NCBI GenBank assembly: GCA_018644665.1
Contig: JABGQA010000138.1
Span: 1 to 64,000, forward strand
Reading direction: 5' to 3'
DNA: 64,000 nucleotides
Source of the DNA: Candidatus Poribacteria bacterium
GTDB lineage: Bacteria > Poribacteria > WGA-4E > GCA-2687025
The position numbers were made by a program, and so were the translations under genes. The notes beneath the pieces were generated by a model. The model saw nothing but the letters and a program-made list of their open reading frames with translations. It was not told the origin of the DNA and searched no databases. Of the stretch, positions 1 through 64,000 are shown one piece after another; position 1 is the first letter of the stretch, and each line of letters starts with the position of its first letter.

Positions 1-2
1 TT

Positions 3-803
3 CTCATACCATGCGTCCTTGGGATCGTCTGGTTCGATCCCGGGGACGTTTCCGTTACCGCCCTCCTATGCGTCATTTCAGTCGGTCTGGTCTGGGAGTA
101 CGTTGGCCTGGCGCGCGCGGCGGGCGTACGCCTTGGTAGCGGATCGCGACTCGTCATGTGCCTGGCCGCGGCATTGTGGACCGCGGCGCCGAAACTCTCC
201 GCGCGGGTATCAGGGGTCGCGTGGCTGGATGGCGCCGTACTCGTCTTGCTCGCGTGCGCCAGCCTGATCCCCGTTGTGTTCGGCGACGGCGGCCTCGACG
301 GAGCATTCGCCCGCGCCGGGAGCGTAGTCCTAGGCGCGATCCTATGTGCCTGGTGCCTCACGCGGCATCTTGAAGCCCTGCACATGGACTACGGACCCGG
401 TGGGATTCTCTTGCTGCTGGTCCCCATATGGGCGTGTGACTCGGGCGCGTATTTCGTCGGACGCGCGATCGGGAAACACCCCTTGGCCCCGGTGGTGAGC
501 CCCAAGAAGACCTGGGAGGGGTCCGTCGGCGGGTTCGTTGGCTCGATCGTCGCGGCCGTGCTCGTAGGTCGTTGGGCGCTCGATTTGCCGATACTGACCG
601 GTCTAGGCGTGGGGGCGATAATCGGCGTGTTGGGGCAGTTCGGCGATCTCGCGGAGTCCGCGCTCAAGCGGAGCGCGGGGGTGAAGGACTCCGGGCGCCT
701 CATCCCCGGACACGGCGGCCTGCTGGACCGGCTCGATAGCCTTACGTTCGCCGCGCCTGCGCTGTACTACTACCTGCTCCTCGGCCCGACCCCTCCCATG
801 TAG
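3..803 (+). CDS. cdsA: Phosphatidate cytidylyltransferase, 5'-truncated by window edge
   Basis: This enzyme makes CDP-diacylglycerol from phosphatidate and CTP for phospholipid synthesis at the inner membrane. The reading frame is open from the first bases of the window, so the N-terminus (probably only a few tens of residues) lies outside; 266 residues are visible. Upstream of the first in-frame ATG the frame still reads as a membrane segment (ALLCVISVGLVWEYVGLARA), so that ATG is not the start. The C-terminal family signature is intact: SALKRSAGVKDSGRLIPGHG followed by GLLDRLDS, with the conserved KD and HGG...DRLD residues. Several hydrophobic segments fit the polytopic family. The next gene is convergent, 138 bp away. 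Confidence 0.95.
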   Translation, partial: LIPCVLGIVWFDPGDVSVTALLCVISVGLVWEYVGLARAAGVRLGSGSRLVMCLAAALWTAAPKLSARVSGVAWLDGAVLVLLACASLIPVVFGDGGLDGAFARAGSVVLGAILCAWCLTRHLEALHMDYGPGGILLLLVPIWACDSGAYFVGRAIGKHPLAPVVSPKKTWEGSVGGFVGSIVAAVLVGRWALDLPILTGLGVGAIIGVLGQFGDLAESALKRSAGVKDSGRLIPGHGGLLDRLDSLTFAAPALYYYLLLGPTPPM

Positions 804-941
804 ATGCTCGCGTGCGCCGAAGGCCTGGCGGCAGCTCTGGTCGACCCCCAGTTCGTCCTCTCTCCGGCGGAGGCATGAACCCACGTTGGGCGGAGTGTAG
901 GCTTCCCACAATGCCGAGGCCCGGGCCCATCGCCGGCGCGC

Positions 942-1970
942 CTACTCGAACAGCAGTGTGAACGACACGCGATGCACGTCGCCGAGATCGCCCAGCGGCG
1001 CAAACGCGTAGTCCACCTCATACGAAGCGGTCACATAGCCCAACCCGCCGCTCAACCGCGACGCGAAGTCGAACGGGCCATCGCTGCGATAGCCTGCGCG
1101 CACCGCGAATCCGTTGCGGAATCGGTACTCCGACCCCGCTCGTAGCGCCGGGCTTTCCTCACGCATGAACCGTAGGTCCAGGCTCAGGGTGATCACGTCC
1201 GCGGGAGCCGCGACGACCTCCGCGCCCGTGCGCTCGAACTCCTCGACGCCGATCTCCTCGGGCACGGACTCGATGCGACGCTCGTACGCGGCGCCAACTT
1301 GTAGCAGCCTTGGAAGCGGAGCCGGCTCGCCGGACAGTTCCGCGTCGCTCCCGACGTTCCGCAAGGCTGCGCCCACGCGCAGACCCTCTACCGGCGGCGT
1401 GTACAGGCCACCCAAGTGCAAAAGCGTGATGTCGGACTCAGCGGCGGGAATCTCCGCTGCGGGGCTGGAGAAGTCGAAGCCCTCGCGGGCGACTTCGACG
1501 CCGCCGCCCACTCGGAAACGACCCAGCGGCTTGGACCCCAGAGCCACCTGCAAGTGCTTGGTTGTATAGGCGAATGTGCCTCGTTCCTCGACGCCCGCGG
1601 GAGTCTCGACGGTGTGCACGACGTTGCCGCCGAAGAGGAACGTGCCCCCGAGACCGAGACTGCCAAGATCGCGTACCGGTTGCACGAACCCAAGCCACTC
1701 GTAGCGGACGCCTCCGAGCCATTCCGTATGCGTGCCGGATAGCCGCGAATCGCCCACCAGTCCCAGTCCCGCGGGATTCCAGTGCAGCGCAGACGCGTCG
1801 TCCGCGATGGCGACGAACGCGCCACCCATGGCTTCCGCGCGCGCGCCTACGCCGAGGTTCACCGCCGTGCCGCCCAGCCGACCGGATGCGACGGCGACGA
1901 CCGGGCAGAGCAGCAGCGCCAACGCAATGCCCGCAGCCGCACGAAGGAGCGCGTCGCCTGATCTACTCAT
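942..1970 (-). CDS. PorV/PorQ-family outer-membrane beta-barrel protein
   Basis: A 342-aa protein with a signal peptide (hydrophobic run ALALLLCPVVAVASG) followed by the family opening motif: GARAEAMGGAFVAIADDASA then WNPAGLG. This is typical of the PorV/PorQ (UPF0164, FadL-like) barrels. The rest alternates glycine-rich beta strands, and the protein ends in FTLLFE, an aromatic-terminated last strand as expected for an outer-membrane barrel. In Bacteroidota, PorV binds the C-terminal sorting domain of type IX secretion cargo and delivers it to the attachment complex. Here the ATG overlaps the stop of the preceding giant gene by 4 bp (ATGA), so the two are probably translationally coupled. A dedicated PorV-like partner for that giant protein is inference; the family assignment is firm. 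Confidence 0.82.
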   Translation of the reverse strand: MSRSGDALLRAAAGIALALLLCPVVAVASGRLGGTAVNLGVGARAEAMGGAFVAIADDASALHWNPAGLGLVGDSRLSGTHTEWLGGVRYEWLGFVQPVRDLGSLGLGGTFLFGGNVVHTVETPAGVEERGTFAYTTKHLQVALGSKPLGRFRVGGGVEVAREGFDFSSPAAEIPAAESDITLLHLGGLYTPPVEGLRVGAALRNVGSDAELSGEPAPLPRLLQVGAAYERRIESVPEEIGVEEFERTGAEVVAAPADVITLSLDLRFMREESPALRAGSEYRFRNGFAVRAGYRSDGPFDFASRLSGGLGYVTASYEVDYAFAPLGDLGDVHRVSFTLLFE

Positions 1971-4900
1971 CGGATCACCAGTATCTGTCCCACGCGCCGG
2001 TCGTTCGCCGCTCGCACCAGGTAGAGGTAAAGGCCGGTCGCCACCAGCACGCCGCTGTCGCTTCGCCCGTCCCAGGTCGCGACCCCTGACGACGCGTTCA
2101 TCAGTCGCGTGACACGCCTCGCGTCGAGCGTGAAGATCTCGACGTCGGCGTCATCGGTTAGGTTGCGCATGGTCAGGACGCCGTCGTGGCTTGGGCGGAA
2201 GGGATTGGGCGCCACGGTTACACGGTCCAGCTGCGTCGGCAGCAGCAGCCTCGCCACGCGGAACACACCCAACGTCGTGGACTCAGCGGACACGACGCCC
2301 TGTCCGACATCCACAGTCTGCTCGCCCGACACGAGATCCCATCGGGCAGGTATGGCGTCGGTGTTCAGCCGAAACAGACGCAGGTCGCGCGTCACCTCGG
2401 AGGAATCGGGCGGCGGAAAGCTCACGGTCACGGTGAGCGGCTGCGCGAACTTCGTCGGACTTCCGTCGAAATGCCGCACGGACACGGCCAGGTCGGCTTC
2501 GGTAGCGTCATCTATGTTCGCTACATCGAGGTTCAGGTTGGCCTCGTCTACAGCGCGCTGAAGCGCCGTATCGAGCGTCCGGTAGATGTCCACGCGCACG
2601 CCGGGCCGGGCGACGGAATCCGGGATGCGAACCGAGGTCTGCGGGTCGAACCCAGCCTGGATCAACGCGCCTCGCGATGCGGCCAACACATTGGCGACCG
2701 ATCTCACAGGGCCATCCACGGACGCAGCCGCGATCTCCGACCTGTTCCCGCCTCCATCGACCGCGACGACCGCGACGTGCCATGCATCGCCGTCGGCGCC
2801 GGAGGTCGGCGCGTTCGTTCCCGCAACGTCCTGCTCCACGTCTGCTGGTCGCGGCGCCGACGCCGCGGGCTCCAGCCCTACTAAGTCGGCCGACGAACGG
2901 ATCGGCACGGAGGATAGGAGCACCTCGAACTCCACGACCGTCGGATCGGCGGGGACGTCCCACGCGACACTGAGCCGTCCGCCTTCGTCGCCCGGCGCGT
3001 CCACGGCCGCCACACCCGACACCGGCTGCGGGGCTACGTCGTCGGTGGATGTGACGGGGCCGGCGCGGGAGCCGTCGATGACGGCGGAATACGAGCCGTT
3101 GATGTCTCGCGCCGCTACGACGACATAGACCGGGAGCATGTCCTCGGCCGTCGGCACGAGCACCTGCGTCACGGTGCGATCCGACTCCAGGAGGTCGGCC
3201 TCTCGAGCCGGAACCGACTCCAGCTCGCCTTCGTCGAGGAAGACAGCGTATCCACCGAAATCTGTCTCGTCGCTCTGCGATGTCCAGGACACCACGAGGA
3301 ATCCGCCGTCATCCTCCGGTGCGTCGGCGGCAGCCACACCTAACACGCTCGCCGGGGGAAGATCGTCCGTCGCGCGCGCCGGCCCGAACGCTGAGGACCC
3401 GTCTTCCGACAACGAGCTTTCGTTCCTCGCGACATCCACTGCCGTGATGGCGAAATGGTAGTCGACGTTGTTCGCGGGCACGTCAAGCTCCACGGCCTCC
3501 TGACCCATGTTGACGATTTCCGTAGAGACGGGCGTCAGACCGCGCGTGCTGCGGATCGGAGCTGTCTCGCGGTAGATGTGATAGCGCAGGAAGTCGACCA
3601 CGCCGTCAGCCGCCGTCCACGCGAGGCGGACCCTGTTGCCCTGGTCGTCCGGCGCGTCTTCGACGGACAGCCCACGAACGGACGGCGGCGGCATGGCATC
3701 CAGCGTCACACGGGCCGTCGCTGCGCGGAACCCCGTGTTGCCGTTGCGGTCGGCCACACGGGCTGTGACGATCGCCTCTGGGAGATCGTCGTCCCGCCGC
3801 ACTACGTACGCGCCCGTGTAGACGCCATCGTTCGCGGAGTCATCGTCCCCGACTCCGTCGTCGAACATCGCTATGTCCGTGCGCTCGGCGCCGATGTCGA
3901 AGGTCGCAGTACTGCCCGCCTCCCCGGTGACCCGTACTACGAGCCGGTCGCCCTCGCGTAGCGGGCCGGTCGCGCTGTGCGTCACGCCGTCAATAACGGG
4001 CGCGGCCGTATCCATACTGACCGGCAACGCTGCCTGCGCCGAAGCCTCGTTCCCCGCCAAGTCCGTGAGTCGTACGGTGACGATGGCCCCCGGCGTGTTG
4101 TCGCCCGGGAGGATCAATGTCGAGCCGACGTACACGCCGTCGCCAGCGGCGTCATCGCCGCGCGTGCCATCGTCGACGAGCGGCAGGTTCTCCCGCACGC
4201 CCTCGACGGAGAACGCCCCGCGCGCGCCGGCTTCCCCATGCGTCGTGACTGTGAGCCGATCGCCCTCGCGTAGGACGGACACGCCGCTATGCGCCACCTG
4301 CTCGATGCGCGGCGGGGTCGTGTCGAGATCGATGGGCCGCGAAATCGCGAGCGTCCGTGCATTGCCCACGGCGTCCGTCGCCGAAACGCTCACGGTAGCG
4401 CCGGTGGCGGCGTCGCCTGGTTGCACCCGGTAGACACCGCTGTAGACGCCATCGTCGGGGTCGGCGTCATCATGCGCTCCGTCGTCGAACATGTCGCCCA
4501 GCACGCGGAAGTCGCCGCCCTCGACCTCGTACGACACGCGCGATCCCGCCTCCGTCCTAGCGCTGATGCGGAGTTCCCCGTCGGCGCGCAGGGGACGTCC
4601 GGCGGAATGGCGCGCGTCGGAAATCGCCGGCGGTACTGTGTCCAGCGTGACGGTCGGCGTCAACGGCGCCCGCACATGGACACCTCTTAAGCTGTCGATG
4701 ACGATCTCGACGGCGGCATCGCGAACATCCGCGCCCGGCTCGACGGTGTATGCGCCCACGTACGTTCCGGGAATGGTGGATGTCAGCGGGAACTCGATGC
4801 CGTGACCCGGAATCTCGGCGCGAACGTCCCACTCCTCGTCGCCCTGCACGGTGACCGTCAACTCGGCGCCCGCCCCGAGAGGGAGCGTCGCGTCGTGTGC

Positions 4901-7900
4901 AGCGCGCGACACCGCCAGCCCGGCGAGTCCGTACACTGTCGTGGCGCCACGGACGCGCACGAAGAAGGAGCGCGTCAGCGACGGCACGGTCACGGCGTAG
5001 GCGTTCGGGGCCGATGCCGACGGCAGAAGCGCGCCGAGCGATTGCAGACCGGCGGTGAATGCCTCGGCCTCGACGGCCGCGTCGCGTTCCGCCGCGTCGA
5101 CTGTGAGGGCGACGAAACCGCCCGCAGTGGGTGTCATGTCCACACGGTACCAGTCCACGTCGTCCGCGCCCCACAGCGCGGCATCCACGCGTGCGCCGGG
5201 GGAGAACGACTGGGCAATGTCGACATCGCCGTTGGGTTCGAGTTCAAGCAGCACGTCAGGCGGCAGCGGCGCGAACCCCACGCGAACGCCGTAGACCGAT
5301 CCGAGCGCGGGCATCGCCTTGATGAGGAGATCGCCCTGCCTAACTCCGGCGCGTAGGCGTACCGTAGGCTCGTCGGGAGACAGGGTCACGGCGCCTATCC
5401 CGAACTGGCCCGCGCCCGGCGCGTCGTGGAGGAATTCGAAGCGCGACGTGTCGTGAAATGCCGCCTGAGCCAGGTCGAGTTCGATGATAGGGAAGCCGTC
5501 CGCGGGGATCGGCACGCGATACCAGTCGACGTCGCCTTCGCGGTTCGATGCGCCGCTGATTTCGGCCGCGTCGCCGAAGACGCGCGTCGCGCGTCGCGGG
5601 TCGTCGTTAGGCTCCAGATCCCACGCGATGTCCGCCGGGGTCGGGTGCGCCGCGACGACAGCACGGTACATCCCCGGGTCTCCCGTGACGCGGACGACAT
5701 ACTCTCCCGCCTCCAGCACCATCGCAGTGTGCGCGTCAGGCGCCGCGAGGCCGTCGGCCGAGATGGTCGCCAGGCCCGAGAACTCGAGCGCCACCGATGG
5801 CGCTGTGAGTGTCATCTGCGCCACGCCAACACCCACGCGCGCCAGGTGCAGGCTGACCTGCGCCGGCGCCGACAGTTGCACGCGGTACCGGTCGATGTCG
5901 CCGCCATCCGTGAGAAGCCCGTCCACGGCCACGCCCGGCGGGAGACTCATCGCGACGTCCGGCGCGTCGTTCGGCTCGCGCTCCGGTATTGAGATCGGAT
6001 CGACGTGGAAGCGGCGCGTCGCTGCAGGGAGGCCGCCATCAGCCGGAGCGACGGAGAAGACGTGCTCGCCCGCCGTGAGTCCCGTCAGGAGGGCTTCGTT
6101 GACGCCGGTGAAGCGGCCCGGGCCGCCGTCGATGGAATACCGGTAGTTGTCTATCGCGCCGGCTGTCGACCCGAAGCGGCTCCAGCGAAACGCGAGCGAG
6201 GAATCCCGCGCGATGCTCGTGGGGCCGCCAAAGACCGCGAACGCGCCGCCAGGCGCCGGAGCGCCATCGGCCTGACTCGTCGCCGGCCCAGAGACGCCAG
6301 CAGCGCCGACGGCCGACTCGTTCCCCGACGCGTCCACCGCCGACACCGCGACGAAGAACCCCACGCCATCCGCCGGGGTCGGCACGTCCGCCACCGTCAC
6401 GGATGGCGCGCGAAGGCGGGCCGCGGGGACGCCCGGGATGTCGGGATGCGCGCGTGGCGGCGTGTTCGGCAGGAACGGCAGATCGGATACGTACACTCGG
6501 TATTCCGCGAAATCGAGCGCCGGCGTCGGTTCCCACACGACGCTCAGCACGCCGCCTCCGTCGTTCGGGCGGTCGAGCGCCAACACGTTGCGGATCGGCA
6601 GCGGCGGCAGGTCGTCGATCGCCTCGACGCGCGCGGACACGGACCCTCCAACATCGAGGCTCAGACCCGAGGCGTTCCCCGCCTCGTCGATGGCGACGAC
6701 CGCGAAGTACTGTCCGAGGCCCGTCGGAGCGGGCAATACGACGGACTCAACCGAGCGGTCCAGCAAGTCGAGAGCTTCCGGCGCGCGACCATCGACCGTC
6801 GCCAAGGGCGTCTGCGAGCGGTACACCTCGTAGCGCGTGAAGTCCGCCGCGGACGTAGCCTCCCACGACACCCGGATGAATCCGCCCTCGTCCGTCGGGA
6901 CATCGCGCGCCATGACGCCGCGTACCGCCGGCGGTGGCGTCGTGTCGAACGTCACGGGCGCGGTGATCGACCGCGTCGCTGACTTGCCGTTCGCCTTCCG
7001 TAGAACGACCGTCACGGTCCCGTCGATGAGGTCGGACCCCAAGCCGACGTCGAACGAGGCGGCATATTCGCCCTCGGTGTCGGTCTCCGTGAGCCGTAGA
7101 TCGGCGCGGTAGAACGTCCCGTCCGCGCGGGCGATGGAGAACGAACCTGTCGCGCCTGGCGATCCCGTGACCGCGATGCGCAACGTGTCGCCCAGGGCCA
7201 ACGCCGCGTCCGCGTCGTGCGACGCTCGGATGATCGTGGGCGTGGAGGCGTCGATGGACACCGTGGCCGACGCGACGCCTGTCGCCGCGTTCCCCGCGTC
7301 GTCTACCAGGCGGCCGCGTACGACGGCGGCCTCGGCGATGTCGCCCGGGCGCACCGTGTATTCGCCGCGATAGACGCCGTCGTCGGCGTCGCCGTCAGCG
7401 TGCGCGCCGTCGTCGAAGACGGGGATGTCGTCGCGGAACGGCGTCTCGCTCTCGGTGAGGATGGCGAACGTGCCGCGCGCGCCGACATCGCCACGTAGGG
7501 TGACACCAACGCGATCGCCCTCGACGAGGACGCCACTCCCGTCGTGCGTGACGGACGCGACGTTCGGCGGGAGCGTGTCCAGAGTCAGCATGCGCGAGAT
7601 GTCGCGCGTCGCGCGATTGCCGACCTCGTCCTCGAAGCCCACGCGCACGGTGCCGCCGACGATGTCGTCCGTCGGGCCGACGACGAGCGCGCCTTCGTAT
7701 CGACCGTCCTCGGTTTCCTCCATGGGAACGTCCGCGCGGGCAGCCGCGCCGTCGGGTCGCAACAGAGCGAATGCGCCGAGCGCGCCGGACTCAGCCGTCG
7801 CCGTCACATGCAACGTGGCGCCGACGCCCAGCGCCGTGCGCGCGTCGTGGGACGCGCTCAGAATGTCAGGCGGCGTCGTGTCGACCGTTATGCCGCCGGG

Positions 7901-10900
7901 GAAGGTCACCAGGCGCGTGAGCCCCTCGGCGACCACGCGCGCTCGCAGGACCAGGTCGTCGCCATCGTCGTCATCGCGTGCAGTCCACGTCGCGGAGTAC
8001 GCGCCGGAACCGTCCACGTCGACGAGCGGGACGACCGCGCGCGGCCCGGCGCCCGAGGCGTCGACGAGTTCCGCAACGACGTCCGCGCCCGGACGCCACA
8101 CGAGCGAGATCGCGACCTCATCGCCAGCCTTCAGCGTCCCGGCGGCATCGTGCGCTAACTCGCCGAAGAGGGTTGCGTGGAGGGCGTATTCGGCATCCTC
8201 GGCCCCGTCGGCGTCTACGGCGACATAGAACGCGCCCGGTCCGACGGATGCCTGAGCGTACGCCACACCGGTTGGACCGCTAGTGATCCCCAAGCCCAGT
8301 TCCGCTCCCGACGCAGCGAGAATCCGGGCTGTCGTCACCGTCGAAGCGGCCGGGCGCGACAGCGACGCCACCAATACGCCGCTCGTCGGGACATCGAAGC
8401 CATACACGTCGCGGTCGCCGTCCGCCCACGTGTCGCCGACTATGGACGTATCCATCGGCAGGGCCGTCGCGTCAGCGAGGTCGCCATTCGGCTCCAGTTC
8501 ACGCGCGACAGACGGACCACCCGCCGCGACGGCAATCTGGTACTCCGCCCCGGTCGCGTCGCCGTCCACGGCGAGGAAGTACGCCGCGGAGTCCATCCGC
8601 AGCGGCAGGTCGGCGATCGGTTCGTCCGTTCCGAAGCTCAGGGCTGCGACCTGTTCGGCCTCGCGATACACGCGCAGCCGCATGGCGCCGCCGTCAGGCG
8701 TGTACGCCCTAACCACGACGTTCCCAGTCGTGGATGCGGGCAGTGCGAACCAGTCGACGTCGTCATCCGAGGTCAACGACCCACGCAGACGCGGCGTGTC
8801 CACACCAACACCGGCCGCGGTGGCTCGTCCACGCGTGTCGTTCGGCTCGCGTTCGAATGCAAACGCCGGAGTCGGCGCCCAAGTGGTGAACAGTTCATAC
8901 CCGCCATCACCGCGCATCTCGACCAGAAGCGGCTCCCCGAGCGTCCCCACGGAGAAGGTCGCGCGCGGCGTCAGGTCGTCCAGCGCTGCCGTCCACGCGA
9001 GCGTGTCCGCCGCGGCCGCCTGCCGATAGACGCGCAGCTCCACGGAGCCGCTCCGACGCGTCACCGTGACGGAGACGAGCCCAGGGGCAGGAGATTCGAT
9101 GCGCGACCAGTCGCTGTCGTTCGCGACGCTCCCCGCGACGGCTTCGTTGGGATGGAGCGGCTCGGCGAGCGCGGCGATGTCGTTCGGTTCGGTCTCGCTC
9201 GGCGCGAGCGGATCGACGTGGACCGCGCGCGTCGTCGCAACGCCCGACGCGGACTCCACGATACGAACCGTGTGCCGACCGGGCGTGAGGTCGTGAAACG
9301 TCGTGGAAGACCGTGACACGACGCGCTGCTCAATGCCATCGAGCGTCACGAGCGCATCGGCGACGGGTTCTGTTCGGCCGGCCGGGAAGCGAAGCCAGTG
9401 AAACGTCGCCGAGCCGCCACGCAAGATGCCTATCGGCCCGGCGACTTCTAGGGGCGACGCATCCGTCGCGGCCTGTGCCGCCGCGACGACCGGTCCCGCC
9501 ACCGACCCGATAGCCAAACCCGACTCGTTGCCGGTCAAGTCCAGCACGGTCACCGCGACGAACGCCTCCGCGTCCGTCGGCAAGTCGAGGATGTCGACGT
9601 CCGTGCGAAACGGGGCGGCGATGCGCGCCACCGGGACCAGCGCGCCCACATCCTCGATGGCGTCTGGCGCGGCGTAGACGCGGTATTCAGCGAAATCCGG
9701 GAGAAAGGCGGGCGTCCACCGAACGCGGAGCGCGCCTCCGTAATCGTCAGGGATGTCCTCCGCCGAGACGGCTGTGATCGGCGTCGGCAGCCGGTTGTCC
9801 TCCGCGATCACCGGCCCGGCGACGGAGCCGGGAGCAAGCGTCGACTCGGAGCCGGCGCGGTCGACCGCGGTGACGGCGACGAACAACGCAACGCCACTCG
9901 ATTCAACCGAGAGGCGCGCGGACGTGTTGGAGGCGCGCAGGGCGGGAGTCAGTCCATCGACAGATGTGATCGGCGTGGTTTCGACGTAGACCCGGTATTG
10001 GGCCAGATCCGCCGCGTCGCTCGCGGTCCATTGCACGAGTATCACGCCGCCGTCGTCGTCCGGGGCATCCGCCGCTGCGACGGCGGTCACAGGGGCGGGC
10101 GCGCGGCCGTCCAGCGTGACCGGCGCCCCGACGACCCGCTGACTCGCGGCGCCCTCAATGTCGACCACGCGCGCCGTGACGTCGAGCCCGAACAACTCGT
10201 CGGTCGACCGCACGACGTAGGAGCCCACGTAGTGGCCGTCGTTCGCGTCGCCGTCGTCGTGCGCGCCGTCGTCGAACATCGGCACGTCGAGGCGCGCGCC
10301 GACGATGGAGAACGACGCGGTCAGCCCGGGAGGCGCGAGCAAGCGGACGTTCAGGACATCGCCCAGCGTGAGCGCGACAGTTGCCGTGCGCTCGGCGGAG
10401 AATATCCCCGGCGACTCCAAGGTCGGGGTGAGCGCGTACGGCGCCTGTGGTGACTCGCCTTGCGGAGCCAGTTCGACGTAGTACGAGCCCGCCGAGGCGA
10501 TGGCGGATAGGGACGTTGCCTGGCCGTTCACCGCCGTAGCCACGGCCTCCCCGACGAGGAGGAAGTTCGAATTGTATAGGCGCGCGGTAGTGGAGCCACG
10601 ACCCCCGGGCCGCTCAACCGTGAGGCCCAGCACGCCCGGATCGGCAATGTCCACTCGGAACCAGTCCACGTCCGCGTCAGGCGCCCACGACTGCCCCACA
10701 ACCGTGACGTTTGGGGTCAGCGCGTTAGGCGATCGCGCGTTCACACGCGGGTCCACGCCGTTGGGCTCGACCTCGTACGTCTCGCCAGCCGGGATGTCGG
10801 TCATGTCCAATACCAGCGCGTACGGAACGTCGCGCACGTCGTCGTCGTGACCAACCCGAATGAGAATGTCACCGAGACCGACCGCGGTCTCGAACGTGGC

Positions 10901-12010
10901 GAACTGCCCGTTGGCGGCGCTGACATCTAACAGGGCAATCTGACGCTCCGCGTCGGGCAGCGATCCGGCGAACGCATCCACCGAGGCAGAACCGCGCGAT
11001 CCGGGACGAGCGACGGTGACGCGCAACAGACGCGGCGCCGTGACGTCCATCGCGAGGCGGAACCAGTCCACGTCGCCCACGGCATCCGTGGACCCGAAGA
11101 CACGTAGCGACTCCGTCAGGTCGGACGCGGCGACGCGTGTCGCCACCGTGTCTGCGTCGTTCGGCTCGGCGTCCCAGAACGCCGTCTCCTCTGGCGCCTC
11201 TGCGGTTAACGTCAGCGTGTAGAGGCTGCCGATCTGCCCCGCATCGTCCATCTGCACGTGGACGTAGTACGGGACGGCATCGGCCCCGAACGTCGCGCTA
11301 AGCCGGTGGTCGGTCGCGGCAGTGACGCTGGCGTCGAGGACGAGGTCCCCGAAGGCAGGCAGATCGCGGTACACGCGCACTGACGTGCTGCCGCGGCCGC
11401 CGTCGGGCCGGCGGAATGTCGCCGTGACCTGCCCCGGCGCGAGCGCAGGTGCGAGGGCGTACCAGTCCGCGTCATCCGCAGCGAGCGACGTGGCGCGCGT
11501 GGGAAGGCCTGAGACGAGCGGCGTGGGCACGATATCGAAGTTGTTGGGCTCGACCTCGACTCGGAACTCGCCGGTCACCGTGAACGCGGCCCCCGCTGGG
11601 GTGAGGTCCTCCGTGAGGTCGATCCCGACCGCCGCGACGGAGAACGTGTGCTCGCCAGGCGTCAGCGCGTAGAACGTCGCCGTCGGTCGTGTGGTGAAGA
11701 CGGCGGCGGCGCCGTCGAGAGAGTACCGGTAGCCGGCGAGCGGCGCGGTGGGGTCGTCGGAGACGCCCGTCCACCAGAAGACGACGTCCTCGAGGTTCGT
11801 CGGCCCATCTGGCCCGCTGAGGAGGACGGTCTCGGGCGTGGCGACGGCTTCGCCGGCGCCCAGGAGCAGCGTCGCCAGTGTCACCACGGCGGCAACCGCC
11901 AGGCGGGACTGATGCGGACGTGCAGGGGCCGCGTCGCCAATGCGGCGCACGGCGCCAGACCCAGCGCGACGCACGGTGCGAGACCCGGTGCGGGGCCCGG
12001 TGGGGGACAA
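1967..12010 (-). CDS. Giant (~3,350 aa) secreted modular repeat protein with FlgD-like C-terminal sorting domain
   Basis: An exported surface protein of about 3,350 residues. A signal peptide (LAVAAVVTLATLLLGAGEAVA) is followed by three interleaved module types. Nine PPC-like beta units begin with EPN and carry DxDW (for example EVEPNGVDP, GDVDWFRL). Five acidic units match DDGxxxDxxxxDGxYxG (for example MFDDGAHDDADPDDGVYSG), probably calcium-binding. Seven fibronectin-III-like units resemble ADAPDDDGGVILVQWT. The last ~85 residues (VTVAPNPFRPSHDGVLTM ... WDGRSDSG ... LYLYLVRAAN ... QILVIR) are a FlgD-Ig/type IX-like sorting tail. The start is uncertain: the open frame reaches a TTG at 12064 inside pyrG. 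TTG at 12010 is preferred because AAGGG lies 8 nt upstream; GTG at 11974 or 11950 is also possible. The stop overlaps the PorV-like gene. Confidence 0.85.
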   Translation of the reverse strand: MSPTGPRTGSRTVRRAGSGAVRRIGDAAPARPHQSRLAVAAVVTLATLLLGAGEAVATPETVLLSGPDGPTNLEDVVFWWTGVSDDPTAPLAGYRYSLDGAAAVFTTRPTATFYALTPGEHTFSVAAVGIDLTEDLTPAGAAFTVTGEFRVEVEPNNFDIVPTPLVSGLPTRATSLAADDADWYALAPALAPGQVTATFRRPDGGRGSTSVRVYRDLPAFGDLVLDASVTAATDHRLSATFGADAVPYYVHVQMDDAGQIGSLYTLTLTAEAPEETAFWDAEPNDADTVATRVAASDLTESLRVFGSTDAVGDVDWFRLAMDVTAPRLLRVTVARPGSRGSASVDAFAGSLPDAERQIALLDVSAANGQFATFETAVGLGDILIRVGHDDDVRDVPYALVLDMTDIPAGETYEVEPNGVDPRVNARSPNALTPNVTVVGQSWAPDADVDWFRVDIADPGVLGLTVERPGGRGSTTARLYNSNFLLVGEAVATAVNGQATSLSAIASAGSYYVELAPQGESPQAPYALTPTLESPGIFSAERTATVALTLGDVLNVRLLAPPGLTASFSIVGARLDVPMFDDGAHDDGDANDGHYVGSYVVRSTDELFGLDVTARVVDIEGAASQRVVGAPVTLDGRAPAPVTAVAAADAPDDDGGVILVQWTASDAADLAQYRVYVETTPITSVDGLTPALRASNTSARLSVESSGVALFVAVTAVDRAGSESTLAPGSVAGPVIAEDNRLPTPITAVSAEDIPDDYGGALRVRWTPAFLPDFAEYRVYAAPDAIEDVGALVPVARIAAPFRTDVDILDLPTDAEAFVAVTVLDLTGNESGLAIGSVAGPVVAAAQAATDASPLEVAGPIGILRGGSATFHWLRFPAGRTEPVADALVTLDGIEQRVVSRSSTTFHDLTPGRHTVRIVESASGVATTRAVHVDPLAPSETEPNDIAALAEPLHPNEAVAGSVANDSDWSRIESPAPGLVSVTVTRRSGSVELRVYRQAAAADTLAWTAALDDLTPRATFSVGTLGEPLLVEMRGDGGYELFTTWAPTPAFAFEREPNDTRGRATAAGVGVDTPRLRGSLTSDDDVDWFALPASTTGNVVVRAYTPDGGAMRLRVYREAEQVAALSFGTDEPIADLPLRMDSAAYFLAVDGDATGAEYQIAVAAGGPSVARELEPNGDLADATALPMDTSIVGDTWADGDRDVYGFDVPTSGVLVASLSRPAASTVTTARILAASGAELGLGITSGPTGVAYAQASVGPGAFYVAVDADGAEDAEYALHATLFGELAHDAAGTLKAGDEVAISLVWRPGADVVAELVDASGAGPRAVVPLVDVDGSGAYSATWTARDDDDGDDLVLRARVVAEGLTRLVTFPGGITVDTTPPDILSASHDARTALGVGATLHVTATAESGALGAFALLRPDGAAARADVPMEETEDGRYEGALVVGPTDDIVGGTVRVGFEDEVGNRATRDISRMLTLDTLPPNVASVTHDGSGVLVEGDRVGVTLRGDVGARGTFAILTESETPFRDDIPVFDDGAHADGDADDGVYRGEYTVRPGDIAEAAVVRGRLVDDAGNAATGVASATVSIDASTPTIIRASHDADAALALGDTLRIAVTGSPGATGSFSIARADGTFYRADLRLTETDTEGEYAASFDVGLGSDLIDGTVTVVLRKANGKSATRSITAPVTFDTTPPPAVRGVMARDVPTDEGGFIRVSWEATSAADFTRYEVYRSQTPLATVDGRAPEALDLLDRSVESVVLPAPTGLGQYFAVVAIDEAGNASGLSLDVGGSVSARVEAIDDLPPLPIRNVLALDRPNDGGGVLSVVWEPTPALDFAEYRVYVSDLPFLPNTPPRAHPDIPGVPAARLRAPSVTVADVPTPADGVGFFVAVSAVDASGNESAVGAAGVSGPATSQADGAPAPGGAFAVFGGPTSIARDSSLAFRWSRFGSTAGAIDNYRYSIDGGPGRFTGVNEALLTGLTAGEHVFSVAPADGGLPAATRRFHVDPISIPEREPNDAPDVAMSLPPGVAVDGLLTDGGDIDRYRVQLSAPAQVSLHLARVGVGVAQMTLTAPSVALEFSGLATISADGLAAPDAHTAMVLEAGEYVVRVTGDPGMYRAVVAAHPTPADIAWDLEPNDDPRRATRVFGDAAEISGASNREGDVDWYRVPIPADGFPIIELDLAQAAFHDTSRFEFLHDAPGAGQFGIGAVTLSPDEPTVRLRAGVRQGDLLIKAMPALGSVYGVRVGFAPLPPDVLLELEPNGDVDIAQSFSPGARVDAALWGADDVDWYRVDMTPTAGGFVALTVDAAERDAAVEAEAFTAGLQSLGALLPSASAPNAYAVTVPSLTRSFFVRVRGATTVYGLAGLAVSRAAHDATLPLGAGAELTVTVQGDEEWDVRAEIPGHGIEFPLTSTIPGTYVGAYTVEPGADVRDAAVEIVIDSLRGVHVRAPLTPTVTLDTVPPAISDARHSAGRPLRADGELRISARTEAGSRVSYEVEGGDFRVLGDMFDDGAHDDADPDDGVYSGVYRVQPGDAATGATVSVSATDAVGNARTLAISRPIDLDTTPPRIEQVAHSGVSVLREGDRLTVTTHGEAGARGAFSVEGVRENLPLVDDGTRGDDAAGDGVYVGSTLILPGDNTPGAIVTVRLTDLAGNEASAQAALPVSMDTAAPVIDGVTHSATGPLREGDRLVVRVTGEAGSTATFDIGAERTDIAMFDDGVGDDDSANDGVYTGAYVVRRDDDLPEAIVTARVADRNGNTGFRAATARVTLDAMPPPSVRGLSVEDAPDDQGNRVRLAWTAADGVVDFLRYHIYRETAPIRSTRGLTPVSTEIVNMGQEAVELDVPANNVDYHFAITAVDVARNESSLSEDGSSAFGPARATDDLPPASVLGVAAADAPEDDGGFLVVSWTSQSDETDFGGYAVFLDEGELESVPAREADLLESDRTVTQVLVPTAEDMLPVYVVVAARDINGSYSAVIDGSRAGPVTSTDDVAPQPVSGVAAVDAPGDEGGRLSVAWDVPADPTVVEFEVLLSSVPIRSSADLVGLEPAASAPRPADVEQDVAGTNAPTSGADGDAWHVAVVAVDGGGNRSEIAAASVDGPVRSVANVLAASRGALIQAGFDPQTSVRIPDSVARPGVRVDIYRTLDTALQRAVDEANLNLDVANIDDATEADLAVSVRHFDGSPTKFAQPLTVTVSFPPPDSSEVTRDLRLFRLNTDAIPARWDLVSGEQTVDVGQGVVSAESTTLGVFRVARLLLPTQLDRVTVAPNPFRPSHDGVLTMRNLTDDADVEIFTLDARRVTRLMNASSGVATWDGRSDSGVLVATGLYLYLVRAANDRRVGQILVIR

Positions 12011-12014
12011 GAGC

Positions 12015-14117
<2,103 letters not shown>

Positions 14118-15344
14118 ATGATCCTGCGCGCGAAATACGTCATGCCGAGCAGCCACGAGGTGTTCGAAAACGGCGCGGTGCGCATCGTCAACGACGAGAT
14201 AATGGATGTCGGCGAGTTCCCACGCGTCGCGCAGGGCCAGGGCGAGCCGGTGCACGATCTCGGTGATATCGCGCTGCTCCCCGGCTTCATCAACGCCCAC
14301 ACGCACCTCGAGTTGGGCGGTCTCGCAGGGAAGATCGCGCCGCAAGCGTCCTTCACCGACTGGATTCGCCAGATCATCGCCCAACGGCCGACCGACCCCG
14401 ACGCCATTCGGCAGGCCGTGGCCGACGGAGCAGAAGCCTCGTTGCGCGCCGGCACGACGACGCTCGTCGACATCACCGCAACCGGTCACAGCCTCGCGCC
14501 GCTGATGGCGTCGCCGATCCGCAAGCGCGTGCACTTTGAGACGCTCGGCTTCGACAACGGCCGCGCCGAACAGAGCCTGCGTGATTTGCGCTCCCGGCTC
14601 GACAGCGCGGGCAGAGACGACCTCACAACGGTCGGCGTGTCTCCGCACGCGCCGTATTCCACGTCGGAAACGCTCTATCGCGAGTGCGTACGCATGCAGG
14701 CCGAGGACGGCTTGCCGATGTGCTCACACGTCGCGGAGACGGTCGAGGAGGAGGAGTTCATCCGCGACGGCTCCGGCCCGTTCGCAGACCTGCTCCGCTC
14801 GATGGGCGCGGACATGGGCGACTGGGGCCCCAAGGGCGTGACGCCTGTGCAGTATCTCCACAAGTTCGGCTTCTTCGACTCGTCTCCGCTCCTTGTGCAC
14901 GGGAACTACATCCGCGATGACGACATCCCGATCCTCCGCGACCTGAACGTGACAGTCGTCTACTGCCCACGCAGCCACGCGTACTTCGGCCACTCGGATC
15001 ACCCGTTCGAGAAGCTGTTCGCCCTCGGCGTCAACATCGCCCTCGGCACCGACAGCCTTGCGAGTTCGCCCTCGCTGAGCATGCTCGACGAGATGCGGTT
15101 CATCGTGGACCGACACCCGCACGTGTCGCCCGAACGCGTGCTGACGCTGGCCATGCTCAACGGCGCCAAGACGATGAAAGTGCGCGCCAAGATCGGCGGC
15201 CTGCGCTCCGGTTGGAAGGCAGACATCGTGGGCGTCCGCGTCCCGCCAGGGGCGTCCCGCGTCCCCGAGCGCATCCTCTCCGACGAAGCGAGCGTCGTCC
15301 TGACGATGGTGGACGGCAAGGTCTGCTACCAGACCCCCGACTGA
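14118..15344 (+). CDS. Amidohydrolase family (MtaD / SAH- or aminofutalosine-deaminase-like)
   Basis: A 408-aa metal-dependent hydrolase of the amidohydrolase superfamily, closest in motif style to the adenosine/S-adenosylhomocysteine/aminofutalosine deaminases. Visible metal and substrate motifs are the HxH in FINAHTHLELGGL, the SPHAPYST loop, HVAETVEEEEF (metal His plus catalytic Glu region) and GTDSLASSPSLSMLDEMR (metal Asp). The C-terminus has the usual composite beta-sandwich, with KADIVGV and VVLTMVDGKVCY. The exact substrate cannot be read from sequence; aminofutalosine deaminase (menaquinone) or a purine-type deaminase are the leading options. No other menaquinone genes are adjacent. 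A symmetric GCTGAC/GTCAGC element precedes it. Confidence 0.85.
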   Translation: MILRAKYVMPSSHEVFENGAVRIVNDEIMDVGEFPRVAQGQGEPVHDLGDIALLPGFINAHTHLELGGLAGKIAPQASFTDWIRQIIAQRPTDPDAIRQAVADGAEASLRAGTTTLVDITATGHSLAPLMASPIRKRVHFETLGFDNGRAEQSLRDLRSRLDSAGRDDLTTVGVSPHAPYSTSETLYRECVRMQAEDGLPMCSHVAETVEEEEFIRDGSGPFADLLRSMGADMGDWGPKGVTPVQYLHKFGFFDSSPLLVHGNYIRDDDIPILRDLNVTVVYCPRSHAYFGHSDHPFEKLFALGVNIALGTDSLASSPSLSMLDEMRFIVDRHPHVSPERVLTLAMLNGAKTMKVRAKIGGLRSGWKADIVGVRVPPGASRVPERILSDEASVVLTMVDGKVCYQTPD

Positions 15345-15415
15345 TACCCCGGTCTTCCTCTCCCGCGCGCGTTCGGTGAGAATAGCGCGGGCATGCCGCC
15401 CGGAGAGGGAAACCA

Positions 15416-16432
15416 ATGGCAAGTACCGACCCAGTCCGAATAGCCCAATACGGGGTGTCCCACGCACATGCGTCCGGGCACGCCTCCGTCCTCAGCGCAG
15501 ACCCTGAAGTGGACTTCTGCGGCGTGTACGAACCGTCCGTGGACGCTCGGGAGTCCGCCCAGCGATCCTCCGGCTACGAAGGCGCGCTATGGTTCGATTC
15601 CGCCGATGAGATGCTCGGGGACGATTCCATCGTCGCGGTCGCCGTGGAAGGACACGTTCACGAGTGTCTCGCGATGGCACGCGAGTGCGTCGACGCGGGC
15701 AAGCATGTCTGGCTCGACAAGCCCGCCGGCGACGTGCTGGAGGAGTTCGAGGAGATTCTGGACATCGCGCGGGACAAGGGGTTGCTGGTTCAGCTCGGCT
15801 ACATGTTCCGCTACAACGAGGCGTTCCAGCGCATCTTCGCCCTTGCGGACGCCGGAGCGCTGGGCGACATCTTCTCGGTGCGCGGGCGGATGTCTACGTC
15901 GGTCGGGATCGAGACCCGACAGCAACTGTCCCGCCACAAGGGCGGAATCCTGTTCGAGCTGCTCGGCCATCTCGTCGACCCCGTCGTGACGCTCCTTGGC
16001 CGCCCCGAGAAGATCACGTCGTTCCTGCGCAACGACGACGGGCCCGTGCCGGAGTTCGACGACAACACGCTGACCGTGTTCGAGTACGAGAACGCGATCG
16101 CGAGCCTGAGCAGCGCCGCCATCGAGAACGAGCCGTTCCCGTGCCGTCGGTTCGAGGTGTACGGATCGAAGGGCAGCGCGGTCATCGAGCCCCTCGAGCC
16201 GCCATCGCTCCGCGTGTGCTTGAGCGAGCCGGGATTCGCGTACGACACCGGCGCGGGCTACGACGGGCGCCCGTATGAGCATGGGTGGCAGAGCATTGAG
16301 ATCGAGAAACGCCCGCGGTACGTGGACGACGTCATCGCGTTCGTCGCGGACATCCGTGGTGAAAAGCAGCCCGACCGCTCCCTTGAGCATGAGCTAGTCG
16401 TGCAGGAGACGATTCTGCGAGCGTCACGCTGA
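15416..16432 (+). CDS. Gfo/Idh/MocA family oxidoreductase
   Basis: A 338-aa NAD(P)-dependent sugar or cyclitol dehydrogenase family protein. The N-terminal Rossmann part (IAQYGVSHAHASGHASVL) is somewhat degenerate for the usual GxGxxG. The hallmark VWLDKPAGD is present (the EKP-equivalent Lys-Pro), followed by LVQLGYMFRYNEAFQRI and the C-terminal alpha/beta domain. Start chosen at the ATG with GGAGAGGGA 5 nt upstream. It sits 71 bp after the amidohydrolase on the same strand and may be cotranscribed. It converges on the polysaccharide deacetylase. The substrate is unknown. Confidence 0.9.
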   Translation: MASTDPVRIAQYGVSHAHASGHASVLSADPEVDFCGVYEPSVDARESAQRSSGYEGALWFDSADEMLGDDSIVAVAVEGHVHECLAMARECVDAGKHVWLDKPAGDVLEEFEEILDIARDKGLLVQLGYMFRYNEAFQRIFALADAGALGDIFSVRGRMSTSVGIETRQQLSRHKGGILFELLGHLVDPVVTLLGRPEKITSFLRNDDGPVPEFDDNTLTVFEYENAIASLSSAAIENEPFPCRRFEVYGSKGSAVIEPLEPPSLRVCLSEPGFAYDTGAGYDGRPYEHGWQSIEIEKRPRYVDDVIAFVADIRGEKQPDRSLEHELVVQETILRASR

Positions 16433-16511
16433 ACGCAGCGGAGAGGCGCGCCCGCGCGGACGAGCACTACGGTGAAGTTTCGGGGCATATGCGCCGATAG
16501 GTCAGTACCAT

Positions 16512-16547
16512 GTCCCCTAAACCCACGTCGGGGACGCCCACGTGGGT
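16512..16547. terminator. Hairpin between convergent genes
   Basis: ACCCACGT (16521-16528) pairs with ACGTGGGT (16540-16547) across an 11-nt loop. An overlapping alternative stem pairs GTCCCC (16512-16517) with GGGGAC (16530-16535), so the two stems are mutually exclusive. It lies between the ends of the Gfo/Idh gene and the deacetylase, so a bidirectional terminator is likely. There is no clear U-tract. Confidence 0.45.
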
Positions 16548-16574
16548 AAGGAACGCAGTCAAACCGGGCGATCC

Positions 16575-17441
16575 CTACATATCGTCCGGTTTGCCACTCC
16601 AGCCCGCATCTTCGGTGCCCTCAACGACCGACCGCCACAGGTCAGCGTATGTGCTTAGCTCCATGCCCAGATCGCGCACGTAGGCGAACGTGAGGTCCAG
16701 CATCTTCATGTCCGGGTCGAACCGGTCGAGAGACCACGGGTGCCAGATGAGCGAGACGAACGGCGCGTCCTCGCGCAGGGCCGCGTCGATGAACACGCGG
16801 TTGACGGCAAACTCCTGCTCGGGCGTCTCGACGTGAGCGTCGGGGATCGCCTGGGGGATGTCCGGCGGCCAGAGCGTCAGGCGGCGCATGTCGATGCGCG
16901 TCGTGTTCTTCAGGACGTTCTCGTGCCAGCCGTGACCGGGCAATTCCCAGAGGTCCGGTAACCCGTCGTCGGCGTATGAGAACGGCCGCTCCAGCCGCGC
17001 GGGCAGGCTGTAGTCAGGCCCCCATAGCAGGCTGCTCACGTAGTGATACCCGGCGTCGGCCATGTGACGCAGTTCGTCCATGGCGCCGCGCATGGCGTTT
17101 GCGAAGCCGCAGCCCGGACGCACGCCGACGCACTCCCGTCCGAAGGCGTCCTCCACGATCTCCTTGCCCCGCCTGATCTCGATCGCCCGCTGCTCCGGCG
17201 ACGCCGCCGGTCCACAAACCGGGTGATCCCGGAGCATCTTGTGGGAGTACGTGTGCGAGGCGACCTCGAACAAGGGGTCGTCCAGCAGTTCGACGTAGTC
17301 GCGGCGGTTCGCCTCGAGCGTCTTGCCGACGATGAAGAACGTGGCGGGCATCTCGTGCCGGCGATGCGCGTCGACGATCTTGCGGCACGCCGCCAGGCAC
17401 GCGGGAGACTCGGTGTCGTAGGCAGCGATGTATCGTGTCAT
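16575..17441 (-). CDS. Polysaccharide deacetylase (NodB-homology) family protein
   Basis: A 288-aa carbohydrate esterase 4-like protein. YIAAYDTES at the N-terminus holds the motif-1 aspartate, MPATFFIVGKTLE is the second conserved strand, and EVASHTYSHKM supplies the HxxxH zinc motif. GVRPGCGFANAM corresponds to the RPP/RPG motif 3, and SLIWHPWSLDRFDPD to the last histidine motif. No signal peptide, so probably cytoplasmic. GAGGA lies 9 nt before the ATG. The family removes N- or O-acetyl groups from sugars or hydrolyses related amides; the substrate is not known here. Confidence 0.88.
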   Translation of the reverse strand: MTRYIAAYDTESPACLAACRKIVDAHRRHEMPATFFIVGKTLEANRRDYVELLDDPLFEVASHTYSHKMLRDHPVCGPAASPEQRAIEIRRGKEIVEDAFGRECVGVRPGCGFANAMRGAMDELRHMADAGYHYVSSLLWGPDYSLPARLERPFSYADDGLPDLWELPGHGWHENVLKNTTRIDMRRLTLWPPDIPQAIPDAHVETPEQEFAVNRVFIDAALREDAPFVSLIWHPWSLDRFDPDMKMLDLTFAYVRDLGMELSTYADLWRSVVEGTEDAGWSGKPDDM

Positions 17442-17741
17442 CCGCGCGGATCCTCGCGGGACGCGCTATGGCTGGCCGCGCGCGCGTGGGTGTCCATCGT
17501 CGCCCTCCCCGGCTGATAGGGACCAGGTACGTGTCCCCCAGGTGAGGATCATCCCATCGCGCGCACGCCTATGCCAAGCAGGAATTTCGGGAGACGCGCG
17601 GGCGATGCGTAGTACGCAGGAAGCGTCCGGAGCCACTTGGGGGCCACACCTGTACGATCGCATGGGCGTCACCGCCGCGGACGCAGTGCGCGTCGGCGCC
17701 CGGCAGGGGGTCGGGGTCGAGAGCGCACGTCGGGACGTTCG
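17442..17741. other. 300-bp gap between deacetylase and histidine kinase
   Basis: No gene is supported. The region should hold the promoter of the minus-strand deacetylase, but no convincing -35/-10 pair was found in this GC-rich stretch. The short frames here have no recognisable content. Confidence 0.3.
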
Positions 17742-19964
17742 CTACCGTCGCCGCGAAGCTGCATCCGGGTCGCGCGGCGCGTCGATGTACACCGTCGTGC
17801 CGGAGCCTGGGCTGGATTCGATGGCGAAGCGGCCGCCAACAGCAGCGGCCCGCTCCTGCATAGTGAGCAGCCCGAATCGCGCATCCACCGGCCCCGACAT
17901 CACGGACTCAAGATCGAACCCAACCCCGTCGTCCTCGATGACGATCTGCACATACCCGGGCCTGGGACGCATGAGTATTCCAACGGTCCGCGCCCTCGCG
18001 TGCCGGGCGACGTTGGCGAGAGCGCCCTGCGCGATACGGTATGCGGCTATCCCGATCGAATCGGCCAGGGTGTCGCCCGGCGCGAGGTCCGAGTGGAAGT
18101 CGACCGCGATCCCGATCTGCCCACCCAGTATCCTGAGATCCTGCTCCAACGCAGACACGAGGCCGAAATGGTCCAAGAGCGTCGGCCGGAGGTGGACTGC
18201 CAACTCGCGTACGTCCCGCAAGGCTCGATTGACCGCGTCGCGCAGCGTCTCGGCGCGCCGAGCGACCTGCACTTCATCCTCGCCGCTCGTAAGCGTCGTT
18301 AGCCCCATGCTCACCGAACTCAGAACCTGCCCCGTCCTCTCGTGGAGTTCGCTGGCGATGCGCGCCCGCTCGTCCTCCTGCGCGGCCAGGATGCGGCGCA
18401 AGAGTGACGAGCGCTCCGCTTCGGCCTTGCGAAGGTCGTCCTCGGTCCGCCGTCGTTCCGTCAACTCCCGCTGCAACTGCTCGGCGGTGGCGTGAAGCTC
18501 CTGTGAACTCGTGCGCACGCGCTGCTCAAGCTGTGTGTTGAGCGCGCGAAGTTCAGCCTCCTGTGCCTTCTGCTGGGTGATGTCCGTCCAGAACCCCACC
18601 GCGCGCCACTCGTTGCCCGACCGGCGCGTCACCGACACGCTTTCGTACAGCCATCGCCAGCTGCCGTCGCGGGCCCGGCTCCGGAACGCCTGCGTGTACG
18701 CGGTTCCCCCGGCCATCAGGACGCGATCCGCATGCCCGTCCATCCGCTCCTTGTCGTCAGGATGGCGGTTGCGGTACTCCGCGTAGTGCCACGGTTCGTC
18801 CGGTCGCAAGTCGAGCGGCAAGAACGCCTGCGCCGCGTCCATGTCCAGCGGATCGACACGCCAGTGCAGGCCGTCTACGCGGCGCGTGATGTCAGCCTGC
18901 CAGAGCAGGCAGCGAGCGCCCTCGATAACTGCTCGGAGCCTATCGGTGGCCTCGTCCGCGCGCCTGCGGTCCGTGCTGTCCTCTAGCGTGAGGACTACGG
19001 CGCAGAAACGCCCACCGGCGGTCCGGACGGCAGTAGCGGCCGCATTCAGCCACATTTCCTCCCCACCCGCGTCCGGGAACCGCGCCTCGCCGTGTATCCG
19101 CGCGCACGTCCCGGCTACGAGCCCGTTCCACTGGGAGAACTGCTTCACCATCTTCCGCGCCAGCGGCGAGAACTGGATCTGACGGTTCACATCCATTCCG
19201 ACGTTCTCGGCCAAACGGCGGAACGTGATGTTCGTGCGAACGACCAGGCCGTCCGACCCGAGAAGCGCGACGCCCATCGGCAACGCGTCTATCGCCAGCC
19301 GCATGGGGATGTCGCCTTCGCCGAGGTCGTCGGCGAGAGCCGCTACCGATATCTGAGCATCGGGATCGACCGCCGCCAGCGCCATCGCCGCGGCCGCGCG
19401 CACGGTCTTGCTTTCGGATTCGATGGCCTCGGCGAGCGCCGCGGCTGCCGGCCGCGCGGCGGCGCCCATCTCCCCAAGCGCTTCAGCCGCTCCAGCTCGC
19501 ACCAACCTGCTCTCGGCGCGCAGCGCTCTCACCAAGGACGGTATAGCGTCGGCGCCGTCGGCTCCCAGAGCCCCGATGGCGGCCAGCGCGGTCAGCCTCG
19601 TCCGCTTGCTGTCCTCTTCCAGAAGCTCTACTAGCGCCGCGACCACGTCGGGGCCCGCGTGCCCTATGTCCGCAAGGAGCGCGGCCGCGTGGCGACGAAT
19701 CCCCTCGCTATTGGACCGGTCTCGCACCGTGGCCACCAAGGCGGGAACCGCCGCGGTCAGGTACGCATCCGCGTCATCCGTGGTCGTCGGCGCTTCGCCC
19801 AACACGTCGATCAGCGTGGAGACCATCTGCACCGCGTCTTCGGCGCCCGGGTCGCCCGGTGGCGCGATGCGCTCGTGCGCGCCGTTGACGACGATCGGGA
19901 GCGCGCACTCCGGGCATTGGCGGGCGCCTGGCGGCAGCCACTCATCGCATCGGTTGCAGTTCAA
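17742..19964 (-). CDS. Hybrid-architecture histidine kinase: zinc ribbon, HEAT repeats, two PAS, HisKA_3, HATPase
   Basis: About 740 aa, with no transmembrane segment, so a cytoplasmic sensor. Order: a CxxC...CxxC zinc ribbon at residues ~3-20 (CNRC...CPEC); HEAT/PBS-lyase-type repeats at ~60-220 (VRAGAAEALGEMG, VRAAAAMALAAV); two PAS domains at ~230-470, the second ending FWTDITQQ; a coiled coil; HisKA_3 with the phospho-acceptor in IASELHERTGQ; and a HATPase_c with an NVARHARA N-box and DDGVGFD. This is NarL-type kinase logic with an unusual front end. No response regulator is adjacent. The start is not certain: TTG at 19964 (GGAG upstream, directly before the ribbon) is preferred; TTG at 20060 is the longest frame. 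Confidence 0.9.
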   Translation of the reverse strand: MNCNRCDEWLPPGARQCPECALPIVVNGAHERIAPPGDPGAEDAVQMVSTLIDVLGEAPTTTDDADAYLTAAVPALVATVRDRSNSEGIRRHAAALLADIGHAGPDVVAALVELLEEDSKRTRLTALAAIGALGADGADAIPSLVRALRAESRLVRAGAAEALGEMGAAARPAAAALAEAIESESKTVRAAAAMALAAVDPDAQISVAALADDLGEGDIPMRLAIDALPMGVALLGSDGLVVRTNITFRRLAENVGMDVNRQIQFSPLARKMVKQFSQWNGLVAGTCARIHGEARFPDAGGEEMWLNAAATAVRTAGGRFCAVVLTLEDSTDRRRADEATDRLRAVIEGARCLLWQADITRRVDGLHWRVDPLDMDAAQAFLPLDLRPDEPWHYAEYRNRHPDDKERMDGHADRVLMAGGTAYTQAFRSRARDGSWRWLYESVSVTRRSGNEWRAVGFWTDITQQKAQEAELRALNTQLEQRVRTSSQELHATAEQLQRELTERRRTEDDLRKAEAERSSLLRRILAAQEDERARIASELHERTGQVLSSVSMGLTTLTSGEDEVQVARRAETLRDAVNRALRDVRELAVHLRPTLLDHFGLVSALEQDLRILGGQIGIAVDFHSDLAPGDTLADSIGIAAYRIAQGALANVARHARARTVGILMRPRPGYVQIVIEDDGVGFDLESVMSGPVDARFGLLTMQERAAAVGGRFAIESSPGSGTTVYIDAPRDPDAASRRR

Positions 19965-20354
19965 TGCTCGCCATTCTCCAATGACGGTAGGCTTCCCGGG
20001 CCTCCGTCGAGTCGGCGGCGATCGTGCGGTCCAGGCCCAGCCCGGACACGCAGCCGACAACGCAGTCTGTACCCCGTCTCACCGTACAGGATAGCCGGAA
20101 ACACCTGATTAGTGTTCTCTAGTATAAAACACAGGGCAAGCCCACTAAGGGTTCTACCGTGGCCGTCGGGGTCGCTGGAGGGTATGGCAGGAGCGTGGGC
20201 GGAGACCACTGTCGGCGCCCTATATACCGTGGACGGCCGCCGCAGTCGGATGACGCGACAGCCGCAGGACACTAGGACTCACCGACCCGCGGACTCAAGA
20301 GCGGTCGGCGAAGCAGTGGTCGCCAGGTATGTAGCGAGCGGCCACGAAGCGTGG
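19965..20354. other. Gap between clpB and the histidine kinase, with a -10-like site
   Basis: No gene is supported in these 390 bp. An AT-rich patch in otherwise GC-rich DNA contains TATACT on the minus strand (20121-20126), a plausible -10 for the histidine kinase, but no good -35 was found at the expected spacing. If this promoter is real, both candidate kinase start codons (20060, 19964) are downstream of it. Confidence 0.3.
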
Positions 20355-22925
20355 TCAGGTCGCGATGAACGCGATGCCTTCTTCGCCGACATCCACCTGC
20401 ACCGAGTCGCCGTCCGCGAACGCGCCCTGCAGCATCTCGATCGCCAACGGATCGAGCACGGCACGCTGGAACAGGCGACGTAGCGGGCGCGCGCCGTACG
20501 TCGGGTCGTAGCCGTGTTCCGCGAGCCAGGAGCGGGCGGCGTCCGATAGCTTCACGTCGATGTGACGCTGCGCGACGCGTTCCCGCAGGTCGGCGAACTC
20601 TAGGTCCACGATCTCCGCGATGGCGTCCCGAGAAAGCCGCTCGAACAGGATCGTGTCGTCGACGCGGTTGAGGAACTCCGGGCGGAACGAGTCGCGCAGT
20701 TCCTCCATCACGTTCGCGGCGACGCTCGCCACGCTCTCCGCAGACTGCAGCCAGTGACTCCCGATGTTCGACGTCATGATGACGACGGTGTTGCGGAAGT
20801 CGACCGTGCGGCCTTTGCTGTCGGTCATGCGGCCGTCGTCGAGCAGTTGCAACAGCGCGTTGAAGACTTCTGGATGCGCCTTCTCGATCTCGTCGAACAG
20901 GACGACGGAGTATGGCTTGCGCCGCACCGCCTCCGTCAGCTGCCCGCCGTCGTCGTGGCCGATGTATCCCGGCGGCGCGCCGATCAGCCGGGCGACGGAG
21001 TGCTGCTCCATATACTCGCTCATGTCGACGCGCGTCATCGCGTCGGGCGAGTCGAACAGGAACTCGGCAAGCGCCTTCGCGAGATGCGTCTTCCCAACGC
21101 CCGTGGGCCCGAGGAAGATGAACGAACCGATGGGTCGCTGCGTGTCCTGTAGCCCCGCCCGAGCGCGCCGTATGGCGTTGGACACCGTGCTCACAGCCTG
21201 GTCCTGGCCTACGACGGACTTCCGCAGCCCCTCCTCCATGTGGATGAGCTTCTGCACTTCGCTCTCCAACATGCGCGAGACGGGGATGCCTGTCCACGAC
21301 GAGATTACCTCGGCGATGTCGTCGGGAGTGACCTCCTCCTTGAGCATCGGCTCGGTGTCCTGCTCCTGCTCGTCGAGTTCCTCCAGTTGGGCCTCGGCGT
21401 CGGGTATCTCGCCGTAGCGTATGCGGCTCGCGCGGTCGTAGTCGCCCCGGCGCGCCGCCTGCTCGCTCTCGACCTTGAGCTGCTCGACGCGCCCCATGAG
21501 TTCGCGCTGGTACTCGATGGTCTCCTTCTCGCCGGCCCAGCGGAGCTTGAGGTCCGTCGCCTTCTCGCCCAGTTCGGACAGCTCGTTGTTGAGCTTGTCG
21601 AGCCGCTCGCGGGAGGCGTCGTCCGTCTCGATTTCAAGCGCGCGCTGCTCGATCTGGAGCTGCGTCATGCGGCGCTCCACCTCGTCGATCTCGACGGGCA
21701 CGCTGTCGATCTCCATCCGCAGACGCGAGGACGCCTCGTCGATGAGGTCCACCGCCTTGTCCGGCAGAAAGCGATCGCTGATGTACCGGTGTGACATGGT
21801 CGCGGCGGCCACCAACGAGCCGTCCTGGATGCGCACGCCGTGGTGCACTTCGTAACGCTCCTTGAGGCCGCGCAGTATCGCCACCGTCTCCTCGAGGTTC
21901 GGCTCCTCTACCATCACGGGCTGGAAGCGGCGTTCGAGGGCCGCGTCCTTCTCGATGTGCTTGCGGAATTCGTCGAGCGTCGTCGCGCCGATGCAGCGCA
22001 GTTCTCCCCGCGCCAGGGCGGGCTTGAGCATGTTCGACGCATCCATCGACCCTTCGCCGGCTCCGGCGCCGACGATGGTATGCAGTTCGTCTATGAAGAG
22101 GACGACGTCGCCGCCGGCGTTCTCGACCTCCTTCAGGACGGCCTTGAGCCTGTCCTCGAACTCGCCGCGGAACTTGGAGCCGGCGACGAGCGCCCCCATG
22201 TCGAGCCCCATGAGCCGCTTGTCCTTCAGCGTCTCGGGGACATCGCCCGCGATGATCCTCTGCGCCAGGCCTTCGGCGATGGCCGTCTTGCCGACGCCGG
22301 GTTCCCCGATGAGCACGGGGTTGTTCTTCCTGCGGCGTGAGAGCACCTGCATCACGCGGCGAATCTCGGAGTCCCGGCCGATGACGGGGTCCAGCTTCCC
22401 CTGCCGCGCCATCTCCGTGTAGTCGTGGCCGAACCTCTCCAGCGCCTGATACCTGTCCTCGGCGTTGGGGTCCTCGACCTTTTGACCGCCGCGAATCGAC
22501 TCCAGCGCGCCGAGGATCTTCTCCGCCGTGATGCCGTGCTTGCGCAGCAGCTTGCCCGCGGCGGAATCCTTGTCCTTGGCGGTGGCGATTAGAAGATGCT
22601 CGGTGCTCATGTACGCGTCTTCGAGTTCCTTCGCCTCCGTCCACGCGCCATCCAAAAGGCGACGCGTCGATGTCGAGAAGTAGAGTTCCGCCGCGCGGCC
22701 GTGCACGCGGTGCTTCTTGTCCAGTTCCTCCTGCGCGTCTTCCTTTACCGTGGCTAGGTCGGCGCCCACGGCGCCGACTATCGCGGGCGTCGGGGCGCCG
22801 TCCTGGGTGAGGAGCGCCATCAATAGATGCTCGGGGCTTACCTCGGGGTGCTCGGCTTCCTTGGCCAACTCCTGCGCTATCTGCAGGGCTTCCTGGGACT
22901 TTACGGTAAAGCGGTCCATCCGCAT
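20355..22925 (-). CDS. clpB: ATP-dependent chaperone ClpB
   Basis: A protein disaggregase working with DnaK. At 856 aa it has the full layout: Clp N-domain (~1-150), first AAA+ with GEPGVGKT (207-214) and VLFIDE, the M-domain coiled coil (~400-530, Glu/Arg-rich), and second AAA+ with GPTGVGKT and [24 protein letters not shown] is the pore-loop region of D2. The presence of the M-domain separates it from ClpA/ClpC. Start is the first ATG, with GGAGG 9 nt upstream; a second ATG two codons on is too far. The 215-bp upstream region shared with the divergent kinase gene has TGCCA-TAT-TGGCA at 23051-23063, but no CIRCE element was seen. Confidence 0.97.
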
Positions 22926-23140
22926 GGGTCGTGCCCTCCGTTACATACCGGCTCTAAGCGTCGTCTTCATCCGAGGCCTTGCGCAATCTCCGTACCAGGC
23001 CGCGAACGCCGCGAAGCCGCTCTACGACTGACGTCCCTCGCCGGCCATCATGCCATATTGGCACGCGATTGTCCCGTCGGCCGCGTGCGCGTAGACTCTG
23101 AGCGTGGTCATAGGTAGCTGTTGGAGGAACACGCGCGACC

Positions 23141-23935
23141 GTGGGAACATGCCCGACGGCCCAGAGGACCCCATCTCCATCTTCCCCTGCAAGGGGAAGA
23201 CGTTCACCGTATCCACGTGCGGTTGTCCTGCTCGACGGCCTGTACGACGACCGCTACCCCGAGTTCTACGCGGAGTCGTGCGCGCGGGACGATCCCTTCG
23301 TCGTGTGCGCGGACGGGGCGTTGCGCTCCGTAGCGGACCTGATGCCGGACATCGCGCCGCAGTTGGTCGTCGGAGACATGGATTCTCTGGGCGACGTCGA
23401 CCGTGACGGGTGGGAACAGCGCGGAACGCGGTTCGACGACACGTGGGACGGGCAGACCGCCAAGGATTACACGGACGGACAGCTCGCGCTCTACGCGGCA
23501 CTGAATGAGGGCCCGCAGCGTATCGACATCCACGGCGCCCTGCCTAGGCGCGACGCGTACGACCACGACCACTTCCTGGGCAACCTGTCGCTGATCTCCG
23601 AGGCGCGCGAACGGCTCGGCGACGCCCCCGACGACGCGGTCCGCATCGCGGAGCCGCTGGAGACGATCGCGCTGTGCCGCCATCGGCTGACGCTGAGACG
23701 CGTCGGGGTTGGGTTGAATCGCGTGTCGCTCGTGGCGTGCGGCGGCTCGTCGCGCGTGGCGCGTAGCGAGGGGTTGCGGTGGGATCTGGCGGGCCTCGAG
23801 GTGTGCGCGGCCCCGGCCAACGCCCTACGGAACGAGTTCACCGTCGACGCCACGACCGTGACTATAGAGATGGCGCGCGGCTCGGCGCCGGTCTACGTAT
23901 TCCACAACCGATACGACCAGGACGCCCACGCGTGA
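23141..23935 (+). CDS. Thiamine pyrophosphokinase-like protein
   Basis: Thiamine diphosphokinase-family protein, which transfers pyrophosphate from ATP to thiamine. Recognisable motifs, in order, are VVCADGALR, QLVVGDMDSLGD (the GDxDS motif), KDYTDGQLAL (KDxTDxxxA) and RRDAYDHDHFLGN (R-x-DH...N). The 264-aa length exceeds the usual 210-240. The first ~27 residues (proline/arginine/serine-rich) look non-native: the conserved protein seems to begin near RAVVLLDG. GTG at 23141, with GGAGGA 12 nt upstream, is the only usable start in frame, so an upstream frameshift or sequencing error is possible. The stop overlaps the next gene (GTGA). Confidence 0.82.
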   Translation: MGTCPTAQRTPSPSSPARGRRSPYPRAVVLLDGLYDDRYPEFYAESCARDDPFVVCADGALRSVADLMPDIAPQLVVGDMDSLGDVDRDGWEQRGTRFDDTWDGQTAKDYTDGQLALYAALNEGPQRIDIHGALPRRDAYDHDHFLGNLSLISEARERLGDAPDDAVRIAEPLETIALCRHRLTLRRVGVGLNRVSLVACGGSSRVARSEGLRWDLAGLEVCAAPANALRNEFTVDATTVTIEMARGSAPVYVFHNRYDQDAHA

Positions 23936-25851
23936 AAGCGAGTCCTGCCGCGTCGTTCCGCGTGACGCCGCGCGCCGTGGTGATCGGCGTGCTGTACGTC
24001 GTGTTCCTCGCCGCGCTCACGCCATACAACGACTACTACATCCGCAACACGTTCCTGGCGGGGAACCACTTCCCGATAGGGTCGTTCTTCCTGTTCTCCG
24101 TGCTGGTCATCGGCGTGAATCCGGTCATGCGGCGGTTCGGCCTGCGGAACATGCTCACGCCGACGGAACTCCTGGTCGTGTGGGTGATGATGCTCGTGGG
24201 GTCGGGCATCCCGTCGTCGGGGTTCCTGCGCTACCACCTGTTCATGCTCACCGCGCCGGCGTACTTCGCGAACTCCTCGAACGACTGGGCGAACCTGTTC
24301 CACCAGGTGCTGCCCGACTGGCTCGTCGTCAAGGACGAGAAGGCCGCGCAGGCGTTCTACGAAGGGCTCGACCCGCTGGGACACATCCCCTGGGGGTTGT
24401 GGGTGCGGCCCGCGTGCATCTGGTCGGCGTACGTGCTGCTCACGTACTTCGTCATGCTGTGCATCGCGGTGATCCTGCGGAAGCAGTGGGTGGAACACGA
24501 GCGGTTCGCGTTCCCGCTCGTGAAGCTGCCGCAGGAGATGGTCGAGGAGCCGACGGCCGGCAAAGCGTTCAACGCGTTCTTCCGCAACCCCATGACCTGG
24601 GCCGGGTTCGCGATCCCCGTGCTGCTGCACACGCTGAACGGGGTGCACGCGCACATCCCGGCCGTGCCGCATATTCCGCTGTATCTCAACCCGAACGCGC
24701 TGTTCGCGGAGCGTCCGTGGACGGGTCTCCGCTGGATGATGCTGTCGATCTATCCGACGGTCATCGGGTTCTCGTATCTGCTGCCGTTGGACGTGTCGCT
24801 GAGCTTCTGGCTGTTCTACCTGCTCTTCAAGGTGCAGAGCGTCGCGTCGGTCGCCATCGGGTCGGGCGTGAACGGCTTCACGATGGCGAACCGGCAGGAG
24901 ATGGGCGGGTACATCGCGCTGACGCTGTACATGCTATGGCTGGCGCGTCGGCACTTGGCGAACATCGCGCGGGCCGCGTTCACGTCGGCGAAGACGGACG
25001 ACGGGCGCGAGGCGCTGTCGTATCGCGTGGCGCTGCTCGGCCTGATCGGCGGGACGCTCGGTCTGAGCCTGATGTGCAAGCTGGCGGGGATGTCGTTCTG
25101 GCTGGGGCTGACGATCCACCTACTGTTCTACATGATGTGCGTCGTGCTGACGTGGATGGTCACCGATGGCGGGTTCCTGTTCCTGCTGGCGATCTTCCGG
25201 CCGTCGGATTTCGTGGTGATTCCGCTCGGGACATCGCGGCTCGCGCCGTCGGACCTGACGATCATGGCGTACGAGAAGACGCTCATGTTCGACCTGCGCG
25301 AGGTCATGATGCCGCACATGATGAACAGTCTCAAAGCCGCGGATGTCGGCCGCGTGCGGCATCGACGTCTGCTGCTGCCCATCGGCTTGGCGATCGTCGT
25401 CGCATTGGCGGTGTCGTATGTGTCGGGGCTTTGGGTTTGGTATCGGAAGGGCGGGCTGAACCTGGCCTACTGGCACGCGCCCGAGCCGTTCGACCGGCTG
25501 ACGCGTCAGCTCGTGAACCCCACCGGCACGAACTGGATGGAGATGCTCTACGTCGGGATCGGCGTGGCGATCATGTCGGGGTTGATCTTCATGCGGTATC
25601 AGTTCACGTGGTGGCGGCTGCATCCGCTCGGTTACGCCATGACGACGAGCTGGGCGCCGTACACGGTGTGGTTCTCGTTCTTCTGGGGGTGGCTGCTGAA
25701 GTACGCCATCATGCGAGGTCTGGGCTTCAAGGGGTATCGGACGTGGCGGCCGTTCTTCCTGGGGATGGTCGTCGGAGACGCGTTGATGGCGGGCGTTTGG
25801 GTGATCGTCGGGCTGTTTACGAAAGTGCCCTACCAGATCATGCCGGGGTAG
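23932..25851 (+). CDS. DUF6785/DUF6784-type polytopic membrane protein
   Basis: A 639-aa inner-membrane protein with about a dozen hydrophobic segments. The family hallmark is the cytoplasmic loop EHERFAFPLVKLPQEM near residue 190, and the C-terminal part (TSWAPYTVWFSFFWGWLLK, GLGFKGYR) matches the DUF6784 half. The family is common in Poribacteria, Planctomycetes and Armatimonadetes. It has no established function, although the fold looks transporter-like. The frame is open further upstream, but GTG at 23932 overlaps the pyrophosphokinase stop by 4 bp (GTGA) and directly precedes the first membrane segment, so it is taken as the start. The coupling suggests linked expression; whether it moves thiamine or a related compound is only a guess. 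Confidence 0.88.
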   Translation: MKASPAASFRVTPRAVVIGVLYVVFLAALTPYNDYYIRNTFLAGNHFPIGSFFLFSVLVIGVNPVMRRFGLRNMLTPTELLVVWVMMLVGSGIPSSGFLRYHLFMLTAPAYFANSSNDWANLFHQVLPDWLVVKDEKAAQAFYEGLDPLGHIPWGLWVRPACIWSAYVLLTYFVMLCIAVILRKQWVEHERFAFPLVKLPQEMVEEPTAGKAFNAFFRNPMTWAGFAIPVLLHTLNGVHAHIPAVPHIPLYLNPNALFAERPWTGLRWMMLSIYPTVIGFSYLLPLDVSLSFWLFYLLFKVQSVASVAIGSGVNGFTMANRQEMGGYIALTLYMLWLARRHLANIARAAFTSAKTDDGREALSYRVALLGLIGGTLGLSLMCKLAGMSFWLGLTIHLLFYMMCVVLTWMVTDGGFLFLLAIFRPSDFVVIPLGTSRLAPSDLTIMAYEKTLMFDLREVMMPHMMNSLKAADVGRVRHRRLLLPIGLAIVVALAVSYVSGLWVWYRKGGLNLAYWHAPEPFDRLTRQLVNPTGTNWMEMLYVGIGVAIMSGLIFMRYQFTWWRLHPLGYAMTTSWAPYTVWFSFFWGWLLKYAIMRGLGFKGYRTWRPFFLGMVVGDALMAGVWVIVGLFTKVPYQIMPG

Positions 25852-25894
25852 GCGCGCACGCTGCCAGGATGGCCGCGCAGGTATCCCTCGGAAC

Positions 25895-25974
25895 GTAGGT
25901 AGTAGGCAGCACGCCCCGTAGACCCTGTGGCCAGGCGGCCTGACGCGCTCCCTACACCCATGCCTACTCCCTAC
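25895..25974. repeat. Hairpin repeat element, copy 1
   Basis: Left arm GTAGGTAGTAGGCA (25895-25908) is the reverse complement, with one mismatch, of right arm TGCCTACTCCCTAC (25961-25974). The last 40 bp (25935-25974) are identical to 29094-29133. It lies between the DUF6785 gene and the NACHT gene. It could be a non-autonomous mobile (MITE-like) or REP-like element, and would fold into a long stem in RNA. Confidence 0.75.
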
Positions 25975-26072
25975 ACGGCGCACGCCGACCCTTGCTATCT
26001 CTTATATTTGAGGTCACAGTGTCAGCGTGCGTAGAGTACGCGGAAGCCCACGCGGCGGAGAGGGACACAGTC

Positions 26073-29000
26073 GTGCCGAAGCCCGAGAGCAAGGTCGGAG
26101 CGCGCCTACAAGCTGTGAGCGGTTGGCTGAGCGAGAGCGCCAAGGTCGTCGGCGAGGGCGCCAAGCTCTCGCTGGAGACGGGCTTCCTCAAGGAGATCGT
26201 CACCGAGTGCGGCGAGGGGCTCGGCATGGCGAGCGCGCTGTGCAAGCTCGGAGCCTTCGCGATCGACAAGGCGACCCCCGACATGCCCGCCGACGTCATC
26301 ATAGCGCACCGGGTGACGGACACGTTCTGGAAGACCCTGGACGAGCAGTGCGCCAACTGGGAACAGCCCGTCGAGGCCGAGGCCTGGACGGACTACGTCC
26401 GCGAACACCTGGACGAACGCACGTCCCGAGCGCTCGCCGGCGAGTTCTCATGGATGTCCGTCATCACGCCAGACGGGCAGCTGACTCCCGCCAGGAACTG
26501 GGGCATCGTGCGGGACTTCGTCGGCCTTGCGGAAACGTGGCTGCACGCCACGGGGATGGAGCCCGCAGACATCACGCCCGTCAAGCAAGCGGTCGGCGAA
26601 GCGATCGTCAAGACGCTCAACGAGACGATCGAGAAGGCTGACGTGCTCGACGGATTCCGCGCCCTCATCGACGACATCGGCACGCAGGCGGTTAAGGCGC
26701 TCGTGGAACTGCAGACCGGGCTGGCCGATACGCTCCTGTTCGGCGAGACGAAGCAGTCGGACCTGTACGTGCCGTCGCGGGCGAAGATCGCCGACCTGAC
26801 CTTCGGTGGCGCCTATCCTCTGAAGTGGGACGACGTGAAGCCCGCGGGCGAGAACGCCGAAGACGTCCTCCTGGCCAAACTTCGCGAGGACGACAAGCAG
26901 CTCGTGGTCGTCGAGGGGGAGATGGGCATCGGCAAGTCGTGCCTGATGCGCCGCATCACGGCCCAACTGTCCGAGGAGTACACCACCGGCGGGCGCGAAC
27001 CGATCCTCGTCCGGTGGAAGGATCTGTACGAGCGGCGCGACGAGCTTCAGGCCGCCGTGAAGGACCACCTGCGGCGCGAATACGACGTCTCCGTGCCGGA
27101 TCTGACGCTGGGTGACAACACGCTGTTGCTGGTCGACGGCTTCGACGAGATGACAAGCCACGACCCGACGTTCATCGCCGGCTGCTTCCGACGGCTAGCG
27201 GAGCTTTACAGGGATGGCTGCACGGTCGTGGTGGCCATGCGGACGCCCGTCGTGACGGCCGGCATGAAGGACGAATGGACGCAACTCGGCGCCTTGGTAT
27301 GCCACGTCCTTCCGTTCGCCAAGGCCCAGGTAGACGCGTGGGCGGAGAGGTGGGCGGATTCGAAGGAAACCGAAGACGTGACGGGCGATGCCCTGCGTGG
27401 CGCAGCGGGCGACGCCGGAACCGACGGCGTAACCCAGGTACCCCTGCTGCTGTACATGGTCGCCAAGTACGTCCTCCCGCGGACGACCGGGGATGTCCCG
27501 CTGAACCGAACGGCGGTGTTCAGGGTATTCGTCGACGAAACGATCCGAGGACAGGTCGAGAACAGCGCGGCGCAGCGGGTACAGACGACCGCGGACTACG
27601 AACCGGTGGCATACCGACTGCTGTTGCAGGAACTGGCCGCCATCGCGTCGTGGCCGAAATCCGGCGGCGTGTGCAGGCCGCGCGACATCGAGGATGTGAT
27701 CCCGGAAAGCGCCCGGAAGCGGTTCTCCTTCGCGCGGGGCATCACGCCGTTCGTCCTGCACTTCTTCTCGCCAACGCCCGCCCACGGCGAGTTCCATTTC
27801 TACCCGGAAGGCTTCCGCGAGTACCTGCTCGCCGAATGGAGCGTCCGCCAGCAACTCGAATGGCGACAGTTGCGTGGCGCCGGACACGAAGAGCTTTGCC
27901 GGTCGGACGATGAGGCCCGGCGGTGGCTCGGGGAGTTGGCGTTGCGGGCTCAGGAGATGACGTTCCTGGATGGGATCTACGAGGAATTGGGCGCGCTCGC
28001 CCGGGAGCAGTCCGACGATCTGGCAAGACGCTTGAGGGCCTTCGGATGTCAGGCGAAGGATGCCGCCGAGGCGGCCGGCACCGTGGAGGCCCTTTACGAG
28101 GCCGCACGCGCGTACGCGGATTACCCGAACCCGCCGCAGCAGTGGGGCGTGGCAGCCGTGAGCGTGGGCTCGCCTGAGGACCGCAGCCTTCCACCTGCCT
28201 ACAACGACCTGACCAAGGTCTACAACGCGCTGACGCAGTGCTGGGTGGCAACTCTCGGTCTGTGCCGTGGCTTGGGTGCAGACGAGCCGATTCTCCAGAG
28301 GGACACGATGTCTCTGGCACAATACCTACATATCGGCACCGCGGCTGCTGGATTTGAGATGCGCGTCGAAATCGCGCGAGACGGACGCTTCGCCGTGGCC
28401 CGGTCAAACGCCCTACGGCTGTCGGAGGCGAACCTCGCCGGCATTTATCTGCACGGCGTCGCACTGGGCGCCGTGCGCCTGCGCGGCGCGAATCTGAGTA
28501 GGGGTTTGCTGGTGTTCGCGGATCTGGAGGGCGCAGACCTGTCGCACGCAGACCTTCGGCAAGCAGATTGCACGGGGGCGGGTCTGCGCGGTGCGAACCT
28601 CCAGGGAGGGCGGCTGCATAAGGCGCAACTACCCTACAGCGCCCTGAGCCACGCGAGATTGGAGGACGCGGACATGAGCGAGGCCGACCTCGGCGGGGCG
28701 GACCTGAGTCACGCCGATGTGAGCAATGCCAATATATGCCGAGCGGACCTGACGTATGCAGATCTCGCAGACCTGTCCACATACCAGGAGATCGCCAACA
28801 TCCAGGGCGCCAACATCCACGACGTGCAGAACGCGCCCGAAGGCTTCACGGAATGGGCCCTGGAGCACGGCGCGGTTCAGAAGGATTTGGAGGCGTGGGA
28901 GGCATTTAAGGAGAACGGCTACCAGGAGTCTTTCGCGGAGGCAGACGCATCCGCGAAGGACTCGTCGCCCGGCGGCGAATCTGGACCCGACACCGGCTAG
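26073..29000 (+). CDS. NACHT-type STAND NTPase with C-terminal pentapeptide-repeat domain
   Basis: A 975-aa NLR-like protein. Residues 1-~250 are a mostly helical region of unknown type. The NTPase follows, with Walker A GEMGIGKS (282-289) and Walker B LLLVDGFDE (351-359), the extended acidic form seen in NACHT ATPases. A helical region then leads to 24 uninterrupted pentapeptides (779-898, e.g. SEANL, EGADL, GGADL), enough for six coils of a right-handed quadrilateral beta-helix, and a charged tail. No membrane segment. Bacterial NACHT proteins are known antiphage defences; the role here is inferred. GTG at 26073 is chosen because GGAGAGGG lies 8 nt upstream; the frame opens at TTG 25992. 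An AT-rich TATATT at 26003-26008 may be a -10. It stands alone, flanked by hairpin elements. Confidence 0.88.
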   Translation: MPKPESKVGARLQAVSGWLSESAKVVGEGAKLSLETGFLKEIVTECGEGLGMASALCKLGAFAIDKATPDMPADVIIAHRVTDTFWKTLDEQCANWEQPVEAEAWTDYVREHLDERTSRALAGEFSWMSVITPDGQLTPARNWGIVRDFVGLAETWLHATGMEPADITPVKQAVGEAIVKTLNETIEKADVLDGFRALIDDIGTQAVKALVELQTGLADTLLFGETKQSDLYVPSRAKIADLTFGGAYPLKWDDVKPAGENAEDVLLAKLREDDKQLVVVEGEMGIGKSCLMRRITAQLSEEYTTGGREPILVRWKDLYERRDELQAAVKDHLRREYDVSVPDLTLGDNTLLLVDGFDEMTSHDPTFIAGCFRRLAELYRDGCTVVVAMRTPVVTAGMKDEWTQLGALVCHVLPFAKAQVDAWAERWADSKETEDVTGDALRGAAGDAGTDGVTQVPLLLYMVAKYVLPRTTGDVPLNRTAVFRVFVDETIRGQVENSAAQRVQTTADYEPVAYRLLLQELAAIASWPKSGGVCRPRDIEDVIPESARKRFSFARGITPFVLHFFSPTPAHGEFHFYPEGFREYLLAEWSVRQQLEWRQLRGAGHEELCRSDDEARRWLGELALRAQEMTFLDGIYEELGALAREQSDDLARRLRAFGCQAKDAAEAAGTVEALYEAARAYADYPNPPQQWGVAAVSVGSPEDRSLPPAYNDLTKVYNALTQCWVATLGLCRGLGADEPILQRDTMSLAQYLHIGTAAAGFEMRVEIARDGRFAVARSNALRLSEANLAGIYLHGVALGAVRLRGANLSRGLLVFADLEGADLSHADLRQADCTGAGLRGANLQGGRLHKAQLPYSALSHARLEDADMSEADLGGADLSHADVSNANICRADLTYADLADLSTYQEIANIQGANIHDVQNAPEGFTEWALEHGAVQKDLEAWEAFKENGYQESFAEADASAKDSSPGGESGPDTG

Positions 29001-29049
29001 GGCGCGCCGGTCCTCACAGCGTGCAACCCGCCGTGCCCGTTAGCGTTCC

Positions 29050-29133
29050 GTAGGTAGGCAGTAGGTAGCGCGCCCCTCAAACCCAGTAGCCAAGCGGCCT
29101 GACGCGCTCCCTACACCCATGCCTACTCCCTAC
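29050..29133. repeat. Hairpin repeat element, copy 2
   Basis: Same element as 25895-25974, in the same orientation, with the last 40 bp identical. Its left arm carries an extra GTAGG unit (GTAGGTAGGCAGTAGGTAG at 29050-29068). The right arm ends over the stop codon of the minus-strand Toprim-DUF927 gene (TAG at 29130-29132), so the element sits exactly between the two convergent genes and may also act as a transcription terminator. Confidence 0.75.
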
Positions 29134-31793
29134 TCCGTCGCCACGCCGATGGCGTCCGGCTTCAAGCACACCACGCGCGTCATGCGCCCTTCGATCGAGC
29201 GGCGCGGCTTCAGGTTGCGACCGTCCGTGACGATCCACGCGCGATCCCGCCAGTCTTGCAGCACGCGCGTGGGGTTGTAGCCTGCCTTCTCGACCTCGAT
29301 GTCCCAGACGTTGTGCAGGATGTAGACGGAGCCGTCCGCGGCGATCTTCCCCCACACCTCGCGCTCGGTGGGGATGTCGCGCGTCGCCGCGCCGATCTCC
29401 GCCTCGCGCGCGAACCGACGCCGGTTCGACACCAACCACGACCGCGCCCAGTCCAACGCCCGCGGGCCATACGGCGCGTTCGCCGGCTGACGCTCCCACA
29501 GCTCTCGACCCATCGTCAGCGACGCCTCCAGCAGGTCATCGCGCGACTCCGACGCGCCGAACACCCACTCCGACGCCAAAGCGTCCGCCAGGCAGACCGT
29601 CGCCAGCGCTGTGACCGTCGCGGGACGCGTGTCGGGCATGTGACGCCGCAGGCGAGCCACCGCGACCGCGAGCAACCCGCGCAACTCCTCCGGGTCGAGG
29701 TCCACCAGGGCGTGGACGAAGATGCGACCGCCGTGGCCATGCCGCTCCCGCGTCAGTTCGTGGATGCGCCGCGCCATCGCGTCGTCGGGGATGGGTCGGC
29801 CGCTCAGTTCCAGCACCCGCGCCGCCTGCCCGCCGAAATCGTCCAGCGTGGTGAGCGGCTCCTCACCCGTCGTGAACGACACGACGCGCCATCGTGGCGT
29901 GTGCTGCAGTCCGCCTTCCTTCGCGCCACGCGTCTTCCCGGCCTCCTGCGCGATGAGATACGCCAGCGTCCGACGCATCTTGGGGTCCGCGTTCATCTGC
30001 AGTTCGTCCAGCACGATGGGCAGGTCGCAGAACAGCGCCGCCCTCCGCTCGACGCCGACGAGCGTCGTGAACAGGCTCCCGATGAGCCGCGACGGATCAC
30101 CGAAGATCGACGACACGAGCTTCGCCACGGCCGTCTTCCCGCCGCCACTATCGCCGTAGATGTGCACCCCGAAGGAACGCGCGCCGACGGGATACAGCAA
30201 CGGCGCCGCGAAGCCCGCCGCCAACAGGAAGCGCGCCAGGTCCGACGCCTCCCGCGCCTCCGCGGCCAGGTCGATCCACGCGCGCTCCGTCCCACGACGG
30301 CAGATGCCGTCCAGGATCGCCTTCTCCTCGCTGTGACTCCGCGGATACTGCCGGACGGGATGACGCGGCGGCCGGTCACTCGGCGCGATGTTCTCCGCGG
30401 CCAGCACGTACTGACGGTCGCCGCCAGGCCGATGCCATCCGTTGCGGTCGGTGAAACGCGCGGTGGGCAGATGCGGCGCCATCGTCGCCTCGAGCGCGCC
30501 GAGGTACTCCACCAGGCGGCTCGACGACGACGACGACACGGGTAGCCCGACGTCCGCGTATTCCACGAGCCGACGGGCGCTCATGGCCGCCCCGCGCTCC
30601 ACGAGTTCCGACTCCATCACCGACGCGCCGTCCTGCGCACGGACGTACGACAGTTCCACGTAGTGGCTGCGCGTCTCGACATCGAAGCCGTGGCCCGACA
30701 GCCATATCGGCGCGTGCGACACGCGGACCGGCGTCTTCCGACGGATGCCGACCTTCGGCCGCTCCTCGAAATCCTCACGGCAGACGCCCGCCGCGCGGAT
30801 GCGGTACCCACGCTCATACGTCTCGTCGTCCACGACGCGGCGCTTGTCGAGCAGCAGGTGGTTCGCCATCTTGAGCGACAGCACGCGGCGCGCCTCGTCG
30901 GTGTGATGCCGCAACCGCAGATACTCCGACGGCGTGACGCCCGCGCGAACCACGCCGAGGAACTGCTCCCACGACGTGCCCGCCGCCAGCGCCGAGTCCG
31001 CGTCCGCCTTCACCGCGTTGGGGTCCCATTCGAGCGGGAACGTCGCGATGCGCGCGTCGATGTCGTGGTGCGCCAGATCGTGGGCGACGCGCCACGCCCA
31101 GTACTCGGTGTCGTAGCGACTCAGCGTGTCGCCCTTGTACCCGCTCTTGTCGGGATCGGCCTTGTCCTCGCGGTCGAACAGGACGACGAGTTCGCGAACA
31201 TCGCGCGCCCGCAACCATGCCACCAGCCGCGGGAAGTTCTTCCCCGCGAACGACGACACGCCCGGCACGGAGATCGCCCGGAAGCCGACCTGCCGGAGCG
31301 CCGCGGCGCCGAACTCGCCCTCGACCATCACCACGTCCCGCGACATGGGCATCGACGCGAAGCCGGGAGCGTATATCCGCACGGGATGGCCCTTCGGCCC
31401 GTTCTTGTGCGGCCGAACGGCGATGCAGTCGTCGCGTTCGTCGAGGTAAGGGATGAGGATGTTCTGCTTGAGGTAGATGGGGTTCGGCGCGACGGCCTCG
31501 TCACCTCGGACGAACAGCCCGCTGCCGAGTAGCTGCGCCGCGGACCATGACCCGCCGTCTCGGATGCCGAGGAGCGCCTGTCGGACCGGGTCGCCGCCGG
31601 AGCGGAACTTCAGCGCGTCGATGCTCTCGTCGGTGAGGCCGCGTCGGGAGCGCAGCGAACGCCGGTCGGAATCGTCGAGACCGATCGCGTCGAGGAGCGT
31701 GTTGAGAAGCGCCGGCGGAGTGTCTGGCAGGGCCGCGTTCTCGGCCGTCGGCGTCGGCGTCGTGGGTTCGGCGGTGGCGGTCGAGGCGTCCAT
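29130..31793 (-). CDS. Toprim-DUF927 primase/helicase-like protein
   Basis: An 887-aa protein joining a Toprim domain to a DUF927 helicase-type ATPase, an arrangement of phage, plasmid and integrated-element replication proteins. Toprim residues are seen in DVVMVEGEF (Glu ~158) and LVVLFDRE (DxD-like region, ~207). The ATPase has Walker A GDSGGGKT (547-554) and Walker B LPIVLDE (591-597), with the DUF927 signature RWRVVSFTTGEE after it. No N-terminal zinc finger and no obvious AEP/DnaG catalytic core, so priming activity is unproven. A hexaserine run (TCG repeat) lies near residue 420. The start is ATG 31793 with GGAGGG 6 nt upstream; the longer frame to 31886 is rejected. It converges on the NACHT gene. 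No integrase, capsid or plasmid partition gene is near. Confidence 0.85.
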   Translation of the reverse strand: MDASTATAEPTTPTPTAENAALPDTPPALLNTLLDAIGLDDSDRRSLRSRRGLTDESIDALKFRSGGDPVRQALLGIRDGGSWSAAQLLGSGLFVRGDEAVAPNPIYLKQNILIPYLDERDDCIAVRPHKNGPKGHPVRIYAPGFASMPMSRDVVMVEGEFGAAALRQVGFRAISVPGVSSFAGKNFPRLVAWLRARDVRELVVLFDREDKADPDKSGYKGDTLSRYDTEYWAWRVAHDLAHHDIDARIATFPLEWDPNAVKADADSALAAGTSWEQFLGVVRAGVTPSEYLRLRHHTDEARRVLSLKMANHLLLDKRRVVDDETYERGYRIRAAGVCREDFEERPKVGIRRKTPVRVSHAPIWLSGHGFDVETRSHYVELSYVRAQDGASVMESELVERGAAMSARRLVEYADVGLPVSSSSSSRLVEYLGALEATMAPHLPTARFTDRNGWHRPGGDRQYVLAAENIAPSDRPPRHPVRQYPRSHSEEKAILDGICRRGTERAWIDLAAEAREASDLARFLLAAGFAAPLLYPVGARSFGVHIYGDSGGGKTAVAKLVSSIFGDPSRLIGSLFTTLVGVERRAALFCDLPIVLDELQMNADPKMRRTLAYLIAQEAGKTRGAKEGGLQHTPRWRVVSFTTGEEPLTTLDDFGGQAARVLELSGRPIPDDAMARRIHELTRERHGHGGRIFVHALVDLDPEELRGLLAVAVARLRRHMPDTRPATVTALATVCLADALASEWVFGASESRDDLLEASLTMGRELWERQPANAPYGPRALDWARSWLVSNRRRFAREAEIGAATRDIPTEREVWGKIAADGSVYILHNVWDIEVEKAGYNPTRVLQDWRDRAWIVTDGRNLKPRRSIEGRMTRVVCLKPDAIGVATE

Positions 31794-31918
31794 CTTCTGC
31801 CCTCCGTCGTGGGTTGCCGGCCGGCGACGAAGCCGCCGCCACCATGACCGTATCCGCGCGGGGGGTGGTCGGATCAAACCGAACATGCGGGACTGCCAGA
31901 TGCGCGGGCCGCGAGGCG

Positions 31919-32011
31919 GCAGCCGGTAGGCGGTAGGTGGTGGTGTAGGGAGCGGGTAAACCGTGTGGACATGCGGGTCCGCGTCCCGAACTGCCTACTC
32001 CCTACTGCCGG
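31919..32011. repeat. Hairpin repeat element, copy 3 (degenerate)
   Basis: The left side has GGTAGGCGGTAGGTGG and GTAGGGAG; the right arm CTGCCTACTCCCTACTGCC (31991-32009) is the reverse-complement type. The interior shares the GTGTGGAC/GCGTCC-type core with the other copies only loosely. Arms match less well than in copies 1 and 2. Confidence 0.55.
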
Positions 32012-32070
32012 AGGGCTCCGGTAGAGAGAACGCGCAGTGGACCGCGAGAGGTCCTCACAGGCATAGATGC

Positions 32071-32089
32071 TATAGATAGATATAGATAG
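32071..32089. repeat. AT-rich ~10-bp tandem tract
   Basis: TATAGATAGA repeated about 1.9 times, directly before hairpin copy 4. It stands out in GC-rich DNA and could be part of a promoter, an unwinding site, or slippage at the edge of the repeat element. Confidence 0.5.
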
Positions 32090-32172
32090 TAGGTAGTAGG
32101 GAGTAGAGGAGCTAAAGCCGGTGTTCACACGGGTTCCACGACTCCCTACCGAGCTGCCTACACCCTACTCGA
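32086..32172. repeat. Hairpin repeat element, copy 4 (degenerate)
   Basis: Left arm GTAGGTAGTAGGGAGTAG (32089-32106) faces right-arm sequences ACTCCCTACC (32141-32150) and CTGCCTACACCCTACTC (32154-32170). It belongs to the same family as the three copies to the left and is the last before the alpha/beta hydrolase. Confidence 0.6.
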
Positions 32173-32287
32173 CCTGCGCTCACCGACCGGACGAGGCGCC
32201 CCGTTGCGAGGGCATGACCCGGAGCGTTAGGCTCACCGAATCGCGCCTAGCCGCGTGTTGCGCTCTCCCACACAGAGGACCTCCGCC

Positions 32288-33202
32288 ATGGCCCGCGCGA
32301 TGCATCGTCCTGCCCGAATCTGCGTGACCCTCGCCGTCCTCGCCATCGCGGCGGCGGCGTTTGCTCAGGAGAGCGAGTTCCCCGAGCCGTACACCGACGG
32401 CGAGTTCGCGCTCGCGGCGGATTTCATGAGCTACGACGCGTCGATCCCGCTAGACGCGGCGATCGTGGGCGAGACGGAGTTCGACACGCAGACGCGCTAC
32501 AAGGTCGCCTTCCGCGGCTCCCGCGACGAGATCATCCCGGGCTTCCTGTCGATCCCCAAGGAGGGCGACGCGCCGTTCCCCTGCGTCCTGCTCATGCACG
32601 GCCTCGGCGACCGCAAGCAGGGATGGTGGGACAGCGCCTTCACCAGCGGCCCGGAGATGACCGGGAAGCTCATCGCGCTCGGCTACGCCGTATTCGCCCT
32701 GGACGCGAAGTACCACGGCGAGCGTAGCGCGCTGAACCGCTACGAGGAACCGTGGGCGATGTTCGGGCGCAACGAATTCAGCCGACTCAGAGCGCTGATG
32801 ACCGAGTCCACCGTCGACTATCGCCGTGGCCTGGACTGGCTCGAGACGCGCGATGACATCGACGCCGACCGCATCGGCGCGATCGGGTACAGCATGGGCG
32901 GGATGATGCTCTACTACCTAGCCGCGTTGGACTCGCGGGTGGACGTTGCCGTGGCTTGCGTGGCGCCGCCTATGGGTTCGCCCTCATCCTCTCCGGCCCG
33001 CGTCGCGCCGCACGTCGGCGACACGCCGTTCGCTATGCTGATGGGCGCCGAGGATCAGTTCTACACGGAAGCGCAAGCGCAGCACGTGCTGGGGCTCATC
33101 CCCGGTCCCGACAAGATGCTGAAGTTCTACGAAAGCGGCCACAGCCTGCCGGTCGAATACGTCGACGACGCGACCGCGTGGATCGACACGCATCTGAAGT
33201 AG
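32288..33202 (+). CDS. Secreted alpha/beta hydrolase (dienelactone hydrolase-like)
   Basis: A 304-aa exported esterase/peptidase-fold enzyme. A signal peptide (ICVTLAVLAIAAAAFAQ) precedes the hydrolase core: CVLLMHGLGDRKQGWW (oxyanion region), the nucleophile elbow GAIGYSMGGMM (Ser), an acid near MLMGAEDQF, and the catalytic His in FYESGHSLP. The start is ATG 32288, with AGAGGA 8 nt upstream; the earlier TTG in frame would bury the signal peptide. The substrate cannot be assigned. It lies just outside the hairpin elements, divergent from the primase-like gene, and ends 13 bp from the convergent CRTAC1 gene. Confidence 0.88.
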   Translation: MARAMHRPARICVTLAVLAIAAAAFAQESEFPEPYTDGEFALAADFMSYDASIPLDAAIVGETEFDTQTRYKVAFRGSRDEIIPGFLSIPKEGDAPFPCVLLMHGLGDRKQGWWDSAFTSGPEMTGKLIALGYAVFALDAKYHGERSALNRYEEPWAMFGRNEFSRLRALMTESTVDYRRGLDWLETRDDIDADRIGAIGYSMGGMMLYYLAALDSRVDVAVACVAPPMGSPSSSPARVAPHVGDTPFAMLMGAEDQFYTEAQAQHVLGLIPGPDKMLKFYESGHSLPVEYVDDATAWIDTHLK

Positions 33203-33215
33203 GGCGCCGACGCCG

Positions 33216-34937
33216 CTACGGCGACGTCACCGTGGCCGGCCGGTCGTCCGCGTAGAACGTCGTGACGCTTCGGGGAGGCGGGTTCGAGACGGTTTCCTGC
33301 CTGGGCCGCGCCATCGTCACCCGATCGACGGTGCGCCCACCCGGCGTGGCGATGACCATCTCGGGCGCGTGTGTCGACAGGAAACTGGAGCCAGCGCGCG
33401 CCTCGCGGATGAGCGTCCGCCCGCCGATCTGGACGTGGATTCGCGCTCCAACGGGCGCGCGGACTTTCACCCAATCTCCCGTGCTCTGCGTGTCGTTGCG
33501 GAAGAGCAGCGCGCGCGCGTTGTTCTGCACGACGAGGACATCCACGTCGCCGTCGTTGTCGTAGTCCGCCGCCGCGAGACCCCGCCCTGCGCGCCAGTCC
33601 GTGAACGCGAAGGCGTCGGGCGCATCGGTGAGTGCGCCGTCGTCGTTCCTGAACACCTGGTCCCGCTGCCCGATGCACTCCACCGGGTTTGACTGATCTA
33701 CGTTCACATGCCCGTTCGTGACGAACAGGTCGAAGTCGCCATCGCCGTCGAAATCCTCGAGGACCGTCCCCCACCCGGTCAGTCCGAGGCTCGACATGGC
33801 GACGCCTGCCTCGGAGGCGATGTCGTCGAAGGTGTCGGATGGCGCCGCGTCGTGTCGCGTCGTGTTGTTGCGATAGAGGCCGTTCATCTCGTCCTGGAGG
33901 TACGTCACGAAGAAGTCCAGGTCCCCGTCCTCGTCGATGTCGCCGAAGTCGATGCCCATCCCGGCGCGCAGATCGTCCGTCCCTGTCAGGAAACTGGTGT
34001 CCGCGAACGTGCCGTCGCCACGGTTCGTGAACATCGTGTTCGCCGAGACGTCGTTGGCGACATAGAGGTCGAGGTCAGCGTCGTTGTCGTAGTCGGCGAA
34101 TGCGACGGCCAGCCCCTTCCCGGCTGCGTCGCGGACCCCCGCGCGGTCGGTCACGTCGTCGAACGTGCCGTCGCCGTTGTTGGCATAGAGCGCGTTCGCC
34201 TGAGGGGCGTAGAACTCGGGGTGGAGCGTCTCCGGCCCCTCGGGCTTCACGGCGACGTACACGCCCATCGCGGATGACGGGTCGCTGAAGTCGACGTATC
34301 TCGCGACGTACAGATCGAGATCGCCGTCGCCATCCACGTCGCCCCACGCGGCCGAGGCGCTCCATTCCGTCGGCTCTCCGCCGACTCGCGCGCTAGTGGT
34401 AACGTCCTCGAACGTGCCGTCGCCTCTGTTTCGATAGAGAGCATCCGGCGCGCCGAAGTTCGTCACGAACAGGTCGGGCCAGCCGTCGGCGTCGTAGTCC
34501 GCGGCGGCGGCTCCCATGCCGCAGCCCTCGTGACCTACGCCGGCTTCGGCGGACACCAGGGTGAACGTCCCACCGTCGTTCCGGTAGAGCGCGTTCGGGT
34601 GACCCGCGCCGGTCGTGATGTAGACGTCCCAGTCGTCGTCGTTGTCGTAGTCGAGCCATGCCGCGCCGCCGCCGATCGCCTCGGACACGTAGTCGAGGAC
34701 GTCGTCTCGGTACATGGACACGAAGTCGATTCCCGCGTCCACCGCGGTCTCGGTGAACCGCAGGGGAGCGCTTGCTACAGGGGCCACGGCGGCGGGCGTG
34801 TCAGCGCCGCGATCACAGGCAGCAAGGCCGGCGACGATGAGCAGGACGCACAGAGCTGTCAGCCGCTTCGGCGCCTGTGCGGCATCGATGCAGGATGGGC
34901 TCGGAACGCGGGAGCGTCGGCCCAAGTCAGTAGTCAC
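33216..34937 (-). CDS. CRTAC1-family FG-GAP/VCBS repeat lipoprotein
   Basis: A 573-aa predicted lipoprotein (lipobox LAAC after an N-terminal hydrophobic run). It has seven FG-GAP/VCBS blades, each with a calcium-binding loop such as DYDNDDDWDVY, DVDGDGDLDLY or DFDGDGDFDLF, forming an integrin-like beta-propeller. The C-terminal ~75 residues (GARIHVQIGGRTLIREARAG) are an ASPIC/UnbV-type domain. These proteins are abundant in marine heterotrophs; roles are generally unknown, probably surface binding. GTG start 34937 overlaps the stop of the MBL gene by 4 bp, so the two are coupled. Confidence 0.9.
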   Translation of the reverse strand: MTTDLGRRSRVPSPSCIDAAQAPKRLTALCVLLIVAGLAACDRGADTPAAVAPVASAPLRFTETAVDAGIDFVSMYRDDVLDYVSEAIGGGAAWLDYDNDDDWDVYITTGAGHPNALYRNDGGTFTLVSAEAGVGHEGCGMGAAAADYDADGWPDLFVTNFGAPDALYRNRGDGTFEDVTTSARVGGEPTEWSASAAWGDVDGDGDLDLYVARYVDFSDPSSAMGVYVAVKPEGPETLHPEFYAPQANALYANNGDGTFDDVTDRAGVRDAAGKGLAVAFADYDNDADLDLYVANDVSANTMFTNRGDGTFADTSFLTGTDDLRAGMGIDFGDIDEDGDLDFFVTYLQDEMNGLYRNNTTRHDAAPSDTFDDIASEAGVAMSSLGLTGWGTVLEDFDGDGDFDLFVTNGHVNVDQSNPVECIGQRDQVFRNDDGALTDAPDAFAFTDWRAGRGLAAADYDNDGDVDVLVVQNNARALLFRNDTQSTGDWVKVRAPVGARIHVQIGGRTLIREARAGSSFLSTHAPEMVIATPGGRTVDRVTMARPRQETVSNPPPRSVTTFYADDRPATVTSP

Positions 34938-36016
34938 GGATCATCCGAGGCCGCTCGCTCCGTGGCGTCCGTCTCGGGCGTCTGCTGGTGCGATAGGAGG
35001 GAGTCGTAGACGATGCCGACGAACGCGTCCCCGGTCATGATGGGGCTCGCCCAGGTCGCGTCGAACTCGTCGGTGAGTCCCGCGGCGACGATCTCCTCGC
35101 GCGTCCGCCCCTCCTGCATCAGCGCAGCGGCTCGTTCGCGCACGGTTGCGAGCATGCCCCGCGCCGCGCGCACGCCCTCCGCCCCGGACACCGGGCCGTG
35201 ACCCGGTATGTACGTCGCGTCGTCGCCTCCGATGGCAAGGGCGCGGTCCAGGGCGGCGATCGTCCCATCCACGGACCCGCCACTCGCGGCGTCGAGGGGC
35301 GAGAACGGGTACATCCCGTTGTAGTAGAGATCCCCAAGGTGCAGGACGTTGGCGTTCCGGAAGTGCACGATCGTGTCGCCGTCCGTATGGGCGTTTGGCG
35401 GGTGGATCAGGTGGATCTCCTCGCCGTTCCGATAGAGCGTCATGGAGTCCGTGTACGTGAGGATCGGGAGGGCCTCGGGCTCCGACGGCGGCATCGTAAC
35501 GTTGTACGCTTCCGGCCCCGCTGGCGCCGCGAGACGCTCCCGCACGTTCTCGTGTGCGATGACGACCGCCCCCGCGATGGCGAGGTCCGCGTTGCCGCCG
35601 GCGTGGTCGGCGTGCCAATGCGTGTTCACGACGTGGCCGATCGGACGATCACTGACGCTCGCGACGGTGCGCGCGATTTCGTCCGCGAACGGCATCAGCA
35701 GGTTGCCGACGAAGAAGTCCCCGCAGTCGACGAGGAAGGCGTCGTCGTCGCCGACACACAGGCCGATGTTGCCGCCGATGCCTGACTTCGTCAGCACGTA
35801 GATCCCGTCGGCGACAGGCGTCGCCTGGATCACGAGTTCCGCGACTTCCGTCTCCGGGGGCGAACACCCTAGCCCGAGGCACACCCCGAGACACACGACG
35901 GCCGCCACGGTGACGCCGCGCGCCACGCGATGCCATCGCCCCGTGCCGCGGAGCCCTGCGTACACTGTCTTCATGGTCTCGTGGGTCATCGCCCGCGATT
36001 CGCGGCGTGGCGCCAT
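34934..36016 (-). CDS. MBL-fold metallo-hydrolase, lipoprotein
   Basis: A 360-aa metallo-beta-lactamase-fold enzyme with an N-terminal hydrophobic run ending in a probable lipobox (LGLGC). Zinc ligands are visible in NTHWHADHAGG (HxHxDH), HPPNAHTDGD, VLHLGDLYYNG and YIPGHGPVSG. The overall pattern resembles the quinoprotein-relay/SoxH-like group rather than antibiotic-hydrolysing enzymes. Three in-frame ATGs (36016, 35989, 35974) could start it; the first has GAGAGA just upstream and is taken. It follows the YCF48 gene by 58 bp and overlaps the CRTAC1 gene, so all three probably form an operon. Confidence 0.88.
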   Translation of the reverse strand: MAPRRESRAMTHETMKTVYAGLRGTGRWHRVARGVTVAAVVCLGVCLGLGCSPPETEVAELVIQATPVADGIYVLTKSGIGGNIGLCVGDDDAFLVDCGDFFVGNLLMPFADEIARTVASVSDRPIGHVVNTHWHADHAGGNADLAIAGAVVIAHENVRERLAAPAGPEAYNVTMPPSEPEALPILTYTDSMTLYRNGEEIHLIHPPNAHTDGDTIVHFRNANVLHLGDLYYNGMYPFSPLDAASGGSVDGTIAALDRALAIGGDDATYIPGHGPVSGAEGVRAARGMLATVRERAAALMQEGRTREEIVAAGLTDEFDATWASPIMTGDAFVGIVYDSLLSHQQTPETDATERAASDDP

Positions 36017-36074
36017 GCGACATCTCTCGATGGCGCCGCGCCGCTTCGCTCGTAACGCCGTATTGGCGGCTCGA

Positions 36075-37112
36075 CTACTGCAGCTCGAAGTACAGCACGC
36101 GGCCGTAGTCGGTCACGGCCCACGCCTTGCTACCGAGCGCCGAGATGCCGTTGATCGGGCGCGTCAGGTCCTTCTTCTGGCCAAAGAACTCAACCTGCAC
36201 GCCAACGGTCTGCCACGTGGAGCCACCGTCGGTCGTGTAGCCGATGGTGCCGAGGTCGCCCGAATACCAGGCGGTTGTCGGGCTAACCGCGGATATCGCC
36301 CATATATCCTCTTCGGTGCTGCTGTTCTGTGGCGTCCACGTTTGGCCGCCGTCGGTCGTGGCGTGTATCAGCCCGTACTTGCCGACCGCCCAGCCTGTGT
36401 TGGCGTCGGCGAACGCCAAACTGCCGTAGTTGTCTTCCCATGGGTGCACCGGCTCCCACGTCTTGCCGCCGTCGGACGTCACTTCGATCACGCCCTCGAT
36501 GCCGGCGCCGGCGACGATCCCGTTCTTCTCGTCGAAGAAGTGCACGGCGACGAAGGTCACTTCACCTTCGCCGACCTGTCCGCTGGGCGTTCCCCCGGAC
36601 AGAATCTGCCACGACCTGCCGCCGTTCTTCGTGCCAAGGGCGGTGCTGTTGTTGCCCACTGCCCAGCCGACTTTTTCAGTGAGGAAGTAGGCGTCCTGGA
36701 TGTCGACCGTCACCTTGCTCGTCTGCGTGTCCCATGACGCGCCGCCGTCCGTCGTGGCGAGGATCGTCCCGGCCGCGCCCACGGCCCAGCCTGTATTCTC
36801 ATCGACGAACGCGCCGCCCATGAGTCGCCCTACGGAGAGTCCGGGCATCACTTCCCAGGTAGATCCCTTGTCATGCGTAACCGCGACGGTGGCCTTCTCA
36901 TATTCGAGAGACTGCTCGCCGACTAGGAACCCAATGGTGTCAGTGACGAAGAACACTCCGTTATAGATGCTGCTGTATTCCACCGCGTCGTCTGGCGGCT
37001 TGATCTCCGCGAAGCCCACCTGCGCAAACGCGGTCGCGCTGACGAGCGCCATAGCCAGGGCAATCGGCGCAACGGCGAACCACGCTGTTCGTCGGGTTTC
37101 CGCGCTCTGCAT
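36075..37112 (-). CDS. YCF48/BNR-like secreted repeat protein
   Basis: A 345-aa exported beta-propeller protein. After a signal peptide (ALAMALVSATAFAQ) there are six BNR-type blades, e.g. TTDGGASWDTQ, TSDGGKTWEPV and TTDGGQTWTPQ, alternating with GWAVG strands, the arrangement of YCF48/HCF136 proteins. In phototrophs this family helps photosystem II assembly, but no photosynthesis gene is near; homologues are widespread in non-phototrophs. ATG 37112 has AAGGA 7 nt upstream and is preferred over 37142. It is the first gene of the YCF48-MBL-CRTAC1 group and has a paralogue at 56243-57268. Confidence 0.88.
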   Translation of the reverse strand: MQSAETRRTAWFAVAPIALAMALVSATAFAQVGFAEIKPPDDAVEYSSIYNGVFFVTDTIGFLVGEQSLEYEKATVAVTHDKGSTWEVMPGLSVGRLMGGAFVDENTGWAVGAAGTILATTDGGASWDTQTSKVTVDIQDAYFLTEKVGWAVGNNSTALGTKNGGRSWQILSGGTPSGQVGEGEVTFVAVHFFDEKNGIVAGAGIEGVIEVTSDGGKTWEPVHPWEDNYGSLAFADANTGWAVGKYGLIHATTDGGQTWTPQNSSTEEDIWAISAVSPTTAWYSGDLGTIGYTTDGGSTWQTVGVQVEFFGQKKDLTRPINGISALGSKAWAVTDYGRVLYFELQ

Positions 37113-37561
37113 GGAGAATCCTTCCGGTATCGAGACACCCAAACCTCAGCCGCGCTCGAGTCACGGCGTGCCATGAATCTCATCGTCGCATGATAGTGTC
37201 GCCGGCGCCGGTTCACAAGCCACTCGACGGGCGTCGCTGCACGCGCCATGCCCTACACCCGCGCCGTCGCAGCGTCGGGTGTGACGTCGAACGTCGCGCG
37301 CCCTGTGGCCCGTTGACACGCAGACGGCCTCGGATCGACGCACCGCGCGACGCCCAGAGCGCAAGCTGGGAGGCTGGAGCGATGCAGAGCAGGCATGTGG
37401 CAGCGTGTCGGGGCGAACCGGGGCCTACGTGATCGCCACCATCGGCGCCCACTGCGATCCGTCTAGTTCGACGGGCCCAGGACTGCCTGGAATTGGCGCG
37501 CGGGTCAACTACGTGTTGGCCCTGCTAGGTAGCGAGATAGCGTCACAAACAGGCGGGGGAG
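37113..37561. other. 449-bp gap before tRNA-Lys
   Basis: Nothing recognisable was found; the region should carry the promoter of the YCF48-MBL-CRTAC1 group. No strong hairpin, repeat or coding sequence stands out. Confidence 0.3.
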
Positions 37562-37636
37562 TGGTGCGCCACGAAGGACTTGAACCTTCAACCTGCGGAT
37601 TAAGAGTCCGTTGCTCTACCATTGAGCTAGCGGCGC
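37562..37636 (-). tRNA. tRNA-Lys (anticodon CTT)
   Basis: A complete cloverleaf on the minus strand: acceptor GCGCCGC/GTGGCGC (one G-U), D-arm GCTC...GAGC, anticodon loop CTCTTAA with anticodon CTT (reads AAG), variable loop AGGTT, T-arm GAAGG-TTCAAGT-CCTTC, discriminator A. The terminal CCA is encoded (total 75 nt). The first pair of the anticodon stem (A-C) is mismatched. No integrated element or duplicated tRNA 3' end was seen next to it. Confidence 0.95.
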
Positions 37637-37817
37637 GCCTAATGACCGTGATTATCGTGCCAGAAGGCGCCTCGTTTGGCAAGACAATCTCAGTCACAAA
37701 GCGCGTTTGCGGGCGTGTCGCCGGCTCCAACGGTCGGCGGAGATGTCGTATCGCCCAAGTTCGGCTCGATGCTGTCAGACGCGCGGGTTCCGCACCCGCA
37801 TTGGTGGGAGCAACGAC

Positions 37818-37846
37818 GGAAGCCCCGTCACAGGGGCGGGGCTTCC
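37818..37846 (-). terminator. Probable terminator of the Calx-beta gene
   Basis: A perfect 10-bp stem, GGAAGCCCCG (37818-37827) with CGGGGCTTCC (37837-37846), and a 9-nt loop, 33 bp beyond the stop of the minus-strand Calx-beta gene. It lacks a U-tract on that strand, so a rho-assisted or intrinsic weak terminator. Confidence 0.55.
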
Positions 37847-37879
37847 AGTTCGCGGTCTGTCCGTGGTCGACGCCTCGCG

Positions 37880-40800
37880 CTACTTGAGGATGACCATGCG
37901 ACGCATCGCGGAGCGGTCGCCCGCGCGTAGCGCATAGACATACGCCCCGCTACCGACGCGCTCGCCCAGGTCGTTACGACCATCCCAGTATCCGGCGTCC
38001 GCGTGTTCGGCGTAGTAGCCCGCCTCGCGATAGCCCAGTTCCAGCGTCCGCACGACCGACCCCCGCATGTCGTAGATGTAGACCGTCACGTCCGATGCCG
38101 TCTCCAGCTCGAACGGAATCCACGTCTCCGGGTTGAACGGGTTGGGGTAGTTCGCCAGCAGTCGCGTCGACGACGGAGGAGTCCACGTGGCGAACACGCG
38201 GAAACGCTGGATGCCGTCCGGCACCGTCGCACGGCGCGCCTGGTTCATGTCGTAGGTCGTGTCGCCGACCTCGATCCACAGGCGGTACCCCTGCTCCAAC
38301 GCCACCGGGTCCCAACGCAGCATCGACTCGCCCACCGCGCGCGCAGTCAGCGTCCACTCGCCACCGTCGGTGGAGAGGGGCTGCACGCTACGCGTCAGAC
38401 GGCTCGCGATGTGGTCCACGTCCGCGTAGAACACCGACGCGCTGCGATCCGCGGGTGGCGGAGGCTGCGCGATGTCATACCGGTCGTAGCCGGTCGTCGC
38501 GAGTGGGCTGACCCCGATGTCTACCGAGCGCATCGCGTCGGCGGATTCGAGGCTGAGACGCGTGCTCCAGCTCAGGTCGCTGAGCGCCGGCGCCGCGAGG
38601 GCCGTGTTGCCGAGGACCGTGTTGCGGTGTTGCGGCTGCGCGAATACGACGCTGTCCGCGCCGGTCGCCAGCACCCAGTACCCACGTCCCGGAGCCAACG
38701 CCGTAGCAACGGCGTAGTTCTGCGTCGACGGGTCGTACTCGAAGACCGAGTTCGGCCCGGTGCTGAACGCGTCGTTGAGTTGGTTGGAGCTGGGATCGGC
38801 CTGAATGGCCCCCACGAAATTCCAGCCGGCGTCGATCGGCACGGTCACCTGACGCGCCACGCGCGTGTCGATGTTGACGTTGATGTCCACGTCTGCCGCG
38901 GAGGCGCGGTGGACGAAGTACGCCGTGTCGACATGCTGCACGAGGTCGGTGCTCAGCGGACGCGCGTAGCTCTGTGTCGCGGCGTCCCACTTCCAGATGG
39001 TGTTGGCGCCCAGCGCGTTACGCAGGGAGCCGATCGTGGCGATCGCCCCATCTGGGGGTCCGGGCAGCGACATCGCGGTCCAGCCCTCACCGAGGCTGAG
39101 TGACAGCAGATGGTCCGCGTCGCTCCGTTCGAGACGTAGCGCCAGCGTGTGCGAGCCCGGCGGCAGGCTGATGCCTCCCGTGCCGGTTCCTCGATCCCGC
39201 ATGTCCAGCGTGTCGCCGTTTGGCAGGTCGATGAACGCGTTGTCGAAGTATCCGGTTAGGGTCCCGTTGAGGAAGTCGCTGCTCCACGAGAGCGCGCCCG
39301 TCTGCGCGTCCGGCACGAGGACGTCCAACTGCCACGTCAGAACCGGGTCTGGGTTGGGCGGGTCGATCGAACTGGTAGCGACGATGTCGCGGAGCAGTCC
39401 GGTGGTCGGCGCGCCCGCGCGTCGGAGGACCATCGTCGTCACGAGGCGCTGTGGCTCATCCGGCGGAAGCGGGACGTCTTCCTGAGCGTTGAAGCCGGTC
39501 GTGGCGTTCACGGCTGCGCCGAAGAACACCGTCCGACTGAACCCGTCGGTGGTGGTGATGGTCAGTGACGACTGCCAGCCGTCCTGGATCGCGTCGGCGA
39601 TCGCTACGTACTGCCCGGTCGGGGCTCCGCCCGCCACGCCTGTCGGGCCTTGAGCGTCGAGATACAGCGTGTAGATGCCGGGCGCGAATCCCTGCGGCAC
39701 GACGAACGTCAGCAGGTTCGGGCTGCCGCCGGCAGACACCGGAGCCGCGAGGGCCACGGCGCCCGAGGGGTCAACCAACTGGATGTCCGCGACGCTGGCG
39801 GCCTCATCGGCGCTGAGCATCGTGATCGTGACGGTAGCGGCGGCGCCCGAGATCCCCGAGATGAGCGTCGGGTCGACCGAGGAGATGCTGACCGCGGAGA
39901 GAGTGTCCACAACGACGATGTCTACCGTCGCCGGCGTCCCCGCGGGAACGTCGTCGCCCCCATCGCGGTCCAGGTCGATGCCACTCACTGTGGCGCCGAT
40001 GGTGTAAACGCCAGGCGTGGCGTCGGCGGGAATCGTCACGATCGCTTCGACATCACCAGCCGCAGCCTGACCCAACGCGCCCGCTTCCAGCGCAGTCGGC
40101 ATCGTGAGACCGGCGATGGCCGGCGTGACCGTGAAGTCCACCGTCCTCGACGCCCCGACGTTGCGGAGCGCGACGACGATGTTGCCGCCTCGGATGATGC
40201 TGTCGCCGTAGGCGTCGAACACGCCGATCCCGTCATCAACCTGCGCCGTGAGCGTCGTCGTCCCACCGGTGGGTGGCGACCCGCTGTCGGCGAAACTCAG
40301 CGTCATGTTGACCGCGCTCAACGCGGCGTCGATGTCCATAGTGTCCGCGGCCTGCGCGGATATCTGGATGCTGCTCCCCTGCACGTACGCCTCGAAGACG
40401 TTGGGCGCGTCCTCCGATGTAACCGAGGCCGCGAACGGAGGAGTGCCGGGACCGGGGATGCTGATCGAACCGACGCTATAGCTCTCCCCGCGGTAGATCG
40501 TGGGCAGAGCGGAGACGTCCAGCGTCAGCGACGCGATCAGCACGGCGTTGACGACGACCGGGGCGTCCGCGCTGACATCGACGTTCGTGACCCCGTCGTC
40601 CGCGATCGACAGGCCCAGGCGAGGCGTGAAGCCTTCCTGCGAGATGTTGAGCTGGTAGTCGCCGTTGGCGTCGAAGCCGGCGAAGGCCGCCTGCCCGGCG
40701 ACCGTCAGTTTGTCGGCCGTGTCGCCCGCCACCGATCCCGAAGCCGCGATGTAGGTCCCGGCGCCATCGTCGAACACCAGGAGCACCACGCGGGCGTTTT

Positions 40801-43800
40801 CGGAGGGGACGGCCTCCTCGGCCGTAGGCCCTTCCGTGACGTCGACGGTCAAAGAGGTGAACTGCAGATCAACGGCAGTGACAGGCGTCGCGCTCTGCTG
40901 GGCGTCGAGAACGCCGTCCGCGTCGATGGTCAGGTCCACCGTCTGCGTGATGTACCCGACCTTCGTGATGTCGACGCTCTGGCTGGCGAGGACCTTCGTC
41001 GCCGTATAGACGCCACGACCCGCGGCCACGAACGGAGCAGGCGCCGTCGCGCCATCCGGCGTGACCGTGATCGACGCGGTGTTCTTGACGAGGGCACCCG
41101 TCGCCGTGGTGACAGTTGCTCCCGGCGCCGCGTCGACTGTCGCCGACACGGTCAGGTTCTCGTAGCCCGCGCCGGTCACGACGGCGTCGTACACTCCTCC
41201 AGTGGCGCCCGTGAACACGAAGTTCTCCGAAGACCCCACGGCCGGGATCGTCAGAGGATCTATGTTCGCTCCGGCGGGTAGCGTGACCGTGACATCGTCG
41301 CTGATGTCGATGCCTGACACGGTGACCGTGAGTTGCGTCTCAGTAAGGACCAACGCGACGGCCGACTGCGTGGTGGCGGCGAGAGTGACCGGCGTCTGTT
41401 GCGCGGATATCCAGCCGTCCAGCGACGCCGTGACCGTGTAGTCGCCCGCGAGGAGTGTCGGGAACACCGCATGCCCCGGCCCGACCGTGCCGGAGAGGCC
41501 GCCCACCGTCGTCGGCGTCTGGTTCGTGATCGCCGTGAACGTCCCGGACGGGCCACTAACGGTCACGTTCACGCCGTCGAACGCGCCGGCGGCGTTGCTC
41601 ACATCCACGCTGATCGCGGGAGTGAGAACGTCGATCGTGCCGGTCGACGCGGTGTCGCTGATCTGCTGTCCGGCGATAGACGAAGTGACGAACCCGTCTT
41701 TGCTCATCGTGAGCGTGTGTACTTGCCCGGACGTGCCGTCGATGCCGCGCAACTCAACCAGCCCGCCGGCGTCTGTCACTGCGGGGCTTGGGAGGGTACG
41801 CGGGGGCGTCACGACGCCGCCGCCATCGAGCGCTGCGGCAACAGCGACTCCACTGATGTCGATCCCGCCGCTGCTGACGTGGATCGTGATGGATGTGTAG
41901 GCGAGCGCCGCGGCGTCCGCGGCCACGGCTGACGTGCCGACCGTCACCGGCGCTGCGCCGACGCTCGTCACGTGCCCCGCGTTCACGACGGTCACGATGT
42001 AGTCGCCTGCGAGTATGCCGCCACCGACGGACGGGTCGCCGAAGTCAGCCACGCCGCTTGTCTCGGCTACGGCATCGAAGTCCAGATCACCCAACGCGGT
42101 GAGCAACTGCACGCTCTGCGCGCTCAGGTCCACGACGCCGTTGTCCACCCCGGTGATCGTCACGGAGGCTCCGCCGAAGGCGACTTGGTCGCCCGCTGGG
42201 TCCTCGGTCGTGACAACGACTTGGAGGCGCACATTGGACAGTACGATGGGGGCGGCCACGACCGTCGCCACCGACTCGCTCACCGTGATGCCTGCGAGTG
42301 ACGCGCCTTGGTAGCGTGTCGTGCCGGCTTCGGCCGGGCCTGTGACCGTCACCGTCTGCAGCACGTCGGTGGGCACTTGTGTGAGGACCGCGATGCCGTT
42401 GGCGTCGGTTGTCTGAGGCGGCAGACCGGCGATGACGACCGTCGCGCCGGGGATGCCAGACGGAGATGTCGTCGCGTCCTCGTCTTCGACCGTCACACTG
42501 ACCGAGGTGTGGTCCAGCGACACGCCCAAGGTCTCCCCGCCCGTCGTCATTGTTATCGGGAGAGCCGTCGTGTCCGCGGTGTGCTTGCGGATATACCCGT
42601 GCGATCCCGCCTCCACATGGACGACGTAGTCGACCGCCTGCAGCAGACCCGCGAAGATGGCGACGCCCGACGCGTCCGTGCTCTTCGATGGGCTCCCGTC
42701 CTGCACGACGGCGGGGGACACCCCATCCGGCAGGAACACGCTGACCGTGGCGCCTTCGACCAGGCCAGAGTCGACCGCATCTGACACGGTGACCGTGAGA
42801 GCCGTTGCCGGCAAAGCGTCGTCATCGTTGACGATCGTTACGACCGCGGCTCCGTCCCCGATCGTCGGAGGCGAGGTCGCCCCGCCGCCCGGAGCCGACA
42901 GGGTGAGCGTCAGGGTCTCGTTGATTTCCTTTATACCGTCGTCGATAAGTGGGACATCGACCGTCGCCGTTGTCTCTCCCGGCGCGATGGTGATCGTCGC
43001 CGCGACTGCGGTGTAGTCGACGCCCTCTGTCGCCGTGGCGCCCGCGCTGGTCGCGGTGACCGTGATAGCGGCCGTGCTGGCGTTGGTCAGCGTGACAAGC
43101 GCCTGAGCGACGCCGCTGGCCTCGGCTTCGGAAGCGGAGCCGTCGACGATGCTGATCGTCGGGGTGTCGTCGTTGTCGACGGTGATCGTCGCGCTCGCCA
43201 CAGACAGTGTGGGCGCGACGCCGCTAGCGCCTCCGCCCGGCGCGGAGAGGCTGATTGTGATCGTCTCGTTGGGTTCGTCGAGCGTGTCGTCGTTGACCGT
43301 GACGCCGACCGTCGCGGAGGTGAGACCAGCCGGTATCGTGACGGCTTGGGCGACTACCGGGACGTAGTCACCTTCGAGCGCAACTGCCACGTCGTCGGCG
43401 GTGTCCGCCTGCACGGTGACGGGCTGCGTGCTCGCGTTGTCCATCGAGACGGTGACTGTCGCCTGGGTCGTCGGGCCGCCATCGCCCTCCCCGACCGTGA
43501 CGCCGGTGATCGTGAGAGCAGGCACGTCGTCGTTCGTTACCGTCGCCGTCGCGGTGGTCGCCGCGGGATCGATGCTCGCGCCGCCCGCGACTGCCGTCAA
43601 CGTGAGCGTGAGCGTCTCGTCCGGCTCGTCCAGGGCGTCGGCGCCTAGCGTGACCGCTACCGTCGCCGTCGTCGCATCGGCCTCGGTGAATGCCAGCGTC
43701 TGGGCGCCGACGACCGCCGTGTAGTCCCCGTCGGCGGCGATCGCCGTCCCATCTGCGACGACGTAGTCGACCGTGTAGCTATAGGTGGCTGGGCTAGCAG

Positions 43801-43984
43801 GGGCGCCCGTGAGCGTCACCGTGAAACTCGCCAATCCCGTGTCCTCGGCTACGGAGATGTCCGCCACCGAAAACACCTGGCCTTGGGCGCTTGCAGCGAG
43901 GATGCCGAATGCCAGGCCCAGGAGAGAGACCAACCGCGCGGGTCGTGGGCGACACGTCGTCTCGTTGAGTAACCAAGCGCGCAT
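37880..43984 (-). CDS. Large secreted Calx-beta protein with type IX-like C-terminal sorting domain
   Basis: A 2,034-aa exported protein. After a signal peptide (LVSLLGLAFGILAASAQG) come three Calx-beta domains (roughly residues 37-385; each ends in NDD after DEPDETLTLTL-like strands), which bind calcium in adhesion proteins. Then follows a long series of carboxypeptidase-regulatory-like/Ig-like beta domains (TDANGIAVL, VTDAGGLVELRG), a beta-sandwich region, and a final ~90-residue tail: LLANYPNPFNPETWIPFEL, DVTVYIYDMRG, YWDGRNDLGE, MRRMVILK. This is the FlgD-like sorting domain found in the lineage. The start at ATG 43984 has GGAGAG upstream; the frame opens earlier at 44113. It has no PorV-like neighbour. 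Confidence 0.9.
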   Translation of the reverse strand: MRAWLLNETTCRPRPARLVSLLGLAFGILAASAQGQVFSVADISVAEDTGLASFTVTLTGAPASPATYSYTVDYVVADGTAIAADGDYTAVVGAQTLAFTEADATTATVAVTLGADALDEPDETLTLTLTAVAGGASIDPAATTATATVTNDDVPALTITGVTVGEGDGGPTTQATVTVSMDNASTQPVTVQADTADDVAVALEGDYVPVVAQAVTIPAGLTSATVGVTVNDDTLDEPNETITISLSAPGGGASGVAPTLSVASATITVDNDDTPTISIVDGSASEAEASGVAQALVTLTNASTAAITVTATSAGATATEGVDYTAVAATITIAPGETTATVDVPLIDDGIKEINETLTLTLSAPGGGATSPPTIGDGAAVVTIVNDDDALPATALTVTVSDAVDSGLVEGATVSVFLPDGVSPAVVQDGSPSKSTDASGVAIFAGLLQAVDYVVHVEAGSHGYIRKHTADTTALPITMTTGGETLGVSLDHTSVSVTVEDEDATTSPSGIPGATVVIAGLPPQTTDANGIAVLTQVPTDVLQTVTVTGPAEAGTTRYQGASLAGITVSESVATVVAAPIVLSNVRLQVVVTTEDPAGDQVAFGGASVTITGVDNGVVDLSAQSVQLLTALGDLDFDAVAETSGVADFGDPSVGGGILAGDYIVTVVNAGHVTSVGAAPVTVGTSAVAADAAALAYTSITIHVSSGGIDISGVAVAAALDGGGVVTPPRTLPSPAVTDAGGLVELRGIDGTSGQVHTLTMSKDGFVTSSIAGQQISDTASTGTIDVLTPAISVDVSNAAGAFDGVNVTVSGPSGTFTAITNQTPTTVGGLSGTVGPGHAVFPTLLAGDYTVTASLDGWISAQQTPVTLAATTQSAVALVLTETQLTVTVSGIDISDDVTVTLPAGANIDPLTIPAVGSSENFVFTGATGGVYDAVVTGAGYENLTVSATVDAAPGATVTTATGALVKNTASITVTPDGATAPAPFVAAGRGVYTATKVLASQSVDITKVGYITQTVDLTIDADGVLDAQQSATPVTAVDLQFTSLTVDVTEGPTAEEAVPSENARVVLLVFDDGAGTYIAASGSVAGDTADKLTVAGQAAFAGFDANGDYQLNISQEGFTPRLGLSIADDGVTNVDVSADAPVVVNAVLIASLTLDVSALPTIYRGESYSVGSISIPGPGTPPFAASVTSEDAPNVFEAYVQGSSIQISAQAADTMDIDAALSAVNMTLSFADSGSPPTGGTTTLTAQVDDGIGVFDAYGDSIIRGGNIVVALRNVGASRTVDFTVTPAIAGLTMPTALEAGALGQAAAGDVEAIVTIPADATPGVYTIGATVSGIDLDRDGGDDVPAGTPATVDIVVVDTLSAVSISSVDPTLISGISGAAATVTITMLSADEAASVADIQLVDPSGAVALAAPVSAGGSPNLLTFVVPQGFAPGIYTLYLDAQGPTGVAGGAPTGQYVAIADAIQDGWQSSLTITTTDGFSRTVFFGAAVNATTGFNAQEDVPLPPDEPQRLVTTMVLRRAGAPTTGLLRDIVATSSIDPPNPDPVLTWQLDVLVPDAQTGALSWSSDFLNGTLTGYFDNAFIDLPNGDTLDMRDRGTGTGGISLPPGSHTLALRLERSDADHLLSLSLGEGWTAMSLPGPPDGAIATIGSLRNALGANTIWKWDAATQSYARPLSTDLVQHVDTAYFVHRASAADVDINVNIDTRVARQVTVPIDAGWNFVGAIQADPSSNQLNDAFSTGPNSVFEYDPSTQNYAVATALAPGRGYWVLATGADSVVFAQPQHRNTVLGNTALAAPALSDLSWSTRLSLESADAMRSVDIGVSPLATTGYDRYDIAQPPPPADRSASVFYADVDHIASRLTRSVQPLSTDGGEWTLTARAVGESMLRWDPVALEQGYRLWIEVGDTTYDMNQARRATVPDGIQRFRVFATWTPPSSTRLLANYPNPFNPETWIPFELETASDVTVYIYDMRGSVVRTLELGYREAGYYAEHADAGYWDGRNDLGERVGSGAYVYALRAGDRSAMRRMVILK

Positions 43985-44915
43985 ATAGCGTCTCTCTCCG
44001 ATTGTGTGCTGCGTGGGCGCCAGTGTTGGCACGCCCAGTCCGTTCGTCGCGACAATCCATCTGCGGGCGCTCGGGTCCTCGCCAAGTCCGCGTGCGGGGA
44101 CGCCGGGCCACATCAGGAGTCACGTTCACCCCTGGGCCGGCCACCGACTCGGTGTCGCCACGGGGGCGGCCCGCGCGCGCGAGCCGTCGGCGATCCCAGA
44201 CGGCAGAACCCACGGCGCGACGGGCGCGCTGCGTAGTATGCAGAGGGAGTCGCCGAGGGTTTTTCCGCAGAAGCGCGGCGCCGGGGCGCCATCGCCCACG
44301 GGACCGCCCCTGGCGCGCGCGACCGCGCATCAGGCTCCACAGCTAGTTTTAGCCTGCGGCCCAACCGACGCTGACGGGAGAACTACTGTCGAATACGTGA
44401 GTTTTGTAGGGGAAACCCTGGCGCCTCGGTGGGCGCCATGGGGTCTTCGCCGGTGCTGCAATACCGCAGCGCCGGCGCCTTTCATGAGGGGATCGTGGCC
44501 TTCTCCGCTGTCAAAGGCGTTGCGGCAGGTCGTCTGCCGTGGCGCCCCGCGCGACGATCGACCCGACGGAGCCAGCGGTGGGTCGACGCCGCGGCAGCGC
44601 ACAGCATTGATCTAGGGCGGGCGGGACAGCTGGGGATCGGCGCGCCGGGTCTGCGCGTACCACGTCCCGCGGCCATGGGGTGGCCGCGGGCCCGACTCGC
44701 CGCGCTGGGCATAGCGCCCGGGTGAGGGCCCATTGTCTACGCAAACGCGAGATGGCCGCCGCGCGCTCCCGGCATCCGGCGACGCACTTCTGGGCGATGC
44801 GACGTCTACTGACATGGACGCAGGGCGCGTAGGGTTCGAAGCGGCCTTGGGCGGCGAGCAGCATCGCCGCGGGACGGCGAAAGTCAACTGATGCGCGACC
44901 CGTACTTAGCGTTCC
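43985..44915. other. 931-bp non-coding region
   Basis: The largest gene-free stretch of the window, between the end of the sensor kinase and the start of the Calx-beta gene, both minus strand. Frames on both strands are short and arginine/alanine-rich, typical of non-coding GC-rich DNA. No tRNA, clear riboswitch, insertion sequence or strong hairpin was recognised. It may be a long leader for the Calx-beta gene or a decayed gene. Confidence 0.4.
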
Positions 44916-47426
44916 TTACGAAGCTTCGGCCTCGACGTGGTCGGCGGGAGTGTCGGATGGCTCCAGGGGCAGGACGAACCGGAAGTCGCTGCCTGAGCCC
45001 GAGCCGTCGTCCACCCAGATGCGCCCTCCGTGCGCGTCCACGATGCTCCTCGCGATCGCGAGGCCGAGGCCCGTCCCGCCCTGCTGCCGCGTGTGGACGT
45101 TGCTCACCTGATGGAACTTCTCGAATATCCTGGTCCGTTCCTCGGGCGGAATGCCCACGCCGGTGTCGACAACCTGCACCGACAGCAGCGACCCCTCGCG
45201 ACGTATCCGCGTCTGCACGCTCCCCCCATGCGGCGTGAACTTCACCGCGTTGCTCAGCAGATTCGTGAGCACCTGGCCAATGCGTTCGCCGTCCGCGACA
45301 GCATCCGGGACGTCGTCGCCCGCCTCCAGCGTGAGCCTGATCTCCTTGTCGTCCGCCTGCGTGCGTATGTCCTCGATGCGGGTCGCCGCAACGTCGACGA
45401 TGGATGTCGGCGCCATCCGCATCTCCATCCGCCCGGACTCGATGCGCGACAGGTCCAGCAGGTCGCTGATGAGATGCGACAGCCGTAACGCCTGCCGTTC
45501 CACGCGCACCAGCTTGTCCAGCGTGACGGCGGGCACCTCGCCGGTTTTGCCGTCGAGAATCAGCCGGGTGTAGCCGTAGATGGACGTCAGCGGCGTGCGA
45601 AGTTCGTGGGAGACGAGCGCGACGAAGTCCGACTTCATCTGCTCGATCTCCTTCTCACGCGTTATGTCGTCGAGCGCGTACACCGTGCCGATCGGTGAGT
45701 CGTCGCCCGCCAACACCGGGCTCGACACGACCTTCAGCGCGCGTGTCTCCTCGCCCACGGTGAGTGACGCCTCGCTCGACACGGGCCTGGCGCGACGACG
45801 CGAGCCGCGTTCGGCGGAGAACAGGCGATCAACGACATCGGCGTCCAGGAGATCGTCGACGATCTTCCCGGCGGTGTCGTCCGGCAGACCGAGAAGATGC
45901 TCCGCGGCGGGGTTCGTAAGCACGACGCGCCGGTCCAAGTCCAGGTAGACGATCCCCTCCGCGATGCTGTTCAGGACGCTGTTGAGCTTCCTCTCCTCGC
46001 GCGTTAGCCGCCCGAGGGCGTCCTGCACCGTGCCGGTCATCTCGTTGAATTCCTCGACGAGGATGCCGATCTCGTTGTGCATCGTGATGGGGATCGCCTG
46101 CTGGTAGTCGCCGCGACGGATCACCTGCGCCGCGTCGGTTATCTGCCGCAGTGGCCGCACCAGACGACGCGCGAAGATCACCGACGTGACTCCCAGCCCC
46201 GCGATCACAACGCCGACGACCCACAGCACGTCTTCCCGCAACGCCTCCGCAGACGTGAACGCGAGCCGCGTGGGCTCCGACACGACGACCGACCACGGCA
46301 AAACGCTCGACGTGGGCCGCGCCAACCCGTAGACACGTTCGGCCCCGTACCCGTCCTCCTCGACGCTGTGAAGCTGCCGTGTCTGCGACGAATTGCGCCG
46401 GGTCGCCTCCTCCGCCGCACGCGAGTAGAGCAGCAGCGCCTTCTTCACCGCGAGGCGTGTAATCGGCGGAGCCGCCAGGTCGGCATCATCCGCCAGCCTA
46501 ACGGCAATCTCCGTTTCGAGCTCGGAGACCGTCTTGCCCGTCACCGACAGCGACGAGCCCGTGGGGAGATCGATGTGATCCAGGGCGACGATGGGTCCGG
46601 CGGCCCACTCCGGATGGCCGTCGACCTCGATCCACACCTGGTCGCCATCGCGCAGAGAACGCCAGTCGGTCGCCGAGGCGGCAACCATGTAGACCGCGCC
46701 GTCTCGGCCGTCACGACCCATGATGACGACGTCGCGCTCGCGGTCGATGTTGTCCGAGGGCGCCACGCGCGCGAGTCTCCCCAGCTCGGGCATGGCGAAC
46801 ACCGCCTTGATGACGCCCAGGATCTCGTCGCCCTCGCGCACCGGGACGGAGATGCTCAGCATCACGGAGTCGTTGGCGTCGTCGTAGGCGGTTTTGCCGA
46901 TGTAGTTGCGTCGGGTTTCTACCGCCTCTTTCCACCAGGGCTCTTCGCTCATGTCGAAGGGCGCGTAGCGGTTCCCGGACATCAGCAGGATGCCGCGCGC
47001 GTCCGCGATGACGTAGTGGACCATACGAGGCGCGCGATCCGTGAGTGTGCGTCGCAGGGCGAGTATCTGTTCATCGGTGAGCGACTGACCGGAGAACTTC
47101 CACGCCCGGTAGAGGTCGACCGGGTCATGCCGCAGCATTTCGGCGAGGTACGGTTGCACGTCGCGCGCCAAACCGACGACGTTGTCGAGTCGCGCTTGCG
47201 CCGGAGCCGTCGCGCGGCCGAGGACTTCCTCGGCGACCTCATGCAGGTGCGTCCCGACCGTGTCCTCGAGCGCGCCCCGACTCAGGTCGTACAGGCCAAC
47301 GCCGGGGAAGAACACGACCGCGAGCACCGGAGCCAGGGAGGCGAGCAGCAGCATCAGCACCAACTGGCTGCGCAGACTGCTCAGCCAGCGGTAGAGCGCG
47401 GGTACGCGTGTCGGGCTCGACGGCAT
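44916..47426 (-). CDS. Membrane sensor histidine kinase (dCache-like, HAMP, PAS, HisKA, HATPase)
   Basis: An 836-aa two-pass sensor kinase. TM1 is LVLMLLLASLAPVLAVVFF near residue 25-45. A periplasmic double-Cache-like region (VHYVIADARGILLMSGN, VMLSISVPVREGDEILGVI) follows, then TM2 (VLWVVGVVIAGLGVTSVIF), HAMP (RPLRQITDAAQVIRRGDY), PAS (LNSIAEGIVYLDLDRRVV), HisKA with FVALVSHELRTPLTS, and HATPase with NLLSNAVKFT, DTGVGIP and GTGLGLAIA. All catalytic boxes are intact. ATG 47426 with GGGGA 7 nt upstream is preferred; the frame extends to 47576. It lies 97 bp after rsmG. No response regulator is adjacent. Confidence 0.93.
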   Translation of the reverse strand: MPSSPTRVPALYRWLSSLRSQLVLMLLLASLAPVLAVVFFPGVGLYDLSRGALEDTVGTHLHEVAEEVLGRATAPAQARLDNVVGLARDVQPYLAEMLRHDPVDLYRAWKFSGQSLTDEQILALRRTLTDRAPRMVHYVIADARGILLMSGNRYAPFDMSEEPWWKEAVETRRNYIGKTAYDDANDSVMLSISVPVREGDEILGVIKAVFAMPELGRLARVAPSDNIDRERDVVIMGRDGRDGAVYMVAASATDWRSLRDGDQVWIEVDGHPEWAAGPIVALDHIDLPTGSSLSVTGKTVSELETEIAVRLADDADLAAPPITRLAVKKALLLYSRAAEEATRRNSSQTRQLHSVEEDGYGAERVYGLARPTSSVLPWSVVVSEPTRLAFTSAEALREDVLWVVGVVIAGLGVTSVIFARRLVRPLRQITDAAQVIRRGDYQQAIPITMHNEIGILVEEFNEMTGTVQDALGRLTREERKLNSVLNSIAEGIVYLDLDRRVVLTNPAAEHLLGLPDDTAGKIVDDLLDADVVDRLFSAERGSRRRARPVSSEASLTVGEETRALKVVSSPVLAGDDSPIGTVYALDDITREKEIEQMKSDFVALVSHELRTPLTSIYGYTRLILDGKTGEVPAVTLDKLVRVERQALRLSHLISDLLDLSRIESGRMEMRMAPTSIVDVAATRIEDIRTQADDKEIRLTLEAGDDVPDAVADGERIGQVLTNLLSNAVKFTPHGGSVQTRIRREGSLLSVQVVDTGVGIPPEERTRIFEKFHQVSNVHTRQQGGTGLGLAIARSIVDAHGGRIWVDDGSGSGSDFRFVLPLEPSDTPADHVEAEAS

Positions 47427-47523
47427 CAAGCAATCCCCGGCGCGATCGGCGACGACGGGCCACGCCCGATTCTGCCTTCGACTGCGGCAGCGGGCAATGC
47501 GCGGGTTGCTGACTCGGCTGGAG

Positions 47524-48198
47524 TCACGCGTCCATTGCCGCGACCGTGGGCGGTCCACTGAACTCGACGCACGCAAAGCGTCGACGTGCCGCCGCCTGTG
47601 GATCGGACGCCCAACGGACCTCGGCCACGTCGGGCCACTCGCTCACGCGGCTCAGCGCGTTCCTCTCATCTTCGTCGTCGTATTTGTGAACCGCGCACCA
47701 CCCGCCCGGCCCAGTCATCTCACGCGCACACGTCGCGACCCACTCCACGGAGGCGGTGTAGCGCGAAACTACGCCATCGAAAGCGTGCCGGCTCTCGGCC
47801 GGTATGCCGTCCGGTTCAACGCGTTCGCACGATACCGACAGGCCCTCCAGCCGCAAGGTTGATTTCACCGTGTGCAGGAAGCTCGCCTTCCGAGCGGCGG
47901 ACTCCATCAGCGTGATGTGGACATCGGGTCGCAGGATGGCGATGGGCGCGCCCGGGAAGCCCGCGCCACTGCCGATATCCGCAATGCGCGCCGCCTGTGC
48001 GACCTCGACGTGGCGCGTGATAAGGACCGAGTCGACGAAGTGCGCGTCGATGTACTCGTGGGGGTCGCGGACAGATGTCAGGTTCATCCGCGCGTTCCAC
48101 CTGTCGAGCAGCGCGGCGTATTCGACGAAGGCGGCGATCTGCCCATCGTCCAGCACGAAGCCAGCACGCTCGAAGGCCTCGGCGATGGCGTCGCGCAT
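47524..48198 (-). CDS. rsmG: 16S rRNA (guanine-527-N7)-methyltransferase
   Basis: Methylates G527 of 16S rRNA. At 224 aa it is close to family length. Motifs: RWNARMNLTSVRDP, HFVDSVLI, the SAM-binding RIADIGSGAGFPGAPIAILRP, and LMESAARKASFLHTV. The ATG is 4 nt after the stop of the M28 peptidase gene, so the two are coupled. The usual gidA/parA-B chromosome-partition neighbours of rsmG are missing; here it follows recR and a peptidase. Confidence 0.95.
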   Translation of the reverse strand: MRDAIAEAFERAGFVLDDGQIAAFVEYAALLDRWNARMNLTSVRDPHEYIDAHFVDSVLITRHVEVAQAARIADIGSGAGFPGAPIAILRPDVHITLMESAARKASFLHTVKSTLRLEGLSVSCERVEPDGIPAESRHAFDGVVSRYTASVEWVATCAREMTGPGGWCAVHKYDDEDERNALSRVSEWPDVAEVRWASDPQAAARRRFACVEFSGPPTVAAMDA

Positions 48199-48202
48199 CG
48201 GC

Positions 48203-49117
48203 CTATCCGCCGAGGGTGTAGATGTACCGCGCGATCACGGAGCCGACGGCGTCGAGGCTTTCCGACGAGCACTTGTCGGGCGTGTCTTCAACCGTGTGCC
48301 AGGGCGGGTAGCTGAAGTCGATGATGTCGATGGCGGGGATTCCCGCCTTGATGAGCAGGACGTGGTCGTCCGAGATCGCGGGGCCCGTACGCGGGCTGAA
48401 CTGCGTCACACCCATGTCCTGAGCGGTCGCCCACACGCCGCGGACGATGTCCGGCGCGGCCTGAAGCGACGTGGGCTCGACAGGTATCGACAAGTCCGCA
48501 TCGCCCACCATATCCAGCAGGATCGCCCACCGCGGGCGGGCGGGTATGAGGTTGCGGGCGTAGTAGCGCGAACCGTGAAACATGTTCGCGGTCGTCTTTC
48601 CCCAATCCTCACCGTCGAACAGCACGATTACCACGGGTACGGGCGGCGCCACGATGTCGAACACGCGCGCCAACTCGATCAGCACCGCGACGCCCGAGGC
48701 GCCGTCGTTCGCGCCCGGGATGGGGGTGTCTCGGTTGTCGGGGTTCGGGTCGCGGTCGGCGAACGGCCGCGTGTCCCAGTGCGCGCAGAGCAGGACGGGC
48801 GACTCGGTGGCGTTCCCGAACGTCGCGATGACGTTGTGCATCGGGATGTCGCGGCCACCGTCGGTGATCGTGAACGACTGGAGCTGGACGTCATCCGCGA
48901 AGACCCCGAGCTGCTCCACGAGGTAATCGCGCGTCTCTACGTGCGTGTCCGTGCCAGGCACGCGTGGGCCGATGGCGACCTGCCGCCGGAGCGCGATCAT
49001 CGCCAGTTCGCCGTTGAAAGTAGGCAATGCCTGGGCGTCGGCGAGACGCTCGTCCGCGACGCATCCGAGCAGCACGAGCGCGGGTAGGAGGAAGGCCGCG
49101 ATGCGCTGGGCGCCCAT
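48203..49117 (-). CDS. M28-family zinc peptidase / glutaminyl-cyclase-like lipoprotein
   Basis: A 304-aa predicted lipoprotein (lipobox LVLLGC) of the M28 fold. Zinc and catalytic residues are seen in LLCAHWDTRP (His, Asp), IPGANDGASG (bridging Asp), VLFDGEDWG (Glu pair) and PPWHTVEDTPDK (last His). FDGEDWG is the form typical of glutaminyl-peptide cyclotransferases, so N-terminal cyclisation of exported proteins is as likely as aminopeptidase activity. The ATG shares one base with the recR stop (TGATG); a TTG one codon earlier is possible but less likely. Confidence 0.88.
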   Translation of the reverse strand: MGAQRIAAFLLPALVLLGCVADERLADAQALPTFNGELAMIALRRQVAIGPRVPGTDTHVETRDYLVEQLGVFADDVQLQSFTITDGGRDIPMHNVIATFGNATESPVLLCAHWDTRPFADRDPNPDNRDTPIPGANDGASGVAVLIELARVFDIVAPPVPVVIVLFDGEDWGKTTANMFHGSRYYARNLIPARPRWAILLDMVGDADLSIPVEPTSLQAAPDIVRGVWATAQDMGVTQFSPRTGPAISDDHVLLIKAGIPAIDIIDFSYPPWHTVEDTPDKCSSESLDAVGSVIARYIYTLGG

Positions 49118-49725
49118 CAAGTGACCTCGTTGCGCGCTTCGAGGGCCTGGCTCAGCGTGACGTCGTCGACGTAGTCCAAGTCGCTGCCGATGGGCACGCC
49201 GTATGCGATCTGCGTCACGCGGATGTCGTGAGGGGTGAGATGCTGCAGCATGTAGGTCACCGTGGCGCTGCCCTCGACGCTGGGGCTCAGCGCGAAGATC
49301 ACCTCGGTCACCTCGCCGTCCCCCAGTCTGTTGACGAGTTCCGGGATGCGCAGATCCTCGGGACGCACGTGATTGAGCGCCGACAGCAGCCCGCCGAGAA
49401 CGTGATACATGCCGGTGTATGTGCCGGTGCGCTCGAAGATAGACACGTCGTCGGCGTCCTCGACGACGCAGATGACCTTATGGTCACGCTGGGGATGCTC
49501 GCAGATGCGGCAGGGATCGTCGTGCAGTTCGGTGATGCTGCCGCAGATGGAGCAGTTCGTGAGCTTCTCGTGGATCGTGCCGATGGCGGCCCCGAGACGT
49601 CGCGCGTCCTCGGCCGGTTCCTTGAGAAGGTGGAACGCCAGCCGTTGGGCCGTCTTCGGCCCGACGCCGGGCAGCTTCTGCAGTTCCGTGAGCAGGCGCA
49701 TGAGGCTGTCGGGAAAGTAGCGCAT
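49117..49725 (-). CDS. recR: Recombination protein RecR
   Basis: Recombinational-repair mediator acting with RecO/RecF. At 202 aa it has the full family layout: helix-hairpin-helix (LQKLPGVGPKTAQRLAFHLL), C4 zinc finger (CSICGS...CRIC), and a Toprim domain from ICVVEDADDVSIFERTG to VTYMLQHL. It is one base from the M28 gene downstream and 124 bp from the panE-like gene upstream. The dnaX gene that often precedes recR is not here. Confidence 0.97.
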   Translation of the reverse strand: MRYFPDSLMRLLTELQKLPGVGPKTAQRLAFHLLKEPAEDARRLGAAIGTIHEKLTNCSICGSITELHDDPCRICEHPQRDHKVICVVEDADDVSIFERTGTYTGMYHVLGGLLSALNHVRPEDLRIPELVNRLGDGEVTEVIFALSPSVEGSATVTYMLQHLTPHDIRVTQIAYGVPIGSDLDYVDDVTLSQALEARNEVT

Positions 49726-49849
49726 ACACGGCTCTCAGGTGTTGGGGGTCCGACGGCAATGATACCGAGTGGGCGTGAGGCCGACAATCGCCAGCGAGCG
49801 ACACGGGCCCAGGCTGACGCCGCCGCGTCCTGCAACTGGGTCGGCCGAA

Positions 49850-50779
49850 TCACACCTCGGCGTCGTAGGCGTCTTCGATTGTCTTCACGAGGAGTGCCAT
49901 CGTCTCGTTGTAGGGCGTGGGGATGCCGACCTCGGCGCCCATCTCGGCGACGGCGCCGTTGATGACGTCGATCTCCGTGAGGCGCTTGTTCTCCACATCC
50001 TGGAGCATCGACGCCTTGCCGCCTACGGCCCGCGTCAGGATGTCCGTGATGGTGTCCCAACGCTCGTCGAAGTCGAGGGGGATGTCTCGCGCGTTCGCCA
50101 CGGCGACGGCCTCGGCGAGTATCTCCCGCATCAGCTCGCGGACGTTCTCGTCGGCGATGAGTTGGTCGGCGGTGAAGCGCAGGACCGCAGATGTCGGCAG
50201 CGTGCAGACGTTCAACGACAGCTTCGACCAGACCTGCCGCAGTACTTCATCCGTCGCTTCCGCCTGCATCCCCGCGGCGTTCAGAGCATCGGCGATGCGC
50301 GCCACGCGTTCCGAAACCCCTCCGTCGAGCTCTCCTAGAAAGGTGCGGCCGGTTCCGGCATGCTGGACATGCCCGGGGCCGACGACGGTGGCGCTGTGAT
50401 AGCTGACACCGATCGCGACGCGATGCGCGCCGACGATCTCCGCGATGCGCGTCGCGTTTCCCCAGCCGTTCTGTAGCGACAGGACGACCGTGTCGTCGCC
50501 TATCATCGGAGCCGCCGCGCGAACGGCGTCCTCGGTGTGGTAGCACTTCACGAAGACGATCACGACGTCCACCACGCCCACGGTTGACGGATCGGTCGTC
50601 GCGGGGACGCGGTACGTCGTGGTCTCGCCAGCAGCGTCGATGCGCAGGCCCACGCCATTCACGCGTTCCACGGCCTCGTGATTCACGTCGACCAGCGTGA
50701 CGTCACATCCGCCCTCGGCTAGACGGGCGCCGTATAGACCGCCCATCGCTCCCGTGCCGCCTAGCATGGCCACGCGCAT
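49850..50779 (-). CDS. panE: 2-dehydropantoate 2-reductase family protein
   Basis: A ketopantoate reductase-family enzyme (NADPH-dependent reduction towards pantothenate/CoA). The 309-aa sequence has the Rossmann motif GGTGAMGGLYG, VFVKCYHTEDA, SLQNGWGN, the catalytic lysine in WSKLSLNVC, and the C-terminal SMLQDVENKRLTEIDVING, all standard. Some family members act on other 2-ketoacids, so the symbol is by similarity. GGAGG lies 6 nt before the ATG. It starts 25 bp after the end of an epimerase pseudogene. Confidence 0.88.
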   Translation of the reverse strand: MRVAMLGGTGAMGGLYGARLAEGGCDVTLVDVNHEAVERVNGVGLRIDAAGETTTYRVPATTDPSTVGVVDVVIVFVKCYHTEDAVRAAAPMIGDDTVVLSLQNGWGNATRIAEIVGAHRVAIGVSYHSATVVGPGHVQHAGTGRTFLGELDGGVSERVARIADALNAAGMQAEATDEVLRQVWSKLSLNVCTLPTSAVLRFTADQLIADENVRELMREILAEAVAVANARDIPLDFDERWDTITDILTRAVGGKASMLQDVENKRLTEIDVINGAVAEMGAEVGIPTPYNETMALLVKTIEDAYDAEV

Positions 50780-50803
50780 GAGATCCTCCAGAGTCGGGCC
50801 CGG

Positions 50804-51158
50804 CTATCCGTCGAGGCCGGCGAATTCGTCGCCCATGGCCCAAGTCGTTCCCAGGCGGCGATGACGCGGTTGTCTAGGGCTCGTCGTCGCCGGGCGCGAT
50901 GGCCCAGGTTCCGCGATCCAGCGGCAGATGCGCCGCACGCCGTCTTGGATCGAGATCGTGTAATCGAAGCCGATATCCTGGATGTGGCGCTCGAATGCGG
51001 CGCAGTCGCTGCAATCGCCGGTGAGCTGCACAACGCGGTCGGGCGTTGGGGCGGCCGTGCCGCGGTTGTGGTGCGTGACCTACAAAGCCACGCGCCAGGA
51101 ACAGCCCGGTCATCGGTGTGCTGATGCGGCCTGCGCCTCCGGCCATCGGAACCTGCAT
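50804..51158 (-). pseudogene. Decayed NAD-dependent epimerase/dehydratase
   Basis: Fragments of one NAD-epimerase lie in different minus-strand frames. First is GAGRISTPMTGLFLARGF then GH (Rossmann start, ~51135 down). After a frame change comes VTHHNRG and DRVVQLTGDCSDCAAF, the second strand with NRG and GD. This runs straight into DIGFDYTISIQDGVRRI, which resembles the family's C-terminal end, and after another frame change into DNRVIAAWERLG, the usual tail of these proteins. The central ~250 residues are missing. Frameshifts plus a large internal deletion make this a pseudogene; the exact ends are approximate. Confidence 0.7.
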
Positions 51159-51174
51159 GGCCCGGCTTCCTGCG

Positions 51175-51513
51175 CTAGAGGACGTTGATCTTGCCAGTGC
51201 GCGCGTAGAGAGCCATCAGCTTGCGCGCGCGGCGCCTGAGCTTCTTGTCGTCGTCGTGTTCGAGCTTGCGGATGGCGCCGACGACCTCCTCCTCGCGATG
51301 TCGTGGCGATCCATCGCCCAGCGTGTGGAAGACGGTGCTACGCACGCGGACGCTGCCGTCGTCGACCATCTCGATGATGCGGTCCCACGCGCGCGGGTAG
51401 TCGCCTTTGAGCTCGCAGGGGCACAGGTCGTGGACGGCCTGTACCCGCACCTCCGGGTCGGGGTCGTGTGTCAGGGTGATCAACTCGTCGATCATGGCGT
51501 CGGGGAGGGCCAT
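51175..51513 (-). CDS. Small HEAT-repeat protein
   Basis: A 112-aa helical-repeat protein with two to three HEAT units (DPDPEVRVQAVHDLCPCEL, DGSVRVRSTVFHTLGDG, KKLRRRARKLMALYA). AGGAGGA lies about 9 nt before the ATG, so it is probably expressed. Such small HEAT proteins act as scaffolds or lyase subunits; nothing here identifies a partner. It is upstream of the epimerase pseudogene on the same strand. Confidence 0.8.
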   Translation of the reverse strand: MALPDAMIDELITLTHDPDPEVRVQAVHDLCPCELKGDYPRAWDRIIEMVDDGSVRVRSTVFHTLGDGSPRHREEEVVGAIRKLEHDDDKKLRRRARKLMALYARTGKINVL

Positions 51514-51665
51514 GGTTCCACATCCTCCTCAAATCGAGCCCTCAGCGGCGCGCCCGGGCGGACGGTCGCGTGTGGGGCCGCGGGCGCGTGCATTCTAGCG
51601 GCCGCAGCCGCTACGCGAAAGCCGTAGCCATGACCGGGCGACCCGAGCACCGATGCCAAGCTCCG

Positions 51666-52430
51666 TTAGCGCGCGCTCCGGACCTCGTGCGCCACCCACA
51701 CGTTCGCTTCCACGTACCGAACGCGGTCGGCGTCAGCGTCGACCTCGATGGGCGCCAGGGCGCCCGGCACGATGTACTCGCCGCTCTCCGGGAGCCGCAT
51801 GCCCGTCCACTCCTCCCACTGCGCCACGGTCCCCTCGACCCTGTAGGCGTCAGGACATACGCCGAGGACGGAGCCCCCAGCCCGGACGTGCAGACGCAGC
51901 CATGGGTCCAACGGGAGTCCGTCCTCGTTTCGCCACCGCACGTAGCGGTCCATGGGGGTTAGCGGGTAGTGGCTCTTCAGCGTCGGTCGAAGCGGCACGA
52001 CCAGCCGGTCGAGGCCGTGACGCCGTCCGATGGAGCGCATCGCGCGGATCATCAGGCTCCCGACACCTTTCCCCTGGTGTTCGGGCAATACGATGATCGC
52101 CAGCGCGCTCATCGTATTGCGGGCGCCGCCGGAGAGTTGCATCCCGTCAGTCATCGCCCACTCCCAGCCTTCCGCGGGCAGATCCTCGCGACGTCCTCGC
52201 CATGCCAACGGCAGGCTGTGGCCGATCGCGACGACGTGGCCGGTCGAGTCATCGACCAGGGCGTACTGATACTCCGGGAAGCGCGTCCAGAGCTTCCCCC
52301 AGTGCGAATTGGCGACTGCGCAGTGTCGCAGGAACTCCGGCCATACGCGTGCAGAGGCATCATCCGCGGCGCGTCTGATCTGGTCGAGATGCTCGTCCGC
52401 GGTGCGGAGCGCGTATCCCTGGAATTCCAT
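51666..52430 (-). CDS. GNAT-family N-acetyltransferase
   Basis: A 254-aa acetyltransferase. The acetyl-CoA-binding motif A is SALAIIVLPEHQGKGVGSLM (Q-x-x-G-x-G). The C-terminal half (PLTPMDRYVRWRNEDGLPLD) is longer than in minimal GNATs. GGAGGGA lies 6 nt before the ATG. The substrate is unknown. It is 152 bp upstream of the HEAT gene and divergent from pabB. Confidence 0.87.
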   Translation of the reverse strand: MEFQGYALRTADEHLDQIRRAADDASARVWPEFLRHCAVANSHWGKLWTRFPEYQYALVDDSTGHVVAIGHSLPLAWRGRREDLPAEGWEWAMTDGMQLSGGARNTMSALAIIVLPEHQGKGVGSLMIRAMRSIGRRHGLDRLVVPLRPTLKSHYPLTPMDRYVRWRNEDGLPLDPWLRLHVRAGGSVLGVCPDAYRVEGTVAQWEEWTGMRLPESGEYIVPGALAPIEVDADADRVRYVEANVWVAHEVRSAR

Positions 52431-52609
52431 GACGTCCCTCCGACGAACTGCGTGGGCGGCTCGGCGCCCGCATGGTCACAGTATCACGGGCAGCCGGATG
52501 CACACCGTGATTGCCGTCGCCCACCCGCCTGGGATCAGCTATCTTGACCATGTAACGCCACGGGTGATAGCGTTCAGGTCGCCCGCTCGCGATGGTAGGA
52601 GCCAGCCAC

Positions 52610-54046
52610 GTGGAACGTGCAATCGTCGTCGAGGACCCATGTCCTCCCCACGTGCTGATGCGGCGCTTACTCGCCGCTTTTCCGACCGCCCGACGGCCCT
52701 TCCTGCTGGAGAGCGCGGGCGACCATCCCGCCGACGGCCGGTGGTCCTTCCTCGGCATCGACCCGCACAGGACGCTTCGCGGCTATTTCGACAGAACCGA
52801 GTCGGAGCGCTTCGGCCCGGACGGCGCTACGCGTGTCACGACCACCCGACAGCACCCTCTCGACGCCTTCGCCGATGCGCTCGCCGAGACGGCGACGACG
52901 CCTCCGTCAGACGACGGCCCGCCCTTCCGCTCCGGCGCGGTCGGAGCCTTGGCGTACGACCTCGGGGAACTGATCGAGCCCACGGCGAGAACCCCGGAGC
53001 CGGTCAGCGACGAGCCGCTGCTGGACATGGCCTTCTACAACGGCGTGATCGCGTACGACCACGCGTCGGACATTGCGTGGGCATTCGCGACCGAAGCGCC
53101 GGACGCGCCTGAACCGCGCTGGCTGACTAGCGCAGTACAGCTCATGACTCGTCCGGCGACCACGACGCGCGACCACGCTCCCCCAGTCCGCATAGGCATG
53201 CCGATCTCGTCGACCGTCAGTCCCGCGGCGTATATGAAAGCGGTGCGCGCGGCGAAGGAGTACATCGCAGCGGGTGATGTGTACCAGGTCAACGTCGCGC
53301 AGGAGTTCATCGCGCCGTACGCCGCGGCTCCGATCGACCTGTACGCCGCGCTTCGCGACACGAACCCGGCGCCGTTCGCGGCGTTCATGGACATGGGCGA
53401 CTACGCGATCGCGAGTTCGTCGCCGGAGCGCTTCCTCCGCTACGATCCGCGCAATCGTCGCATTGAGACCAAGCCGATCAAGGGGACGCGTCCCCGCGGC
53501 CATACGTCGGGTCAGGACGCGTTCTACGAGGCGGAACTCATGGGCAGCGTCAAGGACGCGGCCGAACTCGTGATGATCGTGGATCTGGAGCGCAACGACC
53601 TGGGTCGGATATGCGAATACGGTTCCGTCCGCGTGCAGGCGTTGAGGACAGTCGAGAAGTTCGCGACCGTGCAGCATACCGTCGCGACGATCGAGGGCCG
53701 CGTGCGCGCGGGTGTGGACGTGAGCGACATCCTGCGCGCGACGTTCCCAGGCGGCTCGATCACCGGCGCACCCAAGATCCGCGCGATGCAGGTGATAGCC
53801 GAACTCGAGACCGCCCGTCGTGGCGTTTACACCGGCTCTCTCGGCTACTTCGATACCGGCGGCGCGTTCGACCTGAGCATCGCCATACGCACGGTCGTGG
53901 CGCGCGACGGTCACGCAAGCATGTGGGCGGGTAGCGGCATCGTCGCGGACTCCGATCCCGAGGAGGAGTACCACGAGGCGATGGGCAAGGCGAGCCCCCT
54001 GTTCGCCGCGTTGGGAGCGCGTGAGTGTATCCCTATGTCCGGCTGA
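52610..54046 (+). CDS. pabB: Aminodeoxychorismate synthase component I
   Basis: Converts chorismate and ammonia to 4-amino-4-deoxychorismate for p-aminobenzoate/folate. About 478 aa. The chorismate-binding domain shows KEYIAAGDVYQVNVAQEF, SSSPERFLR, IETKPIKGTRPRG, IVDLERNDLGRI and FPGGSITGAPKIRAM. Lysine in PIKGT is the PabB form (anthranilate synthase has Ala), which supports PabB over TrpE. GTG 52610 has AGGAG 8 nt upstream and is preferred over ATG 52592. It overlaps pabC by 22 bp. No PabA-type glutamine amidotransferase is in the window. Confidence 0.93.
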   Translation: MERAIVVEDPCPPHVLMRRLLAAFPTARRPFLLESAGDHPADGRWSFLGIDPHRTLRGYFDRTESERFGPDGATRVTTTRQHPLDAFADALAETATTPPSDDGPPFRSGAVGALAYDLGELIEPTARTPEPVSDEPLLDMAFYNGVIAYDHASDIAWAFATEAPDAPEPRWLTSAVQLMTRPATTTRDHAPPVRIGMPISSTVSPAAYMKAVRAAKEYIAAGDVYQVNVAQEFIAPYAAAPIDLYAALRDTNPAPFAAFMDMGDYAIASSSPERFLRYDPRNRRIETKPIKGTRPRGHTSGQDAFYEAELMGSVKDAAELVMIVDLERNDLGRICEYGSVRVQALRTVEKFATVQHTVATIEGRVRAGVDVSDILRATFPGGSITGAPKIRAMQVIAELETARRGVYTGSLGYFDTGGAFDLSIAIRTVVARDGHASMWAGSGIVADSDPEEEYHEAMGKASPLFAALGARECIPMSG

Positions 54047-54867
54047 ACGGCTCCATCACGCACCATGAAGACGCCACAGTATCGCCCATCTCACCGGGCT
54101 TCCTGTACGGCGATGGGGCCTTCGAAACGGTTCGCTGGGTCCTCGGGAGCGGCGCTTTTCGCCTGGGCGACCACGCCGCGCGCCTGACTCGGGCGCTCGA
54201 GTTCCTGGGCATCTCGCCCGCGCCCACGGCGGCAGAATGCGCCGCGGCCATGCGGGAGACCGTGGCGGTCAACGCGCCCGACGGTGATGTGGCCGTCCGG
54301 CTTACCGTCGCCGAGGGGGAAACGCCCGGGAATCCCACGACCCTCGTCATGCTCCGAGACATCCCGTACACGGCGGAGATGTATGAACGGGGCGTCTCGG
54401 CTACTCTCCTCGAAGGCGGCGGGGGACCGCTTACCAAGCACAAGTCTCTCAACTACGCCGCGCATTGGCGCGCGCGCCGGATTGCGGCGATGGGCGGCTA
54501 TGCGGAGGCCCTGGCATACGACGCCCAGGGACACATCTTGGAGGGATCGACCTCGAACCTGTTCATCGTCTCGCAAGGGAAGGCCATGACGCCACCGTCG
54601 GATATGCCGTTGCTCCCGGGCATTACACGGGCCGCCGTGCTCGACTTCGCTGCGGCCGACGGCATTGTCGCCGAGGAGCGCGTCATCTCCCGCCCGGACC
54701 TGCGACGCGCGGACGAGGCGTTCCTGACGAACGCCGTCGCGGGCGTGCTTCCTCTGACAGGCGTGGACGGCGACGCGATCGGGACGGGCGGCGTCGGACC
54801 CGTGACCGCTCGACTTGCCGCGGCTTACCGTAGGGCTGTAGCCGACGAGCTGGACTCGCGAGCATGA
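54025..54867 (+). CDS. pabC: Aminotransferase class IV, probable aminodeoxychorismate lyase
   Basis: A 280-aa PLP enzyme of the class IV fold; next to pabB the likely role is 4-amino-4-deoxychorismate lyase, releasing p-aminobenzoate and pyruvate. Motifs: SPGFLYGDGAFETVR, the PLP lysine in LTKHKSLNYAAH, EGSTSNLFIV, and LLPGITRAAVLDF. Branched-chain or D-amino-acid aminotransferases share the fold, so activity is inferred from context. GTG start 54025 is inside the end of pabB; the stop overlaps the next gene (ATGA). Confidence 0.88.
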   Translation: MYPYVRLNGSITHHEDATVSPISPGFLYGDGAFETVRWVLGSGAFRLGDHAARLTRALEFLGISPAPTAAECAAAMRETVAVNAPDGDVAVRLTVAEGETPGNPTTLVMLRDIPYTAEMYERGVSATLLEGGGGPLTKHKSLNYAAHWRARRIAAMGGYAEALAYDAQGHILEGSTSNLFIVSQGKAMTPPSDMPLLPGITRAAVLDFAAADGIVAEERVISRPDLRRADEAFLTNAVAGVLPLTGVDGDAIGTGGVGPVTARLAAAYRRAVADELDSRA

Positions 54868-56183
54868 TCCACAGCCTCGTTATCGACGCCACCGGGCAGG
54901 ATCTGCGACGCATTCGCCAGGGGATGGCGGCGATCGCGGAGCTTGCCGACAACGCCGATGTGCCGATCACGTGGGCCCTCGATGTACGATCCGCCCGGTC
55001 GGCGGCGTCCTGGCTCGTGGAGCGATCGAACAGGCCGGACACCGTGATCCTGGTGCTTAACACCGGCACGTGGGGCCTCTCCGACACGAGCGCGGCGGAT
55101 GCGAACATCGACGAAGCGGCCGAGCGCCTCGTGCGCGAACGCGAGCAGTTGCCCACCCGGATTGGTCAGGAGCGCGATCGACTCATCGAGGCTCTACCTG
55201 GCGCGAAGGTGACGATCGCCGGCGCCGAGGCGAAGAACCCCGCGCTCATATACGCGCTCGAATCGCTCGAATTCCAGGGACTCTGGGGATACCGCTGGAA
55301 CGAAGCCTCACCCCGCGCGATGGATCGCGGCTGTCCGTTCGGATACTTCTTCGTGAGCCGGGACAGGCAGCACTCCGGCGGCGCGCCGGCGAGCACGGTG
55401 GTCGGCGTTCCACGGCACTCGGGGGATCTCTCCTTCTGGCGACGTATGCCCCCCGAGCCGGGCGTTGCCCCCAACGCGGAAGACGACATTCTGATAGGGG
55501 AGCCGGCCCCCACGCCGATCGTCATCGACCTGGATACAGCGACGACGACCGCGGAACTACGTCGCGTGGCTGCGTGCGGCGAGGTCAACGCGTGGAACGC
55601 CGTCGTGCAGACGATCCACGCGGAGGAGTGCGCTGCGCTGACGGAGCAGGACACGGCCGATCTCAACGAGGTTTGGGCGGCGGCGAAGGAGTTCGGCTTC
55701 ACGTCCACGCCGCTGACGGAATCCGTCGCCGAGTACAGGACACGCTTCCCGGAGACGGAGCCGACGATACAGGTCGCCGACAGGGCCGCGGCATCCGAGG
55801 GACCCGCACGCCCGGGTGGGAGCCGCGAGTTCTTCTACTACGACGCGCGCGGCCAGTACACCTTCGATGACGGCGGCAGCGCCCCGACGGACTGCTACAA
55901 CTATGTGACTGCCCCGGCGTCGTCGCGATTCCTGACGGAGTACGAGCTTCCCACCGTTACCGATTTCAGCTCCGAGCGCCGCCGAAGCCAACTCCGCCTG
56001 TCGCTCGCGCTGGAGTCCCCCAAACCGATGCCGTACGCGATGTTCATGTGGAACGAGCATCGCCATCTCAGCGTCGTCGAGGAAAATGTGCTGGAGTTGC
56101 GATGGGTGGACGAGCACGGCATGCTCATCCTGATGGACCTGGAACCGGGCAAGAACGAGTTCTCCGTCCTGCTCACGATTTAA
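54864..56183 (+). CDS. Conserved protein of unknown function, coupled to pabB-pabC
   Basis: A 439-aa soluble protein with no signal peptide or membrane segment. The N-terminal ~200 residues have alternating strand/helix character (VPITWALDVRSARSAASWLV, DTVILVLNTGTWGL, LEFQGLWGYRWNEASPRAMD), faintly reminiscent of a polysaccharide-deacetylase/TIM-barrel-like fold. The C-terminal ~130 residues (EFFYYDARGQYTFDDGG, MPYAMFMWNEHRHLSVV, EPGKNEFSVLLTI) look beta-rich. I do not recognise the family. The ATG overlaps the pabC stop by 4 bp (ATGA), so it is translated with the p-aminobenzoate genes. Confidence 0.8.
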   Translation: MIHSLVIDATGQDLRRIRQGMAAIAELADNADVPITWALDVRSARSAASWLVERSNRPDTVILVLNTGTWGLSDTSAADANIDEAAERLVREREQLPTRIGQERDRLIEALPGAKVTIAGAEAKNPALIYALESLEFQGLWGYRWNEASPRAMDRGCPFGYFFVSRDRQHSGGAPASTVVGVPRHSGDLSFWRRMPPEPGVAPNAEDDILIGEPAPTPIVIDLDTATTTAELRRVAACGEVNAWNAVVQTIHAEECAALTEQDTADLNEVWAAAKEFGFTSTPLTESVAEYRTRFPETEPTIQVADRAAASEGPARPGGSREFFYYDARGQYTFDDGGSAPTDCYNYVTAPASSRFLTEYELPTVTDFSSERRRSQLRLSLALESPKPMPYAMFMWNEHRHLSVVEENVLELRWVDEHGMLILMDLEPGKNEFSVLLTI

Positions 56184-56242
56184 CCCTTCGATCGCCACGG
56201 TCGTCAATACACAGGGTTGCTATCGCATAGGGAGAGCCACCG

Positions 56243-57268
56243 ATGAAGTCGATTATCAGAACCACGCTGCTCGTTGCGTTGCTCTTGCCGCAACTCGCCC
56301 ACGCGGATTGGGCGATTAGCCGCGCGGAGGACTACGACGCCGAGGTGGACTTACTCGGCATAGCCTTCCTGGACGACAACAGGGGATGGGCCGTTGGCGA
56401 CAAGGGCACAATCCTCGCGACTGCCGACGGCGGCCAGACCTGGACGCAACAAGCGATGCCCGAGCCGGCCGCGGATATCGAGGAACGGTTCCGCAGCCGC
56501 ATGATGTCGGCGCAGCTCGTCCGAGTGCTGGTCGCGGGCGAGTCGTCTGTGTGGATTCTGGGATCGGGCGTCCTCTTGGGGTCCGACGACGCGGGCGCGA
56601 CGTGGCGCTATGCAAACGCCGGGACGCGGAATCGCCTGACGAACGGCGTGTTCCTCTCGCCTGAGGTCGGCTTCATCGTGGGCGACAACCGCACGGCGGT
56701 CGGCACTTGGGACGGCGGCAGCACGTGGGAAGCCGTCTCTGAGGGGCGACGCGCGCGCGCCGGTGACAACCGCACGACATTCGAAGCCATCGGCTTCATG
56801 ACGGAGGATATCGGCTGGATTGTCGGCTCGTCGGGCACCTACATGCGTAGCGAGGACGGCGGCAAGAGCTGGGGTGAGCCGGACGGCGTGGACTTCGACG
56901 CCGGTGAGAACATCTTCGGCATGAAGTGCCTGTCCGAGACAGAAGCATGGGCGGTAGGCGCCGAGGCGACGCTCCTCCACACCACGGACGGCGGCGAATA
57001 CTGGGAGCGCATAGAAAACGACGCCGAAGACTTCTGGTACAACCTCATGGACATCACCTTCACCGCGGACGGCAAGCAGGCGTGGTCGGTAGGCGACGGC
57101 GGGGTCATCCTCCACACGACCGACGGCGGCGAGACGTGGCCCTCCGAGGATTCGAGCGTGAACCACAACCTGAAAGCCGTCGCCGTGACGCCTTCCGGCG
57201 CCGCCCATGTGGTGGGAGCCTGGGGGGTCATCCTACAGAGCGCCCCGACGGGCATCGCCGGCAACTAG
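56243..57268 (+). CDS. YCF48/BNR-like secreted repeat protein (second copy)
   Basis: A 341-aa exported beta-propeller protein, paralogous to the one at 36075-37112. The signal peptide is MKSIIRTTLLVALLLPQLAH. Six BNR-like blades are visible, e.g. TADGGQTWTQQ, SDDAGATWRYA, TTDGGEYWERI and TTDGGETWPSE, with intervening GWAVGDKGTIL and GWIVGSSGTYM strands. GGGAG is about 8 nt before the ATG. It lies 59 bp after the unknown gene of the pab group. Confidence 0.88.
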   Translation: MKSIIRTTLLVALLLPQLAHADWAISRAEDYDAEVDLLGIAFLDDNRGWAVGDKGTILATADGGQTWTQQAMPEPAADIEERFRSRMMSAQLVRVLVAGESSVWILGSGVLLGSDDAGATWRYANAGTRNRLTNGVFLSPEVGFIVGDNRTAVGTWDGGSTWEAVSEGRRARAGDNRTTFEAIGFMTEDIGWIVGSSGTYMRSEDGGKSWGEPDGVDFDAGENIFGMKCLSETEAWAVGAEATLLHTTDGGEYWERIENDAEDFWYNLMDITFTADGKQAWSVGDGGVILHTTDGGETWPSEDSSVNHNLKAVAVTPSGAAHVVGAWGVILQSAPTGIAGN

Positions 57269-57292
57269 CCGCAACGCGACTAACCATCGTAT

Positions 57293-57331
57293 CGCCGGCA
57301 GCGCGCCACGGAGCGACGTGCGCTGCCGGCG
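57293..57331. terminator. Strong bidirectional hairpin between convergent genes
   Basis: A perfect 12-bp stem, CGCCGGCAGCGC (57293-57304) with GCGCTGCCGGCG (57320-57331), and a 15-nt loop, between the YCF48 gene (+) and the TPR/HEAT gene (-). No U-tract on either side. A shared terminator is the simplest reading. Confidence 0.6.
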
Positions 57332-57343
57332 ACGCGTGCACGG

Positions 57344-59134
57344 CTACCGCGCGGCCGTCGACCGCGCGTTCCGACGCTCCTGCGCACGCGCCGCCCGACG
57401 AAGCTCCCGCGCTCGCGTGACATCGTCCGGCGTGATGGGATGTGGGGCGCCGTCGGTGTCTCTGCCGGCTTTGCGTTTCATCATCTGCTCCGCCGCCCGA
57501 GCGCAGTCGCGCGCGAGGCCGACCGGGTGGGACTTGAACGCCTTCGCGATCGCCGGTAAGCCGCGGCGATCGTCGAGTTCACCCAGCGCCTTCACGACGA
57601 CCGCGGCCGTGCCGTCGTTGCCCCCGGACATGGCTTTGAGCGCGGTCTCCAGGCGCGCCACCAGGTAGGGCGTGACGGCGCCCAGTTCACTGGGATGGCG
57701 CGCCCCAAGTGTCCCCAAGCCTTTCAACGCCCAGTGCGCGGTCCGCGAGTCCGACGCCTCCGCCAGACCGCGCAGCATGGGGATGCCTGCGGGATCGTCG
57801 AATCTGAAAGCCGATGTCGCGAGCACCCGTTGGGTGCGAGGGTCACGCTCCGTCTCGGCCGCGCGCGTGACTGCCGCGAACGCCTCCGCGCGCAGTGCCT
57901 GGAAACGACCCCCTTCCGGTCGCGCGCCGATTTCGATTACGACCCGGAGCCCAGCGTAGCGCGCGTCCGCGTCGGGCGAGTCCATCATCTTGATGGCGCC
58001 GTCGAACAGTGGTCTGCGCCCCCCGCCCGCGGCCAGGTGGTCGCGGAGGAGACCCCACGCCGCCGCGTGGCCGTCGCGCTCGACGTGACGAAGGTCGGCA
58101 AGAAACCTGTCGACGTCCTCGATGATGTTGGGTTTTTCGTCCGCCGGCGCGGGACGTGTCGGTGGCGGGATGAGCCTCCGCCGCGCGCTAACGACGGCCT
58201 GCCGCAGACGCTCGGTGTGCAGGCTGTTGGGATGCTGGTCGAGCCCCTTCTCCGCCCACTCGAGCTCCATGTCGTGTCGCGACAGGCGTTTGTGCATGCC
58301 AGCGATAAACGCGTGCGTCTGCGCCAACTGGTCGTCGTAGGTGTCGGGGTAGTCGGTGAGAAGCGCCTCTGCCTCGCGTATGGCTCCCTTGTGGTCCCCG
58401 ACGAGATAGTGGCTGAACGCGATCATGTACTGCGCCGTCGCTCGCAACTGAATGTCCGTCGCCTCCGCCTGAATCTGTCGGTACCCCGCGAGCTTGGACC
58501 GCTCGTCACCCCGGTTCTCCGCGCGTTCCCTCGACTTGGGCTGGTTGTATATCAGCCATAGGCGCGCCTCGCGTCCGTATCTCGTGTCGGGGTGTTCGTC
58601 GGCGAGGCCCTCATAGACGGCGTTGGCGGCCGCCGGCTCGTTCATGTCGAACTGCAAGGTCTTCGCCTTGGTGAGCATGGCGAACGGAACGTGGACGGAG
58701 TCCGGGTGATCGCGCAGGGCTTCGTCACAGCGCGCGACAGTTGCGGCGGGCTCCCCGACACGGGCGTGGCACTCGCCGATACGCACGATGGACTCGACGG
58801 CGTGTTCAGACGATGGGTACGCCGCGATCACGCGTTCGTAGGCTTCCATCGCGAGCCGCGGCTTTACCGATTCCCAGTGGTGGATGTTGGCGATGCGGAA
58901 CAGCGCTTCCGGCGCCTGCGGAGACGACGGGTGAAGGGTCACCACGGCGTCGTATGCCGAGATCGCCGCGCCGAATTCCTCCTGCTCGAAGTGCAACGCG
59001 TAGGCGCGCTCCATCAGGGACGCGGCCGTGGTCGCTTCGCCGGATACGGCTCCATGACCGACCGGGACGGCGGCCACAACGAAGGCGGACAGAACGACAA
59101 GGGGCAGGGAGACGGAGAGTCGGGAGCGCGTCAT
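57344..59134 (-). CDS. Exported TPR/HEAT-repeat protein
   Basis: A 596-aa protein with a signal peptide (LSVSLPLVVLSAFVVAAVPVGHG). Residues ~40-330 are TPR/Sel1-like helical repeats (AYDAVVTLHPSSPQAPEALF, AYERVIAAYPSSEHAVESIV, the tol-pal YbgF-style pattern). Residues ~370-560 are HEAT-like (DADARYAGLRVVIEIGA, SDSRTAHWALKGLGTLGA). The C-terminal end is very basic (REL RRAARAQERRNARS). Probably a periplasmic scaffold. Start at ATG 59134, with AAGGA 8 nt upstream; the longer frame to 59521 is rejected. Confidence 0.85.
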   Translation of the reverse strand: MTRSRLSVSLPLVVLSAFVVAAVPVGHGAVSGEATTAASLMERAYALHFEQEEFGAAISAYDAVVTLHPSSPQAPEALFRIANIHHWESVKPRLAMEAYERVIAAYPSSEHAVESIVRIGECHARVGEPAATVARCDEALRDHPDSVHVPFAMLTKAKTLQFDMNEPAAANAVYEGLADEHPDTRYGREARLWLIYNQPKSRERAENRGDERSKLAGYRQIQAEATDIQLRATAQYMIAFSHYLVGDHKGAIREAEALLTDYPDTYDDQLAQTHAFIAGMHKRLSRHDMELEWAEKGLDQHPNSLHTERLRQAVVSARRRLIPPPTRPAPADEKPNIIEDVDRFLADLRHVERDGHAAAWGLLRDHLAAGGGRRPLFDGAIKMMDSPDADARYAGLRVVIEIGARPEGGRFQALRAEAFAAVTRAAETERDPRTQRVLATSAFRFDDPAGIPMLRGLAEASDSRTAHWALKGLGTLGARHPSELGAVTPYLVARLETALKAMSGGNDGTAAVVVKALGELDDRRGLPAIAKAFKSHPVGLARDCARAAEQMMKRKAGRDTDGAPHPITPDDVTRARELRRAARAQERRNARSTAAR

Positions 59135-59187
59135 GGCTCTCGTCCTTACGCAAGACCGCGCGGCCGTGGGGTAAGATCGACGATATA

Positions 59188-59196
59188 AGTATACCA
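59188..59196 (-). promoter_or_regulatory. Putative extended -10 promoter
   Basis: On the minus strand the site reads TGGTATACT, i.e. TG-n-TATACT, an extended -10 element 54 bp upstream of the TPR/HEAT start, in a local AT-rich island. No good -35 is needed for this type. A TATAAG on the plus strand (59184-59189) could serve the TfoX gene. Confidence 0.35.
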
Positions 59197-59360
59197 ATCC
59201 AGATGTGGGTGCGCACGCCGGCTGCCCATTCCGCGATGCAGGCCCACTGGGCTCGGCCGGGGACGCTTCGTGAAATGGCGATCGGCCGCAGGACGTTCTG
59301 TTGACGTTGGTAAGACTCCGACGCATAGGAGCATCGCTTACACACTCGCAAGGGGGAATC

Positions 59361-59708
59361 ATGGGGAAGGCAGCGCGACCCGACGACAGCGCTTCAGTGA
59401 TCAGGGTGCGCGACACGTTGCGCGCGACCGCGGACATCAGCGAGAGAAGGATGTTCGGCGGGCACTGCTTCATGCTTAACGGAAACATGGTGTGCGGCGT
59501 GACCGGGGACGACACGCTCATGGTGCGCGTCGGTAAGGACGCTTACGAGGACGCCCTGGCGCAACCCAACGCACGCGAGATGGACTTCACCGGACGACCC
59601 ATGCGGGGGATGGTGTTCGTCGAGACGGCGGGATACCGGACGGACGACGGCCTCTCCGAGTGGCTCGAGCGAGGCCTGGCGTTCGCGAGGACACTTCCGC
59701 CCAAGTAG
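59361..59708 (+). CDS. TfoX N-terminal domain protein
   Basis: A 115-aa protein equal to the N-terminal domain of TfoX/Sxy competence regulators alone: ISERRMFGGHCFMLNGNMVC, TLMVRVGKDAYEDAL and FTGRPMRGMVFV. The C-terminal helix-hairpin-helix half is absent, as in many stand-alone family members whose function is unknown. AAGGGGG lies just before ATG 59361; the in-frame TTG/ATG starts further up lack such a site. It is 83 bp before the DnaJ-domain gene. Confidence 0.85.
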   Translation: MGKAARPDDSASVIRVRDTLRATADISERRMFGGHCFMLNGNMVCGVTGDDTLMVRVGKDAYEDALAQPNAREMDFTGRPMRGMVFVETAGYRTDDGLSEWLERGLAFARTLPPK

Positions 59709-59758
59709 CCGCACGCGTCTCGCCGTCGCGCTTGACGATCCCCTGCCACTATGGAAGC

Positions 59759-59790
59759 ATTCCCCTGCTCCACTACACAGACAGGGGAAT
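59759..59790 (+). promoter_or_regulatory. Hairpin covering the DnaJ-gene ribosome-binding site
   Basis: ATTCCCCTG (59759-59767) is perfectly complementary to CAGGGGAAT (59782-59790), with a 14-nt loop. The right arm contains the AGGGGA Shine-Dalgarno sequence of the DnaJ-domain gene (ATG at 59792), so in mRNA the site would be paired. This could be an RNA thermometer or other translational switch, or an end-of-gene hairpin for tfoX. The stem is partly A-U at its base. Confidence 0.5.
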
Positions 59791-59791
59791 A

Positions 59792-60643
59792 ATGCGGGCG
59801 ACGGTGGATCACTACGCCGCCTTGGGCGTCTCGTCATGCGCGACTGCCGGGGAACTTCGGGAGGCGTTCCGGCGACTGGCCAAGGAACACCACCCGGACA
59901 AGAACCCGCACGCCGAAGCCGCGACCCGCGAGCGCTTCCTACAAGTCGTGCGCGCGTACGAAGTGTTGTCGGACTCGGCGCGTCGCTCCGCGTACGACAA
60001 AGACGCGGGGATCTTCCGCGCGGATCGTCCGCGCCCCACTACGCCCGACGGAATGGCATATGAGGCGTTCGACCTGCTCCTGGCGGAGCATGCCGACGAG
60101 GCCCTCGCCATGTTCGCGGCATTCCTCGAGAAAACCGGCATGACCGTCGCGGACCTGGACCTGCCGAAGCACCTCGACTACAACGACGCACGCGACTGCG
60201 AGTTCCTGCTCGCCGAGGCGCTGGAGCGGAGCGGTCGCTGGCACGCGGCCATCACGCTCTACGAACTGACGGTCACCCGGGAGCGCAGGCGTCCCTACTT
60301 CCGCAAGTTCATGGTGGAGATTCGCGACCGCCTGAAGACGCTCTACATGCGGCGCATCCGCGAGGCCGCAGCCGAAGGCGTGTGGGACGCCACTCCCGAG
60401 GAGGCTCTCGAGCCGATCTTCGGGTTGGGCGTATCTCGGCGGGAACGGGCGGCGTACTACAAATCCCTCGCGCAGCTTCTGCTGGCCACCGAACACGACT
60501 ACAGCGACGCCGCGCGCGACGCCCTCGTCAGCGCGCTCGAGTTGTCCCCCAAGATCACGGGCGTGAAGAAGCTCTGCCACGCCCTGGAGATCGAGCATCC
60601 CGTACATGGCAGCGCGCCGATGGAATCCACCGGCGCGCCGTAG
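59792..60643 (+). CDS. DnaJ-domain protein with helical C-terminus
   Basis: A 283-aa J-domain protein (residues ~6-70: DHYAALGVSS, the HPD motif in AKEHHPDKNPH, YEVLSDSARRSAYD). The remainder is helical, TPR-like (LLAEALERSGRWHAAITLYE, ALVSALELSPKITGVK), without the zinc-finger and client-binding domains of true DnaJ. It would stimulate an Hsp70 for a specific client; the client is unknown. No dnaK or grpE lies nearby. Start at ATG 59792, inside a predicted hairpin; the frame open to 59660 overlaps the TfoX gene and is not used. Confidence 0.88.
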   Translation: MRATVDHYAALGVSSCATAGELREAFRRLAKEHHPDKNPHAEAATRERFLQVVRAYEVLSDSARRSAYDKDAGIFRADRPRPTTPDGMAYEAFDLLLAEHADEALAMFAAFLEKTGMTVADLDLPKHLDYNDARDCEFLLAEALERSGRWHAAITLYELTVTRERRRPYFRKFMVEIRDRLKTLYMRRIREAAAEGVWDATPEEALEPIFGLGVSRRERAAYYKSLAQLLLATEHDYSDAARDALVSALELSPKITGVKKLCHALEIEHPVHGSAPMESTGAP

Positions 60644-60665
60644 CAGACCGACCGAACAGCGATCG

Positions 60666-62258
60666 CTATTTCAGGATGACCATTCGGCGTACTTGCGAGT
60701 ACGCGCCCGCGCGGAACTCGTAGAAGTACATCCCGCTCGCCACCTTCTCGCCCGTCTCGTTCGAGCCGTCCCAGTACGCGGCGCCATCACGACCCACGTG
60801 CCCGCCCGCCGGCTGGCGGCCAAGGTCCAGCGTCCGCACCATCGAGCCACCCGCATCGTAGATGCGCAGCGTCACCTCGGCGTCTTCCGTGAGCTGATAC
60901 GGGATCCACGTCTCCGGGTTGAACGGGTTCGGGTAGTTCTGGCCCGCCATCGTGCGGCCATCGGCCGTCAGGCGCATGTCGCGGACAAGGGGGGTCAGCG
61001 TCGCGCGAATGTGGCGAGCTTGCGTGTCCGCGAGGTCAGCCCGCACGACGCGCAGGCTACGGAGCGCCCGGTCCCAACTCCCGATGACATGGAACCGTAA
61101 CGTGCCGACATCGCCCTCGCCCGAAGACGCCATGTCCGTGAGAGGAACCGCGAGCAGCCGCGCCGTCCCCGCCGCGGCCTCCGCGTCCGTGTGCGTCTGA
61201 CGGAACACCACGCCGGAACTGCCGAACATGTCGCCTTCGTCCATGCCGACGAGGCGAAGCTGTGACGGGTCGAACGCGAGTTCCACGTCATAGCCGCCGA
61301 CGTTGTCGATGCCGCTCGAAACATCGCGCAGGGACAGGTCGAGCGAGAACGTGTCCGACCCGACGACCGTGCGCGCCGCCGCGACAACGTGCGCGTCCCC
61401 TACCGGGGCCAGCGCCGGAGCCGCCACCACGACCGACAGCCCGAAGTCCCGCGCGATCGTCACGATGTCGACTATGTTGACGACGCCGTCGCCGTTCACG
61501 TCTCCCGCGAGATCCGCGCCCGATTCTCCGAACTCCAGCGCGACCGTCACCAGGTCCTGGATGTTCACGACGCCGTCGCCGGAGATGTCCGACGCCAGCG
61601 CGGCTTCGACGGTCAGGACACCGGAGAACGGGCCCTCCTGGTCATCCGGGTTCCGCACGATCACGCCCGATGTCCCGACAGGCAGCGCGGGCAGCACGGC
61701 CGTCGCGTCAGTGGCGCCAGCAACGTCGAGAGGCACTTCGATATCGCCAATCACCACGACGGCGCCGACTTCGAGGTTCGTCCCCGTGACGGTGATTGTC
61801 TCGCCACCTAGTTCCTTCACCGTGAGCGGCTCAATCGCGTCTATGGTCGGCGCGGGAGGCGCGGCGGCCGTCTGATGGCTCACGTCGATCGTCGCGCTTG
61901 TGATGTCGTCCTCGGTGAGCGTGCGTTCCTCCGTGTGGCTCTCGCCGTCGGGACCATCGAAGGTCACCGTGAGGACGTCGCCCGAGCTAGCGGCGTTGTT
62001 GCCGCCGAAATCGAGCTGGAAGATCTGGTACTTGCCAGGATCGCCGTCCGCTCCGGTCTCCGCGGCGAGCTCCCAACGCGACCCGTTTGCGACCGTTACC
62101 GACCATCCATCCAGCGGCTCGCCGGTGCTATCGGACACCGACCCCAGCACTAGGAAGGCCGCGACGCTATTCGACCACGCCACCATCATCGCCCACGACC
62201 ACAACAGAAAAACGGCAACCCCTGCTGCCCATAGGGATAGGCGGGTTCGCGCTCTCAT
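60666..62258 (-). CDS. Secreted IPT/dockerin/cohesin-like protein with C-terminal sorting domain
   Basis: A 530-aa exported protein. After an N-terminal hydrophobic segment and a Cna-B-like start, there is an IPT/TIG domain (~137-218), two dockerin-type calcium loops (~224-273: DISGDGVVNIQDLVTVA and DVNGDGVVNIVDIVTIA), a cohesin-like beta region (~290-400: NVGGYDVELAFDPSQLRLVG), and the ~90-residue sorting tail (GQNYPNPFNPETWIPYQL, YWDGSNETGE, VRRMVILK). The tail is nearly the same as that of the Calx-beta protein. ATG 62258 with GGAG 7 nt upstream is preferred over 62303. It ends 22 bp from the convergent DnaJ gene. Confidence 0.9.
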   Translation of the reverse strand: MRARTRLSLWAAGVAVFLLWSWAMMVAWSNSVAAFLVLGSVSDSTGEPLDGWSVTVANGSRWELAAETGADGDPGKYQIFQLDFGGNNAASSGDVLTVTFDGPDGESHTEERTLTEDDITSATIDVSHQTAAAPPAPTIDAIEPLTVKELGGETITVTGTNLEVGAVVVIGDIEVPLDVAGATDATAVLPALPVGTSGVIVRNPDDQEGPFSGVLTVEAALASDISGDGVVNIQDLVTVALEFGESGADLAGDVNGDGVVNIVDIVTIARDFGLSVVVAAPALAPVGDAHVVAAARTVVGSDTFSLDLSLRDVSSGIDNVGGYDVELAFDPSQLRLVGMDEGDMFGSSGVVFRQTHTDAEAAAGTARLLAVPLTDMASSGEGDVGTLRFHVIGSWDRALRSLRVVRADLADTQARHIRATLTPLVRDMRLTADGRTMAGQNYPNPFNPETWIPYQLTEDAEVTLRIYDAGGSMVRTLDLGRQPAGGHVGRDGAAYWDGSNETGEKVASGMYFYEFRAGAYSQVRRMVILK

Positions 62259-62351
62259 CTCCAGACTCCTCCGACCTGCTACGTACGGTGGGGCACACCA
62301 CATGCGAAGACGATTCCTACGAGGTTAGCTACGCCGCCCACACGCGCGGCG

Positions 62352-63239
62352 TTACGCGTACTGCCGCCTACGCTCGCGTCGTCGGAAGAACGCCAGCAGA
62401 GGCTCGACATACGGCTCGGCCGTGCTCAGCCTGACCCGGTCGATCCGCATTCGGTGGAAGAGCGTGCGACGCTCCTCCTCCAGTCTATCGGCATTTCGGA
62501 GCGTGATCCCTGTCCTGGTGAGCCTGAGCTTCCCGGTTTCGGCGTCCACCCACCGCATGACACCGGCCGCGGGCAACGCCTCCTCCAACGGATCGTGGAT
62601 CTCCAGGGCGACGACATCGTGACGCGCGGCCGCCCAACGCAACGCCGATTCGTACTCCGGCGCATGGAAGTCGCTCAGGAGAAACGCGGTGCTGCGACGT
62701 TTCGTGACGCGCGCAAACAGTTGCAGCGCCGCGTTCAGGTCGGTGCCGACGCGCTCCGGTCGATGCGTCAGTATCTCGCGCACGACCCGCAGGACGTGTC
62801 GCCTGCCCTTCCTCGGCGGGACGTACTTCTCGACGCGGTCCGTGAAGAGGATGAGCCCGACCTTGTCGTTGTTCTGGATGGCCGCGAATGCCAGCACCGC
62901 CGCCACCTCGGCCGCGAGCCGGCTCTTGAGCATCCGCGAGCCCGCGCGAGAGAGCGATCCGCTGACGTCCACGAGGAGCATCATGATCGACTCGCGCTCC
63001 TCGACGTAGCGCTTCACGTATGGCTGGCGCATGCGCGCCGTCACGTTCCAGTCGATCGAGCGGATGTCGTCCCCGGGCTCGTACGGCCGCACCTCGGCGA
63101 ACTCCATCCCCTGCCCTTTGAACACGCTGCTGTATTCGCCGGTAAAGAGGTGGGTCACTAGGCGCAACGCCGCCATCTCGATGCGCCGGACGTTCTTGAA
63201 GATCTCCGGCGAGATGTCCGCGCCGTGCGTGTCGGGCAT
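62352..63239 (-). CDS. DUF58 domain protein
   Basis: A 295-aa protein of the DUF58 family, with a von Willebrand-A-like fold. GEYSSVFKGQGMEFAEVRPY and DDIRSIDWNVTAR are the family core, and MLLVDVSGSLS is a MIDAS-like DxSxS motif. No membrane segment is visible, so it is the soluble type. The partner is the MoxR ATPase encoded just upstream: the ATG shares one base with the moxR stop (TGATG). MoxR-DUF58 pairs act as metal-dependent chaperone systems; the client is not known. Confidence 0.92.
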   Translation of the reverse strand: MPDTHGADISPEIFKNVRRIEMAALRLVTHLFTGEYSSVFKGQGMEFAEVRPYEPGDDIRSIDWNVTARMRQPYVKRYVEERESIMMLLVDVSGSLSRAGSRMLKSRLAAEVAAVLAFAAIQNNDKVGLILFTDRVEKYVPPRKGRRHVLRVVREILTHRPERVGTDLNAALQLFARVTKRRSTAFLLSDFHAPEYESALRWAAARHDVVALEIHDPLEEALPAAGVMRWVDAETGKLRLTRTGITLRNADRLEEERRTLFHRMRIDRVRLSTAEPYVEPLLAFFRRRERRRQYA

Positions 63240-64000
63240 CAGGGGACCTCGACTGCCCGCAGGATTTCGTCGAGCAGGTCGTCGGCGGTGGCCTCCTCGG
63301 CCTCGGCCTCGTACGAGAGGACCAACCGATGACGGAGCGTGTCCGCGGCGACGGCGTGGATGTCGTCGGGCGTGACGTAGGCGCGTCGGTTCAGGTAGGC
63401 GTGCGCCTTCGAGGCGAGGGCGAGGAAGATCGTCGCGCGCGGAGACGCGCCGTAGTCTATCAGCGGCCCAAGTCTGCCGAGCCCCACTTGCTCCGGGTCA
63501 CGCGTCGCCCGCACCAGGTCGACGATGTACTCCTCGATCCGCGTGTCCATGTATATCCGCCGAACTGTCGTGCGCGAGCGCGCGATCTGCTCGGTCGCGA
63601 CCACGGCGGACACTGCGGCGCGTTCGACCTGGGTCTCACGACGCAGGATGTCCATTTCCTGCTCCCGGTCGGGATACAGAACGCGGAGCTTGAACAGGAA
63701 TCGGTCGACCTGGGCCTCGGGGAGCGGGTACGTGCCCTCCAGCTCAATGGGGTTCTGCGTGGCGAGGACGAGGAACGGCGTCGGCAGCATGAACGTGCTG
63801 TCGCCGATGGTGACCTGTCGTTCCTGCATGGCTTCCAGAAGGGCCGATTGGACCTTCGCGGGCGCGCGGTTGATCTCGTCGGCGAGGACGATGTTCGCGA
63901 ACAGCGGCCCCTTCCTCGCGGTGAACGTCCCGTCGTTCTGGTTGTATATCACCGCGCCCGTGATGTCCGCGGGCAGCAGGTCGGGCGTGAACTGGATACG
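63239..64000 (-). CDS. MoxR-family AAA+ ATPase, N-terminus beyond window edge
   Basis: MoxR-type AAA+ chaperone ATPase. The frame is open to the window end and starts mid-protein with RIQFTPDLLPADITGAV, so Walker A lies outside. Visible: Walker B IVLADEINRAPAKVQSALLE, sensor 1 FLVLATQNPIELEGTYPLPE, the arginine-finger region QVDRFLFKL, and the C-terminal lid (GASPRATIFLALASKAHAYL). It is one base upstream of the DUF58 gene, forming the usual pair. Confidence 0.95.
   Translation of the reverse strand, partial: RIQFTPDLLPADITGAVIYNQNDGTFTARKGPLFANIVLADEINRAPAKVQSALLEAMQERQVTIGDSTFMLPTPFLVLATQNPIELEGTYPLPEAQVDRFLFKLRVLYPDREQEMDILRRETQVERAAVSAVVATEQIARSRTTVRRIYMDTRIEEYIVDLVRATRDPEQVGLGRLGPLIDYGASPRATIFLALASKAHAYLNRRAYVTPDDIHAVAADTLRHRLVLSYEAEAEEATADDLLDEILRAVEVP

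Follow-up and report, generated by a model that had tools for sequence, protein, structure and literature searches.

A candidate NLR-like defence protein with a pentapeptide tail, encoded in a repeat-bounded slot of a Poribacteria genome

What precedents are there for a bacterial NTPase that ends in a pentapeptide solenoid? An anti-phage role is established for bacterial NACHT (bNACHT) proteins, which are laid out as effector, NACHT and sensor (PMC12169576), and prophages carry defence hotspots (PMC9122126). The gene studied here lies in a window of 64,000 nucleotides, the whole stretch of Candidatus Poribacteria DNA that was analysed. It resembles bNACHT25 and bNACHT32 (clade 6) and bNACHT02 and bNACHT12 (clade 14; PMC12169576) in being a single gene with a central NACHT domain and intact Walker motifs, and in the tripartite sequence of N-terminal extension, NACHT and C-terminal extension, which is found in three homologous proteins here. 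However, its N-terminus differs from that of clade 6, a PD-(D/E)XK nuclease, and its C-terminus is a pentapeptide solenoid rather than an NCH1 or SNaCT domain. Pentapeptides likewise follow directly upon NACHT in cyanobacterial proteins of metacaspase-NACHT-pentapeptide-WD40 architecture (PMC3501461), so that the combination as such is not new; our protein differs from these in having neither caspase nor WD40, another N-terminal domain and another lineage, and its N-terminal domain and family appear to be new. A further one-gene system is DS-8, a validated anti-phage metallophosphatase-NACHT with an unusual effector (DefensePredictor; PMC13092281), whose model (NF053861) matches the present NACHT domain weakly (21 bits, E 5e-5, against a cut-off of 790 bits), whereas a metallophosphatase is absent here. 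The whole protein had no match in PADLOC, and the NCBIfam DS8 and EruA models remained far below cut-off. NACHT similarity, including the LYVP linker, extends to an Mrr-type nuclease-NACHT of Acetobacteraceae (L063:395-3511, plus strand); its N-terminus is instead a restriction-endonuclease domain and its pentapeptide-like C-terminus stays below the pentapeptide cut-off, and it may be a parallel architecture with a known effector.

The gene is an intact reading frame of 975 amino acids with a GTG start and no internal stop (Table 1). We prefer the GTG at 26073 to one upstream at 26019, because the two proviral relatives described below both begin at the equivalent residue. From N- to C-terminus, the protein is built of a helical N-terminal domain, the NACHT NTPase, a helical connector, the pentapeptides and a short cap. 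The original prediction of an NLR-like NACHT NTPase with intact nucleotide-binding motifs is confirmed by this layout, by a PF05729 score of 37.3 bits (E 3e-9) where the Pfam cut-off is 26.7, and by the conservation of both motifs: G282, M284, G285, G287, K288, S289 and D355-M360 are identical in the proviral relatives. With its NACHT domain, Walker A and extended Walker B (D-G-h-D-E), the protein has the hallmarks of the NACHT clade of STAND NTPases, and a PDB search with the family profile retrieved mammalian NLRP5 chains (E 2e-5) and, weakly, NLRP14 and NLRP1. The full-length AlphaFold model is poor (pLDDT 40.5), with mostly helices predicted at low confidence for the connector; the beta-helix is its sole well-predicted part (pLDDT about 75-84). 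Base composition gives no foreign signal, the GC content of the gene being 65.8% and that of the window 67.3%.

Table 1. Features of the NACHT-pentapeptide gene and its surroundings (positions within the window)
Feature	Residues	Position	Strand	Basis or remark
DUF6785/DUF6784 membrane protein, other flank		23779..25851	+	Pfam; 89% identical in sister species
Left border repeat R1		25888..25974	+	Similarity extends to 25988
NACHT-pentapeptide gene		26073..29000	+	Relatives L105:5167-7962 and L107:9983-12853
N-terminal domain, candidate effector	1-236	26073..26780	+	25% identity in both relatives
NACHT NTPase	277-428	26901..27356	+	PF05729 above Pfam cut-off
Walker A, GEMGIGKS	282-289	26916..26939	+	Direct reading; conserved in relatives
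Extended Walker B, LLLVDGFDE	351-359	27123..27149	+	Direct reading; DGFDEM invariant in relatives
Helical connector	430-780	27360..28412	+	Conserved in relatives; motif EGFR(E/Q)YLLAEW
23 uninterrupted pentapeptides, putative sensor solenoid	786-900	28428..28772	+	PF00805; register count
C-terminal cap	901-955	28773..28937	+	Missing in proviral relatives
Right border repeat R2		29047..29133	+	Similarity extends to 29164, within 3' end of DUF927 gene
DUF927 + Cch-type HTH protein (mobile-element helicase type)		29130..31886	-	PF06048 E 2.5e-41; PF18662 E 6e-11
Third border-repeat copy, divergent, inverted		31926..32015	-	Upstream of DUF927 gene; 96% identical to copy on contig C169

What might the N-terminal domain contribute? 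Residues 1-236 matched nothing in Pfam, PADLOC or NCBIfam, including the NACHT effector domains represented in Pfam (nuclease, TIR, caspase, NNH and others); even at E <= 10, Pfam returned nothing for the window protein and chance-level matches alone for its relatives. A PDB search with the domain gave nothing significant (best E 0.059). AlphaFold predicts an all-helical fold at low confidence (pLDDT 41), and a PDB fold search with the full-length model, which found pentapeptide solenoids and, weakly, ORC/AAA+ folds, is uninformative on this region because the models are poor. As had been supposed, the N-terminus thus matches no recognised effector and falls into no Pfam or PDB family, yet it is kept at 25% identity in relatives of another lineage; judged by its sequence, it is a conserved domain matching no known family. 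The conserved residues (L-A-x-E-F-S-W-x-S, R141, W143 and A-E-x-W) suggest no obvious active site, and neither a catalytic motif nor a known effector fold was found in the domain. Residues 46-68 make up a glycine-rich hydrophobic helix; a membrane-acting or self-assembling helical effector is the guess that we favour, tentatively.

The pentapeptide part, in turn, is readily assigned (PF00805, 76.6 bits, E 1e-21) and matches solved pentapeptide solenoids in the PDB. A gapless run of 24 repeats had been proposed; the long unbroken run is there, but direct counting of the register gives 23 repeats, then a break and two more. Could this solenoid be a DNA mimic of the Qnr/MfpA type that binds gyrase, as was also suggested, making the protein a gated gyrase inhibitor? 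The right-handed pentapeptide beta-helix is common to both, and the Qnr and MfpA models do match weakly, although far under their cut-offs: QnrA scores 35 bits against 450, and MfpA 24 bits against 360. HetL-type and synthetic solenoids match better than Qnr, so that the Qnr matches are explained by the fold alone. Moreover, Qnr and MfpA are stand-alone dimeric DNA mimics, whereas here the solenoid is the tail of an NTPase; it is mildly acidic, with a net charge of -6 over the 115 residues of the 23 repeats, and the charge is not conserved, the relatives having -7 and -6 overall and the last 15 repeats of L107 amounting to +1. We consider a gyrase mimic very improbable.

The cap that closes the solenoid was found, in a search of five genomes, only at two further loci of the same genome, C16 (47% identity) and C20 (65%). 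Its presence at loci of the own genome and its absence from the proviral relatives suggest a local exchange of the tail end. At C16 it belongs to a membrane pentapeptide protein (L020:6352-8397, minus strand) and includes the motif GFxEWAxEHGAV, which points to the cap as a module swapped among pentapeptide proteins of the host.

How widely is the family distributed? The genome belongs to the phylum Poribacteria, NACHT loci of whose members reach 85% DNA identity to a contig labelled uncultured Poribacteria. A match to residues 1-756 occurs in one of 85 genomes of the phylum Poribacteria, namely the protein's own, and a two-row family profile found only pentapeptide-region matches in the others. 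Single-sequence searches of these 85 genomes, of phages, of genome contigs and of viral contigs yielded no relative; in plasmids they yielded distant Pseudanabaena NACHTs only, the pentapeptide matches there being ordinary pentapeptide proteins without NACHT. Relatives surfaced only with the NACHT alignment as query, the alignment of the resulting pair then giving a second, and no other contig came up in three further scans, so the family counts three members, two of them near-identical, in a sample that is light for cellular genomes outside the phylum. Both relatives are proviral: one on contig IMGVR_UViG_2671180531_000009 (E 6e-133 over residues 11-916), the other on IMGVR_UViG_2600255093_000006. 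Identity over the whole protein is 35%, falling to 25% in the N-terminal domain and rising to 43% around NACHT. The domain TIGR02996, which takes its name from Gemmata obscuriglobus, is present in a proviral neighbour gene, and the provirus hosts are thus probably Gemmata-like planctomycetes.

In both proviruses, the NACHT gene stands between the head/protease and portal genes and is convergent to the structural genes; in the second, the head protease/capsid region (phrog_133, E 4e-5) is followed by the cargo and then by the portal (phrog_21, E 8e-88) and terminase (phrog_38, E 1e-70) genes. Besides the NACHT gene, the cargo blocks have genes for a GNAT protein and a threonine dehydratase in common and otherwise differ, one carrying a kinase-LRR gene and HigBA, the other MBL, N6-methylase, transposase and P-loop protein genes. 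The kinase-LRR protein (L107:4262-6544, plus strand), a protein kinase fused to leucine-rich repeats and adjoining the HigBA pair, matches the PADLOC PD-T4-6 models (E 1e-30), which by itself is weak evidence, as such kinases are common. A survey of the neighbours of homologues, proposed as a check of the original prediction, thus finds proviral cargo with HigBA, N6-methylase and kinase-LRR genes, and not vertically inherited housekeeping genes devoid of defence context. The position within the head-gene region, next to the portal gene, could nevertheless be read as that of a gene serving the prophage itself, in lysis, superinfection exclusion or the control of particle release, with the Poribacteria copy as a domesticated descendant; a CARD-NLR-like system, LypABC, is known to control the release of a gene transfer agent (PMC13236601). 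However, a gene that runs convergent to the structural genes and sits among variable cargo is more easily understood as a moron or defence load than as a morphogenesis gene, and among the neighbours that were read, the Poribacteria copy adjoins no phage structural gene. We regard a service to the prophage as quite improbable.

The Poribacteria copy occupies a slot whose content varies. In the closest genome, which belongs to the same genus at about 90% DNA identity, both flanks of the slot are kept, with 90-91% DNA identity over ClpB, thiamine pyrophosphokinase and DUF6785 and 89% over DUF927 and beyond (the DUF927 neighbour itself being 95% identical), and the NACHT gene is absent. Instead, in a reading from two contigs that do not join, DUF6785 is followed by a gene for a PIN toxin (PF01850, E 1e-6) and its small partner; next come a border-repeat copy and, at the contig end, the first part of a gene for a type II-like DNA methyltransferase (PF01555, E 6e-10; PADLOC, E 5e-26). 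On the DUF927 side, an unmatched reading frame with a stop comes after the repeat. A NotI-type endonuclease was suspected for this broken frame, and searches of Pfam, PADLOC and the PDB gave no confirmation. With border-repeat copies between cargo genes, the sister locus (G007, L099:1-1813 and L100:6400-7321) has the look of a small defence-type hotspot; variable content with defence genes between conserved flanks, which marks a defence hotspot, is found in both the sister and the proviral slots.

The repeats R1 and R2 that bound the slot are direct and 86% identical over 87 bp, and at E <= 1e-3 R1 recurs elsewhere in the genome only as one weak copy, on contig C169. The copies flanking both cargoes repeat the final 20-35 bp of the DUF927 gene, an arrangement that resembles the duplication left by a site-specific insertion; no recombinase was identified for the repeat-bounded slot. 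Of the proposal of a single gene isolated between mobile-looking repeats, the repeats hold. The window offers no defence island around the gene, the neighbours scanned there including no other PADLOC gene.

The absence of a detected defence gene directly adjoining ours also bears on a regulatory reading, in which a STAND protein would sense an endogenous ligand or assembly state through its pentapeptides and act as a signalling scaffold rather than in defence. Work on bacterial STAND proteins began with their role as NTP-dependent regulators (PMC7159879), and the same genome is rich in pentapeptide proteins and has several STAND-like ones. A regulator of this kind is hard to reconcile with the patchy presence of the gene, its proviral relatives and the sharing of slots with toxin, methylase and toxin-antitoxin genes; furthermore, Pfam assigns NACHT, and no DNA-binding domain was found in the protein. 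We deem it unlikely.

Further insight comes from the proviral pair, which differs at 4 of the first 600 residues (N-terminal domain and NACHT) and at 11 of the next 150, but at 80 of 175 aligned residues of the pentapeptide end, with a length difference of 25 residues in addition. The flanking DNA is 96-97% identical, and dN/dS is about 0.1 over the first 700 codons. Such a pattern, here from one pair only, is as expected if a recognition end were exchanged on a conserved signalling chassis. The divergent block is about 2 kb long and also takes in the 3' end of the portal gene, which is convergent, so that it may stem from a single recombination event and not from selection on a sensor; recombination fits it better than a diversity-generating retroelement. 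The portal part itself is about 97% identical in DNA between the proviruses. Both portal genes (L106:13034-16027 and L107:13218-15962, both minus strand) have long C-terminal extensions, unrelated or strongly diverged, which give the impression of a polymorphic cargo domain added to the portal.

The layout of the protein and its intact NTPase, together with the mobile context and the diverging tail, make an NLR-like defence protein the favoured reading. A defence function, predicted from the genomic context, is likely; we consider it moderately probable that the gene is, more specifically, mobile and provides on its own an NLR-like defence against phages or other mobile elements, in which the tail senses, the NACHT domain oligomerises and the N-terminus kills. 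In the mechanism we infer, the pentapeptide solenoid with its cap would be the recognition surface for a signal of infection. Upon detection, the NACHT motor would exchange nucleotide and oligomerise, gathering copies of the helical N-terminal domain, which in their clustered form would kill or arrest the cell, either by damaging the membrane or by serving as scaffold to a partner. A bolder scenario, in which prophages have spread a new class of NLR-like receptors across phyla, with a fast-diversifying pentapeptide sensor in place of the LRR and an undescribed helical death effector, seems to us possible and rather doubtful. If true, the defence reading would extend the effectors of the bacterial counterparts of plant and animal NLRs by a new domain, and would assign a sensing role to the pentapeptide repeats, whose fold is widespread and has few known functions. 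The proviral alleles, near-identical in head and motor and diverged in the tail, make sensor specificity testable by a tail swap. Genes of this kind are seen to occupy mobile slots in phyla that have been little studied and in which surveys based on islands have few data to draw on.

The surroundings of the gene hold some minor observations. The Cch-type HTH of the DUF927 neighbour owes its name to the cassette-chromosome helicase. Paralogues of this neighbour lie on short contigs with BrxL-like genes (L102, on G000:C10, and L103, on G000:C14), the C10 locus bearing a BrxL-type BREX gene, which suggests that the DUF927 family travels with BREX-type defence loci. Finally, two open reading frames of the window are very long, with 3365 codons (1967-12064) and 2077 codons (37880-44113), both on the minus strand.
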